This document shows, one piece after another, positions 1 through 64,000 of a stretch of 64,000 nt of DNA. The position numbers and the translations under genes were made by a program. The notes below the pieces were generated by a model. It saw only the letters and a program-made list of their open reading frames with translations. It was not told the origin of the DNA and searched no databases. The DNA is from a virus: IMG/VR virus record IMGVR_UViG_3300044644_001860, positions 62,001 through 126,000 of that record; one strand, 5' to 3'. Position 1 is the first letter of the stretch. Every line of letters begins with the position of its first letter.

Positions 1-9
1 CACTCCTCG

Positions 10-55
10 GCCTGCGTATGCCAACAGCCCTGCAAGGCTGCAAAAATACGTAGGC
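10..55 (+). other. Hairpin of unknown role at window edge
   Basis: A 10-bp stem (10-19 with 46-55, one G-U) encloses a second stem AGCC/GGCT. It lies 90 bases before tRNA-Lys in a stretch without a credible ORF. It may be the tail of a structured RNA that begins outside the window, or chance. Confidence 0.3.
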
Positions 56-144
56 AGGCACGCCTGTGGTTGCAGCCGCAGTTTGGAAAGTCGCGCGCGT
101 TATCGGGTTTCTCGGTGACGAAGTGTGGCGGCAGTGTCAGTCTC

Positions 145-218
145 GCCCCTTTAGCTCAGTTGGTTAGAGCATCGGACTTTTAATCCGTTGGTCCTAGGTT
201 CGAATCCTAGAAGGGGCA
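145..218 (+). tRNA. tRNA-Lys(TTT)
   Basis: The acceptor GCCCCTT (145-151) pairs fully with AAGGGGC (211-217), followed by discriminator A and no encoded CCA. The D-arm, anticodon loop CTTTTAA and T-loop TTCGAAT are canonical. The outer pair of the anticodon stem is a T-T mismatch. Confidence 0.95.
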
Positions 219-256
219 ATGGTTCAGTTGTTTTTTCACATCAAGGAGGGCGTGAA

Positions 257-466
257 ATGAACTGGTTAATTATGTTGCTGATGTCGATCGTTGTGCCGGT
301 CGTCCAGCCTGTCGTTCAGCAAGGAGTGCAGAACGTTCAGGTCCGCGTTGCGCAACGCATGCAACAACAGGCGGTCAAGCCCGTACAGCCCGCGGTCGTT
401 TTTCATAACGGTCAGTGGTGGAAGTACGAGCAGGGCCAATGGTGGGTGTGGCAGGAACGCAGATGA
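257..466 (+). CDS. Small membrane-anchored protein, unknown function
   Basis: 69 aa. The ATG at 257 is chosen because AAGGAGGG lies just upstream; an in-frame extension would run into tRNA-Lys. The N-terminus (MNWLIMLLMSIVVPVV) is a hydrophobic anchor or signal. The middle is Gln/Val-rich and the C-terminus carries repeated WW motifs (GQWWKYEQGQWWVW). The stop overlaps the next start as ATGA, so the two are translationally coupled. I do not recognise the family. Confidence 0.6.
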   Translation: MNWLIMLLMSIVVPVVQPVVQQGVQNVQVRVAQRMQQQAVKPVQPAVVFHNGQWWKYEQGQWWVWQERR

Positions 467-747
467 CGAACTTTGAGTATCCGGTGGAAGAGTGGTTCAC
501 CGGACAGTACGCAGACATCCCAATCCATATGCAGGAGACGATCAAACGGTACGTGATTGAAAAAGTCAGGCCGGGTGATTTTCTTTCTGCTATCATCACG
601 AACGATCTCCGCGGCGCCGTTAACTACGCGGACGCCGACAACCTAGCCCGGATCAAGTTGTATGTGCAGTGGTTTTACAACCGCGCGCCAGCAATTTGCT
701 CGGGTAGCAAGGAAGCGATGACCAACTGGCTTTCGGGTAACGCGTAA
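463..747 (+). CDS. Hypothetical protein
   Basis: 94 aa, starting at the ATG that overlaps the previous stop (ATGA). Soluble and mixed alpha/beta in composition (MTNFEYPVEEWFTGQYADIP at the start), with no motif I recognise. It ends eight bases before the tRNA-Leu acceptor stem, so both are probably on one transcript. Confidence 0.6.
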   Translation: MTNFEYPVEEWFTGQYADIPIHMQETIKRYVIEKVRPGDFLSAIITNDLRGAVNYADADNLARIKLYVQWFYNRAPAICSGSKEAMTNWLSGNA

Positions 748-754
748 ACCCGTC

Positions 755-839
755 GGGGTTGTGGCGAAATGGCAGACGCAGCGGACTTAAAATCCGCTGG
801 GAAGTAATTCCCGTGTGGGTTCGAGTCCCACCTCCCCCA
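755..839 (+). tRNA. tRNA-Leu(TAA)
   Basis: A class II tRNA. The D-arm has the leucine-type sequence GGCGAAATGGCAGACGC, the anticodon loop is CTTAAAA, and there is a long variable arm GGGAAGTAATTCCC before T-loop TTCGAGT. The acceptor as read (GGGGTTG with CTCCCCC) has two mismatches near its base, so the 5' end or folding there is slightly uncertain. Confidence 0.88.
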
Positions 840-957
840 ATGATGATGACGATACACCGAAGTCGCCGGTCTTGTGTTCTGCAGTTTACTTCCTGACCTG
901 CGGAACACGAGCGTACGTTGCGCTCGCCGGCGATTTCTTTTTTCTATTGGAGCTCCC

Positions 958-1212
958 ATGAACAAGTGTCCGGAATGCAATGCCAGCCTCGACGGCGGCG
1001 GGATTTTTGAGACCTTGCGACCACAAGACTGGTGCGCACACATGGACGACGACGAATTGCGCAAATATGTGGAAGACCACTACGGCGCCGTCGATGCGCG
1101 ATTCAGCCGGGTTATTGGTGTCGAGTACCGCGGGCGTTACGACGGTGTGTGGGAATGGCGTTGCCCTGACTGTGCGGCAACGTGGCCTAGATTCGCGGAA
1201 GGGAAACGATGA
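958..1212 (+). CDS. Small zinc-ribbon-like protein
   Basis: 84 aa from the ATG at 958, which follows TTGGAG; the longer in-frame reading lacks a ribosome site. CPEC near the N-terminus and CPDC near the C-terminus form a CxxC...CxxC zinc-ribbon pattern. Acidic middle. The stop overlaps the next start as ATGA. Function unknown. Confidence 0.65.
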   Translation: MNKCPECNASLDGGGIFETLRPQDWCAHMDDDELRKYVEDHYGAVDARFSRVIGVEYRGRYDGVWEWRCPDCAATWPRFAEGKR

Positions 1213-1508
1213 GTTTTTTACACCAGAAATACGCGTTTCGAGAAGGGTGCTGTACGACCACGCTGGTCGACGCAGAAACTACGCGCAACACGCTGCGTGT
1301 TGATGGCCCGTGTTTTTACTGCAAAGAGCCGCAATCTGTCACGGTTCCGGCGGAAGCGCTTATTCGGTTTGGGCAGGGCGATTTCGCTCAAAACTGTTTT
1401 CCAAACCTAACCCCGGGACAGCGCGAGTTCTTGATATCCGGGATTTGTGACCCGTGCTGGGATCAGATGTTTGGAGCCGATGAAGAAGATGAGGAACCTG
1501 ACGCCTAG
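1209..1508 (+). CDS. Hypothetical cysteine-pair protein
   Basis: 99 aa, coupled to the preceding gene by an ATGA overlap. CFYC (about residues 36-39) and CDPC (about 83-86) form another CxxC...CxxC candidate zinc site, and the C-terminus is very acidic (ADEEDEEPDA). Two successive small zinc-binding candidates suggest a pair acting together, but no function can be assigned. Confidence 0.65.
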   Translation: MSFLHQKYAFREGCCTTTLVDAETTRNTLRVDGPCFYCKEPQSVTVPAEALIRFGQGDFAQNCFPNLTPGQREFLISGICDPCWDQMFGADEEDEEPDA

Positions 1509-1517
1509 GAGATCGAC

Positions 1518-1895
1518 ATGGCAGAGGAAGAAACAGTTGATCGGTTTGGATGGCGCAATTCCCACAAAGACTCGCCTGCAATGGGGCAGGAAGTCTACTA
1601 TTTCGGTCCCAACATAGGGATCGGAATCGGTCGGTACTCATACGAGGAAAACCGGTCATTTCGGCCGTATTCTTACGATGAAGCCGGCGTAAAAGTATAT
1701 GACGACAAAGAGGTCGGGCTTTGTCCGCACATATTTACCAACAATAAATGGGGCGTGGTGGACGCGTGCGACGCCCCGCGATGGCAACCGTATGACCCAG
1801 AACGCGCCAAAAGCTGGTCGCCTATGCCGCCAGTCGGATATATCCGTCAAATCGTGCACGATCTCGACGCAATAACATATGTCGACGAGAAGTAA
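1518..1895 (+). CDS. Hypothetical protein
   Basis: 125 aa, ATG preceded by GGAGATCGAC. Tyr/Trp/Pro-rich soluble protein with an aromatic middle (YYFGPNIGIGIGRYSY) and no recognised domain. It continues the run of small plus-strand genes between tRNAs. Confidence 0.65.
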   Translation: MAEEETVDRFGWRNSHKDSPAMGQEVYYFGPNIGIGIGRYSYEENRSFRPYSYDEAGVKVYDDKEVGLCPHIFTNNKWGVVDACDAPRWQPYDPERAKSWSPMPPVGYIRQIVHDLDAITYVDEK

Positions 1896-1913
1896 CAACA
1901 GAAAGAAGGTAAG

Positions 1914-2108
1914 ATGCCAGAAAATGTTTTTCTTTTTCAGCTGTTAACAGCGGCTGAAAAAAATATGCGCGAGGCTCTGGAGCCTTTGCAGAGTTTCGAG
2001 GCCGATGCTAAACAAAAAGATTCGCCGGCTGCGGTTCGTGGAAGGATCGCAGCAGACGCGATACGCGCGGCGTTGTTCGCGTTGCAGACAGTCAAGGCGG
2101 GAGCATGA
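1914..2108 (+). CDS. Small helical protein, unknown
   Basis: 64 aa, ATG at 1914 after AGAAAGAAGGTAAG. Predominantly helix-forming and Ala-rich (PENVFLFQLLTAAEKNMREA), with no recognised family. It stops five bases before tRNA-Val. Confidence 0.6.
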   Translation: MPENVFLFQLLTAAEKNMREALEPLQSFEADAKQKDSPAAVRGRIAADAIRAALFALQTVKAGA

Positions 2109-2112
2109 ACAA

Positions 2113-2186
2113 AGCCGCATAGCTCAATTGGTCAGAGCACCTCGTTTACACCGAGGGGGTTGGGGGTTCGAGTCCCTCTGCGGCTA
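2113..2186 (+). tRNA. tRNA-Val(TAC)
   Basis: The acceptor AGCCGCA (2113-2119) pairs perfectly with TGCGGCT (2179-2185), discriminator A. The D-arm GCTC...GAGC, anticodon stem CTCG/CGAG region with anticodon TAC, and T-loop TTCGAGT are all present. No encoded CCA. Confidence 0.93.
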
Positions 2187-2253
2187 TTAAACCCGGTGTG
2201 GGGCGCATCACGTGTTTTCAGGCACACCACTGAAAACAATCATGGAGGATTCT

Positions 2254-2631
2254 ATGGTCCGCAGTTTGCTGTGTCTGTTTTTGGTGGTGTCTGCCTTCAC
2301 GGTCGAAGCAGCGCCACGGCGTCGTAGTTACACCTACACAACCCCGAGCACGTCATCGATGCCGCGCGTGTCAAGCTACACGTCAAGCTCGATGCCGGTT
2401 CATTCCAGTGGCGGCACTTCTTCCGCTCAGGGCGTTGCCGAGATGATGGCGTCTCGGGGCGTCATGCAGCATTTCGGAGGCAACTCCGGATATGAAGGGG
2501 TCGGCACCGGATCGACGCCGGAACAGGCACTCGGCAATTGCTGCTATTCCAATAGCGGCATGGCTGTTGTTGATCAGGGCGTAGCCTGCGGCCGCAACGG
2601 CCGCTGGTACGCCTGCAAGCGTTACCGCTAG
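2254..2631 (+). CDS. Secreted Ser-rich protein
   Basis: 125 aa. The ATG at 2254 is chosen over upstream candidates because GGAGG lies nine bases before it. The first 20 residues form a signal peptide (MVRSLLCLFLVVSAFTVEAA). A low-complexity Ser/Thr/Tyr stretch follows, then a small C-terminal domain with paired cysteines (NCCYSNSG, GVACGRNGRWYACKRYR). Likely exported; function unknown. Confidence 0.65.
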   Translation: MVRSLLCLFLVVSAFTVEAAPRRRSYTYTTPSTSSMPRVSSYTSSSMPVHSSGGTSSAQGVAEMMASRGVMQHFGGNSGYEGVGTGSTPEQALGNCCYSNSGMAVVDQGVACGRNGRWYACKRYR

Positions 2632-2638
2632 GCCCACT

Positions 2639-2677
2639 GGCGGGCGCTGGAGGAAGCCCAAGCCTCTGGCGCCCGCC
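2639..2677 (+). other. 15-bp hairpin ahead of tRNA-Ile
   Basis: GGCGGGCG/CGCCCGCC continues into a second 7-bp block, with the loop AAGCCCAAG. It has no U-tract, so it is more likely a processing site or insulator than an intrinsic terminator. It separates the secreted-protein gene from tRNA-Ile. Confidence 0.5.
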
Positions 2678-2681
2678 TCAC

Positions 2682-2757
2682 GGGGCGTAAGGTAAGCCGG
2701 TTGCATCCAGCACTCTTATAAGGTGCCCATAGGTAGGTTCGACTCCTACACGCCCTA
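2682..2757 (+). tRNA. tRNA-Ile(TAT)
   Basis: The acceptor GGGGCGT (2682-2688) pairs with ACGCCCT (2750-2756, one G-U). The anticodon stem GCACT/GGTGC holds loop CTTATAA (anticodon TAT), and the T-arm is GTAGG-TTCGACT-CCTAC. The D-stem is poor (two pairs). Most bacteria read AUA with a lysidine-modified CAT anticodon, so a TAT tRNA would read AUA directly. Confidence 0.75.
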
Positions 2758-2776
2758 CTCACACTCGGAGACTGCG

Positions 2777-3202
2777 ATGAGTGACGTTCTAGTCGACATT
2801 CAGGAAGAGTACGGCTACCAGCATTGGTGGCTGCTCTGCACAGAAAAAGAATTTGCAGATATTTGCCGGCGCTGGCAGACTATGAAAAACCTATGCTGTT
2901 TGGTGCCGGTAGACCTCGTGTTTCCCGGCGCCCGTGGACAGTTTAATCAATGGCCGCCGGAGGCCGCCTGCAAATCACGGGTAGAAAATGCCCGCGTAGT
3001 CCGCGCGCATGTACATCAGCACGACGATTCGTGGCTGGATGGCGTCACGTACAACATACCGGTCAGCGCCGACGAAAATGACGACTCTTTCGAGATTGAC
3101 GGCGTGGTGTACACTGGCGAGCAAATCATAGCGTTGCTCGCCGAGTCGCGCGCCAAGCGCACGGCAGACTATTTCGCGCTTCATCCGGAGGACGCGGGGT
3201 GA
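2777..3202 (+). CDS. Hypothetical acidic protein
   Basis: 141 aa. The ATG at 2777 is chosen: GGAG lies at the correct distance, and the longer in-frame reading would overlap tRNA-Ile. Acidic soluble protein (MSDVLVDIQEEYGYQHWWLL at the start) with no recognised motif. Its stop overlaps the next GTG as GTGA. Confidence 0.65.
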   Translation: MSDVLVDIQEEYGYQHWWLLCTEKEFADICRRWQTMKNLCCLVPVDLVFPGARGQFNQWPPEAACKSRVENARVVRAHVHQHDDSWLDGVTYNIPVSADENDDSFEIDGVVYTGEQIIALLAESRAKRTADYFALHPEDAG

Positions 3203-3477
3203 AACTCTTGCTTTGCCCGGAATGTTCTGACATATTCAACCTGCAAGCACACGTTAAAATGTGCAGCTGCGGGCAAACGCGTGGTCAGTACATTGACAAT
3301 ATAAATGCTGTCTACTCTGGGGGTATACCTCTGGGGTTCGCTAACACCACGTTTCTTGAGGCGGTTGCAAATCAGCCTCAAGCTGGTGACGGCAAAACGT
3401 TTACTGCGTTTGTGATTCCTGTTATGTGTCCCACTTTCAAGGAGCTACCCGATGGCCTTTCGAAGAGTGAACGCTGA
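3199..3477 (+). CDS. Small zinc-ribbon-like protein
   Basis: 92 aa, GTG start within a GTGA overlap. An N-terminal CPEC and CSCG about 15 residues apart form a rubredoxin-like knuckle pair; the rest is unassigned. The end overlaps the next gene by 26 bases in another frame. Confidence 0.6.
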   Translation: MKLLLCPECSDIFNLQAHVKMCSCGQTRGQYIDNINAVYSGGIPLGFANTTFLEAVANQPQAGDGKTFTAFVIPVMCPTFKELPDGLSKSER

Positions 3478-3619
3478 GCAGTATGTCGAGCTGTGTAACT
3501 TCTGCATGGAGAATGACATCGCCTACGAGCTAAAAACGCTCGACAAGACGACGTTGCTCTTCGGGCTCGACCGACGATTCTGGCATGCGATTGACTACGG
3601 AGCGCTCGCGTGCGTGTAG
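3452..3619 (+). CDS. Small protein, unknown
   Basis: 55 aa (MAFRRVNAEQYVELCNFCME at the start). AAGGAG lies ten bases before the ATG. It begins inside the end of the preceding gene and stops three bases before tRNA-Glu. CNFC is one CxxC pair. No family recognised. Confidence 0.6.
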   Translation: MAFRRVNAEQYVELCNFCMENDIAYELKTLDKTTLLFGLDRRFWHAIDYGALACV

Positions 3620-3622
3620 TTA

Positions 3623-3695
3623 GGCCCCATCGTCTAGAGGCCTAGGACACCACCCTTTCACGGTGGATACTGGGGTTCGAATCCCCATGGGGTCA
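3623..3695 (+). tRNA. tRNA-Glu(TTC)
   Basis: The acceptor GGCCCCA (3623-3629) pairs with TGGGGTC (3688-3694, one G-U), discriminator A. The anticodon loop is CTTTCAC, and the D-loop has the glutamate-type CGTCTAGAGGCC. The T-loop is TTCGAAT. Confidence 0.94.
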
Positions 3696-3729
3696 GTGGT
3701 TCGATTTTCTTTAACAACAAAGGTTTCCC

Positions 3730-3888
3730 GTGAAAAGCCAGTATTTTTTCATCGCTGCCGCAGGGCTGAGTTTTGTCTTCAGTGTTAGTCTCTGGTTTGC
3801 CGGAGAGACTGATTTGAATCGGCAGCAGGCCCTTTTCGTAGGGCTGTGGGTGCCTAGTATCTTGGGTCTGGGGACACTCTTAAAGTGA
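3730..3888 (+). CDS. Two-helix small membrane protein
   Basis: 52 aa from a GTG start. It has two hydrophobic segments (FFIAAAGLSFVFSVSLWF and ALFVGLWVPSILGLGTLL) joined by a short polar hairpin. The stop overlaps the next GTG start (GTGA). It could be an accessory membrane-acting protein; unassigned. Confidence 0.55.
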   Translation: MKSQYFFIAAAGLSFVFSVSLWFAGETDLNRQQALFVGLWVPSILGLGTLLK

Positions 3889-3986
3889 CTAACTTCACGA
3901 TTTTCATCGTCGGAATTATCGTGACACTGATAACAGGAATGGGCGTTCTGCTCAGTCTTGTGTCCATTGGGTACAAAAAAAAGTAA
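3885..3986 (+). CDS. Single-helix micro membrane protein
   Basis: 33 aa, GTG start overlapping the previous stop. One long hydrophobic helix (FTIFIVGIIVTLITGMGVLL) with a Lys-rich tail (YKKK), so probably inserted with the C-terminus in the cytoplasm. The pair 3730/3885 reads as a coupled membrane duo. Confidence 0.5.
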   Translation: MTNFTIFIVGIIVTLITGMGVLLSLVSIGYKKK

Positions 3987-4000
3987 GTATCTTCTGGCGT

Positions 4001-4074
4001 GACTCGGTAGCCCAACTGGCAGAGGCGCAGGATTTAGGTTCCTGTTGTTGTGGGTTCGACTCCCACCCGGGTCA
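4001..4074 (+). tRNA. tRNA with TAG anticodon (Leu, short variable loop)
   Basis: The acceptor GACTCGG pairs with CCGGGTC (one G-U). The anticodon stem CAGGA/TCCTG holds loop TTTAGGT, giving TAG, which reads the Leu codon CUA. The variable region is only about five bases, whereas bacterial tRNA-Leu normally has a long variable arm; T-arm GTGGG-TTCGACT-CCCAC. The fold is clear, but the charging identity is less certain. Confidence 0.85.
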
Positions 4075-4100
4075 TTGGTCTTTTTCTATAGGAGCGCATT

Positions 4101-4412
4101 ATGCGTATTTGGCTCGATGACGTTCGGCCCATGCCGGCTGAGTGGGACGTATGGCTCAGGACAGCCGAACAAGCTATTCTGGCTATCAAGCTTGGCGGCG
4201 TGACGGCTATTTCACTGGACCACGATCTCGGCGACGAGTCTGCTAAGACCGGCTACGACGTGGCGAAGTTCATCGAAGAAGGAGCCTTTAAGGATACAAT
4301 AGCTCCCATAGAAATCTACGTCCACACCGCAAACGCGGCGGGCAGACAAAACATCATCCGTTCGATTCGCAAAGCCGAGAAGTTTTGGCATGAGCGACTC
4401 ACGCGGACTTGA
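4101..4412 (+). CDS. Cyclic-phosphate processing receiver-like protein
   Basis: 103 aa, ATG after TATAGGAGCGCATT. The N-terminal RIWLDDVRPMP, the central TAISLDHDLGDE and the C-terminal IEIYVHTANAAGR match the compact receiver-like domain proposed to process 2',3'-cyclic phosphate RNA ends in RNA-repair contexts. The acidic pair near the N-terminus and the SLDHDLG loop are the expected active-site elements. It sits between tRNA-Leu(TAG) and tmRNA, which fits an RNA-maintenance role. The function is inferred from family knowledge. Confidence 0.7.
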   Translation: MRIWLDDVRPMPAEWDVWLRTAEQAILAIKLGGVTAISLDHDLGDESAKTGYDVAKFIEEGAFKDTIAPIEIYVHTANAAGRQNIIRSIRKAEKFWHERLTRT

Positions 4413-4535
4413 CGATTCGCTTCGGCAAAAACGGTGCTCTGATAGTTGGTAGAGCTTAATTGCGTTCAGCCCTAGTCGGTGTGTTTTCCTCCTTTCTTAA
4501 CACCGGCCAAAAAATGCAGCCGTTTTCTCTTACTC

Positions 4536-4882
4536 GGGGGCGTACTGGTATCGACAGGATAAAGAAGGTAAAGACTGCGTGTCGTGGTTGATCGGGTGGC
4601 CACGTTAAAACTCGATTATGTTTCTAGCTGGCGCACATGCACCGGCCCTCGCTGCCTGACCTAGGTTAGGTGGTGAGTGGGGCGTCCTGAGCCCCATCGC
4701 CCAATCAGGATGACGCCGATAATCGGCTGATCTGGCCCAGCAAGAAAGGGCAAGATGGTGGTAGCCCACCTGACGCCGATAATCGGCTAACTTTGGCAGT
4801 AGTGTAAACAACAACTGCCTACACACGTAGACGTTTTTACTAGGCATATCTCTGGACGCGGGTTCGACTCCCGCCGCCTCCA
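4536..4882 (+). ncRNA. ssrA: tmRNA (one-piece)
   Basis: The 5' GGGGGCG pairs with 3' CGCCTCC to give a 7-bp acceptor, discriminator A, CCA not encoded. The 5' end continues TACTGGTATCGACAGG, the tmRNA signature, and the 3' T-arm is GCGGG-TTCGACT-CCCGC. Ninety-one bases from the 5' end lies the tag frame GCT...GCC TGA (4627-4659), encoding AGAHAPALAA, which ends in the classic ALAA degron. Two near-identical pseudoknot segments (TGACGCCGATAATCGGCT, about 4709 and 4770) follow. It would rescue stalled ribosomes and tag nascent proteins for proteolysis. Confidence 0.95.
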
Positions 4883-4885
4883 CTG

Positions 4886-4946
4886 CACTACCGCGCTTTG
4901 ACTGCATGGGTAAAACCCTAAGTCAAAGCGCGGTAGTGTTTTTTTT
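4886..4946 (+). terminator. Strong intrinsic terminator after tmRNA
   Basis: A perfect 18-bp stem (4886-4903 with 4921-4938) is followed by eight T. It begins four bases after the tmRNA discriminator, so it also defines the 3' end of the tmRNA precursor. Confidence 0.93.
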
Positions 4947-4951
4947 GTACT

Positions 4952-4981
4952 CCCATCGGCAACGTGCCGGTGGGTTTTTTT
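4952..4981 (+). terminator. Second tandem intrinsic terminator
   Basis: A ten-pair stem CCCATCGGCA/TGCCGGTGGG with a three-base loop, then seven T. It is a back-up for the preceding terminator and isolates the tmRNA unit from the next gene. Confidence 0.9.
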
Positions 4982-5018
4982 GTTGATTATCTTTCCCCAG
5001 CAGAAGGAGTTGCTGCAA

Positions 5019-5651
5019 ATGGCAACGAAGGCACGGAGTAAGAAGTCGCGGATTGCCAATAAGACCGCGATCAAGAAGAAGCAGACGGCCACGAGCGTGA
5101 GCCGTATCGATGTCACGAAGGTGGCGACAGGACTTGTGGCGCAGATCACCGCGGCGCTGAAGCGCTTCGGCAAGGTCGACCATCACAAGCTCCGGACGAC
5201 TGTTTACGCTAACCGCGAGGTGGCGCTGAACATTCTGCCTGCGCACGTGCGAGGTGCTTCCAAGCGTGTGGACAACTCTTGTCCGGTCGCGAGGGCGCTG
5301 CTCGCGTCGCCGCTTGGTCAGTGGATCACCGACGCACATGTCGGTAATACCACTGTGCGTGTTTGGAACGCGGCTGTTCCAGACTTGGAGGTTAAGTTCC
5401 TGTTGTCCCCTGAGTTGATGTACGCTGTAAAGGCGTGGGATCGGCCGAACGGAAAGTGGGAACTTGATCCCGGAGTGTACTGGCTGCACTCGTACCCGCG
5501 ATCGCTCCGACGTGGTTACGTGGCGCGTGAGCCGCGGACCTATTCAGAATCGGGTCCTCGTGTCCGCACGGCGATGCGGCATATCACGCGTCTCAACGAC
5601 GTGCGGCGCGCGATGGCTTTGTCGGATGTCAAGATGACCAAGAAGCGCTAA
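5019..5651 (+). CDS. Basic protein, unknown
   Basis: 210 aa, ATG at 5019 with AGAAGGAG upstream; the in-frame extension would start inside the terminator. The N-terminal 30 residues are very Lys/Arg/Ala-rich (MATKARSKKSRIANKTAIKK), typical of nucleic-acid binding tails. The remaining ~170 residues form a soluble basic domain without recognised motif. DNA or RNA binding is only suggested by charge. Confidence 0.65.
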   Translation: MATKARSKKSRIANKTAIKKKQTATSVSRIDVTKVATGLVAQITAALKRFGKVDHHKLRTTVYANREVALNILPAHVRGASKRVDNSCPVARALLASPLGQWITDAHVGNTTVRVWNAAVPDLEVKFLLSPELMYAVKAWDRPNGKWELDPGVYWLHSYPRSLRRGYVAREPRTYSESGPRVRTAMRHITRLNDVRRAMALSDVKMTKKR

Positions 5652-5667
5652 ACTCTAGCGCACTGAA

Positions 5668-5766
5668 AACAAGCTCCGCTGCTGGAAAGCGACTCAGCCA
5701 CCGAGTTGTCAGGTAAAATCGCCCCGTACAGGGGCACAGGGACAACCAGCGGATACTTGTTTTTTT
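5668..5766 (+). ncRNA. Candidate small structured RNA with U-tract end
   Basis: AACAAG...CCGCT (5668-5682) pairs with AGCGG...CTTGTT (5748-5761), closing a domain that holds GACTC/GAGTT and GCCCC-GTACA-GGGGC hairpins. A seven-T run follows the closing stem, so transcription would end there. It lies just before the HAD gene and could also be a leader or attenuator of it. No known riboswitch consensus is recognised. Confidence 0.5.
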
Positions 5767-5783
5767 AACTACTGGAGCCAAGC

Positions 5784-6242
5784 ATGGACAAGCTGCTGTT
5801 TCTTGATGTCGATGGTGTGCTTAACAACGCCCGAATATTACGCGCAGAAAGTATTTTTGGGCTCGGTTGCAAGCAATTGAGTCTTCTAAAGCTTATCGTA
5901 GCTAACACTTGTTGTGAAATCGTACTCTCGTCAACGTGGCGACTGAACGACGAGCATAGAGAAGCGCTGCGTAACGCTTTTGAAGAACACTTAATACCTA
6001 TGTGGATCGGGCAAACGCCTGATTTGGGCATTTGCATGCGTCGTGACGAGATACTTTCGTGGATGATTGGGCATGAGGCGCCGGCCAAAGTCGTTATTCT
6101 CGACGACGACAAGGACGCAATGCTGGTAAACGCGCCAGAACGCTTCCGAGAACGGCTTTTTGTGCACACTAACTTCGATCATGGTCTTACGTTAGACCAC
6201 GCGGAGGCGATTTTGGAGTTTTTTAAGGAGGACTGTAAGTGA
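5784..6242 (+). CDS. HAD-family phosphatase, RNA-repair type
   Basis: 152 aa. Motif I is FLDVDGVLN (residues 6-14), motif II LSSTWR, and the acidic motif IV ILDDDKDAM. This compact HAD form (Asp nucleophile, SSTWR) is the type linked to RNA end repair phosphatases. The acid/base Asp of motif I is D10. The stop overlaps the next GTG (GTGA). Together with the genes at 4101 and 9684 it suggests RNA end processing; a general phosphatase remains possible. Confidence 0.75.
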   Translation: MDKLLFLDVDGVLNNARILRAESIFGLGCKQLSLLKLIVANTCCEIVLSSTWRLNDEHREALRNAFEEHLIPMWIGQTPDLGICMRRDEILSWMIGHEAPAKVVILDDDKDAMLVNAPERFRERLFVHTNFDHGLTLDHAEAILEFFKEDCK

Positions 6243-6451
6243 TTATGCGTCATTTAGAGGCAATGATTCTGCAAGAGCGCGGCGACAACCGAAATCTGCT
6301 CGCGGAAATCAAAGAAAAGCTGTCTCCTGAGTCGCAGGAACGGCTTTTCCGCCTTTTCCAAGACCATGAGCACGAGATTGGCCGCCTGAAAAGGAAAGCC
6401 AGCATGACTTCGGCAGCAATCGCGAGTCATCTGGCTGGTTTTGGACGCTGA
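6239..6451 (+). CDS. Small helical protein
   Basis: 70 aa from the GTG at 6239, seven bases after AGGAGG and overlapping the previous stop; the ATG at 6245 is too far from that site. Highly charged and helical (coiled-coil-like ERLFRLFQDHEHEIGRLKRK). Translationally coupled to the HAD gene, so perhaps a partner of it; function unknown. Confidence 0.6.
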   Translation: MIMRHLEAMILQERGDNRNLLAEIKEKLSPESQERLFRLFQDHEHEIGRLKRKASMTSAAIASHLAGFGR

Positions 6452-6466
6452 AAAGCAGTGTTTTGA

Positions 6467-6546
6467 CGTAACTCCTTATCGCGCAGTAGTTTACGACCGC
6501 TGGCATATGCTATTTGTCGTAAATGTCTGTGCGGTAAGGAGTTACG
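6467..6546 (+). ncRNA. Long near-perfect hairpin RNA
   Basis: Bases 6467-6486 pair with 6527-6546 over 20 bp (two G-U). A 3x3 internal loop follows, then 8 more pairs (6490-6497 with 6516-6523) around a loop containing GCATATGC. No ORF explains it. A T7 run about 25 bases downstream (6572-6579) may end the transcript. It could be a stable RNA, an RNase III site, or the end of the preceding mRNA. Confidence 0.5.
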
Positions 6547-6626
6547 CAAAATACACCAAACGCAACGATCCGTTTTTTTAGCTAATAGCGCCCCTGTATA
6601 CTCATTTGTTTACACAGGAGGGCGCT

Positions 6627-6698
6627 ATGGATACCTGCAGCTTCGATTTTGAGGACATTATGTCCTTCCTGTTCGACGACGACTGGGACGCCGAATAG
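6627..6698 (+). CDS. Acidic micro-protein
   Basis: 23 aa (MDTCSFDFEDIMSFLFDDDW at the start). AGGAGG lies seven bases before the ATG and the unit follows the T-tract/AGCTAATAGCGC element, so it looks expressed. Eight of 23 residues are acidic. Small acidic phage peptides are often inhibitors of host enzymes, but here that is only a guess. Confidence 0.5.
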   Translation: MDTCSFDFEDIMSFLFDDDWDAE

Positions 6699-6724
6699 CC
6701 CTAAATACCCCCTATGGCGAATAG

Positions 6725-6752
6725 CTAAATATAGGCCAAAAACAGGGTATAT
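6725..6752 (+). promoter_or_regulatory. Promoter-like element CTAAATA-N16-TATAT
   Basis: CTAAATA (6725-6731), sixteen bases including CCAAAAA, then TATAT (6748-6752). It matches seven other intergenic copies with the same spacing. A start about seven bases downstream would fall at 6759, exactly where the giant RNA's first stem begins. Confidence 0.65.
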
Positions 6753-6757
6753 GAATT

Positions 6758-7765
6758 GACGGGGATAATAGGTATTGCCTATAGACCCGTCCCGGAACCC
6801 GCTACGGTGAAAGTGGGACCAGACCTGCAGCAGCAGTGTTCTGGGCTTAATACTGCGGGGAAGCGCCGCAGGGCTGATGATCGGCCGCCACAATCCGTCG
6901 GGTCCGTTGCAGTGGACCAGTGAGACGTTAAAACAGAATCTCGACTGCGCGGCCTAATACGCCGTAACGTTCTGGCTGTAAAGTCAGATCGTTATCCGCA
7001 CCGCTACAGGTGTGGGTGAGCCGGCCCTTCTCGATGGGGTCTGGTTTCCCGATGGGGGTGTGCACTCATTAGAGCACCTCCATTAAGACGTTGTGGCGCC
7101 TCTTCTGCGCGACCAACGTACGGCCTGTGTCAATATAAGTCGTACCCAAGGTACGCTTTTGAAACAGGGTTTGCTGCTAATTCCTCCAGCGCAGCACACG
7201 GTTTTCGCAAGCCGTCCAATCGGGAGTCGATTCAGTGTAGGGAGACAAAGTAGCCATGGCGAAATGTTTCCAGCAGTGTTGACAGGGCGTAACGCACCCT
7301 GTGTGTGACACACTGCGATCTACAGCTGCAATCGGCTGCGAACCCATCTTCGGTTCGTGAGTGGAGGACAATACACGCTAGCCGCAAGGCTGGCACGTCG
7401 TTTCTTCCGACGTAGCGGAAGAGGTTTGACCAACAAGCCTAACTGTTGGTGATCGTATGTGGGTTAAACCACAAACGTTCGCGAGCCGCTCAGTCGCCAA
7501 AGTTCCAAGAGCCCTTAGTTGCGTTACGGAAGTGAAACGCAACGGCTAGCCGTGTAGCAGGAACGTGTATTAAGACACGTACACGGCACAATAAACGCCT
7601 ACCACCGGGCGATATGGCGTGGCTGCCGCACGAGGGAAGTAACGTGCGTGGGGACCGGCACCTAGCCGGGGCTGTGGACGCACAGTTGACGCTTAAATGG
7701 AAGACGCGGCGAGGTGCACCTCAAAGCGAGCCGGGTTCGATTCCCGGCATAGTGTCTAGTTTTTT
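6758..7765 (+). ncRNA. Giant structured noncoding RNA (GOLLD/ROOL-like class)
   Basis: About 1.0 kb without a credible ORF but dense in stems. These include 6758-6791; 6971-6988 with a GTAA tetraloop; 6996-7015; 7198-7215; a three-way element 7273-7316; 7377-7394 with a GCAA tetraloop; an H-type pseudoknot 7395-7421; 7429-7450; 7518-7543; and 7549-7587. A long-range pairing joins 6818-6825 and 7038-7045. A promoter-like element lies immediately 5', and the 3' end is a T-arm-like hairpin followed by six T. Size, ornate folding, and phage/tRNA-cluster context resemble the GOLLD and ROOL large RNA classes; membership is inference. Confidence 0.7.
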
Positions 7766-7842
7766 GGCAAGGTACCGTTCCCTGCCACCCCATCTGAGGG
7801 CTTTTGAACGGACGCGTGTCTCGAAAGAGAAAGGGGAGTGCT

Positions 7843-8715
7843 ATGAGCACTTTCAAGTCAGTTGTCGCCAGCCCGTTTTACGGGTTCGGCTGGGTCGCTG
7901 GTCAGATCAAGAACGGCTACGACAAGGCGGTGAACGCCACGTCGTCGGCCGCGTCGCAGGTGGCCACCGCCGCCACCTCGACGGCCAAGGCCGCCAAGGC
8001 CAAGGCCACCAAGGCGGGCAAGGCCGTGAAGGGCGGCGCCAAGGCGGCCAAGGCTGCTACGGTTAAGGCCGGCAGCTCGGCCAAGGCGAAGGTTGCGTCC
8101 TTCGCCCGCCACGCCGCCGCCGATGCCCGCGGGCTCGGCGCCATGCTGTTCGGCATGGTCAAAGTGGCCGCCGTGGGCGTTGTCACGATTGCCACCGCGG
8201 TTCTCCTCGGTGTCGTCAAGACGGTGGGCTTGGTGGCCCACGCCGTGGGGCTGATTGCCCTCGGCGTGGCGGCGTTGGTGGTGACTAGCTTCTCGCTGGT
8301 TGCCATTGCAGCGTTCTGCGTGGCGTTTCTCGCAACGCTCGCCGTGGTGTTCATCGTCCGCGGAATCTTCACAGCGCTCGCGGCTGTGGGGCGGTTTCTG
8401 ACCGGCGAAGGCGGCATGGTTATCGCGACCGTGTTGCACGACCTGTCGGTGTTCTGCTGCTTCCTTGCCGCCGTTTACGCCTGCGTTGCGGTGGCGGCGG
8501 TGGCCATTCCGGCGCTCGGGATTGCCGCCGCCAATGCTGCCGCCGTGGCGGTGATCGCCACGTGGTGTGCCCTGCTGGGCGCGGGAACGGGGATTGCCGG
8601 CCTTCTGCTGGAGGCCGCCAACCGCCTCCCGGAGGTTGTGGTGTATGCGCCGCCCAGTCGGCGTATCCTGCCTAACGACGTCTATCCGGGCGTCATCGGC
8701 ACCGCGACTGCCTGA
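7843..8715 (+). CDS. Lys/Ala-rich then multi-pass membrane protein
   Basis: 290 aa from the ATG at 7843 (AAGGGGAG upstream); a longer reading would start in the RNA's 3' flank. Residues ~25-90 are a histone H1-like Ala/Lys repeat (AKAAKAKATKAGKAVKGGAK). About five hydrophobic segments follow between residues ~100 and 270. The combination suggests a membrane protein with a basic nucleic-acid-binding cytoplasmic tail. High GC and GCC/AAG codon bias set it apart from its neighbours. Function unknown. Confidence 0.7.
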   Translation: MSTFKSVVASPFYGFGWVAGQIKNGYDKAVNATSSAASQVATAATSTAKAAKAKATKAGKAVKGGAKAAKAATVKAGSSAKAKVASFARHAAADARGLGAMLFGMVKVAAVGVVTIATAVLLGVVKTVGLVAHAVGLIALGVAALVVTSFSLVAIAAFCVAFLATLAVVFIVRGIFTALAAVGRFLTGEGGMVIATVLHDLSVFCCFLAAVYACVAVAAVAIPALGIAAANAAAVAVIATWCALLGAGTGIAGLLLEAANRLPEVVVYAPPSRRILPNDVYPGVIGTATA

Positions 8716-8793
8716 CTAAGGTCGGGTAGTAAACATTGACGCGCACACACGCGTGGAGGGCAGCAAGCCACCTCCTTACCAAAAAAGAATTGC

Positions 8794-8830
8794 ACGGGCC
8801 GGTCACGCCGACGCAGGCCCGTTTCTTTTA
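8794..8830 (+). terminator. Intrinsic terminator
   Basis: ACGGGCC (8794-8800) pairs with GGCCCGT (8816-8822), followed by TTTCTTTT. It sits between the membrane protein gene and the HD hydrolase gene. Confidence 0.7.
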
Positions 8831-8873
8831 TCTATTCCCAATCCCACATCCTTAAGAAAGGAACGCGTTAATT

Positions 8874-9500
8874 ATGGGAATTCTGGACACCAAGGCTGCC
8901 GTGGCGTGCACGGTTGCTCACGAGTCGATTCAGCAGATGCGGAAGTATGGCGACCGGCGCTATTACACGCACCCGCTGACGGTGGCCGCGCTCGTGCACA
9001 CGCTGCCGGGCACGGACGAGGCGATGTTCGCTGCGGCGTGCCTCCATGACGTCATCGAAGACGTCTACCCGAAGAACCCCGCCTACGGCCCCGCGTGGGT
9101 TGCGAACAACTTCGGCGAGGAAGTGCTGCTGCTCGTTCATGAGCTCACCAACGAGTTCACGAAAGAGCGGTATCCCGACCTCAACCGCAACGAGCGGAAG
9201 CGGCGGGAGAGTCTGCGGCTCGCCGACATCTCCGACGCCGCGAAGGTTGTGAAGCAGGCAGACCTGTATCACAACAGCACGGAGATCAGCCCTGACACCC
9301 GCTTCTGGGGTCAATGGTTGAAGGAGAAGAACGAGCTCGACGAGCTCATCGGCGCGTGGGAGGACCGCGAGTGCGGCTTCCTCACGGGTGGCGACGTCTG
9401 GAGTCTTGTCGGCTCTGGCGAGTTCAAGATGCTCGTCGCTACGGCGCACGAGATCGACGAGTTCTACAAGGTCGCCGACTGGGGCCTTGTGACTGCGTAA
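8874..9500 (+). CDS. HD-domain hydrolase, small alarmone hydrolase-like
   Basis: 208 aa, ATG after AAGAAAGGAACGCG. It carries the RelA/SpoT/MESH1 hydrolase-type signature: YTHPLTVA (His), CLHDVIEDV (HD plus ED), LVHELTNE, and KQADLYHN (late Asp/Asn). Proteins of this kind remove pyrophosphate from (p)ppGpp using Mn2+; no synthetase domain is present. A phage enzyme could blunt the host stringent response during infection. Another nucleotide-pyrophosphate substrate is possible. Confidence 0.75.
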   Translation: MGILDTKAAVACTVAHESIQQMRKYGDRRYYTHPLTVAALVHTLPGTDEAMFAAACLHDVIEDVYPKNPAYGPAWVANNFGEEVLLLVHELTNEFTKERYPDLNRNERKRRESLRLADISDAAKVVKQADLYHNSTEISPDTRFWGQWLKEKNELDELIGAWEDRECGFLTGGDVWSLVGSGEFKMLVATAHEIDEFYKVADWGLVTA

Positions 9501-9509
9501 ACAATTGGC

Positions 9510-9547
9510 GCGGCAGGGAGTCCTGCCCTCCCGCACCTTTTGTTTAG
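9510..9547 (+). terminator. Terminator-like hairpin with short U-tract
   Basis: GGCAGG-GAGT-CCTGCC (9512-9527) within a GC-rich dyad, then CTCCCGCACCTTTTGTTT. It is weaker than the others but occupies the same position before the AGCTATTAGCGC dyad and promoter element. Confidence 0.5.
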
Positions 9548-9589
9548 CTATTAGCGCGTAGCTAAATATACGACAAATAAACGGCATAT
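9543..9589 (+). promoter_or_regulatory. Dyad plus CTAAATA-N16-CATAT promoter-like element
   Basis: TTTAGCTA (9543-9550) and TAGCTAAA (9559-9566) form an inverted repeat around TTAGCGCG. CTAAATA (9562-9568) and CATAT (9585-9589) are 16 bases apart, with CAAA in the centre. It would drive the 2H phosphoesterase gene at 9684. Confidence 0.65.
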
Positions 9590-9683
9590 CTAATGAGTAC
9601 CGGGAATCATATTGCCACTGGTACTTGAGTTTTAAGCCGCACATCCGGCTAGCTCCACAAGGCAATTCTGAAGGAGCCCACAA

Positions 9684-10106
9684 ATGGCATCTATCTACAC
9701 CGCCGTCCTCCTGACCGAAGAGTCCCGCCAGAACCTGATCGCGTTCTACGGTCTCACGTCGTTCTACGCGGAGGGTTGGGTCATCAAGGCCCACCACATG
9801 ACGATCGATACCAAGTCTGCGGATAAGGCCGGCGTCGCGGACTTGGTCGGCAAAGAGTTCACGATGGACGTGACCGCCGTCGGCAGGCTCATGGTGGACG
9901 ACACCCGCGGCATCGTCGCCGTGACTGTCGAGACTGCGGCCCCGTCGAAAAACGCCATCAAGCACGTCACGGTGGCGCACGCGGATGGCGTCAAGCCTAT
10001 GATGTCTAACAACATCACCGACTGGCGGCCCGTCAAGCCGGGCACGCTCACGCTCACGGGCGTCGTGTGCATGCTTGAGTCGGCTCCCGTGCCGGCGAAG
10101 AGCTGA
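9684..10106 (+). CDS. 2H phosphoesterase-like protein
   Basis: 140 aa, ATG after GAAGGAGCCCACAA. Two HxTx motifs, HHMTID (about residues 37-42) and KHVTVAH (about 93-99), are the hallmark of the 2H fold that opens or cuts cyclic phosphodiesters. Known relatives act on RNA 2',3'-cyclic ends or tRNA-splicing intermediates; the phage anti-CBASS protein Acb1 shares the fold and a similar length. The RNA-repair neighbours favour the first role, but the substrate cannot be decided. It has its own promoter element and terminator. Confidence 0.7.
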   Translation: MASIYTAVLLTEESRQNLIAFYGLTSFYAEGWVIKAHHMTIDTKSADKAGVADLVGKEFTMDVTAVGRLMVDDTRGIVAVTVETAAPSKNAIKHVTVAHADGVKPMMSNNITDWRPVKPGTLTLTGVVCMLESAPVPAKS

Positions 10107-10152
10107 ACACTCGCGGCGGCTTACAACGCCGCGCAGTAGGTCTGCATAGACC

Positions 10153-10187
10153 AGCCCCCAAACCGAAAGGTGCGGGGGCTTTTTTTA
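10153..10187 (+). terminator. Intrinsic terminator
   Basis: AGCCCCC (10153-10159) pairs with GGGGGCT (10174-10180), with an inner ACC-GAAA-GGT stem-loop, followed by eight T. It ends the 2H phosphoesterase unit and its U-tract merges with the next dyad. Confidence 0.9.
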
Positions 10188-10229
10188 GCTATCAGCGCGT
10201 GCTAAATATGGAACAAATGCGCGGCATAT
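10185..10229 (+). promoter_or_regulatory. Dyad plus CTAAATA-N16-CATAT promoter-like element
   Basis: TTTAGC...GCTAAA dyad around TATCAGCGCGT. CTAAATA (10202-10208) and CATAT (10225-10229) with 16 bases between, including ACAAA. It precedes the micro-ORF at 10293 and the gene at 10420. Confidence 0.65.
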
Positions 10230-10292
10230 TGATTGTGCGCCAGTGATTTTTTGTTGGCGCGGGTTTGTTGACAACTGCAAAAGGACCTTGCG

Positions 10293-10394
10293 GTGTTTGA
10301 ATTCTTTGACAACATGTCGCTCAGCTCCTTGATGGCGTTCGCGTTAAGTACGTCATGGGTGCTTAGTTCTTTGTGTGAATTGTTCGAGGAGTAA
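10293..10394 (+). CDS. Micro-protein, unknown
   Basis: 33 aa from a GTG preceded by AAAGGACC (MFEFFDNMSLSSLMAFALST at the start). Hydrophobic middle, acidic ends. It lies between a promoter element and the gene at 10420 and may be a leader peptide. Confidence 0.45.
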   Translation: MFEFFDNMSLSSLMAFALSTSWVLSSLCELFEE

Positions 10395-10419
10395 CGCTCT
10401 TTAAGAAGGGAGTCGTCCG

Positions 10420-10917
10420 GTGGATATTTTTCTAGACATAAAAAGGCAGCAAGAATACGCGAAACAGCTGGAAGACGGCGACAGGCGTAACGTGGAAGAC
10501 TGGGCCCGCAACCAAGAGCGCCGTAATGAGGCAAAGCGCCGCGGCCTTTTTCAGCGCGATAAGCCCAAAGAGCGCCGCATTGCTATTTTTCAGCGCTGGC
10601 AAAAAATGCGTAAAGCGAGTGCCATCAAGCTGCGCGCCCCGGACGGCGACTCTAGGTTTTGTTTATGTAAATGCGGTCGGCCCAAGGCGTGCGCACAAAC
10701 GCACTGCTACGACTGTCAGGACATGATGTTTATTGTCCGGCACAGGATACCAATGTCTGGCGCAGTAGAAGTCGAAAAGCGATATGGGCGAATATACGAA
10801 ACGCCCCTGCTGCGCCACGACATCGACTACCGATCGTCTAGGTACGAGGACAGTGAGAACTTCGGTAGCCTCCACAATGTGATTCGGGCGATGGAAGACT
10901 CCCTAGCGTACGATTAA
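10420..10917 (+). CDS. Zinc-binding basic protein
   Basis: 165 aa from a GTG after AAGAAGGGAG. The N-terminal 60 residues form a charged helix (DRRNVEDWARNQERRNEAKR). The middle holds a cysteine cluster CLCKCGRPKAC...CYDC, consistent with a zinc ribbon. Probably nucleic-acid binding; family not recognised. It has the same promoter class as the RNA-processing genes. Confidence 0.65.
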   Translation: MDIFLDIKRQQEYAKQLEDGDRRNVEDWARNQERRNEAKRRGLFQRDKPKERRIAIFQRWQKMRKASAIKLRAPDGDSRFCLCKCGRPKACAQTHCYDCQDMMFIVRHRIPMSGAVEVEKRYGRIYETPLLRHDIDYRSSRYEDSENFGSLHNVIRAMEDSLAYD

Positions 10918-10920
10918 ACG

Positions 10921-10948
10921 CTAAATAGTCTCCAAAAGCCTGACATAT
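10921..10948 (+). promoter_or_regulatory. CTAAATA-N16-CATAT promoter-like element (upstream of a pair)
   Basis: CTAAATA (10921-10927), N16 with CCAAAA, CATAT (10944-10948). It begins three bases after the preceding stop codon and is followed 26 bases later by a second copy. Confidence 0.6.
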
Positions 10949-10973
10949 ACAGAAAATGCGGGTTTCTGCTGAG

Positions 10974-11001
10974 CTAAATATTCAGCAAAAACACGGCATA
11001 T
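10974..11001 (+). promoter_or_regulatory. CTAAATA-N16-CATAT promoter-like element (downstream of a pair)
   Basis: CTAAATA (10974-10980), N16 with GCAAAAA, CATAT (10997-11001). A dyad GCTGA...TCAGC overlaps its upstream half. The expected start, about 11008, lies at the beginning of the structured RNA region. Confidence 0.65.
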
Positions 11002-11007
11002 CTAGTG

Positions 11008-11655
11008 CTCAGCGCGCTAGCTGTCGACGGCTACGCGCTAATTGACGTGAATTCGTTCTGAGCCTGCGCGGTGTACCATTGCTTGAACGGATGCTTCCGT
11101 GGTGATTCGAGCAGTGAGTAAAAGCTGCGCAGGCTTTTCCGTAAATACGTCCGCGGCAGGCAGTTAAGCCGCGTAGAAAACTGCCAATACACTCGACCTT
11201 CGCCTTGCGAGAATGCGGCGAACAGAATCTGCCGTCACGGGCACCATCTTTGGTGGCTCGAAAGTTGGGCGATCATCGGCCCAAAGGCGGGATAGGACGC
11301 ACACTATCCGCGCTACGCGATTTGTAAATCCCAAAGTGGAAGGAGGAAATGTCGAATTCCCAAAGCAAGGAATTCCGTAGCAGGCTGTGTAAGACTGCGC
11401 AAAAAGCATTTCCAAGCGCCCCGGACCGCTAGCTCAAACACAACGACGCTAGAAGAGGGTTCGGTACCGGATGGGCCGGTCGTGATTCATAGCATAAACC
11501 TGCGTTTGTTACTTTGGTCGGCCAACCAAATAATAAACAAAGGCGCTACTGCAGTCGGTCGTACAACTGACTGTAGAGTAATCGCGTGACTGATGAGGAT
11601 AGCAAACACGTAGTTGGGGAACTCGTAGCAGGTTAGCGTCTGCTGCGATGCTTCT
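11008..11655 (+). ncRNA. Second large structured noncoding RNA region
   Basis: About 650 bases without a credible ORF between two promoter elements and the gene at 11718. Stems include 11011-11039; a nested element 11061-11135 closed by AGCCTGCGC/GCGCAGGCT and followed by TTTT; 11199-11222; 11265-11284; 11290-11309; a domain closed by 11345-11351/11407-11413 around a GAATTCC/GGAATTC hairpin; 11466-11480; a nested hairpin 11505-11541; and 11549-11576. It may be one RNA or a 130-nt RNA (ending near 11138) plus a second one. The class is unassigned; large-phage-RNA context as for 6758-7765. Confidence 0.6.
11042..11079 (+). promoter_or_regulatory. Shared motif TTGACG-N24-TGTACCAT
   Basis: TTGACG (11042-11047), 24 bases, then TGTACCAT (11072-11079). 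The same arrangement with identical spacing recurs at 31153-31190, and both copies contain GCGGTGTACCAT. It is unlike the CTAAATA element and may be a second promoter or regulator class. Confidence 0.4.
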
Positions 11656-11717
11656 TCCCAAAGGTGGTGCCCGTGACGGCAGTTGTTAGTTTAACCCCTA
11701 AGAAAGGATGGACTCTC

Positions 11718-11933
11718 ATGTTGTTTATTGGAATGCTCGGTGCGGTGTTCGTGCTCGGTGCGGTTGCTGGGACCATCAGCGACATGGTCAATACCGAAAA
11801 GCCTAAAATGGCCACCACGTTTACTCGTGTTTCGACCAAGGTCACGAGCGGTATCGTCGACGTGGACCCGAATGGCAACATCATCAGGATCACCGACGCC
11901 TCCGGGCGCGTGGTCTATGAGGAGGGGGCTTAA
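11718..11933 (+). CDS. Small membrane-anchored protein
   Basis: 71 aa from the ATG at 11718 (GAAAGGA nine bases upstream). N-terminal hydrophobic glycine-rich helix (MLFIGMLGAVFVLGAVAG), then a polar tail with DVDPNGNIIRITDASG, a beta-hairpin-like segment. Its last codons form part of the terminator stem. Unknown function. Confidence 0.6.
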   Translation: MLFIGMLGAVFVLGAVAGTISDMVNTEKPKMATTFTRVSTKVTSGIVDVDPNGNIIRITDASGRVVYEEGA

Positions 11934-11946
11934 CGCCCTTTCTTTT
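11924..11946 (+). terminator. Intrinsic terminator overlapping stop codon
   Basis: GGGGGC (11924-11929) pairs with GCCCTT (11935-11940, two G-U), then TCTTTT. The stem overlaps the end of the gene at 11718. Confidence 0.65.
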
Positions 11947-11990
11947 AGCTATCAGCGCCCACCTAAATTAAACACAAAAGCCCGTCATAT
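11944..11990 (+). promoter_or_regulatory. Dyad plus CTAAATT-N16-CATAT promoter-like element
   Basis: TTTAG...CTAAA dyad around CTATCAGCGCCCAC. CTAAATT (11963-11969) and CATAT (11986-11990) spaced by 16 with ACAAAA. It drives the gene at 12054. Confidence 0.65.
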
Positions 11991-12053
11991 TTATTGTTGT
12001 ACGACATAGCTGCCAGTGTCGGCAGTTTATTTTCATCAAAGGAGGACCCGATC

Positions 12054-12500
12054 GTGTCAAAGACCGTTAAAAAAAAGCGCCCTGCTGAGTCGCTCCACGT
12101 ACGCTATATGGGTGTCGATTCCCGTATCGCTGAAATTCGTGGCCACATCGTCAAAATGTGCGCTGCCATTGACGACATCGAGGCACGGCACAAGGAACAC
12201 GGCGAAGTTCCCGACGAGCACTTGTCGTGGTTGAACTCGTTTATCGATAACCTCGATGACACGATGTACCATCACAAGCTGATCTCCGTTAAAAAGCCGC
12301 CTAGCCATGGTGTTATTGTCAAAAAGCGCACGGAATACTACGACCGCCGCTGGAAGAAACGGATGGCCATGCTCACCAAGTCGCTCAACACGATGTCGCG
12401 GAAAATCAAAAGCGCCTTCGATAACTTCCCGCCCGAAATCGAATCGCGGCTCACCGCGCTTGAGAGCACTGTCCCTGACATCGATAACAGTGATGACTGA
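12054..12500 (+). CDS. Helical basic protein, unknown
   Basis: 148 aa from the GTG at 12054, seven bases after AAAGGAGG. A Lys-rich N-terminus (MSKTVKKKRPAE) is followed by long amphipathic helices. It sits alone between a promoter element and a strong terminator, so it is a monocistronic unit. No family recognised. Confidence 0.65.
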   Translation: MSKTVKKKRPAESLHVRYMGVDSRIAEIRGHIVKMCAAIDDIEARHKEHGEVPDEHLSWLNSFIDNLDDTMYHHKLISVKKPPSHGVIVKKRTEYYDRRWKKRMAMLTKSLNTMSRKIKSAFDNFPPEIESRLTALESTVPDIDNSDD

Positions 12501-12506
12501 TTTTTC

Positions 12507-12537
12507 GGGGGTGTGCAAACGCGCGCCCCCTTTTTTT
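12507..12537 (+). terminator. Strong intrinsic terminator
   Basis: Ten pairs GGGGGTGTGC/GCGCGCCCCC with loop AAAC, then seven T. It is followed by ACTATCAGCGC, a copy of the dyad half-site, but without a recognisable CTAAATA element. Confidence 0.92.
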
Positions 12538-12588
12538 AACTATCAGCGCTCCGTTGCCATTCTATTCCCTTTTTGTCACAATATTCGT

Positions 12589-13662
12589 ATGCCATTCAAA
12601 TCTGAAAAGCAGCGTCGTTTTCTCTGGGCCTCGCATCCCGATATAGCGAAGCGGTGGGCGCACGAATACCCCGAATCAAACAAAGGCCTGCCTATGTACG
12701 CGCACAAGAAGAAAGACGAGAAAGAGGCCGCATTAACAGCAATTCACAGTTACGTGAATAAACTTAACAATTTGTTAATATTGCCACATACCGTACAAAA
12801 CAAGGCTTTTTCGAAAGTTGCCAATTCAAAGCAGACATATATTGAGATTCCCCACAGCGAAAAGCCAACGTACGCTGGGGAAGAACGGGAGAAAAACCCC
12901 GAACATCGCCCAGACTTTGATGTCACGCAATCAGGCACAGAACAGCCTAAAAAACGCCAAGAAAACGCAATTAACTCGCTTCTCAAGAAGATCGCTTTGG
13001 TCGTAGGGCCCAACATCAGAAAGATAAAAGAAGAGCAAGACGCTGCGCTGGAAGGCCGCGAACCCGCCTACGTGCCGACAAACGCGGACGTAAAGCGCTA
13101 TCCCGTCGCGACAACGGGAATTATGCCGCCCATGGGCTCGCAACCACAGCCACAACAGCAAGCGCCGGTCAAGCAACCGCAGTCTCGCCCTTCTGCGCCC
13201 CCTGTCGGAAACGGTAGCAGCACGCAATCTCGTCCCATTCAGTCTTTAGGCGGCTTGTCTGTAAAAAACGAACTCACCGGAAACTCGGGTTCTGCTGGCG
13301 GACGTAATCCGGGCGCAGGTATCAAAACGTCAAGCAGTCCAGCGTGGCAACGAAGCGCTGGTAAAAATGACGAAGGCGGCTTAAACGCCAAAGGTCGCGC
13401 CAGCTACAACAACGCTACGGGCGGCAATCTCAAAGCCCCCGTGACCGAGTCCAGCCCCAAAGGCGATCGGGCAAAGCGCCAGAACTCATTTTGTTCGCGG
13501 ATGTGCGGTATGAAAAAACATGAGACTGGCAGCAAGACCAAGAAAGACCCCGATTCCCGCATCAATAAAGCTTTGCGTAAATGGAACTGCAAGTGCAGCA
13601 GTGTCAATGGTCTAGTTGAAATGCTGCGTAATTCGCGTTTTGCCGGCCCCCAATCCCGATAA
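12589..13662 (+). CDS. Modular protein with MPFKSEKQRR start and DPDSRINKALRKW tail
   Basis: 357 aa from the ATG at 12589; upstream in-frame sequence overlaps another gene and a terminator. The N-terminal module FKSEKQRRFLWASHPDIAKR resembles a short motif common at the start of phage proteins. The middle (~150-290) is Pro/Gln/Ser/Gly-rich and probably disordered. The C-terminal module SFCSRMCGMKK...DPDSRINKALRKWNCKC is a compact cysteine-containing domain I recall as an uncharacterised (DUF-type) domain in large phages. Function unknown. Confidence 0.7.
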   Translation: MPFKSEKQRRFLWASHPDIAKRWAHEYPESNKGLPMYAHKKKDEKEAALTAIHSYVNKLNNLLILPHTVQNKAFSKVANSKQTYIEIPHSEKPTYAGEEREKNPEHRPDFDVTQSGTEQPKKRQENAINSLLKKIALVVGPNIRKIKEEQDAALEGREPAYVPTNADVKRYPVATTGIMPPMGSQPQPQQQAPVKQPQSRPSAPPVGNGSSTQSRPIQSLGGLSVKNELTGNSGSAGGRNPGAGIKTSSSPAWQRSAGKNDEGGLNAKGRASYNNATGGNLKAPVTESSPKGDRAKRQNSFCSRMCGMKKHETGSKTKKDPDSRINKALRKWNCKCSSVNGLVEMLRNSRFAGPQSR

Positions 13663-13734
13663 TTTGGTAATTGTTAACAATGCCTGTTATGTTAAATAGG
13701 CAAATACGGTAGCGATTACCCCGAGGACCGCGTC

Positions 13735-14079
13735 ATGCGTTACTGGCTGGCATTCATTCTGAGCCTATTCGGCGCCCTAAGCTGGGCTGACGAACTAATC
13801 ATCTTTCACATGCCCGGCTGCCGCCCCTGCGCGCAGCTTAAGCAGGTCCTAGACGAAAACCCTGAGCTTGTTCAGGGTTTTACTGTTTCACGCATTGATA
13901 TTCTGGCGGATACCCAAAGCGCTGAGATATTTCGTGTCTCGTCTGTACCCACCGTGGTGCGACTAGACGCAAAAGACCGCGAAATCGCCCGCTCGGTTGG
14001 TTTCATGAACCGAAAAGAACTCGCCCACTGGCTTGATAATCCTTCGACGACCCGCAGTTTCCGTCGAACCCGCCGCTAA
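13735..14079 (+). CDS. Exported thioredoxin-fold protein
   Basis: 114 aa. A signal peptide (MRYWLAFILSLFGALSWA) precedes a thioredoxin fold with CxxC active site GCRPC (about residues 29-33) and the cis-proline segment SVPTVV. The Arg-rich tail is unusual. Export suggests disulfide or peroxide chemistry in the envelope, possibly supporting the cysteine-containing secreted enzymes that follow. Confidence 0.8.
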   Translation: MRYWLAFILSLFGALSWADELIIFHMPGCRPCAQLKQVLDENPELVQGFTVSRIDILADTQSAEIFRVSSVPTVVRLDAKDREIARSVGFMNRKELAHWLDNPSTTRSFRRTRR

Positions 14080-14152
14080 TTACGTGCTCGTAACTGCATG
14101 GAAAGTGAGTAGAACTGGCTTTATGTAAACACACTCTTGTTATAGGTGACCC

Positions 14153-15070
14153 ATGCATGGACGCATTTTCACGGTACTCCTACGTACCTTTTTCTTTTTT
14201 TTAGCTATTAGCGCTGGTGTAAACATCTGCGCCGGCACTCGTGACCCCAATACGCCAGACGCCCGATACCTCGAATTCGGACAAAAGTTCCCGAATGTGG
14301 TGAGCGTCAAAGCCCTGCGTGTTGAAGGCGTTGACGATATTATGCAAATTCAGGAGCTGGATTTAAGCCCTGATAGCAAAGAAAAAGGCATCAAAGTTTC
14401 TTTCCAATTCGGCTCGGCTGTCGTCATTCGGCCCAATTGGCTTCTGACCGCGGGGCATGTCGTCAAAGGCGCGCCGCTTGTGCTGGCTGTCACAGATGAC
14501 AAGTCAGAGCACAAGCTGCACAAGATCATTGTCCACCCGCGCTTCGAAGACGAGGACTTTGGCTTTCACGATCTAGCGCTGTGCTACTCGGCTAAAGCAT
14601 TTGAGATGGCGTTTTATCCTGAGCTGTACACCAAGCTGGACGAGGTTGGCGCGGCTATTACTATTGCTGGCTATGGCACGACCGGGACTTTCAATACTGG
14701 CGCAACTGGCGAAGACCACCAAAAGCGTGGCGGCCATAACAGAATAGACTCCAGCGAGCGCACTATTCTTATCTGCACGCCCAGTATCCAGCACGATAAG
14801 TTTCCACTGGAGTTCATGATCGCCCCGGGAGATTCTGGCGGCGGTATGTTTATTGGTAACAAACTAGCTGGTATTAATTCGTTCCTAATGGCCCGGGATA
14901 AGAAACCTAATGGTTCTTACACGGACGAATCGGCTTTTACGCGAATTAGTCTGTACCACGAGTGGATTGAAGAACAGATTGCTTTGCACGAACTAGCCAT
15001 TGCGAGCAAAAGCACCATGGCGCCTGACTTGGACAAGATCACGCCGATTCTTACGGGAGTTGCGCCATGA
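14153..15070 (+). CDS. Secreted trypsin-like serine protease
   Basis: 305 aa, chymotrypsin fold (S1-like). A signal peptide runs to about residue 28. The catalytic triad is readable: H102 in LTAGHVV, D140 in FHDLAL, and S228 in APGDSGGGMF. It overlaps the next start by four bases (ATGA), forming an export operon with the CAP protein. An intrinsic-terminator-like hairpin and the dyad half-site lie inside the signal-peptide codons. Likely acts outside the cytoplasm on envelope or virion proteins. Confidence 0.85.
   Translation: MHGRIFTVLLRTFFFFLAISAGVNICAGTRDPNTPDARYLEFGQKFPNVVSVKALRVEGVDDIMQIQELDLSPDSKEKGIKVSFQFGSAVVIRPNWLLTAGHVVKGAPLVLAVTDDKSEHKLHKIIVHPRFEDEDFGFHDLALCYSAKAFEMAFYPELYTKLDEVGAAITIAGYGTTGTFNTGATGEDHQKRGGHNRIDSSERTILICTPSIQHDKFPLEFMIAPGDSGGGMFIGNKLAGINSFLMARDKKPNGSYTDESAFTRISLYHEWIEEQIALHELAIASKSTMAPDLDKITPILTGVAP
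14173..14214 (+). terminator. Terminator-like hairpin inside signal-peptide codons
   Basis: GGTAC-TCCTAC-GTACC (14173-14188) followed by TTTTTCTTTTTTTT and AGCTATTAGCGC (14203-14214). This copies the terminator-plus-dyad cassette seen between units elsewhere, but here the U-tract encodes consecutive Phe codons. Confidence 0.5.
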
Positions 15071-15705
15071 AAAAGCCCGTCAAGCAGCTCGTATACGAAC
15101 TTCGGCGCTGGGTGCACGCACCTAATGCAGTTTCAGCACAGGACATGCTGGACGAGGCTGCTGACAGGCTGGAAGAGCTTGCCCACGACAGCGACAAGTT
15201 CTGGCGCATGGCTGAACGCTGCAAAGAGAACTACATGGCGGCGACAAAAGAAAATGCGCAGTTTCGCCGGGCGCTGTACAGCCAGCCAGCGTTAATTCGT
15301 TTAGACGCCCCACAAGTAGCTGATTTGAACAAACTCATTGAACTTCACAACGACGCTCGGGCTAAGAAGAGCTGGTTTCGGCCACTGCGGGCATTGACCA
15401 AAAGCGCGGCCCTGACTGAGTACGCCCAGCGCCACGCATTCAAGATGGCCGATGGCGGCTGGCTGCGGCACTCTTCTATGGACAATGTGCTCAAACTAGG
15501 ATTTACAGCAGCCGGCGAGAATATTGCGTGGGGTCAGAATTCAGAAGAAAGCGTCTTAAATTCGTGGCTGTGGTCGTACGGGCACAGGGCCAATATTCTC
15601 AGCAGCAAATACGACAGTATCGGCTGTGGCGCACGCAAAGATAAAGCTGGTCGGTTATACTGGTGCGTAGTGTTCGGCAAGTTAAAGCCGCAGTCCGCCA
15701 GTTAA
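15067..15705 (+). CDS. CAP/SCP-domain protein
   Basis: 212 aa, coupled by ATGA. The N-terminal ~75 residues are a helical region without a clear signal peptide. The CAP domain follows: LHNDARA, YAQRHAFKMADGGWLRHSS, GENIAWGQ and SYGHRANILSSKYDSIGCG, with the conserved His/Glu cavity residues. CAP proteins bind or cleave diverse targets; in bacteria and phages the role is usually unknown. Being next to a protease suggests an envelope function. Confidence 0.85.
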   Translation: MKKPVKQLVYELRRWVHAPNAVSAQDMLDEAADRLEELAHDSDKFWRMAERCKENYMAATKENAQFRRALYSQPALIRLDAPQVADLNKLIELHNDARAKKSWFRPLRALTKSAALTEYAQRHAFKMADGGWLRHSSMDNVLKLGFTAAGENIAWGQNSEESVLNSWLWSYGHRANILSSKYDSIGCGARKDKAGRLYWCVVFGKLKPQSAS

Positions 15706-15733
15706 TTTACGCCGATTTAACGAGCTAGCGCCA

Positions 15734-15817
15734 ATGATGTACCGAGACATACCCCGGCTAATTCGGCTCGTGATTCTTTTTGGGATACTGGTCTGGCTTG
15801 TGGGGGCGACTCTATGA
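15734..15817 (+). CDS. Single-pass micro membrane protein
   Basis: 27 aa (MMYRDIPRLIRLVILFGILV at the start), one transmembrane helix with a basic N-terminus. The stop overlaps the helicase start (ATGA), so it may serve mainly to couple translation. Small size, no recognised family. Confidence 0.5.
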   Translation: MMYRDIPRLIRLVILFGILVWLVGATL

Positions 15818-17760
15818 CCACAGCAGCAGGTATGTTCTATGGCGGCAGCGCGCTAAACAAAGCAGCCGAACTCGTACCAGACGTCCAGTTACAAGACCAC
15901 CAGCAGCGCATTGCAGACCGTATCTCGGGCGATGACCCCAGACTGCTTGTGTATCACGGACTGGGCTCTGGCAAGTCCCTGTCAGCTCTGGCAGCAGCTG
16001 AGAAAGCCCGCACAGAACAGGGCGGCGAATATGGCGTCGTCGTACCAGCCAGCCTCAAGGGCAACTTCGAGAAGGAGATCGCCAAGTTCACGCGCGACTC
16101 GAACCCGGAAGTCATGAGCTACACGGGCTTGGGCATGGGCAAGGATTTTACGAATAATCCCGACACGCTGGTGATGGACGAAGCAGCCAGACTGCGTAAC
16201 CCCACAGCCGCGAGCACATCTGCCGCTATGCGCGCAGCCCAGAAAGCCAAAAGACTGGTCCTGCTCACAGGCACGCCGATCACCAATGAGCCGAGTGATA
16301 TCGCCAGCTTGCTGTCTATGCTGCACAACAAACAAATCACGCCGCAGCAATTTGATCAGCAGTTTGTAAGCGAGAAGAAAGTTCGGCCGGGTATCTTAGC
16401 GTGGTTGCGTGGCATAAAGCCCGGTATGAAGCCAGTTATCAAGAACGAAAGCAAGCTGCGCGCATTGCTAGAGGGCAAAGTCGATTACTTACCCAGCAAA
16501 ACACCTGAAGGCGTAAACGTTAACGAAGAAGTCGTGCGTGTGCCGCTGTCAGCCGAACAGCAGCGTATCCAGAAGGCTATTCGGACCAAGATTCCGCCGG
16601 GCTTTCTCTGGAAACTGGACCAAGAGTTCCCGCTGTCGCGCGATGAGCTGGCGAAACTAAACAGCTTTATGACTGGTCTGCGCCAAGTGAGTCTAAGTAC
16701 ACAGCCGTTTCGAGCTGACAAAGACATGTACCGCGCGTATTCTCAGTCCAGCAAATTACAGAAAGCCATGGCAGACTTGCAGGAGACGCTCAAGAGTGAT
16801 CCGCGCAAGAAGGCTATTATCTACTCTAACTTCATTGACGCTGGATTAAATCCATATGCTGCGGCGTTAGAGAAGAACAAGATTCCCCACGCGTTCTTCC
16901 ACGGCGGCATGCCCGTCAAAGCGCGTCAGCAGGCACTCAAGCAGTACAACGAAGGCAAGCTCAAGGCGCTCTTGCTCGGCCCCGCAGCAGCCGAAGGTAT
17001 CTCGACTAAGGGCACCAGTCTCATTCAGCTTCTGGACCCGCACTGGAACGAAGCACGCAGTCAGCAAGCTCGTGGTCGTGGTCTGCGCTTTGACTCCCAC
17101 GAGGGCCTGCCCGAAGAGCTGCGCAACGTAGCTGTCCGGCGATATCTTAGCTCGTCAGAAAATCCGGGCATTGTTGGCAAATACTTGCTGGGCAGAAAGC
17201 GTGAACGCACCGGTGACGAAGTGCTGGAAAGACTCACGGCAGAGAAAGAACAGTTTAATGACGTGTTCCGCAACTTACTCCGCGAAGTCGGCAGCGAGAA
17301 GCAAAGTGACGAAGCGCCGCCAATAGCGAAAAAAAAGAAGCCGGTACCCGCGTTCACACCTGACTTTACGCCAGAACAGCTTGAAGAACTGGGCGTCTAT
17401 AACTCGCTGTACCGCGGCATTGGCCCCCGTCTGGCTAGCTTGGGCGAATGGAAACCAGAGTGGGTGAATCCTGTCGACCCCAAAGGCTGGGCGCAGTGGT
17501 ACAAGCGTTATTCTGGTGGCCGGAGATTAGGCGACGAAGATGAGCGTCAAATCAAGCGCTGGGCCAATTTTAAGTCCCGTCACGGCGGCCCATTTGTTAA
17601 AAAACCCACGCCTCGCCGCGGTTGGGCGCTGCAGAACTGGGGGATTGATCCTAGCCTGCTCGTTCCCGAAGAAGAATCTGATAAAATCAAAACCATGCTG
17701 CAGAACTATGCTGTTAAACAAACGGCAAAGCATGTAGCGAATACAACGCCGGAACAGTAA
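15814..17760 (+). CDS. SF2/SNF2-like DNA helicase or translocase
   Basis: 648 aa. Motif I GLGSGKS (K54), motif II MDEAA (D122/E123), motif III LLTGTPIT, and the C-terminal lobe with SNFID, AFFHGGM, a GISTKGTSLIQLL segment and the arginine finger region QQARGRGLRFD. About 150 extra residues form a basic C-terminal extension. The lobe arrangement is that of SNF2-type and poxvirus early-transcription-type ATPases. A role in transcription with the phage RNA polymerase or in remodelling the phage DNA is inference. Confidence 0.85.
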   Translation: MTTAAGMFYGGSALNKAAELVPDVQLQDHQQRIADRISGDDPRLLVYHGLGSGKSLSALAAAEKARTEQGGEYGVVVPASLKGNFEKEIAKFTRDSNPEVMSYTGLGMGKDFTNNPDTLVMDEAARLRNPTAASTSAAMRAAQKAKRLVLLTGTPITNEPSDIASLLSMLHNKQITPQQFDQQFVSEKKVRPGILAWLRGIKPGMKPVIKNESKLRALLEGKVDYLPSKTPEGVNVNEEVVRVPLSAEQQRIQKAIRTKIPPGFLWKLDQEFPLSRDELAKLNSFMTGLRQVSLSTQPFRADKDMYRAYSQSSKLQKAMADLQETLKSDPRKKAIIYSNFIDAGLNPYAAALEKNKIPHAFFHGGMPVKARQQALKQYNEGKLKALLLGPAAAEGISTKGTSLIQLLDPHWNEARSQQARGRGLRFDSHEGLPEELRNVAVRRYLSSSENPGIVGKYLLGRKRERTGDEVLERLTAEKEQFNDVFRNLLREVGSEKQSDEAPPIAKKKKPVPAFTPDFTPEQLEELGVYNSLYRGIGPRLASLGEWKPEWVNPVDPKGWAQWYKRYSGGRRLGDEDERQIKRWANFKSRHGGPFVKKPTPRRGWALQNWGIDPSLLVPEEESDKIKTMLQNYAVKQTAKHVANTTPEQ

Positions 17761-17761
17761 A

Positions 17762-19033
17762 ATGCCGCCGTTTGTATACCGTAGTTTAAAAGACTTCATG
17801 CGCGCGTCAGCTACGGCTCAGACGCGCCAAGAGCTTTTACAAAAACTCATAACCACCGCCGCAAAACGTAAAGCCCAATTCCACGTCGACGCCACTGACG
17901 CACGACTTGTCACATCTCCGGAGACTTTTGGCATGAACCTCAGCAAACAAATCATGAATAAGCAAGCCAACATGGCCCTGCTTCGACAAATTCTCAGCCC
18001 GGCGATGAAGCAACTGCAAACAGGTGCCGCAAAAACAATGGGCGGCTTGAAGACTTACGGCAAACGGCTTATGGGCGATTCAACCGTGCGACCGATTCGT
18101 AACCGCATTAATGTAATAAAGGACGTAGAGCGTGATTTGGCGCATAATATTCCCAACCCAAAAAACGTAGCGGTAAACAGCTTGCGTTACAACCCGCGCG
18201 CGGTTGGTAATCCAACGCAAGCTGTGGCAGATGCGCGACGGGCCCGAAATATTGGCTTTGAAGCGTACAAAGATTTAAACACGCAAAGTTTGGACTCGTA
18301 TGACGCGTTGTTTAAAGAATTGGAAGCTATCCGCAGGACACGCCTGTATACAGGTGGCGCCGTTTCCGGGGCCACGCTTGGCGTTATTGGCGACGCGGCA
18401 TTAAAGAACACTGCCGGCACCAAGCAATCCATGACTATGCCGCAGCCGTCGTCACGCGGCCAGACTAAGAAAGTACAAATGCCCGAAGCAAGCCTAACTA
18501 AACCGGACTGCGATCCGGAAGGAGTTCAGATGAGTAACAACAAGCAAGCGTTTATGGGTCTCGGCGCATTAGCCGGTATGGCAACGGCCCCGAACAAAGA
18601 AGAAGAGGACCTCTCGATTGGCCGCGGTGCGTTGCGTGGTGCCGGCACAGCTTTAGGTGCTAGTGCTGGTGCTGGTATTGGCGGAATTGGCGGAGCTGGT
18701 ATTGGCGCAATTGGTGGCGGGCTACTAGGCGCACTTGCAGGCGCATTTGGAAAGAAGCCAGTTGGACCCGGTCGTCATACCTTGTTGCCTTTAGGTCAAC
18801 GTGTCGCCAATGGTGCGGTCGCCGGCGGTGGCCTCGGCGCTCTTGCTGGTATTCCCGCCGGCGCGATTTATGGGGGCATCAAGGGCAACAAGGCTACCAA
18901 AGCCCTGCTCGACAAGAGCGCCCCGATTAGCGAAAAGAAGAAAGACAAGAAAGACGACAAAGAAGACGACAAGGAAGTGAAAGAAGCTGCTGCTGTCGTA
19001 CTTGCTCAGCTGAAACGCAATCACAACAAGTGA
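17762..19033 (+). CDS. Glycine-zipper protein with internal start site
   Basis: 423 aa, beginning one base after the helicase stop. Residues 1-255 are helical and basic. Residues ~260-400 hold repeated GxxxG glycine zippers (GAGIGGIGGAGIGAIGGG), then a Lys/Asp-rich tail. An in-frame ATG at 18530 has a strong AAGGAG nine bases upstream, so a shorter C-terminal product (MSNNKQAFMGLGALAG...) is probably also made. Glycine zippers insert in membranes; virion ejection or internal protein is a reasonable guess. Confidence 0.7.
   Translation: MPPFVYRSLKDFMRASATAQTRQELLQKLITTAAKRKAQFHVDATDARLVTSPETFGMNLSKQIMNKQANMALLRQILSPAMKQLQTGAAKTMGGLKTYGKRLMGDSTVRPIRNRINVIKDVERDLAHNIPNPKNVAVNSLRYNPRAVGNPTQAVADARRARNIGFEAYKDLNTQSLDSYDALFKELEAIRRTRLYTGGAVSGATLGVIGDAALKNTAGTKQSMTMPQPSSRGQTKKVQMPEASLTKPDCDPEGVQMSNNKQAFMGLGALAGMATAPNKEEEDLSIGRGALRGAGTALGASAGAGIGGIGGAGIGAIGGGLLGALAGAFGKKPVGPGRHTLLPLGQRVANGAVAGGGLGALAGIPAGAIYGGIKGNKATKALLDKSAPISEKKKDKKDDKEDDKEVKEAAAVVLAQLKRNHNK
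18519..18532 (+). promoter_or_regulatory. Internal ribosome binding site and start
   Basis: AAGGAG at 18519-18524, six bases before an in-frame ATG (18530-18532) inside the gene at 17762. This is a better site than the gene's own start has, which supports a second, ~167-residue product. Confidence 0.55.
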
Positions 19034-19040
19034 GTTGACT

Positions 19041-19439
19041 ATGAACGCATTTCAATTCGGCCAGTCGGTCGCGCAGTTTATTAAACAAGCTGACGACATG
19101 TACAACAAATACCAGTCCAGCGGTCACGCGGGGACAATGTCGTACGAGGACTTTTTAGAGGCCCACGACGACGGGCCGACACCGCCCCAAGCCCCGACAA
19201 CGCCAGAAATGCCCTCGACACCCGCAGCACCAGCCCAGCCGCAAGGCGGTTTCTTTTCTCGCATGGGCGCGAAAGCAGACGCCGCAGTAGCTTTACCCGG
19301 TCAAGTCGCCAAGGGTGTTTACAATTGGGGCACCCGGCCGCTTAATCAATCGTATCCCAACACCTTTAACTCGGCGCCAAAACCACCCAATCCGCAGTGG
19401 GAAGCCCAGCGTCAAAACTTCGAAGGGTCGATGTTTTAG
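19041..19439 (+). CDS. F-x-FG motif protein, Pro-rich
   Basis: 132 aa from the ATG at 19041. It begins MNAFQFGQSVAQFIKQ, a motif shared with proteins at 21016 and 22901. A Pro/Thr/Ala-rich linker (residues ~55-80) and a short basic tail follow. Likely one of a set of co-assembling virion or ejection proteins; function unknown. Confidence 0.65.
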   Translation: MNAFQFGQSVAQFIKQADDMYNKYQSSGHAGTMSYEDFLEAHDDGPTPPQAPTTPEMPSTPAAPAQPQGGFFSRMGAKADAAVALPGQVAKGVYNWGTRPLNQSYPNTFNSAPKPPNPQWEAQRQNFEGSMF

Positions 19440-19487
19440 GCGTAAATTAACGCAAAAAAACCCTCTGCGACAACCTATAGTCATACC

Positions 19488-19495
19488 TGTATAAT
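19488..19495 (+). promoter_or_regulatory. Possible -10 promoter element TGTATAAT
   Basis: TG followed directly by TATAAT, 39 bases before the zincin gene and after a stretch with no gene. No clear -35 box, so this is a weak prediction of a host-sigma-type promoter. Confidence 0.35.
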
Positions 19496-19533
19496 CAAGC
19501 CCTGCTGGCAAGGACGCCACAGGGAGAGCAGGC

Positions 19534-19881
19534 ATGGCAGCCAAATTTTACAATTACAAGATTCTCCTGTCGGCGCTCAAAAAAAAGTGCCCCGCGGCGT
19601 ACCCAGTTAGCGTTCGTCGCGTTAAATTAACGAATTTTGAAGGGCGTTGCTGGAAACACGGCAAGCACTTTCATATTCAGGTCGACAGCAAGCTTGACGA
19701 ACATCGGGCGATTGGCGTGCTTTTACACGAATGGGCGCACGCCCGGGCTTGGAATCACCGGCTAGACGCTGCCGATACCGACGAGCTTTTTAATAGCCTC
19801 GCTCACGACGCAACGTGGGGTGTGGCGTATGCCGAAGTGTACGTCGTTTACGAGCGTGCGTTGACGGTTGCGCCGCTGTAA
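19534..19881 (+). CDS. Small zincin (HExxH) metalloprotease-like
   Basis: 115 aa, ATG after GGAGAGCAGGC. LLHEWAHARAW supplies the HExxH zinc/catalytic motif. The third ligand could lie in the downstream helix (FNSLAHDATWG). Size and motif recall SprT-like or minimal zincin domains without a signal peptide. It ends one base into the next start. Confidence 0.7.
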   Translation: MAAKFYNYKILLSALKKKCPAAYPVSVRRVKLTNFEGRCWKHGKHFHIQVDSKLDEHRAIGVLLHEWAHARAWNHRLDAADTDELFNSLAHDATWGVAYAEVYVVYERALTVAPL

Positions 19882-20132
19882 TGAGTGCGCGAAATAACGG
19901 TTCAGAGCCGCTTTCTCGGCAAACTCTGCTGTCTTGGGGCCGGTGCTGCGGGCGCAAATGCGTCAATTGCCCGTATATTCCTCGGCACAAACGCGGCGCT
20001 ACAGAAACAACATTGGCTTGTATATGTTACGTCTGTGCGGGTACACTAGTAGAGATTCGCGGGAAACAAATTTGTAGCCAATGCCGCACAATTAATGAGA
20101 CCTGTTGTGACGGCGGGCAGTGTCATTTTTAA
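19881..20132 (+). CDS. Cysteine-rich zinc-binding protein
   Basis: 83 aa, ATG overlapping the preceding stop by one base. The N-terminal SWGRCCGRKCVNCPY resembles the CCGxxCxxCPY motif of small DUF5522-like proteins. A second knuckle CYVC...CSQC follows. Twelve cysteines in 83 residues suggest at least two metal sites. Coupled to the zincin gene. Confidence 0.65.
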   Translation: MSARNNGSEPLSRQTLLSWGRCCGRKCVNCPYIPRHKRGATETTLACICYVCAGTLVEIRGKQICSQCRTINETCCDGGQCHF

Positions 20133-20146
20133 CAACGAGTCTGCTC

Positions 20147-21004
20147 ATGCCGCCAGCATTTACGGCGTTATCGCTTTACAAAATTGCCGTCATGGAAGGC
20201 GCCCCCAATGTTCCAGAGCGCACGTGGGGGCAGTTTGGCCGACAACTAGCATTTGGAAAGGGCCTTTCGCACATTCTCGATGCCGACAATCGCGGCATGG
20301 TGGCGGACGCGGCGCTGTATTCAAACCCATTTACTGGCGTTCCCACAGCCGTCCTCGATACTGGCCGCCATCTCTGGAACGGGCGATTTGGTAGTGCGCT
20401 CGGCTCGGCCGCGATGGGCACCGTAAGTTTTCTCCCCGGAGCTGGTAGCGCTCTTGGTGTCGCTGGCCGTGGTGCGCTTGGTGCGGCAAAGGGTGTAGCC
20501 GGTGCTGCGGCAAAGGGCGTCGCTGGTCAAGCTGCGCGATCTGCCGCCCGGCAAGCTACCAGTAGCGGAGCACGCGCCGTCACGAATACACTGGCCTCCG
20601 CCGGTCGCCGAATGGGTTCCAGCTCGCTCGACAATGCAGCGCTGGCAGCTAACAACTACGCGCGTTCTGGCGCCCAAGCTGTTGGTAACGCGCAGCGCTC
20701 ATTTGTTCAAGGCGCTGAACAAATACTTCCCGGCGGTTTCCAGTACAAATCGTGGCAACACGGACTCCAGAATCCGCTGTCTAATGGCGCAGGTGGTTGG
20801 GGTATGCGGTCGCCTGTAGCTGGCGGCCGCTATTTGCCGTCAATAAGCAAGTCAGTGCGCTCCGGCATTGACACTGTCGCGCAGAATCCGCTGAGCTCGG
20901 CTACGTTCTTCCATGATTACGGCGCTGGCGGCGCATTCGACCCAACGAATACGCAAGCGTACGACGACGCGCACAGACAATGGCTTAACGAACAATTCAA
21001 GTAA
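20147..21004 (+). CDS. Gly/Ala-rich glycine-zipper protein
   Basis: 285 aa from the ATG at 20147. After a ~95-residue soluble N-terminal part, residues ~95-190 are an Ala/Gly-rich zipper (GVAGRGALGAAKGVAGAAAK), then a polar C-terminal third. It belongs to the run of membrane-active or virion-internal candidates from 17.7 to 23.8 kb. Confidence 0.65.
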   Translation: MPPAFTALSLYKIAVMEGAPNVPERTWGQFGRQLAFGKGLSHILDADNRGMVADAALYSNPFTGVPTAVLDTGRHLWNGRFGSALGSAAMGTVSFLPGAGSALGVAGRGALGAAKGVAGAAAKGVAGQAARSAARQATSSGARAVTNTLASAGRRMGSSSLDNAALAANNYARSGAQAVGNAQRSFVQGAEQILPGGFQYKSWQHGLQNPLSNGAGGWGMRSPVAGGRYLPSISKSVRSGIDTVAQNPLSSATFFHDYGAGGAFDPTNTQAYDDAHRQWLNEQFK

Positions 21005-21015
21005 GAGTACACACT

Positions 21016-21642
21016 ATGACACCATTTGAATTTGGCTGCCAATGCAGCCAGTTTGAAAAGCAATCGTTAAATCCAATTCTGGGCGGCTTGCTTCACGGCG
21101 GCAAAAAGATTGTCAAAGGTCTTGGCGGCATTGATAACGCTGCCGGCGGTCTGATGCGCAGTGTTGGTTCTTTGTCGGGCGGCATCGGCAAACTGTTTGG
21201 TTCTGCCGGGCAAATGGCCAAACCGGTTGGACAAGCCATTACCCGTGGCGGCGAAGCAATGGCCAACACGAATATCAAAAATGAAACCGCCCGCGACCTT
21301 ATTCGCATGCTCGGCTATGCCACGAAAACAACCGGTAAGGGCATAACGGCATCTGGTGGCGGCGCAAATATTGTCGGCGGCGGTTTTAACCTGCTCGACA
21401 AAGGTTTAAAACGCGTTGGTAATTTTGGTTACGGCGTGCCGACGCTTGGCACGTTAGGTTTGGGCGGCGCTGGATTCCAAGCTGGTGTGTTGCAAAACCC
21501 TGTGCGGATTGCGCCCAGCAATGACCACATTGACGTTCGGTCGCCCGTGACGCTGCCTGTTGCCGTACGCAACATGTTCGACGAGCCGGCTCCGCGGCGT
21601 CCTCGTCCCAAATACACTGCTTCCGGCAAACGCATTCGTTAA
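21016..21642 (+). CDS. F-x-FG motif glycine-zipper protein
   Basis: 208 aa. It starts MTPFEFGCQCSQFEKQ, matching the proteins at 19041 and 22901. The rest is Gly-rich with repeated amphipathic glycine zippers and ends in a basic PRRPRPKYTASGKRIR tail. Predicted membrane-inserting or virion-internal; function unknown. Confidence 0.65.
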   Translation: MTPFEFGCQCSQFEKQSLNPILGGLLHGGKKIVKGLGGIDNAAGGLMRSVGSLSGGIGKLFGSAGQMAKPVGQAITRGGEAMANTNIKNETARDLIRMLGYATKTTGKGITASGGGANIVGGGFNLLDKGLKRVGNFGYGVPTLGTLGLGGAGFQAGVLQNPVRIAPSNDHIDVRSPVTLPVAVRNMFDEPAPRRPRPKYTASGKRIR

Positions 21643-21652
21643 GGAGAACCAC

Positions 21653-23839
21653 ATGTCGCATTATCACTATGATTTCGAAAAAGAAGCCGTTAAAGGTAAA
21701 TTCCTCAAAGCGCTGCTTGGTGGCGCGAAAGACCTCGCTGTTCGCGGCGGCTCGACTGCGCTGGACTTTGGAAAAAAGATGGTCAGCCCCGGAACGAGCG
21801 CGTATCAGGCTGCAAAAGCGACTGGCAAATCCACTGCCCGCGCTCTTGGCGAAGCAACAAAAGATCAGGCTGTTGCGGCCGGCAAAGTCATGGGCGACGC
21901 CGGCACTGCGGTATACAACAATCCAACAGCGCAATCAGTAGGTAAAAAAGTAACTGAAACGCTATCTCCTGTAACATCTCGCGTCGGCCGCGTTGGTCAG
22001 TTTACGACAGACGTAAGCCGTAACGCGTTAAACATGGGCGATGATGCTGTGGCTCGGATGCGCGGACAAAACCGGCCCGCTGGCGCAGGTTGGGGACTCG
22101 GCGACGCAATAATTTCGCCGACGGCTAAAAATCCTTCGTCGTTACGAAATGTCGGTGTCGGCAGCGGCGTACTATACGGCGGTGCTCGCGCAACTGGCCT
22201 TACGGGCGGCAGCAACGATCCGCAAGACGACGTTTATACGCCTGTGGCTCCCGGCGCTCAAATGCCGCGGCCTATTCAAAACTATTCGGGCGGCGGATTT
22301 TTAGGCGGTATTCCGAAAGAGATGCAATACGCCGCAGCCGCTGGCGTACCGCTCGCGCTCCTTGGCGCTTACATGGGCGGCGGCAAAGGTCTCGCGACGG
22401 GCGCTCTTGGTTTGGGCGCGCTTGGTCTTGGCGCCGCGGGCTCTGGCTACTTTGGTGACGGCGCTCGGCGAATGGTCGGCCAAGGCGCCAACAGCCTTAT
22501 GGGGTTATTTGGTGGCAACCAGAATGGCGACATGATGTCCCAGATTGAACAGCTCAGCAATCTAAGCCCCGAGTTTGGCGTTACTATGTTAATGGGTAAG
22601 AATCCCGGGCTGTCACGCGAAGACGCTGAGCAGATGTATCACTTTTTGACGCAAAACAAGGGCGTGATTTCCAAGATGGCTCCGATGATTACTGGAGCTA
22701 AGACGCCAATGGCCAAGGCCGGTGCTTTGCGGGCAATCTCGTCGGAGCTGGAAAAGGCCGCCCGATGCTGGAAGGGTTACGAGCCTGTTCCGGGTAAAGC
22801 GCCATATAGCAACAATTCGTGCCGGCCTGCTGGCAGCGGCAAGAAAAAGAAAAAACAGGAAAAAACTTCGGCTTACACCTCTAACCATGAAAGTGACAAC
22901 ATGCTTACTCCGTACGACTTTGGGCGGGCTCTTGTGAAGAGCGCCGCGTTTCCGTTTGACGCAAACAATGTGTTAACGTCTGGCGCTGGCGGCTCTATGT
23001 CCGGCGGCAGTTCGCCGACAATGTCGTTAGCTAATCCCGCCGTACATAACGTTTCTATGCAGGCCAAGCCGGTCGCGAAGCCAATGGTCAATCGCCCAGC
23101 AGCTCCGGCACCCGCGGCCGCTAAAAGCCTTACGGGCGGTTTCTCGGCTAATCAGGCGCCCATGACTGGCACGAGCCCTACCGGTCGTCGCTGGGATATG
23201 AAAGACAATCCCATGCAGGCGAACGCCGTAGGCAGCATGCCTGTTCCTACGCTTTCGTTAGCGCGACCTGACGGTATGCGGCCGCAACACACGCTTACTA
23301 CTAGCGGCACGCGTCCCGGGCAGGTAACGCCCGTTGCTCCGGCAAACACGCCGGTTGTTCGACCCTCTGCTGCGCCAAAGATGGCCCCGACACAGGCCGC
23401 TACTCCCGCAGCCAAACCGGCAATGACCGCCGAAGATTATTCGTCGCAAGCCAAGAGGATGCTGGCTGAGCTTAACGCGCGTGTGCGCGCTAATGGCGGT
23501 GTAACATCTGACTACAAGCAGGTCAGTGATCAAGCGAATGCGCTGCTCGATCGCGCGAACAAGATGCGCAATGCTCCGGGATATAAGCCGGGAGCTAACG
23601 AGCAGAACATCGCGCAAGTGCAGCAACTAAACGCTGACCGTGCCCGTGCCGGCGGCGAAGTGGCTAATATTGGACAGCGCATGCAGGCGATCAACAACGC
23701 TAGCCGCGACTACGACACAGCGTCGTGGAACCGCGCTACGCAGGGCATTCCGCAGCGCATGCCTGTTGGCAATCCCTCGCGTGTTCCCATGAACGGCCCG
23801 CCGGTTCAAGGCGGTCCTGTTCAGGTCGCCAAGCGCTAG
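21653..23839 (+). CDS. Fused glycine-zipper/virion-like protein
   Basis: 728 aa from the ATG at 21653 after AAGGAGAACCAC. Residues 1-~260 are a Gly/Ala zipper protein with two hydrophobic segments (PLALLGAYMGGGKGLATGAL), followed by a helical domain to ~415. At 22901 an in-frame MLTPYDFGRALVKSA begins, the same start motif as the neighbouring genes, so this looks like two neighbours fused by loss of a stop. The second half is Pro/Ala/Met-rich with a helical repeat region near residues 590-700. Probably a large virion or ejection protein. Confidence 0.7.
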   Translation: MSHYHYDFEKEAVKGKFLKALLGGAKDLAVRGGSTALDFGKKMVSPGTSAYQAAKATGKSTARALGEATKDQAVAAGKVMGDAGTAVYNNPTAQSVGKKVTETLSPVTSRVGRVGQFTTDVSRNALNMGDDAVARMRGQNRPAGAGWGLGDAIISPTAKNPSSLRNVGVGSGVLYGGARATGLTGGSNDPQDDVYTPVAPGAQMPRPIQNYSGGGFLGGIPKEMQYAAAAGVPLALLGAYMGGGKGLATGALGLGALGLGAAGSGYFGDGARRMVGQGANSLMGLFGGNQNGDMMSQIEQLSNLSPEFGVTMLMGKNPGLSREDAEQMYHFLTQNKGVISKMAPMITGAKTPMAKAGALRAISSELEKAARCWKGYEPVPGKAPYSNNSCRPAGSGKKKKKQEKTSAYTSNHESDNMLTPYDFGRALVKSAAFPFDANNVLTSGAGGSMSGGSSPTMSLANPAVHNVSMQAKPVAKPMVNRPAAPAPAAAKSLTGGFSANQAPMTGTSPTGRRWDMKDNPMQANAVGSMPVPTLSLARPDGMRPQHTLTTSGTRPGQVTPVAPANTPVVRPSAAPKMAPTQAATPAAKPAMTAEDYSSQAKRMLAELNARVRANGGVTSDYKQVSDQANALLDRANKMRNAPGYKPGANEQNIAQVQQLNADRARAGGEVANIGQRMQAINNASRDYDTASWNRATQGIPQRMPVGNPSRVPMNGPPVQGGPVQVAKR

Positions 23840-23842
23840 TAA

Positions 23843-24511
23843 TTAAAAACACGGCATAAGACTCGCCATGTTGATTAAACCGTTTCCGTGAAACAGCAGC
23901 GGCGTCGTGTCGAACTGTTTGTTACGAATGGTCGTGCCGTCGATCACGAAGTCTGGCATATTAACGCCAGCGCCGACGCTACCGTTGTACAACGACTGAA
24001 ACACCCGACACTCGTAGTCTAGCGCGAGTAAACCCGGCTGCGATAAGAACAGCAACGACAGCGCGTGCTGGTCGTCGCCGACCCGTACGATGTCTTCGAG
24101 CATCTCGTCGTACATGCGTTTGACCGCGCTGACTTTACCGGCATAAAGCCCAGCATTGAGATAACGCCACTTACCGGGCGCTTTGGGATACTTTTGGGCA
24201 AGCTCTGCGGCCGGAAAACAGTTTGTCTCGGCATTGAACGTGACTTTGTCTAAATCAAAGTGCGTCTCTACGGCGTCGCGCAGTGTTTCTGCCGTGCACC
24301 CATTGAATGGCAAAACGTCGTAGCCATCTAACAACACAATGATGTCGTCGTCCGGCAGTGATTTGACAAACTCGTGGACGCCGAAGGCTTTGGCGTAAAA
24401 GCTCCCGGTCCACGCAATAAGATTAGGCACAAACTCAATCGGGAGTTTCTGCCGTAACTGCCGTAAGTTTGAATGATCAGCATTTGTGACGTAAGTCAAG
24501 ATTTTCAACAT
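23843..24511 (-). CDS. PLOD-like glycosyltransferase
   Basis: 222 aa, the only convincing minus-strand gene. IIVLLDGYDVLPFNG supplies the DxD-type metal site, and FNAETNCFPA, KWRYLNAGLYAGK, DDQHALSLLFL, LDYECRVFQSLY and LLFHGNG follow in the order of the glycosyltransferase domain of procollagen lysyl hydroxylases, also found in giant viruses and phages. It could decorate virion protein, DNA base or host surface. Its orientation against all neighbours suggests a recent or separately regulated insertion. Confidence 0.8.
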   Translation of the reverse strand: MLKILTYVTNADHSNLRQLRQKLPIEFVPNLIAWTGSFYAKAFGVHEFVKSLPDDDIIVLLDGYDVLPFNGCTAETLRDAVETHFDLDKVTFNAETNCFPAAELAQKYPKAPGKWRYLNAGLYAGKVSAVKRMYDEMLEDIVRVGDDQHALSLLFLSQPGLLALDYECRVFQSLYNGSVGAGVNMPDFVIDGTTIRNKQFDTTPLLFHGNGLINMASLMPCF

Positions 24512-24559
24512 GAATTTTTCTTTCGTGTGGAATAGTATCGTTTAGTCGTTAAGCGCGTT

Positions 24560-24568
24560 TGTTAAAAT
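24560..24568 (+). promoter_or_regulatory. Possible extended -10 element TGTTAAAAT
   Basis: TG-T-TAAAAT in the divergent gap between the minus-strand glycosyltransferase and phoH, 49 bases before the phoH start. No convincing -35 box. Confidence 0.35.
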
Positions 24569-24616
24569 AGCGGTGGGTTAGTCAATGTCTCTAACCACTC
24601 TTATGAGGACCATCGC

Positions 24617-25315
24617 ATGGCGCGCAACTCTCGCAAGGCGGCACGGGTGCAACGAAAAGAACAAAAACAGGAGAAACAGGCACAGAATATTTATACACCA
24701 CTTAACATTGAATTACGTACAGAAACACAGAATCTTGCGTGGAAGACAATGGAAGATAAGCTGGTGACGTTTTTGCTCGGGGCAGCGGGCTCCGGTAAGA
24801 CATTCTTGGCCATGGCGTATGCAATCAACGCCGTGCTAACTCGCCAATGCGAGAAAATCGTTCTTACTCGCCCCATTGTCGAATCGGGCGAGAAGCTGGG
24901 ATTTCTCCCCGGCTCATTTGGTGAAAAAGTCAACCCGTACATGCAGCCCCTGTATGACGCCCTCGAAGTCATGGTTGGACGAGGCGGCGGTCAGCGGGAA
25001 GTCATCAACAAAGCTATTGTGCTGGCGCCGCTGTGCTATATGCGCGGTAGAACGTTCGATAACTCTATTTGCGTTTTTGACGAAGCCCAGAACGCGAGCT
25101 ACATGCAACTAAAGCTCTTTCTGAGCCGGTTTGGGCAGAATACGCAATTTATTATCACTGGTGACCCAGAGCAGAGTGACCTGTATTCGCGCGACGTGCC
25201 TTTAATGGATGTCGTGAAGAAGCTGCAGTCCGTGGGCGAAATCGGCACAATCCGTTTCGATAACGCCGACATTGTGCGCCATCCATTGATATCAAAAATA
25301 CTCAAGAAACTCTGA
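24617..25315 (+). CDS. phoH: PhoH-like ATPase
   Basis: 232 aa. Walker A GAAGSGKT (about residues 53-60), LTRPIVESGEKLGFLPG, Walker B VFDEAQN and IITGDPEQSDL are the diagnostic PhoH block. The basic N-terminal ~25 residues may bind nucleic acid. PhoH is common in phages; host PhoH-type proteins couple RNA helicase activity to RNA turnover or phosphate starvation, but the phage role is not settled. Confidence 0.92.
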   Translation: MARNSRKAARVQRKEQKQEKQAQNIYTPLNIELRTETQNLAWKTMEDKLVTFLLGAAGSGKTFLAMAYAINAVLTRQCEKIVLTRPIVESGEKLGFLPGSFGEKVNPYMQPLYDALEVMVGRGGGQREVINKAIVLAPLCYMRGRTFDNSICVFDEAQNASYMQLKLFLSRFGQNTQFIITGDPEQSDLYSRDVPLMDVVKKLQSVGEIGTIRFDNADIVRHPLISKILKKL

Positions 25316-25378
25316 AAACGCTGTTGCCGGCTTATTTAGACCGCGATACATTTATGTGCGTTGAATGGAGTCAACCAC

Positions 25379-25954
25379 ATGATGTTAACACTGTTTCCCG
25401 CGGCAAAGCAGATCAAGCTCGCAGAAAAACGTGAGCGGACAATGCGCGCTGAAATTCAAGCGCAAACTGGCCGAACACATCTTCGCAACTCAATTACTGC
25501 TGGCGCTGGAACGCTGGCAAGCTTGGTGTGCGAAGTCTGCCTGCGCGAGTTTTACGACCTCGAATTCTCGCCTGACGACGAGAAGCACGACTATGACCTC
25601 GTGCATCCGTTGCGTTTCGGCAAGATTGACAACAAGACTAAGATTCGTACAGTAGCGCCCAAGCCGGAATACCTCGGCACTGTGGCGTCGTACAACACGC
25701 GGCAGCAGTGTGACTTCTACTGCTTTACGAGCATTCTCAAAGATTTCAGCCAGATGTGGATCGCTGGCTTTATGCCCAAAGCCGCGTTTGGCGAGCAAGC
25801 AGTATTTCACAAAAAAGGCGATATTGACCCAAGCTCAGACCGTGGTTGGCGTTTCAAAGCCGACTGCTGGAATATGCCATACGGCGACATGTGGACCCCG
25901 CCGGCACCCGACAAAATTGACGAGCGCTATTTAGTTTCGACAAACGTGACGTAA
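25379..25954 (+). CDS. PD-(D/E)xK nuclease-like protein
   Basis: 191 aa from the ATG at 25379 (GGAG upstream). AGTLASLVCEVCL (Glu helix), HDYDLVHPLRFGKIDNKTKIR (Asp then a DxK-like NKTK) and the following NTRQQCDFYCF fit the core of restriction-endonuclease-like folds. The lysine spacing is slightly unusual (D-N-K rather than E/D-x-K). It could be a homing-type, recombination or virion nuclease. Confidence 0.5.
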   Translation: MMLTLFPAAKQIKLAEKRERTMRAEIQAQTGRTHLRNSITAGAGTLASLVCEVCLREFYDLEFSPDDEKHDYDLVHPLRFGKIDNKTKIRTVAPKPEYLGTVASYNTRQQCDFYCFTSILKDFSQMWIAGFMPKAAFGEQAVFHKKGDIDPSSDRGWRFKADCWNMPYGDMWTPPAPDKIDERYLVSTNVT

Positions 25955-25966
25955 CAGGAGCTTCGC

Positions 25967-26911
25967 GTGCGCCGGATTCTGTTTTTTGTTGATTCGGAAT
26001 GGGCATTTGGCAATATCCACAACTCGCTGCGTAAATGCCTGTACCCCGAATATGACTGCGACCTCATGTGCTGGTCGAAGGTCTACACAGCTGAGACGTT
26101 CAAGTACCTGATCGACAAGTACGACTTGTTCTGGTCTACGCCAGCGGGTGCTTTTGCGCTGCACAGCTCGTACGGCGTGCCCAACGAAAAACTGGTCGGG
26201 CTCGCCCACCACGACTTCGACATATCCAGCCCGATTGAGAAGGCACGCGCTGACCAACTCAACGGCTACGTCGGATCGCCAAAGCATTTTGCAGACCTGC
26301 GCGGTTTTGCTGTCGTGGGCAAGAAGCTGCTGACGACCTCGATTGCGTATGGCGTATCACGGCTGCCGACAATTCTGCCAATGGGCTTGCACACGCGCGA
26401 ATATGTCAGGCCGATGTCGACTGAAGTAAAACGTTTAGGTTATTTTGGCCGTCTAGAGCGGTTTGATCACCGCGACTTTGACAGCAAACGTGGCCGGCTT
26501 GCGATCGCCGCGGCTGAAAAGACCGGCATGACGTTATACGCGCCGCAGTTCCAGAAAGACATTCATTATTTGGCCACCAGCCAGATGTATCGAGACATCG
26601 ACCTGCTGATGTTTTGTTCGCTGCAGGAGGGCCAACCGTGCACGGCGTTTGAGGCGTTAGCGTCCGGCGTGCCGGTCTTAGGCACCGCAGCGGGCGTGTT
26701 TGACGAGCTGGCTGAGTTTGGCGGCGGCGGTGTGCTGCCGTACGACGAAAACGCGTTCTTAGAGCAAGCGGTAGAAGTTATTCAGGCCCTTCAGGCCGAC
26801 CACACGCTGTATGCTAAGATGCACTTTGCGGCCGTAGAAACCAGCAGAAACTTCGATTGGGCCGTATTAAAACCGACATGGCTGGAATACCTTGACGGGT
26901 TGTTCGCATGA
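25967..26911 (+). CDS. GT4-like glycosyltransferase
   Basis: 314 aa from a GTG 10 bases after AGGAG. GT-B architecture: the N-terminal Rossmann-like half (RRILFFVDSEWAFGNI) and a C-terminal half with LMFCSLQEGQPCTAFEALASGVPVLGTAAG, the EGxP...EA nucleotide-sugar motif. It overlaps the next gene by four bases (ATGA). With the neighbouring DUF3431-like and PLOD-like proteins it may form a glycan-modification set. Confidence 0.82.
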   Translation: MRRILFFVDSEWAFGNIHNSLRKCLYPEYDCDLMCWSKVYTAETFKYLIDKYDLFWSTPAGAFALHSSYGVPNEKLVGLAHHDFDISSPIEKARADQLNGYVGSPKHFADLRGFAVVGKKLLTTSIAYGVSRLPTILPMGLHTREYVRPMSTEVKRLGYFGRLERFDHRDFDSKRGRLAIAAAEKTGMTLYAPQFQKDIHYLATSQMYRDIDLLMFCSLQEGQPCTAFEALASGVPVLGTAAGVFDELAEFGGGGVLPYDENAFLEQAVEVIQALQADHTLYAKMHFAAVETSRNFDWAVLKPTWLEYLDGLFA

Positions 26912-27495
26912 TTGTCGATGTTGTGGTGGCGCGGTATTCAGAGCCGCTAGACTGGCTGGCCACAATCCCAGACGAGTGGCGCATCTTTGTATATGACAAA
27001 GGCGGCACGCCAGCATTACAGAATGGCCCGCTAAAGCGCGCTATTATCACAATTCCGCGCCCCAACATCGGCCGCGATCTGGAAACGTTTTTGTGGCATA
27101 ACTTGACGACCACGCACGCTGACTACACCATTTATTTACAGGGCCGTCCGTTTGACCACTGCGCTGACCCTATTCCGCGTGCCCAATCGGTTATTGCAAA
27201 AAAAGAGAAGCTCGGCTGGCTCGGCCCGACATGGGACGCCACATGGAACGCGCTCCCGCACCGACTGTGTGATTTAGGCACTGCGGAAGTCTGGCCGCAA
27301 ATATTTCCCAACGAACCAGTACCGGAAAACTTTCTGTTTCCAGCTGGCGCTCAGATGATCGTCCACCGCGATCGTTTGGTTGCGAGAACAAAAGAGTGGT
27401 GGTATAACGCGCATCGGGTTTCGTTTACAAATGACTGGCGCATGCCGCACTGTATCGAGCGGTTTTGCCCGGCTATCTACGGCAGCACGCTTTAA
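26908..27495 (+). CDS. DUF3431-like glycosyltransferase
   Basis: 195 aa, coupled to the GT4-like gene. VDVVVARYSEPLDWL, FVYDKGG, PNIGRDLETFLWHNL and YLQGRPFDHC match the family of putative GT-A-like transferases. Start codon ATG within the overlap. It most likely works on the same glycan as its neighbour. Confidence 0.7.
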   Translation: MIVDVVVARYSEPLDWLATIPDEWRIFVYDKGGTPALQNGPLKRAIITIPRPNIGRDLETFLWHNLTTTHADYTIYLQGRPFDHCADPIPRAQSVIAKKEKLGWLGPTWDATWNALPHRLCDLGTAEVWPQIFPNEPVPENFLFPAGAQMIVHRDRLVARTKEWWYNAHRVSFTNDWRMPHCIERFCPAIYGSTL

Positions 27496-27504
27496 GGACA
27501 TATC

Positions 27505-27990
27505 ATGACGCTCAGCGACTTTTTGCAATTAATGAACGCGGACCTACAGAACGAGTGGACGCATCTGCAGTTCTATCTTTATCACGCGTCGTCTGTAATC
27601 GGCATCCACGCCGCCGAATATCGAGAGTTTTTCTCGGAATCTGCTAAGGGAGAAATGCAGCATGTCCAGCAGTTTCTAGATCGGCTGTTTGGGCTGCACT
27701 TTAATCTGCCAAATTCCAGCGGCAAACAGTTTCCGCTGTGTCGGAATACTGAAACGGCACTAGGCGAAGCTTTAAAGCTAGAAGAAGAAGTTATCAAGAA
27801 CTACGCCACGCGGCTCGCACAACTTGACGCCCTGATGATCAACAATCCCGTTGAAGCGACGTACCTTCGTATTTTTTACGAAGATCAGCTGCAAGATAGC
27901 TACGAAGACTGTGAACGTATTCGGCAGATTTTAGGCGATACTCTGGCACACGCTTTCCGGGCGCTCAACACGTCGACCGCCAAGGAATAA
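27505..27990 (+). CDS. Ferritin-like diiron protein
   Basis: 161 aa four-helix protein with paired metal-ligand motifs: LQNEWTHLQFY, KGEMQHVQQFLDRLFG, LKLEEEVIKNYA and FYEDQLQDSYEDCERI. This spacing matches bacterioferritin/Dps-like iron oxidising proteins. It could store iron or protect DNA from peroxide. It is followed directly by tRNA-Asn. Confidence 0.8.
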   Translation: MTLSDFLQLMNADLQNEWTHLQFYLYHASSVIGIHAAEYREFFSESAKGEMQHVQQFLDRLFGLHFNLPNSSGKQFPLCRNTETALGEALKLEEEVIKNYATRLAQLDALMINNPVEATYLRIFYEDQLQDSYEDCERIRQILGDTLAHAFRALNTSTAKE

Positions 27991-27995
27991 AACAA

Positions 27996-28067
27996 TGCCC
28001 GATAGCACAACGGTAGTGCGGCAAACTGTTAATTTGTAGGTTGTAGGTTCGAATCCTACTCGGGCAG
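27996..28067 (+). tRNA. tRNA-Asn(GTT)
   Basis: The acceptor TGCCCGA (27996-28002) pairs with TCGGGCA (28060-28066), discriminator G. Anticodon loop CTGTTAA and T-loop TTCGAAT. It is isolated from the early tRNA cluster and sits between the ferritin-like gene and a small membrane gene, so it is processed from an mRNA. Confidence 0.94.
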
Positions 28068-28069
28068 CT

Positions 28070-28219
28070 ATGGACCTTCACGACAAATTCTTTGGGGCTA
28101 CAAACATGACTGTCCCCGTGGCCATTGCAACCGCGATTGCATTGTGCTGTGGGCTTGTGGTTGTCGTAATTACGGTATTGTGTCTCGACCTGTGGCGAGT
28201 TGGGCGCAGGAGACGTTAA
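28070..28219 (+). CDS. Small single-pass membrane protein
   Basis: 49 aa, ATG two bases after tRNA-Asn. One hydrophobic helix (VPVAIATAIALCCGLVVVVI) and a basic tail WRVGRRRR. Because there is no room for a ribosome site outside the tRNA, translation could use the internal ATG (residue 13). Confidence 0.5.
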   Translation: MDLHDKFFGATNMTVPVAIATAIALCCGLVVVVITVLCLDLWRVGRRRR

Positions 28220-28221
28220 AC

Positions 28222-28572
28222 ATGTCGCCTGAAAATCGTTGGACTGCCGGAACACGCCTGTCAGCCCTTAGCTGGTCTACTGACCCGAGAGTACGCGCGA
28301 TCGCTGTTGAAGAAGAAAACGTGACAGAAAAACTTGATTCTCGACGCGCGCGTATTTCTGCGCTGTTGCTCACGTGGTGGTTTTTGAGTTGCGTACTTTG
28401 GTTTGGGCTGTCATATTTGTGGACGTTCGACAGTTGGCAGCAGCTTTTGCAGGTTTTTAAATATGCGGGAATGGTCGTAGGCGTTGTCGCAGCTATTTTC
28501 GGCTGCATGACCACGTTCGCTTTTGTTCTCACCCGCGGCCGGCTGTTTGAAGGTAATTACCGTGACTTTTAA
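28222..28572 (+). CDS. Two-helix membrane protein
   Basis: 116 aa from the ATG at 28222 (CAGGAG upstream). Two transmembrane helices (ISALLLTWWFLSCVLWFGLS and YAGMVVGVVAAIFGCMTTFAF). Unrecognised; part of a run of small membrane genes after tRNA-Asn. Confidence 0.6.
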   Translation: MSPENRWTAGTRLSALSWSTDPRVRAIAVEEENVTEKLDSRRARISALLLTWWFLSCVLWFGLSYLWTFDSWQQLLQVFKYAGMVVGVVAAIFGCMTTFAFVLTRGRLFEGNYRDF

Positions 28573-28588
28573 CAACAAGGACAAAGCC

Positions 28589-28831
28589 ATGCCAGACCGT
28601 TTTGACTTAGAAAACGAAATCACGAACCTGACGGCTGTGTCAGACGACCTTGTATTGCTAGCAGGCGCGGTGCTCGAAAGAGAAGAGTTTTCAGCAGACG
28701 AGCTTTCTAACGCGCTGCTTGGTCTGAGCGTTATGGTGACGCTGCGCTCTGAAAAGCTGTTTGACATCTTTAAGGCGGTCTTCCAGCTCGACGAATACTC
28801 GCCCGAGATGCAGAAGTACACCCGCGAGTGA
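28589..28831 (+). CDS. Small acidic helical protein
   Basis: 80 aa from the ATG at 28589, preceded by AAGGACAAAGCC. Strongly acidic with leucine-rich helices (LVLLAGAVLEREEFSADELS). No recognised family. Confidence 0.6.
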   Translation: MPDRFDLENEITNLTAVSDDLVLLAGAVLEREEFSADELSNALLGLSVMVTLRSEKLFDIFKAVFQLDEYSPEMQKYTRE

Positions 28832-28834
28832 CGC

Positions 28835-29086
28835 ATGGAAGACTTTAGCTGGCTCCGCGCGATTACCGTATTCTTTGTGTACGTGCTGTTTGACATCTTG
28901 TACGCCTTATACGTAATTTGCGTCAGCAAGCAGCGGCCGCTTGCAGCCAGTGGAATCAGCGCCGTTATGTACAGCGTTGGTGCGTATGGCGTCATGAGCT
29001 ATCTACACAACCCGATCTACCTTATTCCGCTCGCGTGCGGAGCGTTTATCGGCACGTACGTCGCCGTAAAATACATGAGCAAGTAA
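28835..29086 (+). CDS. Membrane protein, unknown
   Basis: 83 aa, two or three hydrophobic helices ([52 protein letters not shown]). The pattern resembles small phage membrane proteins of unknown role. It starts four bases after the preceding stop. Confidence 0.6.
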
Positions 29087-29091
29087 CGGGC

Positions 29092-29502
29092 ATGACGCCG
29101 TTTCGGCATACGACGATTGCCATAGACTTCGACCGCACGTTTACCAGTGACGTCGAATTCTGGCGATTTTTTATCCGGCACGCTGTTCGACGCGGGCACA
29201 AAGTTCTTTGCGTGACCGGCCGGACGGAGAGCGCCTTTACCCGGCGCGAGCTGTTCTCTGTCTTTGGCGAGAAGACGTACAGCCTGCTGCACGACGTGAT
29301 TTTCTGCAATCATTCTCCCAAACGCGACCGCACGCTGGCGCTGGGCTACAAAATAGATATCTGGATCGACGACATGCCCGAGGGTATTGGCGCGGCAGAC
29401 AAGGCCGTCTTTGAGCGGCTTGAAGATATGTTTCCGGTATGCGAGACTCTTCCTGTGTTCACTAAAGGTAACGTAGACCCTAGTAAGGTTTGGACACCAT
29501 GA
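29092..29502 (+). CDS. HAD-like hydrolase
   Basis: 136 aa from the ATG at 29092; longer readings overlap the upstream gene. [12 protein letters not shown] (motif I), [10 protein letters not shown] (motif II) and [11 protein letters not shown] (motif IV) are in the right order. It resembles phage HAD proteins assigned to nucleotide or polynucleotide 3' phosphates. The stop overlaps the next ATG (ATGA). Confidence 0.7.
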
Positions 29503-29756
29503 CACTGCCCTATGAGCGCACCCGGTCGGTCGTTAACGTGCATGACTTTCTTGTGCGCTTAATCAGTCCGTACAATAAAGACGGCTTCAAGAGAATTCCC
29601 AAGGTTGTTCGGCAAGAGGCGTTAGCGCTACTTCGGCACTATCCGCAGCCGTACGATATTCACGCCGCAGCCAAATGCGCGCCAGATGTGTTCGACGCGC
29701 AGGAAATACTTCGCTATAACGAAGAGCGCAACCCCGAGCCCCTTACCGATATTTAA
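29499..29756 (+). CDS. Hypothetical protein
   Basis: 85 aa coupled to the HAD gene by ATGA. Soluble and mixed helical, with [13 protein letters not shown] in the middle. No recognised motif. Confidence 0.6.
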
Positions 29757-29760
29757 GCTG

Positions 29761-29769
29761 TGGTATACT
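29761..29769 (+). promoter_or_regulatory. Possible extended -10 element TGGTATACT
   Basis: TG-G-TATACT placed directly before the ATG at 29770. If used it would make a leaderless or near-leaderless start, which makes a real promoter here doubtful. Confidence 0.25.
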
Positions 29770-30120
29770 ATGATTGGCGTCAATTTATTAACTGTAGTTG
29801 TCGCCGCGTGGTTTGCAGGCGTACTTATCGGATACACGATTGCGCGCCTCGACGGTATTGGTCGGCATCTGTATAACTCGTCTGCAAACAACCTTCAGCC
29901 GGAAATGCGGCAGCCGGGATTTTTTACGAAAAATCGGGCCGCTGCGCCGGCTGAAGTTATTAAAACAGCCAAGATTGATATCGATACCAGCAAGGTCGTC
30001 ACAGAAATAAGCACCAAAGGACTTGAACGCGTCTCGCCGGCTGAGCTGGGCACAACCACGACGACCGAAGACACGATCAATAAATCGGTATCTCGGCTCT
30101 CGCAACTAAAGGGTAAATGA
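29770..30120 (+). CDS. Membrane-anchored protein beside actin-like gene
   Basis: 116 aa from the ATG at 29770. An N-terminal transmembrane helix (VNLLTVVVAAWFAGVLIGYTIA) is followed by a ~90-residue polar Thr/Lys-rich tail. It ends one base before the actin-like gene. A membrane adaptor for the filament protein is a reasonable inference from position only. Confidence 0.6.
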   Translation: MIGVNLLTVVVAAWFAGVLIGYTIARLDGIGRHLYNSSANNLQPEMRQPGFFTKNRAAAPAEVIKTAKIDIDTSKVVTEISTKGLERVSPAELGTTTTTEDTINKSVSRLSQLKGK

Positions 30121-30121
30121 C

Positions 30122-31156
30122 ATGGCCAAAGGACTCGACGTCGGTACCTCGTTTATTGTTCTTGCCGCGAACTCTTCTGCCCCCGCGAGTTTCACGGGTG
30201 ACGAGACGTTTGACTACGTTCAGTACAAAGAGTTCCGGGACGCGTTCTACGTCATTAAGCCTACGACCCCTGTAGCCACGAAAATGATCGAAAAGGGCCT
30301 GCAGGGCAAAGTCTTTGTCAAAGACGCCGACGGCACGTTTATCATTCTGGGCCAAGACGCTATTGAGAAAGCTGTCGAGCGCAACGACTCCGCCAAGCGT
30401 CCGATGTACCGCGGCGTCGTGTCGAGCAAAGAAAAAGAAGCGAAGCGCGTACTCGCCTACATTCTGAAACAAGTTTGTGGCAAGGCCGACGAGCCAAATG
30501 AGAAGCTCGTGTTCTGCATTCCAGCGCAGCCTGTAGACCAAGACGACGACGACTTTGACGTCGGCTACCACGAAGACGTGGTCCGGACTATTTTGGCTGA
30601 ATGCGGCTACAGCGCGCGAGCCATCAATGAGGCCGAAGCGCTGTGCTACTCGGAGCTAGAGAGCGACGATTACACCGGCGTAGCGCTTTCCTGTGGCGCC
30701 GGCATGGTGAACTGCTGCGTTATGCTCAACGGCGAGCCTACGGTGATGTTCAGCACCACAAAGTCCGGCGACTGGATTGATCGCATGACCGCTGTAGCCG
30801 TTGGCGAACCAGATAGCGTGGTGCAGGCTGAAAAAGAGAACGGCGAGTTTGTGATTGGCGAACAGAATGACAATCCAATTTTGGCGGCTGTGTCGAGCTA
30901 CTACGAGCGCCTGATCGATTACACAACAAAGAATCTTGCCGCTGCTATGACGGGCCACAAGCTGTTGCCGAAGTTCAAGAATCCGCTGCCGGTTGTCATT
31001 GCCGGCGGAACATCACAGGCGGCGGGTTTTGTTGCGCTGTTTCAGAAGAAACTTGCTGACAATGAGTTTCCGCTCCCAGTCAGCGAAGTGCGTCACGCCA
31101 AAGACCCGCTGCACGCTGTTGCTCGCGGCTGTCTAATCGCCGCAAAAGTTCTTTGA
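30122..31156 (+). CDS. Actin-like ATPase (ParM/MreB superfamily)
   Basis: 344 aa. Phosphate-1 loop GLDVGTSFIV at the N-terminus, a phosphate-2-type segment LSCGAGMVNCCV near the middle, and an adenosine motif VVIAGGTSQAAGF near residues 290-305. The order and length fit actin/Hsp70-fold filament proteins. Phage homologues position or segregate DNA or organise replication. Whether it polymerises cannot be seen from the sequence. Confidence 0.78.
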   Translation: MAKGLDVGTSFIVLAANSSAPASFTGDETFDYVQYKEFRDAFYVIKPTTPVATKMIEKGLQGKVFVKDADGTFIILGQDAIEKAVERNDSAKRPMYRGVVSSKEKEAKRVLAYILKQVCGKADEPNEKLVFCIPAQPVDQDDDDFDVGYHEDVVRTILAECGYSARAINEAEALCYSELESDDYTGVALSCGAGMVNCCVMLNGEPTVMFSTTKSGDWIDRMTAVAVGEPDSVVQAEKENGEFVIGEQNDNPILAAVSSYYERLIDYTTKNLAAAMTGHKLLPKFKNPLPVVIAGGTSQAAGFVALFQKKLADNEFPLPVSEVRHAKDPLHAVARGCLIAAKVL

Positions 31157-31190
31157 CGCGCTAGACGCGATTCTGACCGCGGTGTACCAT
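31153..31190 (+). promoter_or_regulatory. Shared motif TTGACG-N24-TGTACCAT
   Basis: TTGACG (31153-31158), 24 bases, TGTACCAT (31183-31190), identical in spacing to 11042-11079. It overlaps the last codons of the actin-like gene and precedes the gene at 31223 by 33 bases, a promoter-like position. Confidence 0.4.
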
Positions 31191-31222
31191 GGCACCTTTG
31201 CACGAACGCAGAAGGTGAACAT

Positions 31223-31690
31223 ATGCGGCGACGGGCTAAGTTTGAAGGAATTATCATTGCGCGATACGGAAACATTAACGGACCCGACGAGCTGCAGAAT
31301 TCACCAAAATTTGTCGAACAAACTTTAAAAGCGGGCTGGCACGTATGCGTCGAAGTGGTTTTCCACAACGGCGCATTTTTATTGCCCCACGCAGAGATTA
31401 ACGGGCACTCTTTTACGCCTGTCCCGCCGTCCTTTTTTTCTCGGCAGCGTGTGTGGGCGTGCGCAACAAATCCTGAAACGTTAGACGCGCTGTGCAATAT
31501 TAATGCGCACTGCTTTATGTTTTCTGGAGAGCAGCCTACGCTGACGAGCGCGCATTTTATCTGGACGCCGACGCCACACGCGCTGACAGACCGCGGAATT
31601 GCCTATTTGCCTGAAACCGCCCCGCCGGACTGGCTTGAGAATTGTGAGCCAGCCGGCCTATGCAGTGACCAACCCGCGCAGTATATCTAA
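31223..31690 (+). CDS. PLC/GDPD-like phosphodiesterase family protein
   Basis: 155 aa. IIIARYGNINGPD at the N-terminus, ALKAGW-like TLKAGWHVCVEVVF, LLPHAEI, INAHCFMF and TLTSAHFIWT resemble the PLC-like phosphodiesterase (TIM-barrel) family often found in phages and giant viruses, which carries YGN...HD...HCF...LTS motifs. Here the usual GHD acidic site reads PHA, so activity may be altered or lost. Candidate targets are phosphodiesters of lipid or RNA type. Confidence 0.55.
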   Translation: MRRRAKFEGIIIARYGNINGPDELQNSPKFVEQTLKAGWHVCVEVVFHNGAFLLPHAEINGHSFTPVPPSFFSRQRVWACATNPETLDALCNINAHCFMFSGEQPTLTSAHFIWTPTPHALTDRGIAYLPETAPPDWLENCEPAGLCSDQPAQYI

Positions 31691-31746
31691 GCGTAGTGGT
31701 CTGCGTTCGTTGACAACTTGGCCGGCAAAAGCGGTTTTATTCGGGT

Positions 31747-31765
31747 TTATCGCTGCGCGATAAAA
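31747..31765 (+). promoter_or_regulatory. Inverted repeat TTTATCGC-TGC-GCGATAAA
   Basis: A perfect 8-bp dyad located just before TGTTAAAAT and the structured RNA at 31778. It could be an operator, or the stem of an AT-capped terminator of the upstream gene. Confidence 0.4.
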
Positions 31766-31766
31766 C

Positions 31767-31775
31767 TGTTAAAAT
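31767..31775 (+). promoter_or_regulatory. Possible extended -10 element TGTTAAAAT
   Basis: TG-T-TAAAAT; the first base of the structured RNA's closing helix lies three bases downstream at 31778, a plausible start region. No clear -35 box. Confidence 0.35.
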
Positions 31776-31777
31776 AC

Positions 31778-32005
31778 GTGTGCGTCGAGAATTAGTTGTG
31801 GCGGTCAACTGGTTAGGGCTGTAGAACGACAGGGATGTCTATTTTGCAGCTGGTGTCGTGGTCAGGTACTAGCCGAGAACACGATTGGAGGCACGGCGAA
31901 TGCCGCACGAGACAATTTTTTGTCTTCGAAAGTCGCCGTAAAGTCTCGATTTTTAATCGAGATACGGACTCGCGGAAGGGGATCGCGAGAATTCTCGACG
32001 CACAC
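31778..32005 (+). ncRNA. Structured RNA closed by a 16-bp helix
   Basis: Bases 31778-31793 are perfectly complementary to 31990-32005. Inside are TCTCGATT-TTT-AATCGAGA, AGACAA-TTTT-TTGTCT, CTCGCG...CGCGAG, GGC-GAAT-GCC and a GACA-GGGA-TGTC element. The 340-base gap has no credible ORF. The closed, multi-branched 228-nt layout suggests a stable RNA rather than an mRNA leader, although it ends 29 bases before the holin start. Family unknown. Confidence 0.6.
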
Positions 32006-32033
32006 AAATCTTTACCCGCCAACGGTTTAAACG

Positions 32034-32390
32034 ATGTTAAATGAAATAACAGAGCCGTTGGCGGTCTTTTTTAGCGCCTTTGGTGTTTCGGCTTTTGCCG
32101 GGCTGGCAACGCTTTTGCGCTTTGCCCGGAAACTGTCTAAACTATCTATCATCAGCGCGATGCTAAACGCCGGTTTTATGGGTTTAGCGATTTCGCTGCT
32201 TTGGTATCAAAACTACAGAAAAGCAGAAAACATTTCGGGCCTGATTGGCATCTGTGTTGTAGCCGGGATGGGTGGCGGAACACTAACAGACATTTTAATC
32301 TCGTTACTGTCCGGCGCCGGCATTCGTGTTACCATTACCCACGAAAGGGAGCAGCATGAAAGCGATCGCGATACCCCAACATTACCGTAA
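32034..32390 (+). CDS. LydA-like holin
   Basis: 118 aa with three hydrophobic segments (LAVFFSAFGVSAFAGLATLL; IISAMLNAGFMGLAISLLWY; LIGICVVAGMGGGTLTDILI). The SLLWYQNYRK...GICVVAGMGGGTLTDIL stretch matches the LydA/phage holin 3 superfamily pattern. It would permeabilise the inner membrane at lysis. Its last 35 bases overlap the next small gene in another frame. Confidence 0.65.
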   Translation: MLNEITEPLAVFFSAFGVSAFAGLATLLRFARKLSKLSIISAMLNAGFMGLAISLLWYQNYRKAENISGLIGICVVAGMGGGTLTDILISLLSGAGIRVTITHEREQHESDRDTPTLP

Positions 32391-32529
32391 TCAACTAAGT
32401 CTTTTGTCTTGGGTCTTCGCGGCAATTTGCGCGGGGCTCCTTTTTTTGGCGGCGGCTGCTTCGGCCAATTCCAGTCACGCCGATACACGCGCCACGAACA
32501 CGGTAGTTGTATCCGCTCAGACAAAGTAG
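32356..32529 (+). CDS. Overlapping small membrane protein, lysis-associated candidate
   Basis: 57 aa from the ATG at 32356 (GGGAG upstream), starting inside the holin gene. One hydrophobic helix (LSWVFAAICAGLLFLAAAAS), then a short polar tail ending VVVSAQTK. The overlap with the holin recalls nested spanin or antiholin genes. The C-terminus VSAQTK also ends the protein at 37150. Confidence 0.55.
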   Translation: MKAIAIPQHYRNQLSLLSWVFAAICAGLLFLAAAASANSSHADTRATNTVVVSAQTK

Positions 32530-32539
32530 TGGTGCCGCC

Positions 32540-33925
32540 ATGGACGGCCTCTCCGTACTTGACCCGTCGGGCTGGGAGCCGACCAGCCTAAAGAAATGCG
32601 CCGCGTATGCGCAGGGTAATGCGCTAGGCTGGCTGAGCCGTTCTGATAAGCAAGCGAGCGTCAATCACCCGCTCGCCGGCCGCCTGTATTTAGCCAAAAG
32701 CGGGTGGCTGCTTCTTTCTGTCCCGAACGCCTTTGTGCGTGGCGTGTACGACGCCCTTGTTGCGCCGGGCGCTGAACTTCCGCTTGCCGGCACCATGAAC
32801 GTGCCCAATGTCGACGCGGGCGTCCTGAACGCCCATATTTCCGTAATGACTGCCGACGAGGTGCAGTCAATCGGCGCCGACAAGATTAACGAGCGCGGGC
32901 ACATGTTTTACTACGGCCTCGGCCCAGTGAAAGAGATTCCCGTTACCAGCATCGAAGGCGTCAGCAAAGTCTGGGTTGTGCAGGTAGCCAGCCCGACCCT
33001 CGCGGCTTTGCGCAAAAGCTACGGCCTGACCCCGCTACCGAAAGGAAACCACCCGTTCCACATCACTATTGCCGCTCGGCGCAAGCACGTGATGGGCAAC
33101 AACACTGTCAGCAAATTTGACACAGCCCAAGGCCGCGGCGAGCTAAAAGCCGCAGAACTTTCCCGTTCGGGACAAAAAGTTGCCCGCTCGGGACAAAACG
33201 ACCTTTTACCGGGCGGAAAAGCCGACAATTTACCCGATCGGGATTTTTCTTCGTCTGCCTTAGCTGAAGGAGCTAAACATGAACACGAACACGTCACAAA
33301 TGACCAAATCGCCAAAGAAATTGCCAAAGATCATTTGCTCGAAGACCCCACCTACTACGAAAAAGTAAAGAAGATCGAAAAAGCGGCCAGCCCCGTGTTG
33401 AAAATGCTGCGCGAGGCCAAAGAGCACTCTGATAACAAGCGCTACGAGCACAAGGCGCGCATTTTGCGGCAATTGATGTCACAGTCTCCGCAAGACTGGG
33501 TGATCGACGACAATAAGCCCAAGTTCAAGGGTGTGACACATAAACCTACGAACTTCCGCCTGCACGCCGACCCGCGCAGCATTGATCCGAGAGTAAAAGC
33601 CGCTTACTTCAACACCAACTCGCCTTATCGCAGCGTGTACGTTCAGGAGATGCTCAATCAGTTTAACCGGCGCATTCCGATTACGTACGATCACAACTTG
33701 CCGCTGTTTAAAAACATCCAGAATCAGTTGCTAGAGGTCAAGAACCGCGGAGACTTTATTCTGCGCACGAGGCAGAACGCCGAGATGTACCGGGCGCATC
33801 TTGATCCGATGTATCGCCAGCAGCGGGCGCTTGATGCGTTCCACAACCGCGACCAGCAGATGCCCATGCTCGACCGCGTGATTTCGCGACACGGTAACGA
33901 CATTCTTGGCGCTGGAGGTGCGTGA
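32540..33925 (+). CDS. 2H phosphoesterase-like plus DUF5661-like protein
   Basis: 461 aa from the ATG at 32540. Residues ~1-190 hold two HxSx/HxTx motifs, AHISVMT and PFHITIAARR, consistent with a 2H fold. A short Ser/Gly/Gln linker follows. Residues ~245-300 (EGAKHEHEHVTNDQIAKEIA, HLLEDPTYYEKV) match the small DUF5661-type module of phages and giant viruses. The C-terminal ~160 residues are helical. It is one of two 2H-type proteins in the window. Confidence 0.6.
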   Translation: MDGLSVLDPSGWEPTSLKKCAAYAQGNALGWLSRSDKQASVNHPLAGRLYLAKSGWLLLSVPNAFVRGVYDALVAPGAELPLAGTMNVPNVDAGVLNAHISVMTADEVQSIGADKINERGHMFYYGLGPVKEIPVTSIEGVSKVWVVQVASPTLAALRKSYGLTPLPKGNHPFHITIAARRKHVMGNNTVSKFDTAQGRGELKAAELSRSGQKVARSGQNDLLPGGKADNLPDRDFSSSALAEGAKHEHEHVTNDQIAKEIAKDHLLEDPTYYEKVKKIEKAASPVLKMLREAKEHSDNKRYEHKARILRQLMSQSPQDWVIDDNKPKFKGVTHKPTNFRLHADPRSIDPRVKAAYFNTNSPYRSVYVQEMLNQFNRRIPITYDHNLPLFKNIQNQLLEVKNRGDFILRTRQNAEMYRAHLDPMYRQQRALDAFHNRDQQMPMLDRVISRHGNDILGAGGA

Positions 33926-34194
33926 TGTTAGGCAGCAATCTCAAAAAGTTATGGACCGACCTCACTAAAAAGACGCCAACCGATATTCCGGCGCTTCCTG
34001 AAATACCGAACAAGCCGCCGAACGCGTTGCATTTGATGTGGCTGCTCTGGCGGCAGAAAATCGACAAAACAAAGTGGTATTCGATGCTCGTAACAGTACC
34101 GATGATTGTTTTTTTATCTATCAGTGGGATTGTGGCGTGGGTGGCTGTACTCGGCGGATTTTTTTGGCGTTTGTTTAAGGCTATCGCTACATGA
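33925..34194 (+). CDS. Small membrane protein
   Basis: 89 aa from the ATG at 33925 after GGAGGTGCGTG. A Pro-rich soluble N-terminus (DIPALPEIPNKPPNALHLMW) and one long C-terminal hydrophobic segment (MLVTVPMIVFLSISGIVAWV). It overlaps the next gene by four bases. Confidence 0.6.
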   Translation: MLGSNLKKLWTDLTKKTPTDIPALPEIPNKPPNALHLMWLLWRQKIDKTKWYSMLVTVPMIVFLSISGIVAWVAVLGGFFWRLFKAIAT

Positions 34195-35174
34195 CGCTCA
34201 TTTCGTGGAAAAACGTACCGGATATTGTGACGCAAACGCTCCCGCACGCGCTTGCGGCGAAGAACGCTTATCTAGAGCAAGCGAAAGAGCGTTTCCAGTT
34301 TCCGGGTGAGATCGTGACATGGCAACCCGGCAGCGACCGCATTCGTATTTACAGCATAGAAACAAACACGCCGCTGAAGTTCGACAAGTACGCGTTTGAG
34401 TTTGTGCCAATGTCTCGGCAGCCTGACTTGACCGCGGAGATATTAATTAAACGCGCAGCGCTTCCGGTTGTCGGGCCCGTGTTTGATTTTGCGCACAAAG
34501 CTCTAGGTGGCCCTCGGCCCCTGTCAAACGCTATCGTCGCTGGTTTACTAGCCGGCGGACTTGGCTATGGCGCAGGCACACTGATGGAGCAGCTGTTTCC
34601 AGAACGCTATTTACGCCGCGGTAAGATTCGGCGCACTCTTGGTTTAACTGGCGTCGGCGCTGGCGCATTGCTCGGCTTGAACAACGCTTACGCAAACGCT
34701 GAGCACACAGGGCAAAGTTTTGTTGACGGTCTACTGACCCGTAACGACTCGATGCCGGATTACCCCGAACCGCCCGACGTAATCAAAAAAGCGTTCATGA
34801 CAAATAGCGGGTTGGATAACGCTATGTATCAGCCTTCTATTTCTGTGCCACAATTTAACAATGCCGCGTGGCGCGACGTAAACATGGGTTTTCAGCGGGG
34901 CACGCCATTTTCCACCCCACCGGCCTACGCGGCCGCGACAACCGGGTTAATGTCGGGGCTAAGCACCGGCATGAATTCACCGATTATTCGGCCTGTCGAC
35001 GTTGTGCGCGGTATTGCATCCGCTGGTGTTGGTTTAGCCACGGCCACGGTAGCAGGCAAAGCTTTATCGGCGCTGGCGGGGTTAACTCCCGCCGGACAGC
35101 AAAAACTGCAAGACATGGGCATGTGGGGCGGAATGATGCGCGCCATCGTTCCATCTATGTTCGGCATGCGTTAA
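34191..35174 (+). CDS. Glycine-zipper membrane/virion protein
   Basis: 327 aa. A ~90-residue soluble domain is followed by alternating Gly/Ala-rich hydrophobic stretches (AIVAGLLAGGLGYGAGTL; LGLTGVGAGALLGLNNAY; VRGIASAGVGLATATVAGKA). It resembles the 17.7-23.8 kb proteins in composition but lacks the F-x-FG start. Probably virion-internal or membrane-inserting. Confidence 0.6.
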   Translation: MTLISWKNVPDIVTQTLPHALAAKNAYLEQAKERFQFPGEIVTWQPGSDRIRIYSIETNTPLKFDKYAFEFVPMSRQPDLTAEILIKRAALPVVGPVFDFAHKALGGPRPLSNAIVAGLLAGGLGYGAGTLMEQLFPERYLRRGKIRRTLGLTGVGAGALLGLNNAYANAEHTGQSFVDGLLTRNDSMPDYPEPPDVIKKAFMTNSGLDNAMYQPSISVPQFNNAAWRDVNMGFQRGTPFSTPPAYAAATTGLMSGLSTGMNSPIIRPVDVVRGIASAGVGLATATVAGKALSALAGLTPAGQQKLQDMGMWGGMMRAIVPSMFGMR

Positions 35175-35198
35175 AATAAACAACACAGGAAATTTATC

Positions 35199-35567
35199 AT
35201 GGAATCAAAAGAACTGCCAGTCGTCGCTGAATTTCGTGAAATGAACGCCGCGATGGGCGTAGACGAGAAGTACCTTGTCGAGAAGTGGTTAACACCCGAA
35301 TTCTGGACTATGGCTGTTGCCGTAGTGACGAACGTACTGACCGTCGGCGTATTGCTCGGTTTTGTAAACGCGTCTGACGTGCAAGAACTCAGCAAGTCTT
35401 TGACTGGCATCATTACCGCCACCGAAGTTGTGGTTGTGAACGCACTGCTTGTGTGGAAGTATCTTTCTGGTCGGCAGCAGCTGCGGTCTCAAATGCTGGC
35501 ATCTCGTTACCGGATGATTGAAGCGGTCACAGTAGAGCGCATGCGTTTAGCGAGCACACAAAAATGA
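35199..35567 (+). CDS. Two-helix membrane protein
   Basis: 122 aa. Two transmembrane helices (FWTMAVAVVTNVLTVGVLLGFV; IITATEVVVVNALLVWKYL) with a charged amphipathic C-terminus. The four-base overlap with the next gene indicates coupling. The topology would fit an accessory holin-like protein, but no family is recognised. Confidence 0.6.
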   Translation: MESKELPVVAEFREMNAAMGVDEKYLVEKWLTPEFWTMAVAVVTNVLTVGVLLGFVNASDVQELSKSLTGIITATEVVVVNALLVWKYLSGRQQLRSQMLASRYRMIEAVTVERMRLASTQK

Positions 35568-35986
35568 AATCAATTGACATGGACAAACTGGAGCAGGCAA
35601 TTAACAGCTCTCCGGCTTTGTCCGCTGTCGTAAACGAATTAGAAAAATCGATTGCCGATGAAATGGGTGAAAACAACATCGGCATTGATCCGTTTTTAAT
35701 TCTGATGTTGATTTCGGTAATTATTCAAGTCGTCCGATTCTGCCAAGAGCGCAACAAGCAGACGGACGACGTTATTGTGGCGGCGTTAACCGGGCTCGAC
35801 AAATTGCCGCTGCGCCGGACGATTGTATTACGCCGCCGGGTGGATAAGGCGTGGGTTGAATACTGCCGCAATCGAAATATCTCTGCAACGGCGCCTAATC
35901 CTTTACTCGGCGCGTTGCGAACAATATCTAACAAAATGACCGCAGAAACAGCGCAAGAGTTTGTTGCGGTCGCCAAAACCGTATAG
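35564..35986 (+). CDS. Membrane-associated protein, unknown
   Basis: 140 aa. One hydrophobic segment (IDPFLILMLISVIIQVVRF) near residues 40-60, then a basic helical C-terminal part. ATGA overlap with the preceding gene. Unrecognised. Confidence 0.55.
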   Translation: MKSIDMDKLEQAINSSPALSAVVNELEKSIADEMGENNIGIDPFLILMLISVIIQVVRFCQERNKQTDDVIVAALTGLDKLPLRRTIVLRRRVDKAWVEYCRNRNISATAPNPLLGALRTISNKMTAETAQEFVAVAKTV

Positions 35987-35993
35987 GTGCCAC

Positions 35994-36812
35994 ATGGCGA
36001 AAAAAACAACAGGCCGTACGAAAGACGTACTGCCGACAAATGAAGTATTGAAATTTTTGTACGACTACGGCTATTTCGGCGGCAAGACGTGGGCGCAAGT
36101 GAAAAGCATCCGCGGCAAAGCTTTAAAAGACGCCGTGTGCGCGTACCAGAAATTTAACGGCATTAATGAGTGCGGTTGCGTGAATGAGGTTACGGCGCAC
36201 CGCATCAAGAAACGCCGCTGCGGCCTTCCAGACTTTAATCTGACGGACCCGAGCAGCGTGTGCAAATGGCCGATGAAGAAAATCACGTACCATCACGACA
36301 TCGCGCTTCCGGGTTTATCCAACGAGCAGATTGCGCAGGCGTATGACATCGCTTTTTCTCAGTGGGCTGCCGTATGCGACCTTGAGCCTACCCGCGTAGA
36401 CGCCCCCAACAAAGCTAACATTTATGCGCGTTCAGGCAGCGGTAAGAAACACCAACTAGACGGTTCTGGCGGCACATTAGCGTGGAGTGAACTGCCGTGC
36501 GGTGTGCACGAGACCATTCAGCTCGACCAAATGTTCGACGAAGCAGAAGATTGGTCGTTTAACATGGCAATCGCGGTTATTTGTCATGAACTCGGTCACG
36601 CGCTTGGTTTACCGCATTTAAGTTGGGGCAACCTCATGGCGCCGTATTACGACCCGAACGTCACCGCGCCGCAAGCCGGAGACGTCGAAGAAATTGTTAA
36701 ATTATATGGTTCGCGGAAGGCGCCCTATAGCGCGATAAAAGACGCTGTTATAGAAGTGAACGGCACTATTACAATTAATGGCCGCCCTTATCTGTTGATA
36801 CCCCAAACGTGA
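35994..36812 (+). CDS. Matrixin-type metalloprotease with prodomain
   Basis: 272 aa. Residues ~14-70 resemble a peptidoglycan-binding-like helical prodomain. RRCGLPDF (C76) reproduces the PRCGxPD cysteine switch of matrix metalloproteases. The catalytic domain carries HELGHALGLPH (from H198), then SWGNLMAP, the metzincin Met-turn. This is the full pro-MMP order in miniature, without signal peptide or hemopexin. In a phage it may cut host envelope or virion proteins after activation; the trigger is unknown. Confidence 0.88.
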   Translation: MAKKTTGRTKDVLPTNEVLKFLYDYGYFGGKTWAQVKSIRGKALKDAVCAYQKFNGINECGCVNEVTAHRIKKRRCGLPDFNLTDPSSVCKWPMKKITYHHDIALPGLSNEQIAQAYDIAFSQWAAVCDLEPTRVDAPNKANIYARSGSGKKHQLDGSGGTLAWSELPCGVHETIQLDQMFDEAEDWSFNMAIAVICHELGHALGLPHLSWGNLMAPYYDPNVTAPQAGDVEEIVKLYGSRKAPYSAIKDAVIEVNGTITINGRPYLLIPQT

Positions 36813-36815
36813 ACA

Positions 36816-36824
36816 TGGTATATT
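36816..36824 (+). promoter_or_regulatory. Possible extended -10 element TGGTATATT
   Basis: TG-G-TATATT, 30 bases before the ATG at 36854 and just after the metalloprotease stop. Similar AT-rich boxes occur at 24560, 31767 and 39532. No clear -35 box. Confidence 0.35.
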
Positions 36825-36853
36825 GACCTATTGCCTATTTAAGGGAGCTACAC

Positions 36854-37129
36854 ATGACAAATTTTCAACTAATCTCGCTCGGTGTCGCGCTCGTTGCAGT
36901 TGCCGCCGCGTACCGAAATGAATTACTTGTGCTGGTAAAGAAACTGGTCGGTCGGGCCGGCATGGGCGTGAAGCCGTCGATTGCCGTGACGATTGTGAGC
37001 GAGCTTATCTCGGTCACCGAGCTGCGTGACAAGCTCGCCGCCGAAGGTTGTCCAGAAGGCGTCGAAGCGTGCACGAATCTTCTGCGTGTCATTGTTGAAC
37101 AATCGCAGCCGGCAAAAACGGCTGGTTGA
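36854..37129 (+). CDS. Small membrane-anchored protein
   Basis: 91 aa, GGGAG upstream. An N-terminal hydrophobic helix (FQLISLGVALVAVAAAY), then a soluble acidic helical tail with two cysteines. Unrecognised. Confidence 0.6.
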   Translation: MTNFQLISLGVALVAVAAAYRNELLVLVKKLVGRAGMGVKPSIAVTIVSELISVTELRDKLAAEGCPEGVEACTNLLRVIVEQSQPAKTAG

Positions 37130-37149
37130 GCCTTTTCGGAATTACAGCC

Positions 37150-37599
37150 ATGAAAAAACTAGTAGCGTTACTCGCGGTCAGCTTAGTCCTGTTTTCATTC
37201 GCATTTCCGAATGGGGTCTCACTCCCGACACGGCCAGCCGTTGTGCAGCCTGAAGACGTCATCACTGCGTTTCCGGACGACGTAATTGTTTCGCTGCTGC
37301 GCAAAGCACCGGCGACAGACCGTGCGCGGATTGTCGGCGTATACAGCGGCCTTCGCACCGTGCTGATGCGAGACAAAGGCGTGCGCGTATCGAACACCGA
37401 AAAGCTGGCCGAACTGCATGCTAACACGTTGCAGCTGGCTATTAGCGAAGTCGGCAAGTATCCCGGACTAGACGTGGCAATCGACAACGTATTCAAAAAG
37501 GTTGTTGGCACTGACGATGTCGTCGCCGCCACACCGCAAATCGTGTCCAATCTTGTAAAAGCCTGCGAAACCGTAATAGTATCCGCGCAAACAAAATGA
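37150..37599 (+). CDS. Exported/lipoprotein-like protein
   Basis: 149 aa from the ATG at 37150. Signal peptide (MKKLVALLAVSLVLFSFAFP), then a helical periplasmic-type domain. It ends TVIVSAQTK, nearly the same C-terminus as the small lysis-linked protein at 32356. ATGA overlap with the next gene. Function unknown. Confidence 0.6.
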   Translation: MKKLVALLAVSLVLFSFAFPNGVSLPTRPAVVQPEDVITAFPDDVIVSLLRKAPATDRARIVGVYSGLRTVLMRDKGVRVSNTEKLAELHANTLQLAISEVGKYPGLDVAIDNVFKKVVGTDDVVAATPQIVSNLVKACETVIVSAQTK

Positions 37600-38129
37600 C
37601 TTTTATAGAACTAGTAGCGATTAGTTTGTTAGGCGCGCTCTGGTTGTTAGTCGTAATCAAATCGGTTGCGGCGCTGGCGCGTGCGAAGAGTGTGGTGATT
37701 TCGTCACCACAGGGTTTATCTGTTCGACAGATAGAAAGGGATGATGAAGCTATGGCTGATACCATGACCTATGAAATCACCGTCGCTGCTCCGGCCGCGA
37801 ATGACGTCGTAAGCCGCGAAATGACTGTGGTTGTTGATGGCGTGTATCGTGATCCTGTAGTTTTTCCGGCGTATGAAGTGAATCTCGGCCAAGTAAGCGC
37901 GCCGCAAGATTCGAATGTTGTTGTATCGCTCGTCGACGTTGACGACAGCGGTAATCGGTCTGAACCGGCTACCGTTAGCTTTCAAGCGCTAGACGTTGTT
38001 CCCCCTGCAGTTCCGGGCGGACTCAGCGTCACGGTTGTTGGCGAAACGTTCGTCACCCCCGACGCGCCCGAAGTTGTTGAGCCGGAAGTAACGCCGGAAG
38101 TAACGCCTGACAGCGAAGAGAACAGCTGA
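37596..38129 (+). CDS. Membrane helix plus FN3-like domain protein
   Basis: 177 aa. An N-terminal membrane helix (VAISLLGALWLLVVIKSVAA) is followed by a beta-rich domain (DVVSREMTVVVDGVYRDPVV...VVVSLVDVDDSGNRSEP) of fibronectin type III character and a repeated EVTPEVTPDSEE tail. An internal ATG at 37752 after AAAGGGATGATG could give the beta domain alone. Possibly a virion surface or host-attachment component. Confidence 0.55.
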   Translation: MTFIELVAISLLGALWLLVVIKSVAALARAKSVVISSPQGLSVRQIERDDEAMADTMTYEITVAAPAANDVVSREMTVVVDGVYRDPVVFPAYEVNLGQVSAPQDSNVVVSLVDVDDSGNRSEPATVSFQALDVVPPAVPGGLSVTVVGETFVTPDAPEVVEPEVTPEVTPDSEENS

Positions 38130-38150
38130 TAATTTTCTCATAGGTGTTTT

Positions 38151-39185
38151 ATGGCTGCAAATGACCGCGAAGTAATGTTTTCCAGCGTCTTTGACGTTGT
38201 AAAAGCCTATGAGACTGGTTTTGTCGGCGCCTACGCTGACCCAGAAGCGGGTACCGCCCTGCGCGACTACATTAAGTCGTCGGGCGGTACCCCAAATGGG
38301 GCCGACGCTTGCACGCAGTACGGTTTGCAAGAATCTGGCGCGGGCAAATTAAGTTTGCCCGTGCTGGAGATTCTTGAACTCTATCCAGACTCTCTTCCCG
38401 GCGGTGCTCAAGGCCGTGGTGACTGCGTAAGTTGGTCGACGCGCAATGCGGGCCTCGGCACCATGTGCTGCGAGATCAACAGCGGCATTCCTGACGACGT
38501 AACCGGAAAGCTTGAAGGCGCGCCTGAAGTAAGCGAAGCTGCGCGCGTAAATGGCGTGCTCAGCACAGAAGCCATTTACAATTGGCGCCGCCATGGGGGC
38601 GACGGCTGGAGCTGTCAGGCCGCGGCTAATGTCGTGTTAAAAGAAAGCGGCTTGTGGCTGCGTAAGAAATACGACGAGATCGACGTCGACTTCACCACAT
38701 ACAGTTCGCGCAATGCCGGCTTGTACGGGTCAAGAACACCGCCTGAAGCGTGGCTTAAAATTGGGCGGGAGCACCTTATCCGCACCGCGACCGAAGCCAG
38801 TAGCTTTGAGGAAGTGCGCGACCTATTAACAAACGGTTACTGCATTTCGTCATGCGGCGGCGAGTCGTTCTCGGAAGAGCGCGATGAAAACGGCGTATCA
38901 AAGAGAACACCGCGTGGTTGGGCGCACGCGCTCGCCTATCTCGGCGTCGACGACCGTGACGACACCAAGAAAATTTACGGCGGGCCGCTCGTATTAGTTC
39001 AAAACAGCTGGGGTGATTGGAATAACGGCCCGCGGAAGATTCGCGGCACGCGGTTCAGTATTCCTGTGGGCTCGTTCTGGGCGAGGTGGTCGGACATTAG
39101 CAACCGGACAGCCATTGCGTTTTCTGGCGTTAACGGTTTCCCGCCGAAGAAACTGAAGCATTTTGGCGCGCTCGGCAATATCTAG
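38151..39185 (+). CDS. Papain-like cysteine protease
   Basis: 344 aa. The C1-peptidase triad is readable: Cys in GRGDCVSWS, His in RGWAHALAYLGVDD, and Asn in LVQNSWGDW. There is no signal peptide, so it acts in the cytoplasm or within the virion. It is the fifth distinct hydrolase of protease type in the window. Candidate roles are maturation of virion proteins or cleavage of host factors. Confidence 0.82.
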   Translation: MAANDREVMFSSVFDVVKAYETGFVGAYADPEAGTALRDYIKSSGGTPNGADACTQYGLQESGAGKLSLPVLEILELYPDSLPGGAQGRGDCVSWSTRNAGLGTMCCEINSGIPDDVTGKLEGAPEVSEAARVNGVLSTEAIYNWRRHGGDGWSCQAAANVVLKESGLWLRKKYDEIDVDFTTYSSRNAGLYGSRTPPEAWLKIGREHLIRTATEASSFEEVRDLLTNGYCISSCGGESFSEERDENGVSKRTPRGWAHALAYLGVDDRDDTKKIYGGPLVLVQNSWGDWNNGPRKIRGTRFSIPVGSFWARWSDISNRTAIAFSGVNGFPPKKLKHFGALGNI

Positions 39186-39197
39186 TGAGGAAATACC

Positions 39198-39518
39198 ATG
39201 GACTGGCTTTTCGCTTTGCTTTTCGGCGCCCCTGTCGCCCCACCTGATTACGTCGGGCAGGTTTCGGCTGAGGCGGCCTATTCGGCCATGCTCCAGACAG
39301 ACGTACCCGAAGAAGACGACACCCGCCCTGTAAATCCAGATTGCAAGACATGCAACGGCACCGGTCGCGTCCGTTCGGGCGACGGGCAAGGGTGGTCGAA
39401 ATGCCCCAGTTGCTTTCCTCTGGCCGCGGCTATGGAAAATCCGGCCGCCCCACTCCCGACAGGAAAGTTTCAGACTGGCGCGCCGGTAAAAAATACCTAT
39501 CCGAATAGTCAAAAATGA
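39198..39518 (+). CDS. DnaJ-type zinc-finger protein
   Basis: 106 aa. CKTCNGTGRVRSG...KCPSC is half of a DnaJ-type cysteine-rich zinc centre (two CxxC knuckles, the first with GxG). The N-terminal helix MDWLFALLFGAPVA could associate with a membrane. No J-domain is present. Confidence 0.65.
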   Translation: MDWLFALLFGAPVAPPDYVGQVSAEAAYSAMLQTDVPEEDDTRPVNPDCKTCNGTGRVRSGDGQGWSKCPSCFPLAAAMENPAAPLPTGKFQTGAPVKNTYPNSQK

Positions 39519-39569
39519 CTTCGGGGGTTATATTGCCGGCAGTCGACTCGGCTTTAATAGGAGCGCGCT

Positions 39570-40061
39570 ATGACTGCGGCAAAAACCGGAAAGTGTTACA
39601 CATTTCGCGGGCTTAAGTTCTACGCCCAAAACGGCTTTGTTTGTTTACACGATGAACAAAGCGGCGAGTTCTTCGTGCTGACTCGAAAAGAGTTTCTACA
39701 GCGCGCGCAGGCTCTTAGCGAAGAAGCACGGCGGCTTCGCACAATCGCGGCGGAAAACCCGGCAAAAGCGGCATGGATGTCGGCTGACCGCGCTGATTTA
39801 ATTCGGGCCGTTGAAGAAATGATTGCCTGCACCGGCGAGGCTAAAGAGCAGGGCGACAGAATGGACCCCACCGTAGACGCGTGGTTTATGAAGCACCGCC
39901 CGCATCGCCGAAGTAAAATATCCATGGCGTCCGCCGCCGACTTTACGACCTCTTTGCCCGGTAATTTGCCGCGCGGATTAGACACTGGTAAACACGTGTC
40001 GCCAGATTTTACAATAGGGGCACCAGCGACGAAACGAAAACTCATACTCCCCGGTGAATGA
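39570..40061 (+). CDS. Hypothetical protein
   Basis: 163 aa, GGAGCGCG upstream. Charged, partly helical; no recognised motif. It lies between the zinc-finger gene and the proteins leading up to the RNA polymerase. Confidence 0.6.
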   Translation: MTAAKTGKCYTFRGLKFYAQNGFVCLHDEQSGEFFVLTRKEFLQRAQALSEEARRLRTIAAENPAKAAWMSADRADLIRAVEEMIACTGEAKEQGDRMDPTVDAWFMKHRPHRRSKISMASAADFTTSLPGNLPRGLDTGKHVSPDFTIGAPATKRKLILPGE

Positions 40062-40062
40062 C

Positions 40063-40512
40063 ATGCCAGACGCAGACAAAGACTTGTTTAAATTAGGCTT
40101 TTTAACTCGGTGCGCGGAAGAGGGCCTAGCGCCCGAAGAAGTCTCCGTACGTATTGAAAAAGCCAGCACCAAAAGCGCGTCGTCGTTGTTTTGGCGCGCA
40201 GCCCTTCCCGCGGCCGGTGTCGGTCTTTTGTCGCACATACTCAGCAGTGGCCAAAACGCTGCAAATGCCGTTAACACGGCCGCGAGCGGATTCGATCTTG
40301 CTGGCCGCGGCGCGTTAGCGCTTGGCAGTGCCGCCGCAGGTGCCGGTCTTTTAGGTGGTGGCGCCCTTGGTTATGGCGCCGCAAAGATTACAGAGCCGAC
40401 TATCACCGATGAAGATATCAAAAAGCAAGAGTTAGCCGAGACTTATCGCATTTACGCAGAACGTGCCCGCGCCAAACGTAAGGTAAGGAAATACCGCCCA
40501 CAATCGTCATGA
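40063..40512 (+). CDS. Glycine-zipper small protein
   Basis: 149 aa from the ATG at 40063. It begins DLFKLGFLTRCAEEGLAPEE, a start seen in many phage proteins, then Gly/Ala-rich hydrophobic segments (LALGSAAAGAGLLGGGALGY) and a basic tail. Likely virion-internal or membrane-active. ATGA overlap with the next gene. Confidence 0.6.
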   Translation: MPDADKDLFKLGFLTRCAEEGLAPEEVSVRIEKASTKSASSLFWRAALPAAGVGLLSHILSSGQNAANAVNTAASGFDLAGRGALALGSAAAGAGLLGGGALGYGAAKITEPTITDEDIKKQELAETYRIYAERARAKRKVRKYRPQSS

Positions 40513-40862
40513 GCATCAACAAATATCACGGTCTCGACCGCGGCGGCCCCCGACACGACAATCAAAACCTTTTTTGGCCGGGCACGGCAGACGGTTTTCC
40601 GGCAATTGGTCCGCCCGGCGCCGCCGCGCACCTCAAAAAAGAGGAATTTGAAAATCTCGACATTCGGCTGGACTTTAAATCACAGATGTTTCAGCTGTGG
40701 GAACCGGCGCAAAAAGCGGAATTTGACGACATAAACGATAGAATAGTAAACGGCTGGTATTACCTACAAAAACGTAGCGACCATTGGGACGAAGAAAACA
40801 AACATTACCGCGTGTGGCTAGAGTGGTGCCAAGTTTACGGAATGGTGCCCGCCCCCAAGTGA
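40509..40862 (+). CDS. Hypothetical protein
   Basis: 117 aa, coupled by ATGA. Trp/Asp-rich soluble protein (GWYYLQKRSDHWDEENKHYR) without known motif. Confidence 0.6.
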   Translation: MSINKYHGLDRGGPRHDNQNLFWPGTADGFPAIGPPGAAAHLKKEEFENLDIRLDFKSQMFQLWEPAQKAEFDDINDRIVNGWYYLQKRSDHWDEENKHYRVWLEWCQVYGMVPAPK

Positions 40863-40872
40863 GAGGTTAATT

Positions 40873-41706
40873 ATGCCGACATACGATCCTACGCCGTTTG
40901 GAAAAGAAATCGTACAGAGCGGGCTTACCGGCGCAGGAGTCGGGACCTCGGCTATGGCGCTTTACTACCTTCTCAACAGACTTCGCCCCGCCGAGCTGCC
41001 CAAAACACTTTTACAGGATCAGTCAGCCGAGAAGCTCCCGACGGCGTTAACACCGACGGAAAAAAAGAAAAAGCAGGTTAAAGACGAAGCGCTTGCTAAA
41101 ACGGCAATGGGCGTAAACGACATTTACGCTAGCATCGGCAGCGCCATCCCGACGACGTTTAATCCGTTCGCCGGCAATCCCGGTTCTGGCGGCCCGGGCC
41201 TCGAAAGCCCGACAATAGCGCACGCTGGTTGGCGTACCGCGGCCAACGTCGCTGCGCTGCTCGGCGGCCTTTATGGCGGCCGGAAGCTTGTAAACACCAT
41301 GGAGTCGCACAAGAAAAAGAAGCAGCTGGCGCAAGAGGTCGAAGATGCGCGCCGACAATATTTTACGGCGCTGACAGAAAAAGAGTCGCAAGTTCTTGAT
41401 GCGGTTTACGAGCAGCTTGCGGAAAAAAAGGCTGATCCTGCCGGCATCGTACAACAGCAGGTTATCGGCCCCGCGTCAGACTTCACAAAGAATTACGTCG
41501 GTATTCCGCTGTGGCGCGCGCTGCTTATGACTGGTTTAGGTACCGGCGCTCTTGGCGCGCACTACATGTATAACCGCACAAAAGACACGTCGCAGTCGCG
41601 CAACCTGCAACGCGCGCAAAAAGCTCGCGCGAGGTTAAAGTCGCTGCAGGAAACTCCGTGGGTTGACCCGGCAGAACTGGAAGCCCTATCCACCGCCGCG
41701 AAGTAA
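40873..41706 (+). CDS. Glycine-containing membrane/virion protein
   Basis: 277 aa. It begins MPTYDPTPFGKEIVQSGLTG, a variant of the F-x-FG start found at 19041, 21016 and 22901. Two hydrophobic Gly-rich segments (GAGVGTSAMALYYLLN; ALLMTGLGTGALGAHYMY) flank charged coiled regions. Directly upstream of the RNA polymerase gene. Confidence 0.6.
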   Translation: MPTYDPTPFGKEIVQSGLTGAGVGTSAMALYYLLNRLRPAELPKTLLQDQSAEKLPTALTPTEKKKKQVKDEALAKTAMGVNDIYASIGSAIPTTFNPFAGNPGSGGPGLESPTIAHAGWRTAANVAALLGGLYGGRKLVNTMESHKKKKQLAQEVEDARRQYFTALTEKESQVLDAVYEQLAEKKADPAGIVQQQVIGPASDFTKNYVGIPLWRALLMTGLGTGALGAHYMYNRTKDTSQSRNLQRAQKARARLKSLQETPWVDPAELEALSTAAK

Positions 41707-41721
41707 GCCACGGGTGCACCT

Positions 41722-44700
41722 ATGCCGAGCATTTTGCCGTCATCCGGTTTACAGCCGCCGGCACCACAACCTGCGCAGTACCGGGCATTCGGCGACGTAC
41801 CGGCACTTCGAGACAATATTTTTAACAACGCTTTGCAGAGCGCTCAAAGTATCGAGCCGATGCAAAACGATCTTTATACGCTGCGACTATCCGACGTCAC
41901 TTACGACGGGCCTGAGCGGTTTACTAAAGCCGACCAGAAGAACGCTATTTTGACGCACGGCTCGCTGCACAGAAAAATGAGGGGCACATGGACTCTGCTG
42001 GACAACAAGACACAGAAGCCTGTTGCGACGAGGGCCGCTACGATTGCCAACGTGCCGTACCTAACGGACGCCGGTACGTTCGTCAATCGGGGGGTGGAGT
42101 ACACGCTGGCGCACCAACTGAGGCTGCGTCCCGGTATCTTCACACGCGAGAAAGAAAACGGGGAGCTGGAAGCCCACGTGAATGCGTTACCGGGCAAAGG
42201 CCGGTCGCACCGCTATTATCTGGACCCAAAGACGGGGGTGTTCAAGATACAGATCGGCCAAGCGCAGATTCCGGTCATGCCGTTGTTAAAAGCGATGGGG
42301 ATGCGGGACAACGACATCCGGTCAGCGTGGGGGAACGAGATCACAGCCGCGAACATGGAGAAGGGGGACGCGGGGACGATCGACAAGTTGTACCAGCGCC
42401 TAGTGTACAAGCCGAAACCGGGGATCGACGAGCTGGGAAAGATCAAGGAGATAGCGCAGGAGTTCGCGAAGACGGAGTTCGACGAGGAAGTGACAAAAAG
42501 AACGCTCGGAAAGCCGTACAAGCAGCTGACTCCGGAAACGATCATGGACATAACGAAAAAGCTGATCGCGGTGAATCGGAAGGAGGCTGATTCCGACGAC
42601 CGCGACAGCATGGCGTTCCAGCAGGTTTATGGCCCCGAAGATTTAATCGCTGAGCGTTTCGTAAAAGACAAAACTGGATTACGGCAGTTACTCTGGAAAG
42701 CAACCGCGAAAAAGTCGCTGGATCACATTCCGTCGGGCGTGTTCAACAAAGGCATTAACGCCGCCCTGATTGGCTCGGGTCTTGGTTCGTCGCTGGAAGA
42801 AATCAATCCGGCAGAAATCTTTGATCACCAGACTCGTGTAACGCGCCTAGGCGAAGGCGGCATCGGTTCGATCGACGCCATTCCCGCCGAGTCCCGCAGC
42901 GTGCAACCGAGTCATTTCGGTTTTATCGACTATTTGCGTACGCCAGAGTCCGGCAAAGTTGGCGTCGATATGCGGTTTGCCGCCGGTGCCCGAAAAAGCC
43001 CGACAAATATTCATACGTTCGTGGTGCCGGTAAAAAACGTTCACACCGGCGACACGGTCTACAAGACGCCGCAAGAACTAGCCGACACGCCGCTGGTATT
43101 TCCGGGCGAAGAGCGCAGCGACCTGCCCATGGTAGCCGCTTTGCAGAACGGCAAAATTAAATACGTGCCTAAGAAAGACGCGCAGTTCATGTTGCCGAGC
43201 ATGGACAACTCACTCTCCATGCTTTCAAACATGGTGCCGATGAAGTCGATGTCTAAGGGCCAGCGCGTCATCATGGGTAGCCGCATGTTTACGCAGGCAC
43301 TGCCCCTAGTAAACGCTGAATCGCCGTTTGTGCAGTCAGCAACGAGCGACGACCCGAATATTTCTTATGAAGACAAGATGGGCGAGCATCTTGGTGCCGT
43401 AAAAGCCTCCGCGCCCGGAATTGTCGAGAAAGTGACCCCCGACGAGATCATCATTAAAGGCGCAGACGGCAAACGACAGTCTATCGAGCTTTACAACGAC
43501 ATGCCGTTTAATCGCAAGACGTTGTGGACGCAAAGGCCGACTGTGCAGCCCGGAGATCAGATTACGCCCGGGCAATTACTCGCCACGTCGAACTTTACCG
43601 ATAAAAACGGCACGACGGCGCTGGGTTTAAATCTTCGCGTCGGGTATGTCCCTTTCCGCGGCCGTAACTATGAAGACGGCGTGGTTATCAGCGAATCAGC
43701 CGCCAAGCGCCTGACCAGCGAGCACATGTATCAGAACGAAGTCGAGTTTGACGACAACACGCATGTCGGCAAGCGGGCGTTTGTGAGTTTGTTCCCGGGC
43801 GTTTACGACAAAAAGATGCTGGAGCGCTTTGACGACAACGGCGCAGTGAAAAAAGGCCAAGTCGTCAATTTCGGCGACCCGCTGGTGTTAATGGCCAAGA
43901 AGCGCGAAGCGGTGTACGGCAAAGTACACCGAGGCCGCGCTGGCAGCTTCGCTAACGAGACGATTACGTGGGACCATCATTCTCCCGGCGTAGTCACGGA
44001 CGTTGGCGTAACAAAAAACGGTGTGAACGTAGTAGTAAAAGCGCAATCGCCGATGGAAGTCGGCGACAAGCTTTCTGGGCGATTTGGCGATAAAGGCGTT
44101 GTGGCTGAGATAGTCCCGGATCATCAGATGCCCCAAGACGCCGACGGGCGTGCGATGGAGGTGCTGGTTAGCCCGCTGGGTTTAATCAGCCGCGTAAATC
44201 CGTCTCAGGTTATCGAGGCTGCGCTGGGTAAGATTTCAGCCAAGACGGGTAAAGCATATAAGGTCAAAGATTTCGATCAGGACACAGACCTCGTTGACTT
44301 TGCGCAGGGAGAGTTAGCCAAGCACGGGCTGTCAGACACAGAAGACTTGACAGACCCGGAGACTGGTAGAAAGATTCGGGGCGTGCTGACGGGCTCCCGG
44401 TTCTACATGAAGCTCCACCATACGGCTGAATCAAAGGGTCAGGGGCGGTCTACGGGCAGTTACACAGCTGAAGGCACGCCGGCCAAGGGCGGTTCCGAAG
44501 GCGCCAAGCGCGTCGGCATGCTCGATCTTGGCGCGCTGTTAAGCCACGGTGCCGGAAAAGTTATCCGCGACGCCAAGATGGTGCGCGGCCAAGCTAATCC
44601 GGAGTATTGGGCGCAGTTCATGGCTGGCTATGACCCGCCGCTGCCCAAGGTCCCGCACGTCTACGAGAAGTTTGTCAGTCAACTGCGTGGCGCTGGCGTT

Positions 44701-46125
44701 AACACGGTAAAGTCCGGCTCCAAGGTTAATATCATGGCCCTCACCGATAAAGACATCGATGAGCTGGCCGGCGACCGAGAAATCCAGAACACTGAGACCG
44801 TGGACTGGAAAGGTAACTTAAAGCCGAAGCAGGGCGGCCTGTTTGACGAAAAGCTCACCGGCGGCCACAACGGCACGCGATGGTCAAAAGTCACGCTCCA
44901 CGAGCCGATGCCCAATCCTGTGATGGAAGAGCCCATTCGCCGCGTGCTGGGCCTTACAGAAAAGGAATTCCGCGGCGTGCTGGCCGGCGAAGAAAAGCTT
45001 TACGACAAGACAGGCCCGGCGGCTATTCGTACGGCGCTCGAAAACATCAACGTACCGAAAGCTATTGAGCAGGCTCGGCAGGATATCCAGTCTGGGCGCA
45101 AAACACTGCGTGACGCCGCTGTCCGCCGGCTCGGGTTCTTGAAGGGCTCTGAAACCACGGGTGTTCATCCAAAAGACTGGATGCTGACCAAAATGCCGGT
45201 CCTGCCGCCAATGTTCCGGCCGGTGTCGCAAATCGGCTCCAAAAAGATGCAGCTGATCGACGACGCCAATTATCTCTACAAAGAACTGCTTGAATCTAAC
45301 TCAGTGCTTAAAGAAGCTACCGGCGTGCTCGGTAACGTAGGCAACGAGCGCTTGGCCCTGTACGACGCCATGAAAGGCGTTACGGGCCTCGGCGACCCTG
45401 TAAACCCCAAACACGTCGAAAAGAACGTCCGGGGTTATTTACGCAAGATATTCGGCGACAGCCCCAAGTTCGGCACCATGCAGCGCAAACTGCTGTCAAG
45501 CACGGTAGACCTTGTCGGCCGGGCGGTGATTACCCCCAACTCCGACCTAGACATGGACGAGGTTGCCCTGCCGGAAGAAAAGGCGTGGGATATTTACAAA
45601 CCGTTTATTGTCCGCGGCCTTGTGCGTCGCGGTATGCCCCGGATGACCGCGCTCCAGTCCGTTGAAGACAAAAACAAGATCGCGTTCGACGAGATGCATA
45701 AACAAATGAATTCGCGGCCGATTGTTATTAATCGTGCCCCGGTTTTACACCGATATGGTATGATGGCCTTCTACCCCCGGCTTACGAAAAACAAGGTTAT
45801 GGAGGTCAATCCGGTCATCACCAAGGGCTTTAACGCCGACTTCGACGGTGACGCGATGCAGTATCACGTCCCCAGTACCGAAGAGGCGGCCAAAGAGGCA
45901 ATTGAGAAAATGCTGCCCAGCAAAAATCTGTTTGCGGCGGCTTCTTTCAAGGCGCACTACATGCCGACGATGGATTACCACACAGGCATCTATCTCGCGT
46001 CGAGTCGCATTAACTCTAAAGCTAAGCCCCGTGTTTACCGAAATAAGAAAGACGCCGTCCGCGCGTATCGTGCCGGCGAAATTGATGTGGACACGCCGGT
46101 ACACATCGTGGAAGATAAAGACTGA
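41722..46125 (+). CDS. RNA polymerase beta - beta' N-terminal fusion
   Basis: 1467 aa. Beta part: FVNRGVEYTLAHQLRLRPG (~120), GRNYEDGVVISES (~647), GDKLSGRFGDKG (~781, with the two invariant Lys) and RSTGSYTAEG (~909). Beta' part: GGLFDEKLTGG (~1030-1045), VLPPMFRPV (~1160), RPIVINRAPVLHR (~1332) and the catalytic NADFDGD (1371-1377; D1373/D1375/D1377 bind Mg2+). No four-cysteine beta' zinc finger is visible. The chain ends soon after the active site; the rest of beta' is encoded at 47088. It lies among virion genes, so packaging in the particle is possible. Confidence 0.95.
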   Translation: MPSILPSSGLQPPAPQPAQYRAFGDVPALRDNIFNNALQSAQSIEPMQNDLYTLRLSDVTYDGPERFTKADQKNAILTHGSLHRKMRGTWTLLDNKTQKPVATRAATIANVPYLTDAGTFVNRGVEYTLAHQLRLRPGIFTREKENGELEAHVNALPGKGRSHRYYLDPKTGVFKIQIGQAQIPVMPLLKAMGMRDNDIRSAWGNEITAANMEKGDAGTIDKLYQRLVYKPKPGIDELGKIKEIAQEFAKTEFDEEVTKRTLGKPYKQLTPETIMDITKKLIAVNRKEADSDDRDSMAFQQVYGPEDLIAERFVKDKTGLRQLLWKATAKKSLDHIPSGVFNKGINAALIGSGLGSSLEEINPAEIFDHQTRVTRLGEGGIGSIDAIPAESRSVQPSHFGFIDYLRTPESGKVGVDMRFAAGARKSPTNIHTFVVPVKNVHTGDTVYKTPQELADTPLVFPGEERSDLPMVAALQNGKIKYVPKKDAQFMLPSMDNSLSMLSNMVPMKSMSKGQRVIMGSRMFTQALPLVNAESPFVQSATSDDPNISYEDKMGEHLGAVKASAPGIVEKVTPDEIIIKGADGKRQSIELYNDMPFNRKTLWTQRPTVQPGDQITPGQLLATSNFTDKNGTTALGLNLRVGYVPFRGRNYEDGVVISESAAKRLTSEHMYQNEVEFDDNTHVGKRAFVSLFPGVYDKKMLERFDDNGAVKKGQVVNFGDPLVLMAKKREAVYGKVHRGRAGSFANETITWDHHSPGVVTDVGVTKNGVNVVVKAQSPMEVGDKLSGRFGDKGVVAEIVPDHQMPQDADGRAMEVLVSPLGLISRVNPSQVIEAALGKISAKTGKAYKVKDFDQDTDLVDFAQGELAKHGLSDTEDLTDPETGRKIRGVLTGSRFYMKLHHTAESKGQGRSTGSYTAEGTPAKGGSEGAKRVGMLDLGALLSHGAGKVIRDAKMVRGQANPEYWAQFMAGYDPPLPKVPHVYEKFVSQLRGAGVNTVKSGSKVNIMALTDKDIDELAGDREIQNTETVDWKGNLKPKQGGLFDEKLTGGHNGTRWSKVTLHEPMPNPVMEEPIRRVLGLTEKEFRGVLAGEEKLYDKTGPAAIRTALENINVPKAIEQARQDIQSGRKTLRDAAVRRLGFLKGSETTGVHPKDWMLTKMPVLPPMFRPVSQIGSKKMQLIDDANYLYKELLESNSVLKEATGVLGNVGNERLALYDAMKGVTGLGDPVNPKHVEKNVRGYLRKIFGDSPKFGTMQRKLLSSTVDLVGRAVITPNSDLDMDEVALPEEKAWDIYKPFIVRGLVRRGMPRMTALQSVEDKNKIAFDEMHKQMNSRPIVINRAPVLHRYGMMAFYPRLTKNKVMEVNPVITKGFNADFDGDAMQYHVPSTEEAAKEAIEKMLPSKNLFAAASFKAHYMPTMDYHTGIYLASSRINSKAKPRVYRNKKDAVRAYRAGEIDVDTPVHIVEDKD

Positions 46126-46140
46126 TTTCGGAGGCAAAAA

Positions 46141-46872
46141 ATGTACACAGTAAATCCTGAACTCTTTCGACTCGCGCAACAAAAGCTATTTGAAAAGTCC
46201 GCGGTAGTTCCCGGACAAATGGCGATGCCGCCACAAGACCCGGCGGCTATGGGCGCAGTGCCTCCAGCGGGCCCAATGGACCCGTCACAGCAGATGGGCG
46301 CAGCTCCTCCCGCAGGTGGAGACCCGTCGGCGGCTATGGCCAGCATGGCCCCGCCGATGGACCCGACAGCTTCTATGCAGCAACCTCCGGCAGCGCCAGC
46401 CCCGACAGCGCAGCCGCAGCAGAAGCTAAAACCAGAACAGATGATGCAGATGCTCGATTATCGGCTGTATAACATGCAGCAGCAGCTCACGGCAATTATG
46501 AATGCCATGGGTGTCGAAGTCGCGCCTGAATCTCTCGTTTTGCCGCCGGGCACAACAGGTGCTCCCCCTGCTGAAGCTGCGTTACCGGGTGGTCCCATGG
46601 CGCCCCCGCCTCCCGCGCAAGATCAAGCAGGCGGTCCGATGCCCCCCGGCGGCCCTGTACCTCCCGGCGGCCCTATGCCGCCGAATGCGCCACCAGCCGA
46701 TGACGGCGCGCCCAAAACAGCGCAATGGTGGCAGACGGAGCACACCGCACAGAGAATTGGCCGCCCCACCGCACAAGGCGACAATCTTGACGTTAACAGC
46801 CCGACACCGATGCAAACAAAAGCAGGTGCGATCGCCGCCCTTTGCCGGAATTTGCTGAATAATGATCATTGA
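46141..46872 (+). CDS. Pro/Gly/Met-rich low-complexity protein
   Basis: 243 aa, CGGAGG upstream. Long Pro/Ala/Met repeats (GGPMPPGGPVPPGG) surround a short helical segment (MMQMLDYRLYNMQQQLTAIM). Likely disordered virion or RNA-polymerase-associated protein. It lies between the two RNA polymerase genes, which marks it as a candidate subunit or linker. Confidence 0.65.
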   Translation: MYTVNPELFRLAQQKLFEKSAVVPGQMAMPPQDPAAMGAVPPAGPMDPSQQMGAAPPAGGDPSAAMASMAPPMDPTASMQQPPAAPAPTAQPQQKLKPEQMMQMLDYRLYNMQQQLTAIMNAMGVEVAPESLVLPPGTTGAPPAEAALPGGPMAPPPPAQDQAGGPMPPGGPVPPGGPMPPNAPPADDGAPKTAQWWQTEHTAQRIGRPTAQGDNLDVNSPTPMQTKAGAIAALCRNLLNNDH

Positions 46873-47080
46873 GTCCCAACACGCGCTTATCCCTAACAAG
46901 ATAGCCGCGCACAATGTTGTAATACGCGACGATGCCGGTAACGCCATATTCGCAGCTATTCACTTTGCAGACAGCATCGTGTATTCGGCGATCGGCAATA
47001 AAGATTTTGCATCCGTGCTCAGACTCATCGTGGACGAAGCACCGCCAAAAGTAACAGAATTTCCGCCCGTTAAAAAATAG
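46862..47080 (+). CDS. Small protein between RNA polymerase genes
   Basis: 72 aa, overlapping the previous gene by 11 bases. It looks like a compact alpha/beta domain (IIESQHALIPNKIAAHNVVI at the start). No similarity to omega or alpha subunits that I can recognise, though position makes a small RNA polymerase subunit possible. Confidence 0.55.
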   Translation: MIIESQHALIPNKIAAHNVVIRDDAGNAIFAAIHFADSIVYSAIGNKDFASVLRLIVDEAPPKVTEFPPVKK

Positions 47081-47087
47081 GTGCCGT

Positions 47088-48998
47088 ATGCTGAAAACGA
47101 CACTCGGGCAAATCATGATCAACGACGCGCTACCGCAGGAGATGCGGGACTACAATCGCGTCATGGATAAGAAGACGCTGAGCTCGTTATCGACCGAGCT
47201 CGCCAAGAATTATCCCGAACAGTACCGCGAAGTTACCAAGAAGCTGTTCGATGTTGGGCGAGACGCCTCCTACTCAACAGGCGGTTTGACGTTCTCCCTG
47301 CGAGACATCAAACAAACGCTCGCCGGTCAGCGGGCTAAGCTGGAAGTGCGAAAGCAGCTTCGCGGCATTATGGCCACGCCGGGCTTGTCTGAAAAAGACC
47401 GCAACTTAAAAATCCTCCAGCTGGCGGCGAACACGCAAAACAAGCTGCTTGAAGAAGTTTTTAACGAGGCGCAAGATCAAGACAACCCGCTCGCGACCCA
47501 AGTCAAATCGGCTATTCGCGGCAATAAGTACAGTCTTAGCTCACTTATTGGCGCCGACATGCTTTACGTCGACCACAAGGACGAGCCGATTCCGATCCCC
47601 GTTCTTAACAACTATGGTAGGGTTCTAACCCCCGCATATTTTTGCGCGGGCGCCTGGGGCCCCCGCAAGGGTCTAATTGACACGAAGACAGCCACGGCTG
47701 ACGCCGGGTTCTACGGCAAGCAATTGACGCAAATGGCGCACCGATTACTGGTGACGGCTGACGACGAAGACGACGACGCGCACAAGGACGCTTTAGAAGT
47801 CAGAGGGTTCCCAACCGATGTCGATGACGCCGACAATGAGGGCGCGCTTCTTGCCCGCGGTGCGGGCCCCTATAAACGAAATACAGTGCTGACGCCAAAA
47901 ATCCTAAAAGACCTGAAACAGATGGGCGTAAAGGACATCCTTGTTCGTAGTCCATTGGTCGGCGGCCCCGGCGATGGCGGCGTGTTCGGTAAGGACGTCG
48001 GCTACCGCGAAAAGGGCCGCATTCCTCCAATTGGCGACTATGTCGGTATTGCCGCCGCCCAAGCGTTAAGCGAGCCGGTGTCGCAGTCGCAATTGTCGTC
48101 AAAGCACTCCGGCGGTGTTGGTGGCGCGCGGGCCATTGGCGGCTTCAAAGCTATTAACGCGCTGGTGCAGGTTCCCAAAACTTATCCTGACGGCGCGACA
48201 CACGCGCAGCGCGACGGAGCGGTTCAAGAAGTACGCCCCGCGGCTCAGGGCGGCTTTTACGTGCGCGTTGACGGAGAAGATCATTACATCCGCGCCGATC
48301 AAAACGTGTCTGTCAAAAAGGGCGACCCGATCGAAGCCGGCGACGTGCTTTCGGACGGCATGCCCAACCCGTCTGAGGTCGTACGGCATAAAGGCGTCGG
48401 CGAGGGGCGTCGGTACTTCGTGGGCGCCATGCGTGACGTGTTAAAAAATAGCGGCATTACACCGCACCGACGAAACATCGAACTGGTGGCCCGCGGGCTG
48501 ATCAATCATGTGCGGTTAACTGACGAATACGGCAGTTACGCCCCAGATGACGTCGTGCCGTATTCGACGTTAGAGCGCGACTGGCAGCCGAGAGAAGGCG
48601 CTGTCTCTGGCGCGCCCTCTTCGTTAAAGGGGCATTACTTGGAAAAACCGGTGCTGCACTACTCGGTCGGCACAAAGATTGGTAAGGGCGTAATTGACAA
48701 TATGAGCCGCTACGGAATTAACAACGTGCAGGCCCACAGAAACCCGCCGCCGTTCCAGCCAGAAATGGTCCGCGGCATGGCGAACATTTCCAACGACCCG
48801 GACTGGATGACGCGCATGCTTGGCTCCTACCAAGAACGCGGATTCTTAAACAGCGTGCACCGGGGACTAAAAAGCGACACAAGCGGCAGTAGTTATGTGC
48901 CGGCCCTTGCCCGCGGCGAACAATTCGGGCTTTCTGGCCCCACAAGCGGCTGGAATCCGGCAACAACTAGGATAGACAGCCAAAACACTGTAAATTAG
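47088..48998 (+). CDS. RNA polymerase beta' C-terminal subunit
   Basis: 636 aa. AWGPRKGLIDTKTATADAGFYGKQL (residues ~189-213) is the bridge/trigger region equivalent of GARKGLxDTAxKTAxSGYL. VRSPLVGG, then GDYVGIAAAQALSEPVSQSQL (~315-335) matches the beta' GEAVGxIAAQSIGEPGTQLT block. GxGRRYFVGAMRDVL follows toward the C-terminus. It completes the beta' subunit begun in the upstream fusion; the split falls between the Mg2+ loop and the bridge helix. Confidence 0.93.
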   Translation: MLKTTLGQIMINDALPQEMRDYNRVMDKKTLSSLSTELAKNYPEQYREVTKKLFDVGRDASYSTGGLTFSLRDIKQTLAGQRAKLEVRKQLRGIMATPGLSEKDRNLKILQLAANTQNKLLEEVFNEAQDQDNPLATQVKSAIRGNKYSLSSLIGADMLYVDHKDEPIPIPVLNNYGRVLTPAYFCAGAWGPRKGLIDTKTATADAGFYGKQLTQMAHRLLVTADDEDDDAHKDALEVRGFPTDVDDADNEGALLARGAGPYKRNTVLTPKILKDLKQMGVKDILVRSPLVGGPGDGGVFGKDVGYREKGRIPPIGDYVGIAAAQALSEPVSQSQLSSKHSGGVGGARAIGGFKAINALVQVPKTYPDGATHAQRDGAVQEVRPAAQGGFYVRVDGEDHYIRADQNVSVKKGDPIEAGDVLSDGMPNPSEVVRHKGVGEGRRYFVGAMRDVLKNSGITPHRRNIELVARGLINHVRLTDEYGSYAPDDVVPYSTLERDWQPREGAVSGAPSSLKGHYLEKPVLHYSVGTKIGKGVIDNMSRYGINNVQAHRNPPPFQPEMVRGMANISNDPDWMTRMLGSYQERGFLNSVHRGLKSDTSGSSYVPALARGEQFGLSGPTSGWNPATTRIDSQNTVN

Positions 48999-49036
48999 AG
49001 TACCGAGTTTCGACCAATTGCCGCATGGAGGTGGCT

Positions 49037-51406
49037 GTGTACAACAAACGAGAAAAAAAGGCGTCAGTGCCCCAACTGCTGAAAATTGTGCGTAGTTTTG
49101 ACCGCACAAACACGAAAACAGCGGCGATCGGCGGTCACGGCGACGACACATCGTTCGAGCAGGCTTTTTCGAATCTGGCGCATGCTTATTTGCGCGATTC
49201 TGCGCCGAAACTCCTTGACCACGAGGTTGGTTTCCAGCTTCTTGACCGAAACCGCGAAAATACCAAAGCAGTCGGCGTTTTTGCGTTTAAAGTCGGCTCA
49301 AATTGGATGTACGCCCCGGTTTTCTTTTTAAATGGCGATCTTAAGGGTCACGAGCTGCTGTATCTGAAAAATCAGGACATGTTCGTGCCGCTCAAAGAAA
49401 ACTGGATTAATTATTTACTCAACCGCAAGCCGAGCATTCTGGGCAGCGGTATTCAACGAAATTTAACGTCTCTCGGCCAACGGCAGCCTGACTTTACACA
49501 GCTTTCCCGTTCGCCCGCAAAGTTTGGTTCCGCGCAACCGACGCTCAAGGAAATGATGGCGTCCGTTATGCCGACGTTTGCCCGCACGGCGACGATGAAC
49601 ACCAAAGAGGCATTTGAACAGCTTGGGAAGTCTCTCCATCTGGGCACGTTTTTAAAGCAAGCGCGACTCGAAACGGTCGAAATGCTTGTGAAGCTCTGTC
49701 AGCATGCTCCGCAAGTCGCGGAGGCTCTCGACGAGTTTCACGGGCTAAATATCGTTAAAGAAGCGATTGCCGAAATCAAGGAACGTGACCGGCTGAGCAA
49801 AATTAGCAGCGTGCTGACGAAAAAGGCCGAGAAGCCGGAAGCGCAGGGCACGTTGCAGGTCATCACGTACGACCTCACGGTGCAAAAGGCTTTACCGCCA
49901 GAATACACCGAAGAAGATCAAGAAAAACTGCTTCGGGACGGCGTGCTGATTAAAGACCAGCGGGACCGCGACGCTGTGTCCATTCCGTACAACATTCAAG
50001 TCTCGCAGAAGTTCTTCAACCCGACCGAAAGCGGTCTCTACGAAGTGTTAGTCAAGCCCGGTGAGATTGAGCGGTGCTACATCGCCGTCCACCCAATGGG
50101 TCCCAGCAAGCGCGCTGACTTTGCCACTGTAGTGCGCATTGACGGTAAACCGGACTGGCTGAATACGCGACCTGATCATATTTTTTGTTTAGCGCACGTC
50201 GAAGGCGACGAGTTCGATTCTTGGTACAACGCGCTCCCTGACGCCAACAGCGTTGGTAAGGATGCGCGGTACATGGTGCTTAACAAAAACGGAGATACGT
50301 CCGTACCGTTCCGCGTGCTCAAAGAGCACGGCGAAAATTCGTACGGGACGACGACCTATGAGGTCCACATGGAAGATCATTCAAAATTTCCTCCGCGTGG
50401 AAGCATTGGCCCGTGCTGCTACTCAGACCCGTTGAATTACGACAAGTACCGCGACGGGGTCCGCGTCCATCTGAACGGTAAGAAGGGCGCTGGCTTGCGT
50501 TCCAGCATGGGCGACATTTTCGTTCCAGAGAGTTTCAAGCTGTTAAAAGTCAGCAAGGGCGAAGATGACGACGAATTAGACGGGCAAGATACCTGCGGCT
50601 GCGGCGAAAGCGACCCGCCAGCCCTGCAGCCCGGCAACCTGCTTGATGTGCAGTCTGTGCTTATGAACAAGCTCGGCAGCCTTGAAGTCCGGCATAACGG
50701 CTCTGACGTCTGGATTAACAACGAGCAATTTACAACAAAGAGCGCGCTGATCTCACTGGTAAAACAGCACGGCCTGCGCGAGGCAGCCGCCCGCGAGATT
50801 CTTAGCAAAGCAGCCGCACAGCGTAAATTCGCGTGCCACGTCAAATATGCCGACCCGTACGGCGGCCCGATGATGATTCACGGCGCCCCGACTGCTCCGG
50901 CTGATCCGGGACCGGTTATGGGCGGCGAAAGCATTATGGGGACGAACATTCCAACGCAGCTTGGCATTGACGTTGGCGTTCCGGTGCCGGGCATGAGCGC
51001 GACCCAAACAGACCGCAGCGTTTACAACCCCAACACCCAGTTCGACCAAAAGGCCGTGCAGCAGGTACTCGACGCCGCCCAGTCTGGTCAGCGTGAAGTG
51101 TTTGATACGGCCATGATCGGCACCATGTTGCGCGCCGTCCGAGACGACGGCCTTGTCGACCGGTACATGGGCGACCTGACAAAGGGTCTGGATAAGATCG
51201 GCCGTATTTTGTTTATGTTTTACTGGCACGGTGACCGCTTTGCCGATCGTTACGGTAAGTCGGACATGCCCGAACTAGAAGACTCGTTGCGCAATGCTTT
51301 TGAAATGCTCGGCGACGTTATTCTGTTCTTGAAGCAAAAAACAATCGAGCCGTACCCCGAAGAGTCATCGCAGGACGTCGACTTGAACGCGCCTGCTAAC
51401 GTATAG
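49037..51406 (+). CDS. Large virion-block protein, unknown
   Basis: 789 aa from the GTG at 49037, six bases after GGAGG (the ATG at 49025 is part of that site). It begins MYNKREKKASVPQLLKIVRS. A conserved-looking block FKVGSNWMYAPVFFLNGDLK...YLKNQDMFVPLKENWINYLL lies near residues 80-130, and a cysteine cluster CGCGE lies near 520. The N-terminus, size and position upstream of the head genes suggest a structural protein; a portal role cannot be shown. Confidence 0.65.
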   Translation: MYNKREKKASVPQLLKIVRSFDRTNTKTAAIGGHGDDTSFEQAFSNLAHAYLRDSAPKLLDHEVGFQLLDRNRENTKAVGVFAFKVGSNWMYAPVFFLNGDLKGHELLYLKNQDMFVPLKENWINYLLNRKPSILGSGIQRNLTSLGQRQPDFTQLSRSPAKFGSAQPTLKEMMASVMPTFARTATMNTKEAFEQLGKSLHLGTFLKQARLETVEMLVKLCQHAPQVAEALDEFHGLNIVKEAIAEIKERDRLSKISSVLTKKAEKPEAQGTLQVITYDLTVQKALPPEYTEEDQEKLLRDGVLIKDQRDRDAVSIPYNIQVSQKFFNPTESGLYEVLVKPGEIERCYIAVHPMGPSKRADFATVVRIDGKPDWLNTRPDHIFCLAHVEGDEFDSWYNALPDANSVGKDARYMVLNKNGDTSVPFRVLKEHGENSYGTTTYEVHMEDHSKFPPRGSIGPCCYSDPLNYDKYRDGVRVHLNGKKGAGLRSSMGDIFVPESFKLLKVSKGEDDDELDGQDTCGCGESDPPALQPGNLLDVQSVLMNKLGSLEVRHNGSDVWINNEQFTTKSALISLVKQHGLREAAAREILSKAAAQRKFACHVKYADPYGGPMMIHGAPTAPADPGPVMGGESIMGTNIPTQLGIDVGVPVPGMSATQTDRSVYNPNTQFDQKAVQQVLDAAQSGQREVFDTAMIGTMLRAVRDDGLVDRYMGDLTKGLDKIGRILFMFYWHGDRFADRYGKSDMPELEDSLRNAFEMLGDVILFLKQKTIEPYPEESSQDVDLNAPANV

Positions 51407-51415
51407 AGGTAAACT

Positions 51416-51814
51416 ATGCCCGCTACCGTATGGTCCAACGCGCAAAGCTTCTCCGTTAACTCCGGCGCCGCCACCGTCGTGCCGATTCGCGTGCCGTATC
51501 GCGGCGTCTTGCGCGGTTACAGCTTAATTCAAACCAGCGGCACAAATGCCGGGGCGACAGCCAAACTATTGTCGAGCAACCGGGAAAAAGCGCCGAATAG
51601 CACATATCCCGAGGATTCGTTTATTGTCACGACAATGACCGTCGCGGCCAGCAGCGCTTCAACATCGCAAGAAAGTTTGAACATCGCCTATCAAAACCGC
51701 GACGGCGATCCCAGCAACGGAAAGCGGTTCCTGTATCTAAAAATTACGCCGGCTGGTTCTGGCAGCAAAGATTTTACGCTCACGGTCACAATTGAAACAC
51801 CGCGGCTAAACTAA
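51416..51814 (+). CDS. Beta-sandwich virion protein
   Basis: 132 aa, GAGGTAAACT upstream. Alternating beta-strand pattern, Ser/Thr-rich with no helices (SFSVNSGAATVVPIRVPYRG), typical of small decoration, joining or fibre proteins. It overlaps the next start by one base. Confidence 0.6.
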   Translation: MPATVWSNAQSFSVNSGAATVVPIRVPYRGVLRGYSLIQTSGTNAGATAKLLSSNREKAPNSTYPEDSFIVTTMTVAASSASTSQESLNIAYQNRDGDPSNGKRFLYLKITPAGSGSKDFTLTVTIETPRLN

Positions 51815-52758
51815 TGACTCAGGCGCTGTGCGACAATCTAAAGCGCGCGCCAAGCTGGCGGTGGTTGCGCGCCATGGAAATTGACGGCGGTGGCTTCAAG
51901 GCCACGAAGGCGCTCGACGGGTCTGACGGCTTTCGGTGGATTCGACGCTCGTTGCGGTTTAAGCGACGTTTTGACGCGGCGGGCAATCAAACCCCCGCTA
52001 TTTACGCCGTGGTGTTGGCGGACAGGCCACTATTCTGGGCGCACTCTATCTGGGCTGACGAGAAAAGCCCCGTTCGTTGGGCGATCGAAGCCCGCATCCT
52101 TGCCGGCGAGTCTGACGAAGCAATCGCCGAGAAGCTGGGGACAAAAGCCGACGTTATCGATGTTTACGCTAATACGTTCTTTGACGTTCGGAGCAAGTTG
52201 CAGAACATGGATTACGTGCTGACGGTCGTATTAGCCGACGCTGTCACACGCGGATTACAAGAACGGCACTACGACCTATTGTGGAAAATGCTGGGATATT
52301 GCGGCGGCGCTCACGTGCTGGACGCTACGATCAGCCGGTTCACAAAAATGGTTAAACCGGATAGCCCCGAACAAGTTTCCACGTTTTTCCAAGAATTTGC
52401 CGTTAATACCATGAAATACAAGGCCGCGCTGTCTGCCATGACGGTTCCGGTCAACACGCACACACAATTGCCTTTAATCGACTCTTTTGTAAAATATGTA
52501 GAGATCGAGCGTACAACCGAAAATGCAGTAAAGGCACAATCGTCTATCGTCGAAAACATTGGGGAAATGCTAAAATCGCTTACGTTCACAGTCGGCACCA
52601 AACTAGAAGCAAATCCGATCAAAGTGTTGCCGTATGACGATCAGGCTGCGGAATTAAGAAGTGACGAGCTGCTATCTGCGGCAGTCGGCGGTGTGGTTTT
52701 AAATGGCGCCGACATTCAAAAATTAAACTTCCCGGAGAAGGACAATGCAGGCACTTAA
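51814..52758 (+). CDS. Helical protein with HTH-like segment
   Basis: 314 aa. AIEARILAGESDEAIAEKLG (residues ~88-107) followed by DVIDVYANTF reads as a helix-turn-helix, suggesting DNA binding or terminase-small-subunit-like character. The rest is helical. A small packaging subunit is possible but unproven. It overlaps the next gene by 14 bases. Confidence 0.5.
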   Translation: MTQALCDNLKRAPSWRWLRAMEIDGGGFKATKALDGSDGFRWIRRSLRFKRRFDAAGNQTPAIYAVVLADRPLFWAHSIWADEKSPVRWAIEARILAGESDEAIAEKLGTKADVIDVYANTFFDVRSKLQNMDYVLTVVLADAVTRGLQERHYDLLWKMLGYCGGAHVLDATISRFTKMVKPDSPEQVSTFFQEFAVNTMKYKAALSAMTVPVNTHTQLPLIDSFVKYVEIERTTENAVKAQSSIVENIGEMLKSLTFTVGTKLEANPIKVLPYDDQAAELRSDELLSAAVGGVVLNGADIQKLNFPEKDNAGT

Positions 52759-54304
52759 CAAACAAGCGGAGGCGAAGCTCATCAGCGCGATTGAACGCGC
52801 GGCTACATTCGCCAACGAGGGCATGAGTCCTAACGACGCGATCATCAAAAGTGCCGGCGAGGCCAACGTGCCTGCCGGGCATATTAACTTGATGGTGCAC
52901 GCGTACAACACGGGTCGTACGACAAAACAACGAGAAGCTGGCGAAGACACGCTGCAGAAGGCGGCCGACTTTCAATTAGCAGACGCCGACGTTGTATTAA
53001 AAGCGCTTTACCCTGAAACGGTAAAGACTTCCGCGGAAATATCGCAAAACTCGATAGTGTCGGCAGAGTATGCTGTGTCCCCCGTCGGCATGCTCCAGCG
53101 CCGGCAGGCCGAGATGCGCAAAGCCGCGGCTGCCAAGGTAGCGCTTCCTGAAAAGACATACGTACCGCCTCCCCGCGACGAGCACGCGGCTGCCATGCGT
53201 TCGCAGAGCGAAAAGGTAGCCGCGCAGCGTGCTGCCGACGAAAAACGCCGCTTAGCTTTTATTGCGTATAACGAAGCCGCGGCTGACATGGCGAAGCTTG
53301 CCGAGTATTTCCGTCGGCCGGGCAACATGCCGTTTCAAGACGCCCTGCGCGAGGTCGGGCTGCGCTTCGGTGACAGCGGCGTGGCTGTGTTGAACAAGGT
53401 CGCCGAGGTGTACCCGCACTTCGCGAAACAAGCCAGCGCAAAAGCCAACTACTTCGGTAACGACGATGTTTACGGCCTTGTTACAAAGGTCGTAAACGGC
53501 ATTGAGCGGTACAACGATTTAAAAAGCGCTGTGCCGGAACTGAACACAAAGGTAGCGCAAAAAAAAAATCTTGAGCCCGCCCAAATTGTGACCGGGTCGG
53601 TGCTCAACGCGCTGCAGCAAAAGCCGTTGCAGCTTAAAACCGCGTACAACCCGCGTGGTGCCGGGGCGTGGAACAACGCTGGACCGCAAGACCCAGATGA
53701 AGCCGCCGCTGTAATGGGCGCTTTAGGAATTGGCGGTGACGAGCCGCCACCTCCGCCTCCTAACGATATGCCGCGGTACGTGCCGGACTGGAATAACACA
53801 GTCAGGCGAGAAAGAGACTACGGCGACTTCCGCCTTAACAACGTTTATTCTCGCGGCGACGACTCAGTGCTGAGCTCTATCGGCGGCATGCTCGCCGGCC
53901 CGCAGCAAGCCGCGATGGGCGCTATCGGCAAAGAGCTTTTTGATCCGGCAAAAAAAGAAAAAATGAAGCGGCAAGAGTACGAGAAGCTGACTTCACCCGA
54001 CCACGAAACGGCGCTGAAAAATATCAAGGCTCAGGCCACGCTTCACGACTTGTTGTTAAATGACGACGTCGTTTCCGGGCATGATCCGAAAGAGGTCGCC
54101 GTGGCGTTTAATGAAATTGCTAACGCCGCTCCCGGCGTCGTTGACTCGCCCGCTGTGCTGCAGGCCCTCCTGCGGAAGCGATTAGAGTCTGGCCAGCTGG
54201 CTGACTTCGACGTCAAGCAACTGCTGGAAATGGACAAGCTCAAGGCCGAGCGCGACAAGCTGCGAACCGAAACCATGGAAAAGGAGCGCAACCTCGTTGC
54301 GTAA
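52745..54304 (+). CDS. Helical virion-block protein
   Basis: 519 aa. Ala/Lys/Glu-rich helices at both ends, a Pro-rich hinge (GGDEPPPPPPNDMPRYVPDW) near residues 335-360 and a coiled-coil C-terminus. AGGAGAAGGACA-like site upstream. Position suggests head assembly, but no family is recognised. Confidence 0.6.
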   Translation: MQALNKQAEAKLISAIERAATFANEGMSPNDAIIKSAGEANVPAGHINLMVHAYNTGRTTKQREAGEDTLQKAADFQLADADVVLKALYPETVKTSAEISQNSIVSAEYAVSPVGMLQRRQAEMRKAAAAKVALPEKTYVPPPRDEHAAAMRSQSEKVAAQRAADEKRRLAFIAYNEAAADMAKLAEYFRRPGNMPFQDALREVGLRFGDSGVAVLNKVAEVYPHFAKQASAKANYFGNDDVYGLVTKVVNGIERYNDLKSAVPELNTKVAQKKNLEPAQIVTGSVLNALQQKPLQLKTAYNPRGAGAWNNAGPQDPDEAAAVMGALGIGGDEPPPPPPNDMPRYVPDWNNTVRRERDYGDFRLNNVYSRGDDSVLSSIGGMLAGPQQAAMGAIGKELFDPAKKEKMKRQEYEKLTSPDHETALKNIKAQATLHDLLLNDDVVSGHDPKEVAVAFNEIANAAPGVVDSPAVLQALLRKRLESGQLADFDVKQLLEMDKLKAERDKLRTETMEKERNLVA

Positions 54305-54316
54305 TGAAGTGCCGCT

Positions 54317-55795
54317 ATGAGCATGATTAAAGTAATTCAGCCGCACGCACAAAACTTTAGCGAGCCCGTAGCCGCGCTCATCAAAGTATCTAGCCGCGGA
54401 ATAATCGGGTCTGATCGGTCAGCGCTGATTAAACGTGCCGGCGCTGAGTTCGTAGATCATTTGGCCAACATCAAGTTTGCCGCGGATGAGGTGCCTGTGC
54501 ATCTTATCGCCATCGGCGCCACCGAGGATTACGGCCCGAACCGCAACGGAGACGGTTTCACGCGTGACTGCTGCAAGAAGTATCACCACACGTTTGAAAA
54601 GTTTGCGCGGTTCTATCGGGATCACGCCAACAAGAATCCGGCAAAAAGCTACGGGCTTGTAAAGGCGTCGTTTTACAACGAACCAATGCGCCGAATCGAA
54701 CTGGTATGCGCTTTAAATAGCACCAAAGAAGCAGCAGAGCGTAACGGCGGTTTAGTGGCCGACAAAGAACTAGAGAAGCTGTCGAACGACCAAGAGATTC
54801 CAGTTTCGATGGCGTGCAAAATTCCATTCGACAAGTGTTCGTCGTGCGGCAACATGGCCCGCACCCGCGCCGAGTACTGCGACTCGATTGAGAATGGCGG
54901 TCACTGCAAAGCTGGCGGTTTGAAACACAACATCGGTCGGGTAATGTCTGACGGTCACATCCTGCACGCCGACAACCCTGACCCTTCGTTCTTTGATATT
55001 TCGCATGTGTTTCGTCCGGCTGACCGCATCGCGTACGTTTCCGGACAACTGCAAAAAGCTGCCTCAAGTGCCGGCTGTATGTCTGGCGCAGAGTTAGCTG
55101 AGCAAATGGGTGTAACGCTCCCCGTATCGCTCTTAACCAACGAATTTACTAGTAAGCGGGCGCAGGCGCAGTTACAGGCTTTACAGTTACTCGCTGACAC
55201 GGAGCGCACCCTGAACCTGCGTGATCTTACGAAAGCGGCCGCGTACACCCCAACCGGTCTCTCCGCAGCCATTCAGCAGCCGATTGATTTTGAAAGCGCC
55301 CCGATTGTCGGCTCCGTTAAGCTTGCAGAGTTGCTGCGCGGCTTGGCTGACGCGGCGGTTGTCTTACCCGTGCGCGACTTCTTGATGTTAACAATTAAAC
55401 AAGCTGATTTTGGGCTCGTGAACGCGGTATCATCTGCGACAATTAGCATTTTTGACCGGCTGTTGAACGAGCCAAATATTGCATCTACACTTGAAAATAA
55501 CGTATACTTTCCGGCAGACGCAGCTCCGCCGGCCGTGCGTTTATGGGCCGAAAAAGTGGCGTGCACTTACAGCGTACTAGAAGATCGTATGCAAAAACAG
55601 GCTTATACAGCGGCATTGCGCGGTGCAACGCCGCGTCATCTTGTAGAGAAGACTGCATCGGCAACGCCAGCGATAAATGCTCTTGCAAAGCACTACGCTC
55701 TCTATAAGATTGCTGCATTAACGGCAGTCACTGAGAAATATGGAAATAACTTGTTGACAGTAGGCCACTGCATACTGCAAAATTACATTACTTGA
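54317..55795 (+). CDS. Candidate capsid maturation protease
   Basis: 492 aa. HLIAIGATEDYGPNRNGDGF (residues ~62-81), KKYHHTFEKFARFYRDHANK, VKASFYNEPMRRIELVCALN, IPVSMACKIPFDKCSSCG and FFDISHVFRPADRIAYV follow the pattern I recall for prohead/core proteases of large phages. Four cysteines in the CSSCGN...YCDS...HCK region may bind zinc. Upstream of scaffold-like and capsid genes, the expected order for a processing protease. The C-terminal half is helical and may be a scaffold extension. Confidence 0.6.
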   Translation: MSMIKVIQPHAQNFSEPVAALIKVSSRGIIGSDRSALIKRAGAEFVDHLANIKFAADEVPVHLIAIGATEDYGPNRNGDGFTRDCCKKYHHTFEKFARFYRDHANKNPAKSYGLVKASFYNEPMRRIELVCALNSTKEAAERNGGLVADKELEKLSNDQEIPVSMACKIPFDKCSSCGNMARTRAEYCDSIENGGHCKAGGLKHNIGRVMSDGHILHADNPDPSFFDISHVFRPADRIAYVSGQLQKAASSAGCMSGAELAEQMGVTLPVSLLTNEFTSKRAQAQLQALQLLADTERTLNLRDLTKAAAYTPTGLSAAIQQPIDFESAPIVGSVKLAELLRGLADAAVVLPVRDFLMLTIKQADFGLVNAVSSATISIFDRLLNEPNIASTLENNVYFPADAAPPAVRLWAEKVACTYSVLEDRMQKQAYTAALRGATPRHLVEKTASATPAINALAKHYALYKIAALTAVTEKYGNNLLTVGHCILQNYIT

Positions 55796-55841
55796 ACCGA
55801 AGCTGGTCACATGACGTGACCCAGTCTTTAAGGAGAAAAAC

Positions 55842-57227
55842 ATGGCACGGATGCAACGTTCTCTTTTTGCTCAGTTAAACGCGTTAGCGGAAGAAATTTC
55901 GCAGGGCGCCGTCAAGGCCGCGTCGGAAAAGTCGGCTGGCCCCGTTCCTTCCGATCCGGGTGGGTATCAGGGCGCTTCGAGCCACCCCACAACGAGCATT
56001 GATAACAACGTACGAGACGCTGCGACCGGTGCGCGAGCTTCTGAGTATGAGGCTGACATCAAGAAGCAGCAGGGCCCCCTTTCAGTCGACAACGCTCCTG
56101 AGATGTCTCAAGAAGGTCGGCAGGACGAGGTTCAACTTAACATCAATACAAAGGCCACGGCTGTCGGTGAAGACCCGTCGGTTGAAAAGGATTACAAGGG
56201 CGACAAGGACGACCCGGGCACAGCTCACCCCGCCAAGACAAACGACGGCGAGAAGTACAGCTCGGTAACTTTCAAGACTGCGCGCGAAGCTTGCGGCAAT
56301 CTTGGAAACGATATCCTCGCTAACCTGATCAATTTCGGCACTGCCCGTCTTAACGCCGAGAAGGCCGCTGAAATGCCGGCCTTCATTCAGGCGAAAATGG
56401 ACGAAAAAAAAGAGTCGCCCGCTAAAGAAAAAGCCGAGCACGGCAAACTGAAGGGCGACCAGCACAAGCTCGACGTCGACAACGACGGCAAGATTGAGGG
56501 TTCGGACCTCGCTTCGCTGCGCGGAGACAAAGAAGCCGCTTATAGCGCCGGTTATGAGCTGGCAGCACATCTTGGCGTAGAAAAAGAGGCTGCTGAAGCC
56601 GCCGTTCGCGAGGTGTGTGCAAACACGCTGCGCGAAGCCGACGAGATGGCCGACCTGCTCATTGGATTTTTAACAACCAAGCGTGCGAATGACGACGCGC
56701 TTGGTGATGCGTCTGAAGGCGAAGATCACGACACCGCTGGTGACGAAGACTCCGGCGCTGGCGATGCCCCTATGATGGGCGGCGCTGACGAATCCGCTGC
56801 GCTTGCCGGAGCCGAAGGTGACCCTGCCGCCGGTGGCGACATGGGCGGCATGATGGACGGCGGCATGGGCGGAGAACCGTCTGAAGACGAAGCTGTTCAA
56901 GAACTGGCGATGGCTTTAGAAGAACTCGGCATTCCGCCGGAAGCACTTCTTGAAGCTGTTCAATCTGGCGCTCTCGGCGGAGACGCCGGCGGTGCTGGTG
57001 GAATGCCCCCAGCCGGCGGCGAAATTCCTGCTGAAGCTGCTGCGCCCGGTATGGACGCTGCGCCGAAGATGGCTGCCGACCGCGCGCAAGCCCTAACTGA
57101 AGTTGGCTCTGCTGTAATCAACTTCAAGCGCTCTGGCAAGTTTCAAATCAAAGAAGCTCGTACAAAGCGTTCCCGCCAGTTGCGTGATATAATGAAGCAG
57201 CATGTAATCGAACTGGTAAACCGATAA
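55842..57227 (+). CDS. Acidic scaffold-like protein
   Basis: 461 aa, strong AAGGAGAAAAAC site. Highly acidic and Gly/Ala/Met-rich with predicted helices at both ends, typical of phage scaffolds or core proteins. LDVDNDGKIEGSDLASLRG (~215) is an EF-hand/dockerin-like calcium loop. The C-terminal ~35 residues are basic (NFKRSGKFQIKEARTKRSRQ), the usual capsid-binding end of a scaffold. Probably cleaved by the protease at 54317. Confidence 0.65.
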   Translation: MARMQRSLFAQLNALAEEISQGAVKAASEKSAGPVPSDPGGYQGASSHPTTSIDNNVRDAATGARASEYEADIKKQQGPLSVDNAPEMSQEGRQDEVQLNINTKATAVGEDPSVEKDYKGDKDDPGTAHPAKTNDGEKYSSVTFKTAREACGNLGNDILANLINFGTARLNAEKAAEMPAFIQAKMDEKKESPAKEKAEHGKLKGDQHKLDVDNDGKIEGSDLASLRGDKEAAYSAGYELAAHLGVEKEAAEAAVREVCANTLREADEMADLLIGFLTTKRANDDALGDASEGEDHDTAGDEDSGAGDAPMMGGADESAALAGAEGDPAAGGDMGGMMDGGMGGEPSEDEAVQELAMALEELGIPPEALLEAVQSGALGGDAGGAGGMPPAGGEIPAEAAAPGMDAAPKMAADRAQALTEVGSAVINFKRSGKFQIKEARTKRSRQLRDIMKQHVIELVNR

Positions 57228-57241
57228 TTACGGAGGTTTTA

Positions 57242-57673
57242 ATGTCCGCTAACAACACAAATACACTTGTGCAAAAAATCATCGATTACATTGGTTATTC
57301 CGATGCCGCGATGACAAAGGCTGCCGCATCGCTGCAGGTCCAAGAAACACAGGCGACAAAGATTGCCTCGCTGATTCCGACCGCCGTGAAGGCGTGCGTT
57401 GAAAATGAACGGATCGAACCGCATCAAAAAGAAGCGCTTGAACAAGCCCTTCGCGACCCAGTAGCGACCATGGAGCTTGTTGTAAAACTTGCTTCGCATC
57501 GCAACTCCGCCGAACTCGGCCGCCTCGGCCAGCCGGTTGGTCAGCAAAAGTCTGCGTCGTACGATCCGAACACAAGTCTGACGAACGGGTACGTGGGTGC
57601 CCGTGACGGCCGCGTAAAGGCGTCCGACGTGAAGTTGTTCACGGGTCTCGGTCTGAATCCGCCCACCACCTGA
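57242..57673 (+). CDS. Head-block helical protein
   Basis: 143 aa, GGAGGTTTTA upstream. Mostly helical with an acidic/basic mix (MTKAAASLQVQETQATKIAS). It lies between scaffold-like and decoration-like genes; possibly a head completion or internal protein. Confidence 0.55.
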   Translation: MSANNTNTLVQKIIDYIGYSDAAMTKAAASLQVQETQATKIASLIPTAVKACVENERIEPHQKEALEQALRDPVATMELVVKLASHRNSAELGRLGQPVGQQKSASYDPNTSLTNGYVGARDGRVKASDVKLFTGLGLNPPTT

Positions 57674-57707
57674 TCCTTAAAAACTACTTAGACATGGAGG
57701 TCTAACA

Positions 57708-58301
57708 ATGGCTGTTCCTGAGCAAATGTTTGCGCACGGTTTAGACGTCAAAAAGGGCTGGTTCGACATGGCCTCGCTCGATTATTCGGCGAAGCTTGCG
57801 ACTACCGTCACGTTTGACGTAAAGCGCGGTCGCGTTGTCCACGTTAACACTAACGGTGAGTTCGTGCCGGGTGCGCACAAGACGTGCCCCGCGGTCTTCC
57901 TGCTTAACGGTTCGGACGACGCCGACGTAAGTAACCCCGGTTACAACTCGCCGATGACATCGGCGAATTTCATGCACATCGCAGTTGCGCCGACCGGCAA
58001 GATGTCCGGCCTCGTAGCGACTGGCGGTTACGAAATCTCCTCGACGGAGTTCGTGACTGCTAACACCTACACGCCCGGCGATCTGCTTTCGGTAACTACG
58101 AAAACTGGCGCTGGCAGCACCGTAGCTGCTACCGACGGTCTTCTGACGAACTACAGCGTTACGCAGTATGCGCAGCCGGTAGTCGGCGTTGTATCCAGCG
58201 GTGCTGGCAAGAATCACAACGGGATTCAAGCCCTTTCGTTCTGGTGCGTCTATCTCCCGGGCGCGGCCAACTGGAACGGCGTACAGGCGGCTAGCGCCTA
58301 A
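57708..58301 (+). CDS. Head decoration/fibre-like protein
   Basis: 197 aa, ATG after GGAGGTCTAACA. All-beta, Gly/Thr-rich sequence (FVPGAHKTCPAVFLLNGSDD; GDLLSVTTKTGAGSTVAATD) without helices. It sits directly before the capsid gene, the common position of decoration proteins in large phages. High expression is suggested by the strong ribosome site and favourable codon use. Confidence 0.6.
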   Translation: MAVPEQMFAHGLDVKKGWFDMASLDYSAKLATTVTFDVKRGRVVHVNTNGEFVPGAHKTCPAVFLLNGSDDADVSNPGYNSPMTSANFMHIAVAPTGKMSGLVATGGYEISSTEFVTANTYTPGDLLSVTTKTGAGSTVAATDGLLTNYSVTQYAQPVVGVVSSGAGKNHNGIQALSFWCVYLPGAANWNGVQAASA

Positions 58302-58332
58302 CTCTAACTAATAGAACATGGAGGTTCTTAAG

Positions 58333-59259
58333 ATGCCCACTCAGCAAGAAATCCAACTGCTCAACGAGACTCTTTTTGAGCAGCTTGATACACCCGGCAT
58401 GCAGAAGCAGGCCATTGATGCGGTTAACGACTTCACGCGCACCAAGATGCGTGAAGACGGCTTCTACCGTCGTATTATCCCGCCGCTAACCATCACCAAC
58501 GACGAACTCGATCGTCAGGTTGATACGGACAAGCCGGTGAAGGTAGTCGACAAGGAGCCCGATTCCCCGGCAGCCGTGTCGATTCCGTTCGCCACGCTCC
58601 CGAGCAACTTTTACATCCGTGGCCCGCGCTACCGCGTCATGTTTGACCGGATCGTGTCGCCCCGCGCTGTAAAGGACGTTGACGAGCTGCGTACGTACGT
58701 CATCGACATCCGTCAGGTCCTCAGCGACAACATGATCAAGGACATGCTCGCTGAAGAAGACTCGAAGTTCATCACGGCGTTTAACCTCGCCGTAGGCACA
58801 AAGGACGCCGTTAACACGCTGTCCGATACCGTGCAGTACGAATCGATCAGCGGCGGGATCACCCGCGAAACGCTGGTTGACGCGCTCAAGGTAATGCCGA
58901 AGACCCCGAGTCACTTTGAGGTTGAAACCTGCCTCGTGAATAACATCACGATCAAGGAACTCCTCAAGTTTGGCCGCGACGAGATGGGTGGTGATTTCTC
59001 GCAAGACATCATCAAGAACGGTTGGGCGGAGACGAACTTCCTCAACTGCCGCTGGATCGTCACGATCAAGCGGAACCTCGTTCAGGACAACGAAATGTAC
59101 ATGTTCGCCAGCCCCAAGTTCATCGGAAAGAACTACGAGCTTGAGCCCACCACGATGTATATCCGTCGTGAAGCTTACATGCTTGAGTACTTCTCGTACA
59201 ACACGCAGGGTGGCTCGTTCGGTCACACGAACGGTCTGGCGAAGGTTGAATTTGTCTGA
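58333..59259 (+). CDS. Major capsid protein candidate
   Basis: 308 aa from the ATG at 58333, seven bases after GGAGG. It has an N-terminal helical arm (TQQEIQLLNETLFEQLDTPG), then mixed alpha/beta with FYIRGPRYRVMFDRIVSPR, DELRTYVIDIRQVLSDNMIK and KFIGKNYELEPTTMYIRREA, similar to HK97-type capsids of this size. It lacks paralogues, has the highest codon regularity and best ribosome site in the block, and follows protease, scaffold and decoration genes, which is the main basis for the call. Confidence 0.7.
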   Translation: MPTQQEIQLLNETLFEQLDTPGMQKQAIDAVNDFTRTKMREDGFYRRIIPPLTITNDELDRQVDTDKPVKVVDKEPDSPAAVSIPFATLPSNFYIRGPRYRVMFDRIVSPRAVKDVDELRTYVIDIRQVLSDNMIKDMLAEEDSKFITAFNLAVGTKDAVNTLSDTVQYESISGGITRETLVDALKVMPKTPSHFEVETCLVNNITIKELLKFGRDEMGGDFSQDIIKNGWAETNFLNCRWIVTIKRNLVQDNEMYMFASPKFIGKNYELEPTTMYIRREAYMLEYFSYNTQGGSFGHTNGLAKVEFV

Positions 59260-59287
59260 GTCGTGTAAATAACCAAGGAGCACAATC

Positions 59288-59683
59288 ATGAGTCAGGTTA
59301 AAGAGGCTGCCGAACAGGCGTACGCCACCGTCGTTAGTCAGTTAGCAGCCCCCTATTTCTTTGAGAAGCTTTCGGCTCACGGCATCGCGCCGCGGACCGA
59401 GGGAGAGGCCGCCGAAATGTGGGCGGCGGCGCATAAGCTTCACGTGCTCTACACGGCTGAGCAGGAAAAAACAGCCGCGGCGCAGGCCGGCGAACTACAA
59501 GCTGTCAATCAGCAGTTAGACGTCGCCCTCGCCGCGGCTGGTTTCGGTTCTGGTTCTAAGACCAATAGCAACGTTGATATTTTCAAGGAAGCAGCGGTCG
59601 TCGCTGCTGAACAGCCTGAAATCGCCGATGCTGTGTTAACGCTTCAAGCGGCAGCCGCTGCTGCGCTACAGAGCGCCGAGTAA
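59288..59683 (+). CDS. Small Ala-rich helical protein
   Basis: 131 aa, AAGGAG eight bases upstream. Helical and Ala/Glu-rich (EQAYATVVSQLAAPYFFEKL), possibly a head-tail or internal protein. No recognised family. Confidence 0.6.
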   Translation: MSQVKEAAEQAYATVVSQLAAPYFFEKLSAHGIAPRTEGEAAEMWAAAHKLHVLYTAEQEKTAAAQAGELQAVNQQLDVALAAAGFGSGSKTNSNVDIFKEAAVVAAEQPEIADAVLTLQAAAAAALQSAE

Positions 59684-59694
59684 CGGAGTAAAAA

Positions 59695-60108
59695 ATGCCA
59701 AATACGACAACTGATCTCTACACCATTGTTAAAAATACGTCCGGCGGGGAGCGCTTCTTTGGCTTCCTAGGCGTTCGTGGCACGCGTCTTGCAAACAACG
59801 CCACGTACACCGTACCCGGCGACCTTGTGGCGCAGCTGGGTGGCCAGCGCAGCCAACGAAAGTTTCAAGCGTTTGAAGAAGCGCTGAACACCAACAAACT
59901 CGAAATCGTGAAGTCTCCTTCGGTTTACCTGCTCAGCGAAACTGGCGGCGTGACCAAGGAACTGGCCCTGAATTCGGGTGGCTCGCTCGGCACCACAACC
60001 CCGTCGTGGGACGGTGGCAGCGCCTTCGCTGCTACGGCTGGCGCAACCGGCCCGACCGGCGCTACCGGTGCTACAGGCCCTCGCGGCGCTACAGGCCCCG
60101 CTGCCTGA
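59695..60108 (+). CDS. Virion protein with collagen-like tail
   Basis: 137 aa. A beta-rich N-terminal domain of ~110 residues precedes a C-terminal run of Gly-X-Y triplets (GATGPTGATGATGPRGATGP). Such tails trimerise and occur on surface fibres of large phages and giant viruses. A PLOD-like transferase is encoded at 23843, which raises the idea that these triplets are glycosylated. Confidence 0.65.
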   Translation: MPNTTTDLYTIVKNTSGGERFFGFLGVRGTRLANNATYTVPGDLVAQLGGQRSQRKFQAFEEALNTNKLEIVKSPSVYLLSETGGVTKELALNSGGSLGTTTPSWDGGSAFAATAGATGPTGATGATGPRGATGPAA

Positions 60109-60132
60109 TAGTCGTCTCTTATCTGGTTTACG

Positions 60133-60170
60133 CAAGGGCTGGCCGTTTAACGGTCAGCCCTTGTTGTTTG
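60133..60170 (+). terminator. Terminator-like hairpin after the head block
   Basis: Thirteen pairs CAAGGGCTGGCCG/CGGTCAGCCCTTG (one G-U) with a five-base loop, followed by TTGTTTGT. It probably ends the capsid transcript before the adaptor gene. Confidence 0.65.
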
Positions 60171-60195
60171 TATACTTATAGCACGGAGCACACTT

Positions 60196-61182
60196 ATGGC
60201 TGTTATCGCTACGCCGGTCGCCCACCCCATTGTCCAGTGCTGCGATAACGCTGCGCAGCCTGTTTTGACGCCAGTCACTTGCGCGGGACAAAACGTGCTC
60301 AGCGCCGTTGTTTCAACTGTGAACGGCCAGCCGGTCACAGGACGCATGCAGTCAATCTCAATTACACAAGGCCAGTGCGCTACGATTGAGTGGCAGATGC
60401 GCGATCAGTCTGGCGTGCCGGTTAACTTATCTGCATGTTCCGCGACGCCGTTCGCCATCGTGTTACGGTTAAAAGAGCAACTGTCGTGGGGAAACGTCAA
60501 TTCGCCGCTTGAGGTTGCCGGCACTATTGCCGCTGCCGCAACCGGAAAAGTAACCGCGCAGCTTACGGCTGGAATGGTAGCTACGCCGGGTATTTACTAC
60601 GCCGAATTTGCGTTAATTAATGTGCCGGCGCAAGCGCAAAACCAGCCGTGCGTTGTGTTTTCGAACACCTTTCATTTAATCATTAACCGCAGCAATTTTA
60701 ACGGCGGCGCGGAAATGGGCGGGCCCCCAAGTATCGCTGAAGTTCGTTTACACCTGCGCGACTCCAATCCCGGCGAAAGTTTTCTGCTCGACCGACTGAT
60801 GTTTGACGACGCCGAAATCGCCCTCGCTATTACGCGTCCGGTGCAGTATTGGAACGAGATTCCGCCGCCGTTGGACCGCATTTACAACACACAAAATTTC
60901 CCGTTCCGCTATCACTGGTTAGAAGGCATCTGCGCTAATCTGTTTTTGATGGTGGCTGAGCAGTTTCGCCGTAACCAGTTTAATTACTCTGCCGGCGGTC
61001 TTTCCGTAGACGATCAAAACAAAGAAGGCGCTTACGAGCGTGCCGGCCAAACACGGTGGCAGGCTTATCGGGAGTGGGTGCGGGCGACAAAAGCCAGCAT
61101 TAACCTTGAAAGCTGCTACGGCGAAGTTACGTCAAACTATAAGTACAGCGCCTACACCGACGCGATCCGAATTCGCTATTAG
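60196..61182 (+). CDS. BppU-like N-terminal plus neck/tail adaptor-like protein
   Basis: 328 aa. Residues ~50-165 are a beta domain (SITQGQCATIEWQMRDQSGV, GIYYAEFALINVPAQ) like the N-terminal domain of baseplate upper proteins and related fibres. Residues ~180-328 are helical (SIAEVRLHLRDSNPGESFLL, YREWVRATKASINLESCYGE) and resemble head-tail connector proteins. The two parts together could be a head-to-tail or baseplate adaptor. Function inferred. Confidence 0.55.
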   Translation: MAVIATPVAHPIVQCCDNAAQPVLTPVTCAGQNVLSAVVSTVNGQPVTGRMQSISITQGQCATIEWQMRDQSGVPVNLSACSATPFAIVLRLKEQLSWGNVNSPLEVAGTIAAAATGKVTAQLTAGMVATPGIYYAEFALINVPAQAQNQPCVVFSNTFHLIINRSNFNGGAEMGGPPSIAEVRLHLRDSNPGESFLLDRLMFDDAEIALAITRPVQYWNEIPPPLDRIYNTQNFPFRYHWLEGICANLFLMVAEQFRRNQFNYSAGGLSVDDQNKEGAYERAGQTRWQAYREWVRATKASINLESCYGEVTSNYKYSAYTDAIRIRY

Positions 61183-61205
61183 CGCATTCTAGAATCTGGA
61201 AAATG

Positions 61206-61230
61206 CGTCGTAAGTGCTTTGTTCCCTAGC
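61206..61230 (+). other. Short inverted repeats in intergenic region
   Basis: The 198-base gap 61183-61380 contains CGCATT...AATGCG and AAGTGCT-N9-AGCACTTT hairpins, the palindrome ATTCGCGAAT, and then the promoter element at 61307. The AAGTGCT hairpin may end the upstream transcript. Nothing else is visible. Confidence 0.4.
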
Positions 61231-61306
61231 ACTTTCGCAATTCGCGAATTTGGAATATGGCGCTTGTCCGCAGTTCGCGAACCGTGGACAGCTGCGCGGA
61301 CACTGG

Positions 61307-61334
61307 CTAAATATGTTGCAAATTTGTGGCATAT
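61307..61334 (+). promoter_or_regulatory. CTAAATA-N16-CATAT promoter-like element
   Basis: CTAAATA (61307-61313), 16 bases with GCAAA, CATAT (61330-61334). Same spacing as the copies in the first 12 kb. It drives the gene at 61381 and marks the beginning of a new non-structural unit after the virion block. Confidence 0.65.
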
Positions 61335-61380
61335 TTAACGTGGTTCCGATTACCTATGCCCACTAAAAAAGGGAGTTTCT

Positions 61381-62013
61381 GTGCTGGCTGTAAATCCACC
61401 AACCCAGATGTTGCTGCAGTACTTGGAGCATTGTCGCGACAATAGCGACGGCGTGTTCACTGATCCCGCGCTGCATCCGTACTTTATGTCGCTCGCCGTC
61501 GCGAAAGCCGTCGGCATGGACCACACCACTGAAGAGTATAAAGAGCGTGCGTTGTCGACGCTCGCGAATTGGTCGCGGATGCTGTGCGGACAGCTGACCA
61601 GCGTATCTATGCGGGAAATCGCTGACTGCGGCAAGTTCGCGCAGGACAGCGGTGACCGCAAAGGCGAGAAAATGGCCAAAGACCTGCTCGACTCGATGCC
61701 GCTGATTCAGGCTGTTTTCAAGTCGTGGGACGCTGCGGTTGACCACGAGCACATCGCGGAGTGGATTTATGAAGACGGCGTACGTCGGGAGAAGGAAGGG
61801 ACTGCGCCCCATATTTCGAATGAGTTTGTTGCAAAAGAGAAGAAGAAGCTCGACGACCTCTTCGAATTAATTCAAAAGAAGCTCGGAGAGCTCGATGGCT
61901 CTGGCCCGCAGCCCGAGGAGGTCAAATCTCCCGAGCCGGCGCGTCCACCAGTGACGCCGGCCGACATCATGAAGATGCTGTTCGATAACGCCAAGAAGCC
62001 GTCTGCGAACTAA
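61381..62013 (+). CDS. Hypothetical protein of MoxR-linked unit
   Basis: 210 aa from a GTG after AAAAAAGGGAG. Helical, with a charged central part (GKFAQDSGDRKGEKMAKDLL) and a Pro-rich, Lys/Asp tail. It precedes a MoxR-type ATPase, so it may be a substrate or partner. No family recognised. Confidence 0.65.
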   Translation: MLAVNPPTQMLLQYLEHCRDNSDGVFTDPALHPYFMSLAVAKAVGMDHTTEEYKERALSTLANWSRMLCGQLTSVSMREIADCGKFAQDSGDRKGEKMAKDLLDSMPLIQAVFKSWDAAVDHEHIAEWIYEDGVRREKEGTAPHISNEFVAKEKKKLDDLFELIQKKLGELDGSGPQPEEVKSPEPARPPVTPADIMKMLFDNAKKPSAN

Positions 62014-62033
62014 GTTCAACGCGGCGAGAAGGA

Positions 62034-62063
62034 GCGGGCACCAAAACCGGTGCTCGCTTTTTC
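62034..62063 (+). terminator. Intrinsic terminator
   Basis: Nine pairs GCGGGCACC/GGTGCTCGC (one G-U), loop AAAACC, then TTTTTC. Followed by the TTAGCTATCGG dyad and promoter element, so it separates 61381 from the MoxR unit. Confidence 0.88.
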
Positions 62064-62106
62064 TTAGCTATCGGTGACCTAAATTAGGCGCGATTTTGCG
62101 TCATAT
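62064..62106 (+). promoter_or_regulatory. Dyad plus CTAAATT-N16-CATAT promoter-like element
   Basis: TTAG...CTAA dyad; CTAAATT (62079-62085) and CATAT (62102-62106), 16 apart. It lies upstream of the MoxR-type ATPase, whose start must therefore be downstream of 62106. Confidence 0.62.
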
Positions 62107-62143
62107 TATTTGTGTCCCCGTTTCCGCTATGAAGGAGCTTGCG

Positions 62144-62983
62144 ATGAGTATTGCAGACGGAGTGTGCGATCTTCTGCCCGGCTATTTCGCTCGACGAGGC
62201 GAGGCCCTGCTGGCCAGATGGATGCACGAGGCCCGCGGGAAGGAACCGCGCGGTGGTTTACTGGTCGGCCCGCCCGGCACCGGCAAGACGTTCTTTGCCG
62301 ACGCGTTCGCCCGCGGCCGCAAGGCCGAGCAGGTGTTTATTCCGTGCCACCCGTGGCTCACGAATGAGGAGCTACATCAGGGTGTGGACATCGGCCGCGT
62401 GGCGGTCGGGGTCGAGCACGCCGACGAGGCGTACATCGACGGCCAGCTGCTGCGCGCTGTGCGCATGTCGCACGACTGCGACGTGGTTATCACGTTGGAC
62501 GAGGTCGAAAAGGCTGGGTCGCGGTTTTACCCGCTTATCCTCGACTTCTTGCAGAATGGTCGGGTGCCTGATGCCCGCCACAAGCTGCACAGCGGCAACA
62601 CGGCCCGGATGTTTATCGTCCTGACCGCGAACGAAGAGGTTGACCTGCCCGAGGCCATTAAACGGCGCTGCTTTCGGGTAAACATGGGCTTTCTGCCCGA
62701 GCATGTCGAAACCGATGTGCTGCGCAAGCAGACAGGCGCACCGGGAGGGGCCTGTCGCATCATTGTGCGCATGGCGAACGCAATCCGGCAGAACGGCGAC
62801 TCCAAGCCGTCCCTGCAGGAGCTTCGTCACTTGCTTATGGCGCGAGACCTGTGCGTAAGCACGGACGACGTAGCCACTTTGATCGAAGCGTTTCTTGTAA
62901 AAGAAACCAAGGACACGGAGGCCCTTAAACAGGCATTCAGCAAACCCGAAGCTGTACTGTTCGGGGAGTTCAAAAGGAAGTAA
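62144..62983 (+). CDS. MoxR-type AAA+ ATPase
   Basis: 279 aa from the ATG at 62144, after AAGGAG; upstream in-frame codons overlap the promoter. Walker A GPPGTGKT (residues 42-49), Walker B VVITLDEVEKAG, sensor 1 FIVLTANEEVDLP with an arginine finger region KRRCFRVN. MoxR ATPases usually work with a von Willebrand A partner to remodel protein complexes; that partner follows. Confidence 0.85.
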   Translation: MSIADGVCDLLPGYFARRGEALLARWMHEARGKEPRGGLLVGPPGTGKTFFADAFARGRKAEQVFIPCHPWLTNEELHQGVDIGRVAVGVEHADEAYIDGQLLRAVRMSHDCDVVITLDEVEKAGSRFYPLILDFLQNGRVPDARHKLHSGNTARMFIVLTANEEVDLPEAIKRRCFRVNMGFLPEHVETDVLRKQTGAPGGACRIIVRMANAIRQNGDSKPSLQELRHLLMARDLCVSTDDVATLIEAFLVKETKDTEALKQAFSKPEAVLFGEFKRK

Positions 62984-62985
62984 CC

Positions 62986-64000
62986 ATGAGCCTGACACTG
63001 CGGAAGTTGCAGCGAATGCTGTCGAAGTCCGTGAAAACTACCCGCGATGTTAGGTTTACGGACCCGCGAGAGCGGGCAGAGTTCGCGGAGTTTATCAAGG
63101 GCGTATACGCCGAAGAATTTACGAGCCCGCTTCTTCGACAAGGGCACGTTCGCGAGAACTGCCCGTGCGGTAATTGCGGCCCCAAAACCGTGAACAACAT
63201 CACGGCGCTTATTGACCGGTTGACAAAGCGGCACGGCCATCGTGCCACACTCAGCCAGTTGCTGGAGCCCAGAAATAAGTCTGGGCGGGCTCAAGGCGGT
63301 AGCGGTAAATCAAACGGAGCACCGCAGGAGGAGCCCCAGCAGGCACCTTCTGGCGGGTTTGATCCTCCGCCCGCCAAAGATACGGCCGCGGAACCACCGC
63401 AGCCCGAGAACTGGGAACCAACTCCCGCCGCCCAAGAAACTCCAAAACCAAAAACTGAGCGTGAAAGGCTTTCCGACGAGGAAAAAGATTTACGTGCGCG
63501 GTTAAAGGAATTGGAGAAGCAGAAAGCCGCCGCGAAAGCACGCGGCAGTCTGCAAGCTTCGGCGATAGATGTTGTGATAAAGAAAGCCAGAAAGCAGCTG
63601 AAGGACGCCCGGAAACAGGCATCTAAAATCAGCGGCGTTGCTGGTATTGAGAGTGCTCCGTCGTTGGAGGCTCGACGACGCGCAGCCGGCACACATGGCC
63701 GCCTGCGGGTCGTTCCGCCTCAACTGCGGAACAAAACAGCGGAACTCATTAATAAGTTAGTGCATGAAAGCGGCGCAGCTGGTGACCGCCTCACGCCTAT
63801 CCCAATTTTGAGTGCGCGAAAAGTTGTCAAGAGGATGCTTGTCCGGCGTCCACTTGGTAACGCGTTTAAGGAGGACAGCAACGCCGGTCGTCCCGTCACG
63901 CTGTTCTTGCCCGACGTCTCGCCGTCTTGCGCCCGACAGGCTCAAGCGGCGTGTGACGTCGCTAATGCGGCAGGGTACGCTGGAGTCTCTGGCTCTGACG
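62986..64000 (+). CDS. VWA-domain partner of MoxR ATPase (partial)
   Basis: At least 338 codons, open at the window end. It starts two bases after the ATPase stop (MSLTLRKLQRMLSKSVKTTR). The first ~80 residues hold a CPCGNCG cysteine motif. A long Pro/Gln/Lys-rich linker and a charged coiled coil follow. Near residue 310, LFLPDVSPSCARQA gives the DxSxS MIDAS of a VWA domain, resembling CobT-like proteins. It is therefore the expected MoxR partner; the rest lies outside. Confidence 0.75.
   Translation, partial: MSLTLRKLQRMLSKSVKTTRDVRFTDPRERAEFAEFIKGVYAEEFTSPLLRQGHVRENCPCGNCGPKTVNNITALIDRLTKRHGHRATLSQLLEPRNKSGRAQGGSGKSNGAPQEEPQQAPSGGFDPPPAKDTAAEPPQPENWEPTPAAQETPKPKTERERLSDEEKDLRARLKELEKQKAAAKARGSLQASAIDVVIKKARKQLKDARKQASKISGVAGIESAPSLEARRRAAGTHGRLRVVPPQLRNKTAELINKLVHESGAAGDRLTPIPILSARKVVKRMLVRRPLGNAFKEDSNAGRPVTLFLPDVSPSCARQAQAACDVANAAGYAGVSGSD

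Follow-up and report, generated by a model that had tools for sequence, protein, structure and literature searches.

We found that positions 6758-7765 of the DNA analysed here (the window, 64,000 nucleotides that are bases 62001-126000 of the 146,439-base IMG/VR record IMGVR_UViG_3300044644_001860) probably encode a new, trans-acting, large structured noncoding RNA. This RNA is very probably real, and it is very probably new as a family, though of a known kind, the large ornate RNAs of phages. It has no coding capacity beyond chance and lies behind the phage's own promoter motif. Judged by sequence comparison, it probably belongs to a new family that occurs in a clade of ~200-kb phages and of which we recovered four distinct members; the four RNAs have in common two covarying hairpins (M3 and M4) together with further hairpins and letters, all in one order, and the rest varies (~500 to 1000 nt). 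Our confidence in a new trans-acting RNA, though fairly high, is slightly reduced because several of the helices matched by eye are absent from the predicted ensembles of some members.

The same phage is also represented by a 205,010-base contig in which the large RNA is 100% identical, and two shorter contigs carry it with 100% identity as well, one of them only in part. The nearest cultured phages by capsid protein (27% shared) are Salmonella phage Arash and Vibrio phages D69, D148 and D181. The window phage has genes for a multi-subunit RNA polymerase at 41722-48995, and six tRNAs and a tmRNA at 145-4883 agree with the placement of the RNA in a phage tRNA region by a preliminary description of this DNA. 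The features of the locus are collected in the table.

Features of the large RNA and its immediate surroundings (window coordinates)
Feature	Position	Strand	Basis and remarks
Promoter CTAAATA-N14-GG(C/T)(A/G)TAT	6725..6752	+	motif copies in the phage clade
Large RNA (~1 kb)	6757..7765	+	from promoter to T-run 7760-7765; no ORF beyond chance, strong fold, core common to three other phage RNAs
5'-terminal hairpin GACGGG...CCCGTC	6758..6791	+	ensemble p 0.95
M1, proposed long-range helix	6925..7119 (6925-6929/7115-7119, ACGUU/AACGU)	+	would close a central domain, by analogy; 5 bp, weak
M2, UGNAAA hairpin	6966..6993	+	holds the GTAA loop; p at least 0.91 in all four ensembles, stem letters differ; correspondence by eye
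Hairpin directly before M3	7018..7047	+	in the ensembles of the window, L202 and L120 types; not L102
M3 hairpin, GUGC/GAGC inner motif	7051..7084	+	covariation and strict descriptor
M4, UAAGYC and hairpin CGUUCC-CAM-GGAACG	7124..7168	+	two copies in the 680-nt member
M5 hairpin, then CCAATCGGGAG in the window (CACATCGGAG in other members)	7198..7226	+	hairpin in all four ensembles; letters aligned; matched by eye
M6 helix 7225-7240/7320-7337	7225..7337	+	ensemble; starts right after M5, two inner hairpins
GCAA tetraloop hairpin	7377..7394	+	ensemble p 0.99
Possible H-type pseudoknot	7395..7422	+	letters checked
tRNA-like 3' structure	7703..7756	+	acceptor-like GACGC/GTGTC (7703-7707/7752-7756), one small arm, T-arm CCGGG-UUCGAUU-CCCGG (7731-7747)
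Next gene downstream	7843..8715	+	Lys/Ala-rich N-terminus, then five transmembrane-like segments (hydropathy only); possible partner

The boundaries 6758-7765 given in the preliminary description are correct, and its statement that the region holds no credible ORF agrees with our counts: the longest sense ORF has 71 aa, against a median of 81 in shuffled sequence, and the ORFs of all four members lie inside the 95% shuffle range. At least a dozen stems had been proposed, and the ensemble contains 39 helices of at least 4 pairs at p>0.4; the two GNRA loops, GTAA at 6978-6981 and GCAA at 7384-7387, are both present. For the H-type pseudoknot that had also been proposed, the letters are in place (ACGTC 7395-7399 with GACGT 7409-7413, and TCTTCC 7403-7408 with GGAAGA 7417-7422) and we keep it as a candidate. 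A long-range 8-bp pairing of 6818-6825 with 7038-7045, by contrast, we do not accept: its letters exist, but perfect 8-mer matches more than 100 nt apart are at chance level in this RNA (9 observed vs a mean of 6.04 in 50 shuffles), and both arms sit in strong local hairpins (6819-6844, p 0.94; 7018-7047, p 0.87). The minimum free energy of the RNA has a z of -7.3 (20 shuffles), or of -6.5 with 16 shuffles, where the antisense strand has -3.0; the other three members have -7.4, -4.2 and -6.8. Folding energy alone is not decisive, because z <= -5 was also reached by 3 of 11 further 1000-nt stretches sampled at fixed steps along the window (one at -6.26). When the + strand was scanned in 160-nt windows, 6401-7360 stood out as the ~960-nt block with the strongest structure in the whole 64 kb (mean z -3.5 vs -0.67 for the window as a whole); it takes in a separate inverted repeat, and blocks inside the RNA had z of -2.8 to -3.2. 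That inverted repeat, near-perfect and 78 nt long (6468-6545), is the strongest local fold of the window (z -8.5). It is followed at 6627-6698 by a tiny acidic ORF (MDTCSFDFEDIMSFLFDDDWDAE); in relatives, similar inverted repeats precede a small acidic ORF, and short D/E-rich peptides resembling MDTCSFDFEDIMSFLFDDDWDAE were recognised by eye at the equivalent place.

The promoter-like element said to lie exactly 5' of the RNA is there, and is a copy of a phage-specific motif, here CTAAATA-N14-GGCATAT. Counted without duplicates, this motif occurs 52 times (57 times with them) across 22 stretches of the phage clade, in all 52 cases with a spacer of 14 although 13-16 was allowed, and it has no copy in the reversed sequences. 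The window itself has five copies, four in the interval 6725-10974, and a generic sigma-70 scan gave nothing on the + strand at the 5' side of the RNA. We infer that the phage polymerase reads this promoter.

A search with the capsid protein led to 62 loci of the phage clade, from which 40 stretches, mostly of the matching region, were fetched and their ORF-less gaps read; near-identical duplicate loci and repeated contexts are left out of several of our listings. In blastn, window 6700-7800 gave some match at E<=1 in 35 of 50 clade records and nothing related to the body of the RNA at E<=0.001, the nine matches at that threshold all lying at query 14-80, which is the promoter and the first bases of the RNA. 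Using nhmmer, the window RNA found nothing at E<0.4 outside the window phage, and the L120 type described below found L202 at E 0.03. Because neither nhmmer nor BLAST finds a relative of its body, the homology of the window RNA rests on motifs and their order. A common hairpin motif, TAAGYCGTWCCCAMGGWACGC, was spotted in the ORF-less gaps. Scanning IMG/VR for exact occurrences of this strict M4 motif returned nine stretches, all in this RNA family; a loosened M4 and M5 pattern returned the identical nine, and the M4 pattern had no occurrence in the bacterial and archaeal genomes of GTDB. A pattern for M3 that was based on the L120 and L202 types, and that the window and L102 types do not fit, returned six IMG/VR stretches, five of them of the family; the sixth (L227) was judged by eye to be an unrelated chance match with no fitting context.

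Four distinct RNAs were thus recovered, all from related phages: the window type, L202 (680 nt), L120 (503 nt) and L102 (634 nt), with lengths that depend on the chosen ends. Four is a lower bound, and exact patterns miss members with other letters. The 680-nt type is identical in L221 and L222 and occurs also in L224, and the L102 and L120 types are close to each other, which leaves about three independent lines. Neither the L202 nor the L120 type had a match in the phage collection. A covariance model of M4 and M5, built from the four members, matched 6 of 50 records, all of them known members. A conserved KSEKQRRFLWA protein, used as a handle, matches phages at large (best 80 loci) and brought in L120 and L121, both later shown to carry a member; a further gene-based scan returned seven loci, with no new member among them. 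According to the M4-M5 model, the RNA is present in 3 of the 21 clade records that have a conserved gene ~5 kb downstream (counted at E<1e-24), one of the three being the window phage and some of the 21 ending near the place of the RNA. The large RNA is dispensable for the clade, since only these 3 of 21 carry it.

Covariation in homologous stems, which the preliminary description had proposed as a check, was run on two hairpins, M3 and M4, and with the few sequences at hand it favours an RNA. In M3, 42 of 44 cells are paired and double changes occur at 4 of 11 pairs (four sequences, two of them nearly identical here), with a covariation score of 0.515 vs 0.234 when shuffled and with its paired cells reached in 0 of 500 shuffles. 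For the inner helix of M4 the comparison had five copies, of which the 680-nt type supplied two; here 30 of 30 cells are paired and double changes occur at 3 of 6 pairs, equalled in 6 of 500 shuffles; when the outer stem of M4 and M5 are added, double changes occur at 5 of 18 pairs (2 of 500), all of these shuffles ignoring the relatedness of the sequences. A single-sequence fold of L202 forms M4 copy a and pairs copy b elsewhere. A strict M3 descriptor has four matches in 4.48 million strand-bases, and these are the four members; a relaxed M3 followed by M4 has seven, of which five lie in the four members and about two are expected by chance. M3 followed by M4, both covarying, is what we take to define the family, and this is what was found.

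Strands able to pair stand in one order in all four RNAs, namely M1, M2, further hairpins, a hairpin before M3, M3, the M1 partner, M4, M5 and M6, and their letters read as a UGNAAA hairpin, the GUGC/GAGC hairpin, the UAAGYC-CGUUCC-CAM-GGAACG hairpin and then a hairpin, an AUCGG stretch and a helix. The strands of the full M1-M6 order are pairable in all four, but not each helix is found in each predicted ensemble, and the helices other than M3 and M4 were matched by eye. M1 appears in the ensembles of L202 (p 0.84) and L120 (p 0.67) and is absent from that of L102; in the window ensemble its partner, 7115-7119, pairs with 7088-7092 instead (p 0.68). M6 has a p of 0.96 in the window and of 0.99 in L202 and L120; L102 is able to form it, and its ensemble pairs the 5' strand elsewhere. 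A pseudoknot between the M5 single strand and letters before M3, noticed by eye, was dropped as something that chance would often give.

Two rival readings concern the nature of the region. The region could be decayed or chance sequence, a functionless remnant of a tRNA array, as its position in a tRNA region, the T-arm at its end and its absence from most checkable relatives would allow; against this, covarying hairpins recur in the same order in four phage RNAs and the promoter is intact, so that we find a remnant scarcely credible. It could also be a ribozyme or an intron-like element (self-cleaving, group I/II-like or a mobile RNA), which would fit its large size, the conserved letters of its joining regions and its sporadic presence. 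However, no such element was among the Rfam matches at E<=10 for the window stretch or at E<=5 for the L221, L218 and L102 stretches, no reverse transcriptase or homing nuclease was among the selected nearby proteins scanned, and no interrupted gene was seen; a ribozyme or intron is thus very improbable.

The new RNA would act in trans, as neither a leader nor a trailer. Its core lies directly behind the promoter, with no gene ahead of it, in the window and L202 types, whereas in the L102 and L120 types it stands between a small gene and a terminator-like T-run; it is because of these two arrangements, promoter-adjacent in two types and after a small gene and before a terminator in the other two, that we take the RNA to act by itself. 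One could instead envision a giant 5' leader, a cis-regulatory part of the mRNA for the downstream membrane protein, since in the window and 680-nt types the RNA lies between a promoter and a gene on the same strand. This is improbable: in the L102 and L120 types a gene precedes the core and a terminator-like T-run closes it, which means that a downstream gene need not belong to the unit, and in the window the tRNA-like element and the T-run separate the RNA from the gene.

The same downstream gene gives rise to the main rival explanation, an OLE-like membrane ribonucleoprotein in which the RNA would bind the membrane protein encoded directly downstream and act at the membrane. The protein of 7843-8715, which has no Pfam or PHROG match at E<=0.01, combines a Lys/Ala-rich N-terminus with five transmembrane-like segments, and membrane-like genes also stand behind the 680-nt member (one segment), the L115 tRNA-like element (two segments) and the second large RNA of the window (one segment), to be read against a baseline of 11 membrane-like genes among 66 predicted in the window. 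There is a precedent as well, in that passages of PMC11332333 trace the discovery of OapA to its position as a neighbour gene of OLE. On the other hand, the segments are predicted by hydropathy only, no homology is evident among the downstream proteins, the L102 and L120 types are followed by a terminator and a short acidic ORF, the next L102 protein has no such segment by hydropathy, and OLE is not among the Rfam matches. We therefore regard a membrane partnership as unlikely, and return to an RNA that acts by itself.

The window RNA is closed by the T-run 7760-7765, 3' of its tRNA-like element. Such an element is found in two of the four distinct members and is not a defining feature: the 680-nt type has a similar one (recognised by eye and by predicted helices) that the descriptor missed through a T-stem mismatch, and the L102 and L120 members end in terminator-like T-runs. 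In the two members that have it, the element may be a processing signal of the RNase P/Z type that would free the RNA from the downstream mRNA. This role we rate as only plausible, because T-arms are frequent in these stretches even outside the genes that ARAGORN recognises (28 rows, about 17 of which are by eye copies of tRNAs or tmRNAs that ARAGORN missed). A short coding transcript of L115 also ends in a similar tRNA-like element, and tRNA-like genes with a CTTATTA loop that ARAGORN did not report are found at L100 17480 (-), L103 861 (-), L109 6683 (+), L110 17475 (-) and L198 5033 (-). Eight Rfam matches were obtained at E<=10 in 6450-7900, five on the upstream inverted repeat, one beyond the RNA and two touching it, both weak and both at the tRNA-like end (mascRNA, E 0.66; Deinococcus Y RNA, E 1.1). 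Like mascRNA/menRNA (RF01684), the window RNA has an acceptor-like stem, one small arm and a T-arm at the end of a long RNA; unlike a member of that family, it stays below the cut-off (19.4 bits vs 42.5), so that this is a resemblance only.

Several other features of the surroundings were observed. Proteins of RNA-repair and nucleotide type are encoded at window 5784-6239, 8874-9497 and 9684-10103; these neighbours include a HAD_SAK_2 domain, an HD hydrolase and a tRNA-ligase-CPD-like (phosphodiesterase) protein just below the Pfam cut-off. The window has a second large noncoding RNA (~700 nt), at 10995-11690, behind its own copy of the phage promoter at 10974; it has no Rfam match at E<=5 and one homologue, L108 8332-8800 (E 3e-30), with which a two-sequence fold has double changes at 40 of 122 pairs. 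An unclassified ~480-nt RNA, here called family A, occurs at L105 10311-10790 (-) and in L204, L104, L100, L098, L102 and L120, with near-invariant core letters, a 25-bp closing helix and double changes at 30 of 146 pairs (seven sequences); its core pattern is found in nine IMG/VR stretches, and divergent versions are present in L110 (about 12071-12805) and L109. A conserved noncoding element of ~225 nt stands directly 3' of the tmRNA in nine clade records (L105, L204, L098, L120, L109, L104, L110, L102 and L100), the window being absent from the matches of that search. Two more ORF-poor regions of large size, each preceded by a promoter of this kind, were seen at L203 1991-2480 (-) and L110 10241-10860 (-), neither with a relative at E<=0.1 among the clade loci compared. 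Family A, which adjoins the present RNA in L102 and L120, and the L203 RNA were considered as homologues of the window RNA and set aside, as no common ordered motifs were seen.

Drawing on the window RNA, the ~480-nt family, the ~700-nt RNA and the ~225-nt RNA, several of them behind a dedicated phage promoter, one may speculate that the tRNA/tmRNA region is an RNA island of several large structured RNAs that are unrelated to each other and unclassified, possibly RNA machines or RNA-built compartments made during infection, with tRNA-like elements as 3' punctuation. This is a doubtful proposition at present; if true, it would mean a phage strategy that uses several different giant RNAs at once. 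To our knowledge, only a small number of large ornate RNAs have been described from phages, and one more class, unrelated to these and from another phage clade, would lend weight to the view that giant RNAs are a recurrent phage tool. A clade in which several large RNAs stand side by side is well suited to studies of their role, the further RNAs of the island widen the interest beyond the window RNA, and probing and cryo-EM are within reach for a core (M1-M6) that measures ~400 nt in the window.

Among known large RNAs, none accounts for this one by model. Compared with the 4227 families of Rfam release 15, which we take to include OLE, the window RNA reached the cut-off of none, and a search of open-licence papers gave none that we recognised as describing it. 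The preliminary description had proposed a ~1 kb ornate noncoding RNA in a phage tRNA region, either a distant member of GOLLD or ROOL or a new class; the first part stands, with a new class as the best reading, and the distant membership does not, as neither family is among the matches at E<=10 in 6450-7900, with no known carrier among the controls. The GOLLD model (RF02032) had no match at E<=10 in 13 phage records, the searched genomes including no known carrier, and on 14 control genomes it gave matches in five, none over the cut-off; the ROOL model (RF03087) matched 0 of the 13 records at E<=10 and 0 of the 14 control genomes, none a known carrier. Nor did OLE appear among the Rfam matches at E<=10 for 6450-7900. 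We accordingly do not assign the window RNA to GOLLD, ROOL or OLE, for want of a model match, the first two models having been run without a known-carrier control.

Likeness in kind is a separate matter. Vibrio phage ICP1 has an ORF-less RNA of ~800 nt that passages of PMC7567579 describe as its most abundant transcript, with a role given there as unknown. The window RNA is similarly a noncoding, ORF-less space of ~1 kb in a phage; it differs in its tRNA surroundings, the same passages describing ICP1 as devoid of tRNAs, and in sequence, since blastn of 6600-7850 against 50,697 phage records gave matches in only four, of 23-26 nt, none of them ICP1. OLE is a large structured RNA whose partner OapA, according to passages of PMC11332333, was found because the gene for this membrane protein lies next to it. 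The window RNA, too, is large and structured, and the gene behind it has five transmembrane-like segments by hydropathy, which is not seen for L102; unlike OLE, it has no Rfam match, belongs to a phage and not to Bacillota, and has a neighbour that shows no sign of being OapA. ROOL, in passages of PMC12286853, is an ornate phage or prophage RNA, often near tRNA islands, for which no function is reported there, and the window RNA is likewise an ornate phage RNA near tRNAs, differing in that it has no match to RF03087 at E<=10, a model on which the control genomes were silent too. GOLLD, also known from mycobacteria (passages of PMC9569102), is described in passages of PMC12286853 as phage-encoded, often beside tRNAs, in many cases longer than 800 nt, and made of a conserved and a less conserved part; the same passages have it form a closed 14-mer RNA nanocage, and present both GOLLD and ROOL as nanocage formers. 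The window RNA, without a match to RF02032, resembles GOLLD in being phage-encoded, beside tRNAs, longer than 800 nt and built of a conserved core and a variable part; the combination of phage origin beside tRNAs with a size of ~800 nt or more is seen in the window RNA (~1 kb), the other three members having 503-680 nt. Hairpin loops complementary to themselves or to each other (kissing) were not above chance in the window RNA, a result that neither shows nor excludes its assembly. By analogy, the RNA might serve as a rigid scaffold, assembling either with further copies of itself or with partners related to the ribosome or to tRNAs, while the phage takes over translation, and a role related to translation fits because its neighbours are tRNAs, a tmRNA and RNA-repair-like proteins. 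Given its size, its phage origin, the tRNAs around it and a common core with a variable periphery, it is a tentative but real possibility that the RNA works as GOLLD and ROOL do.
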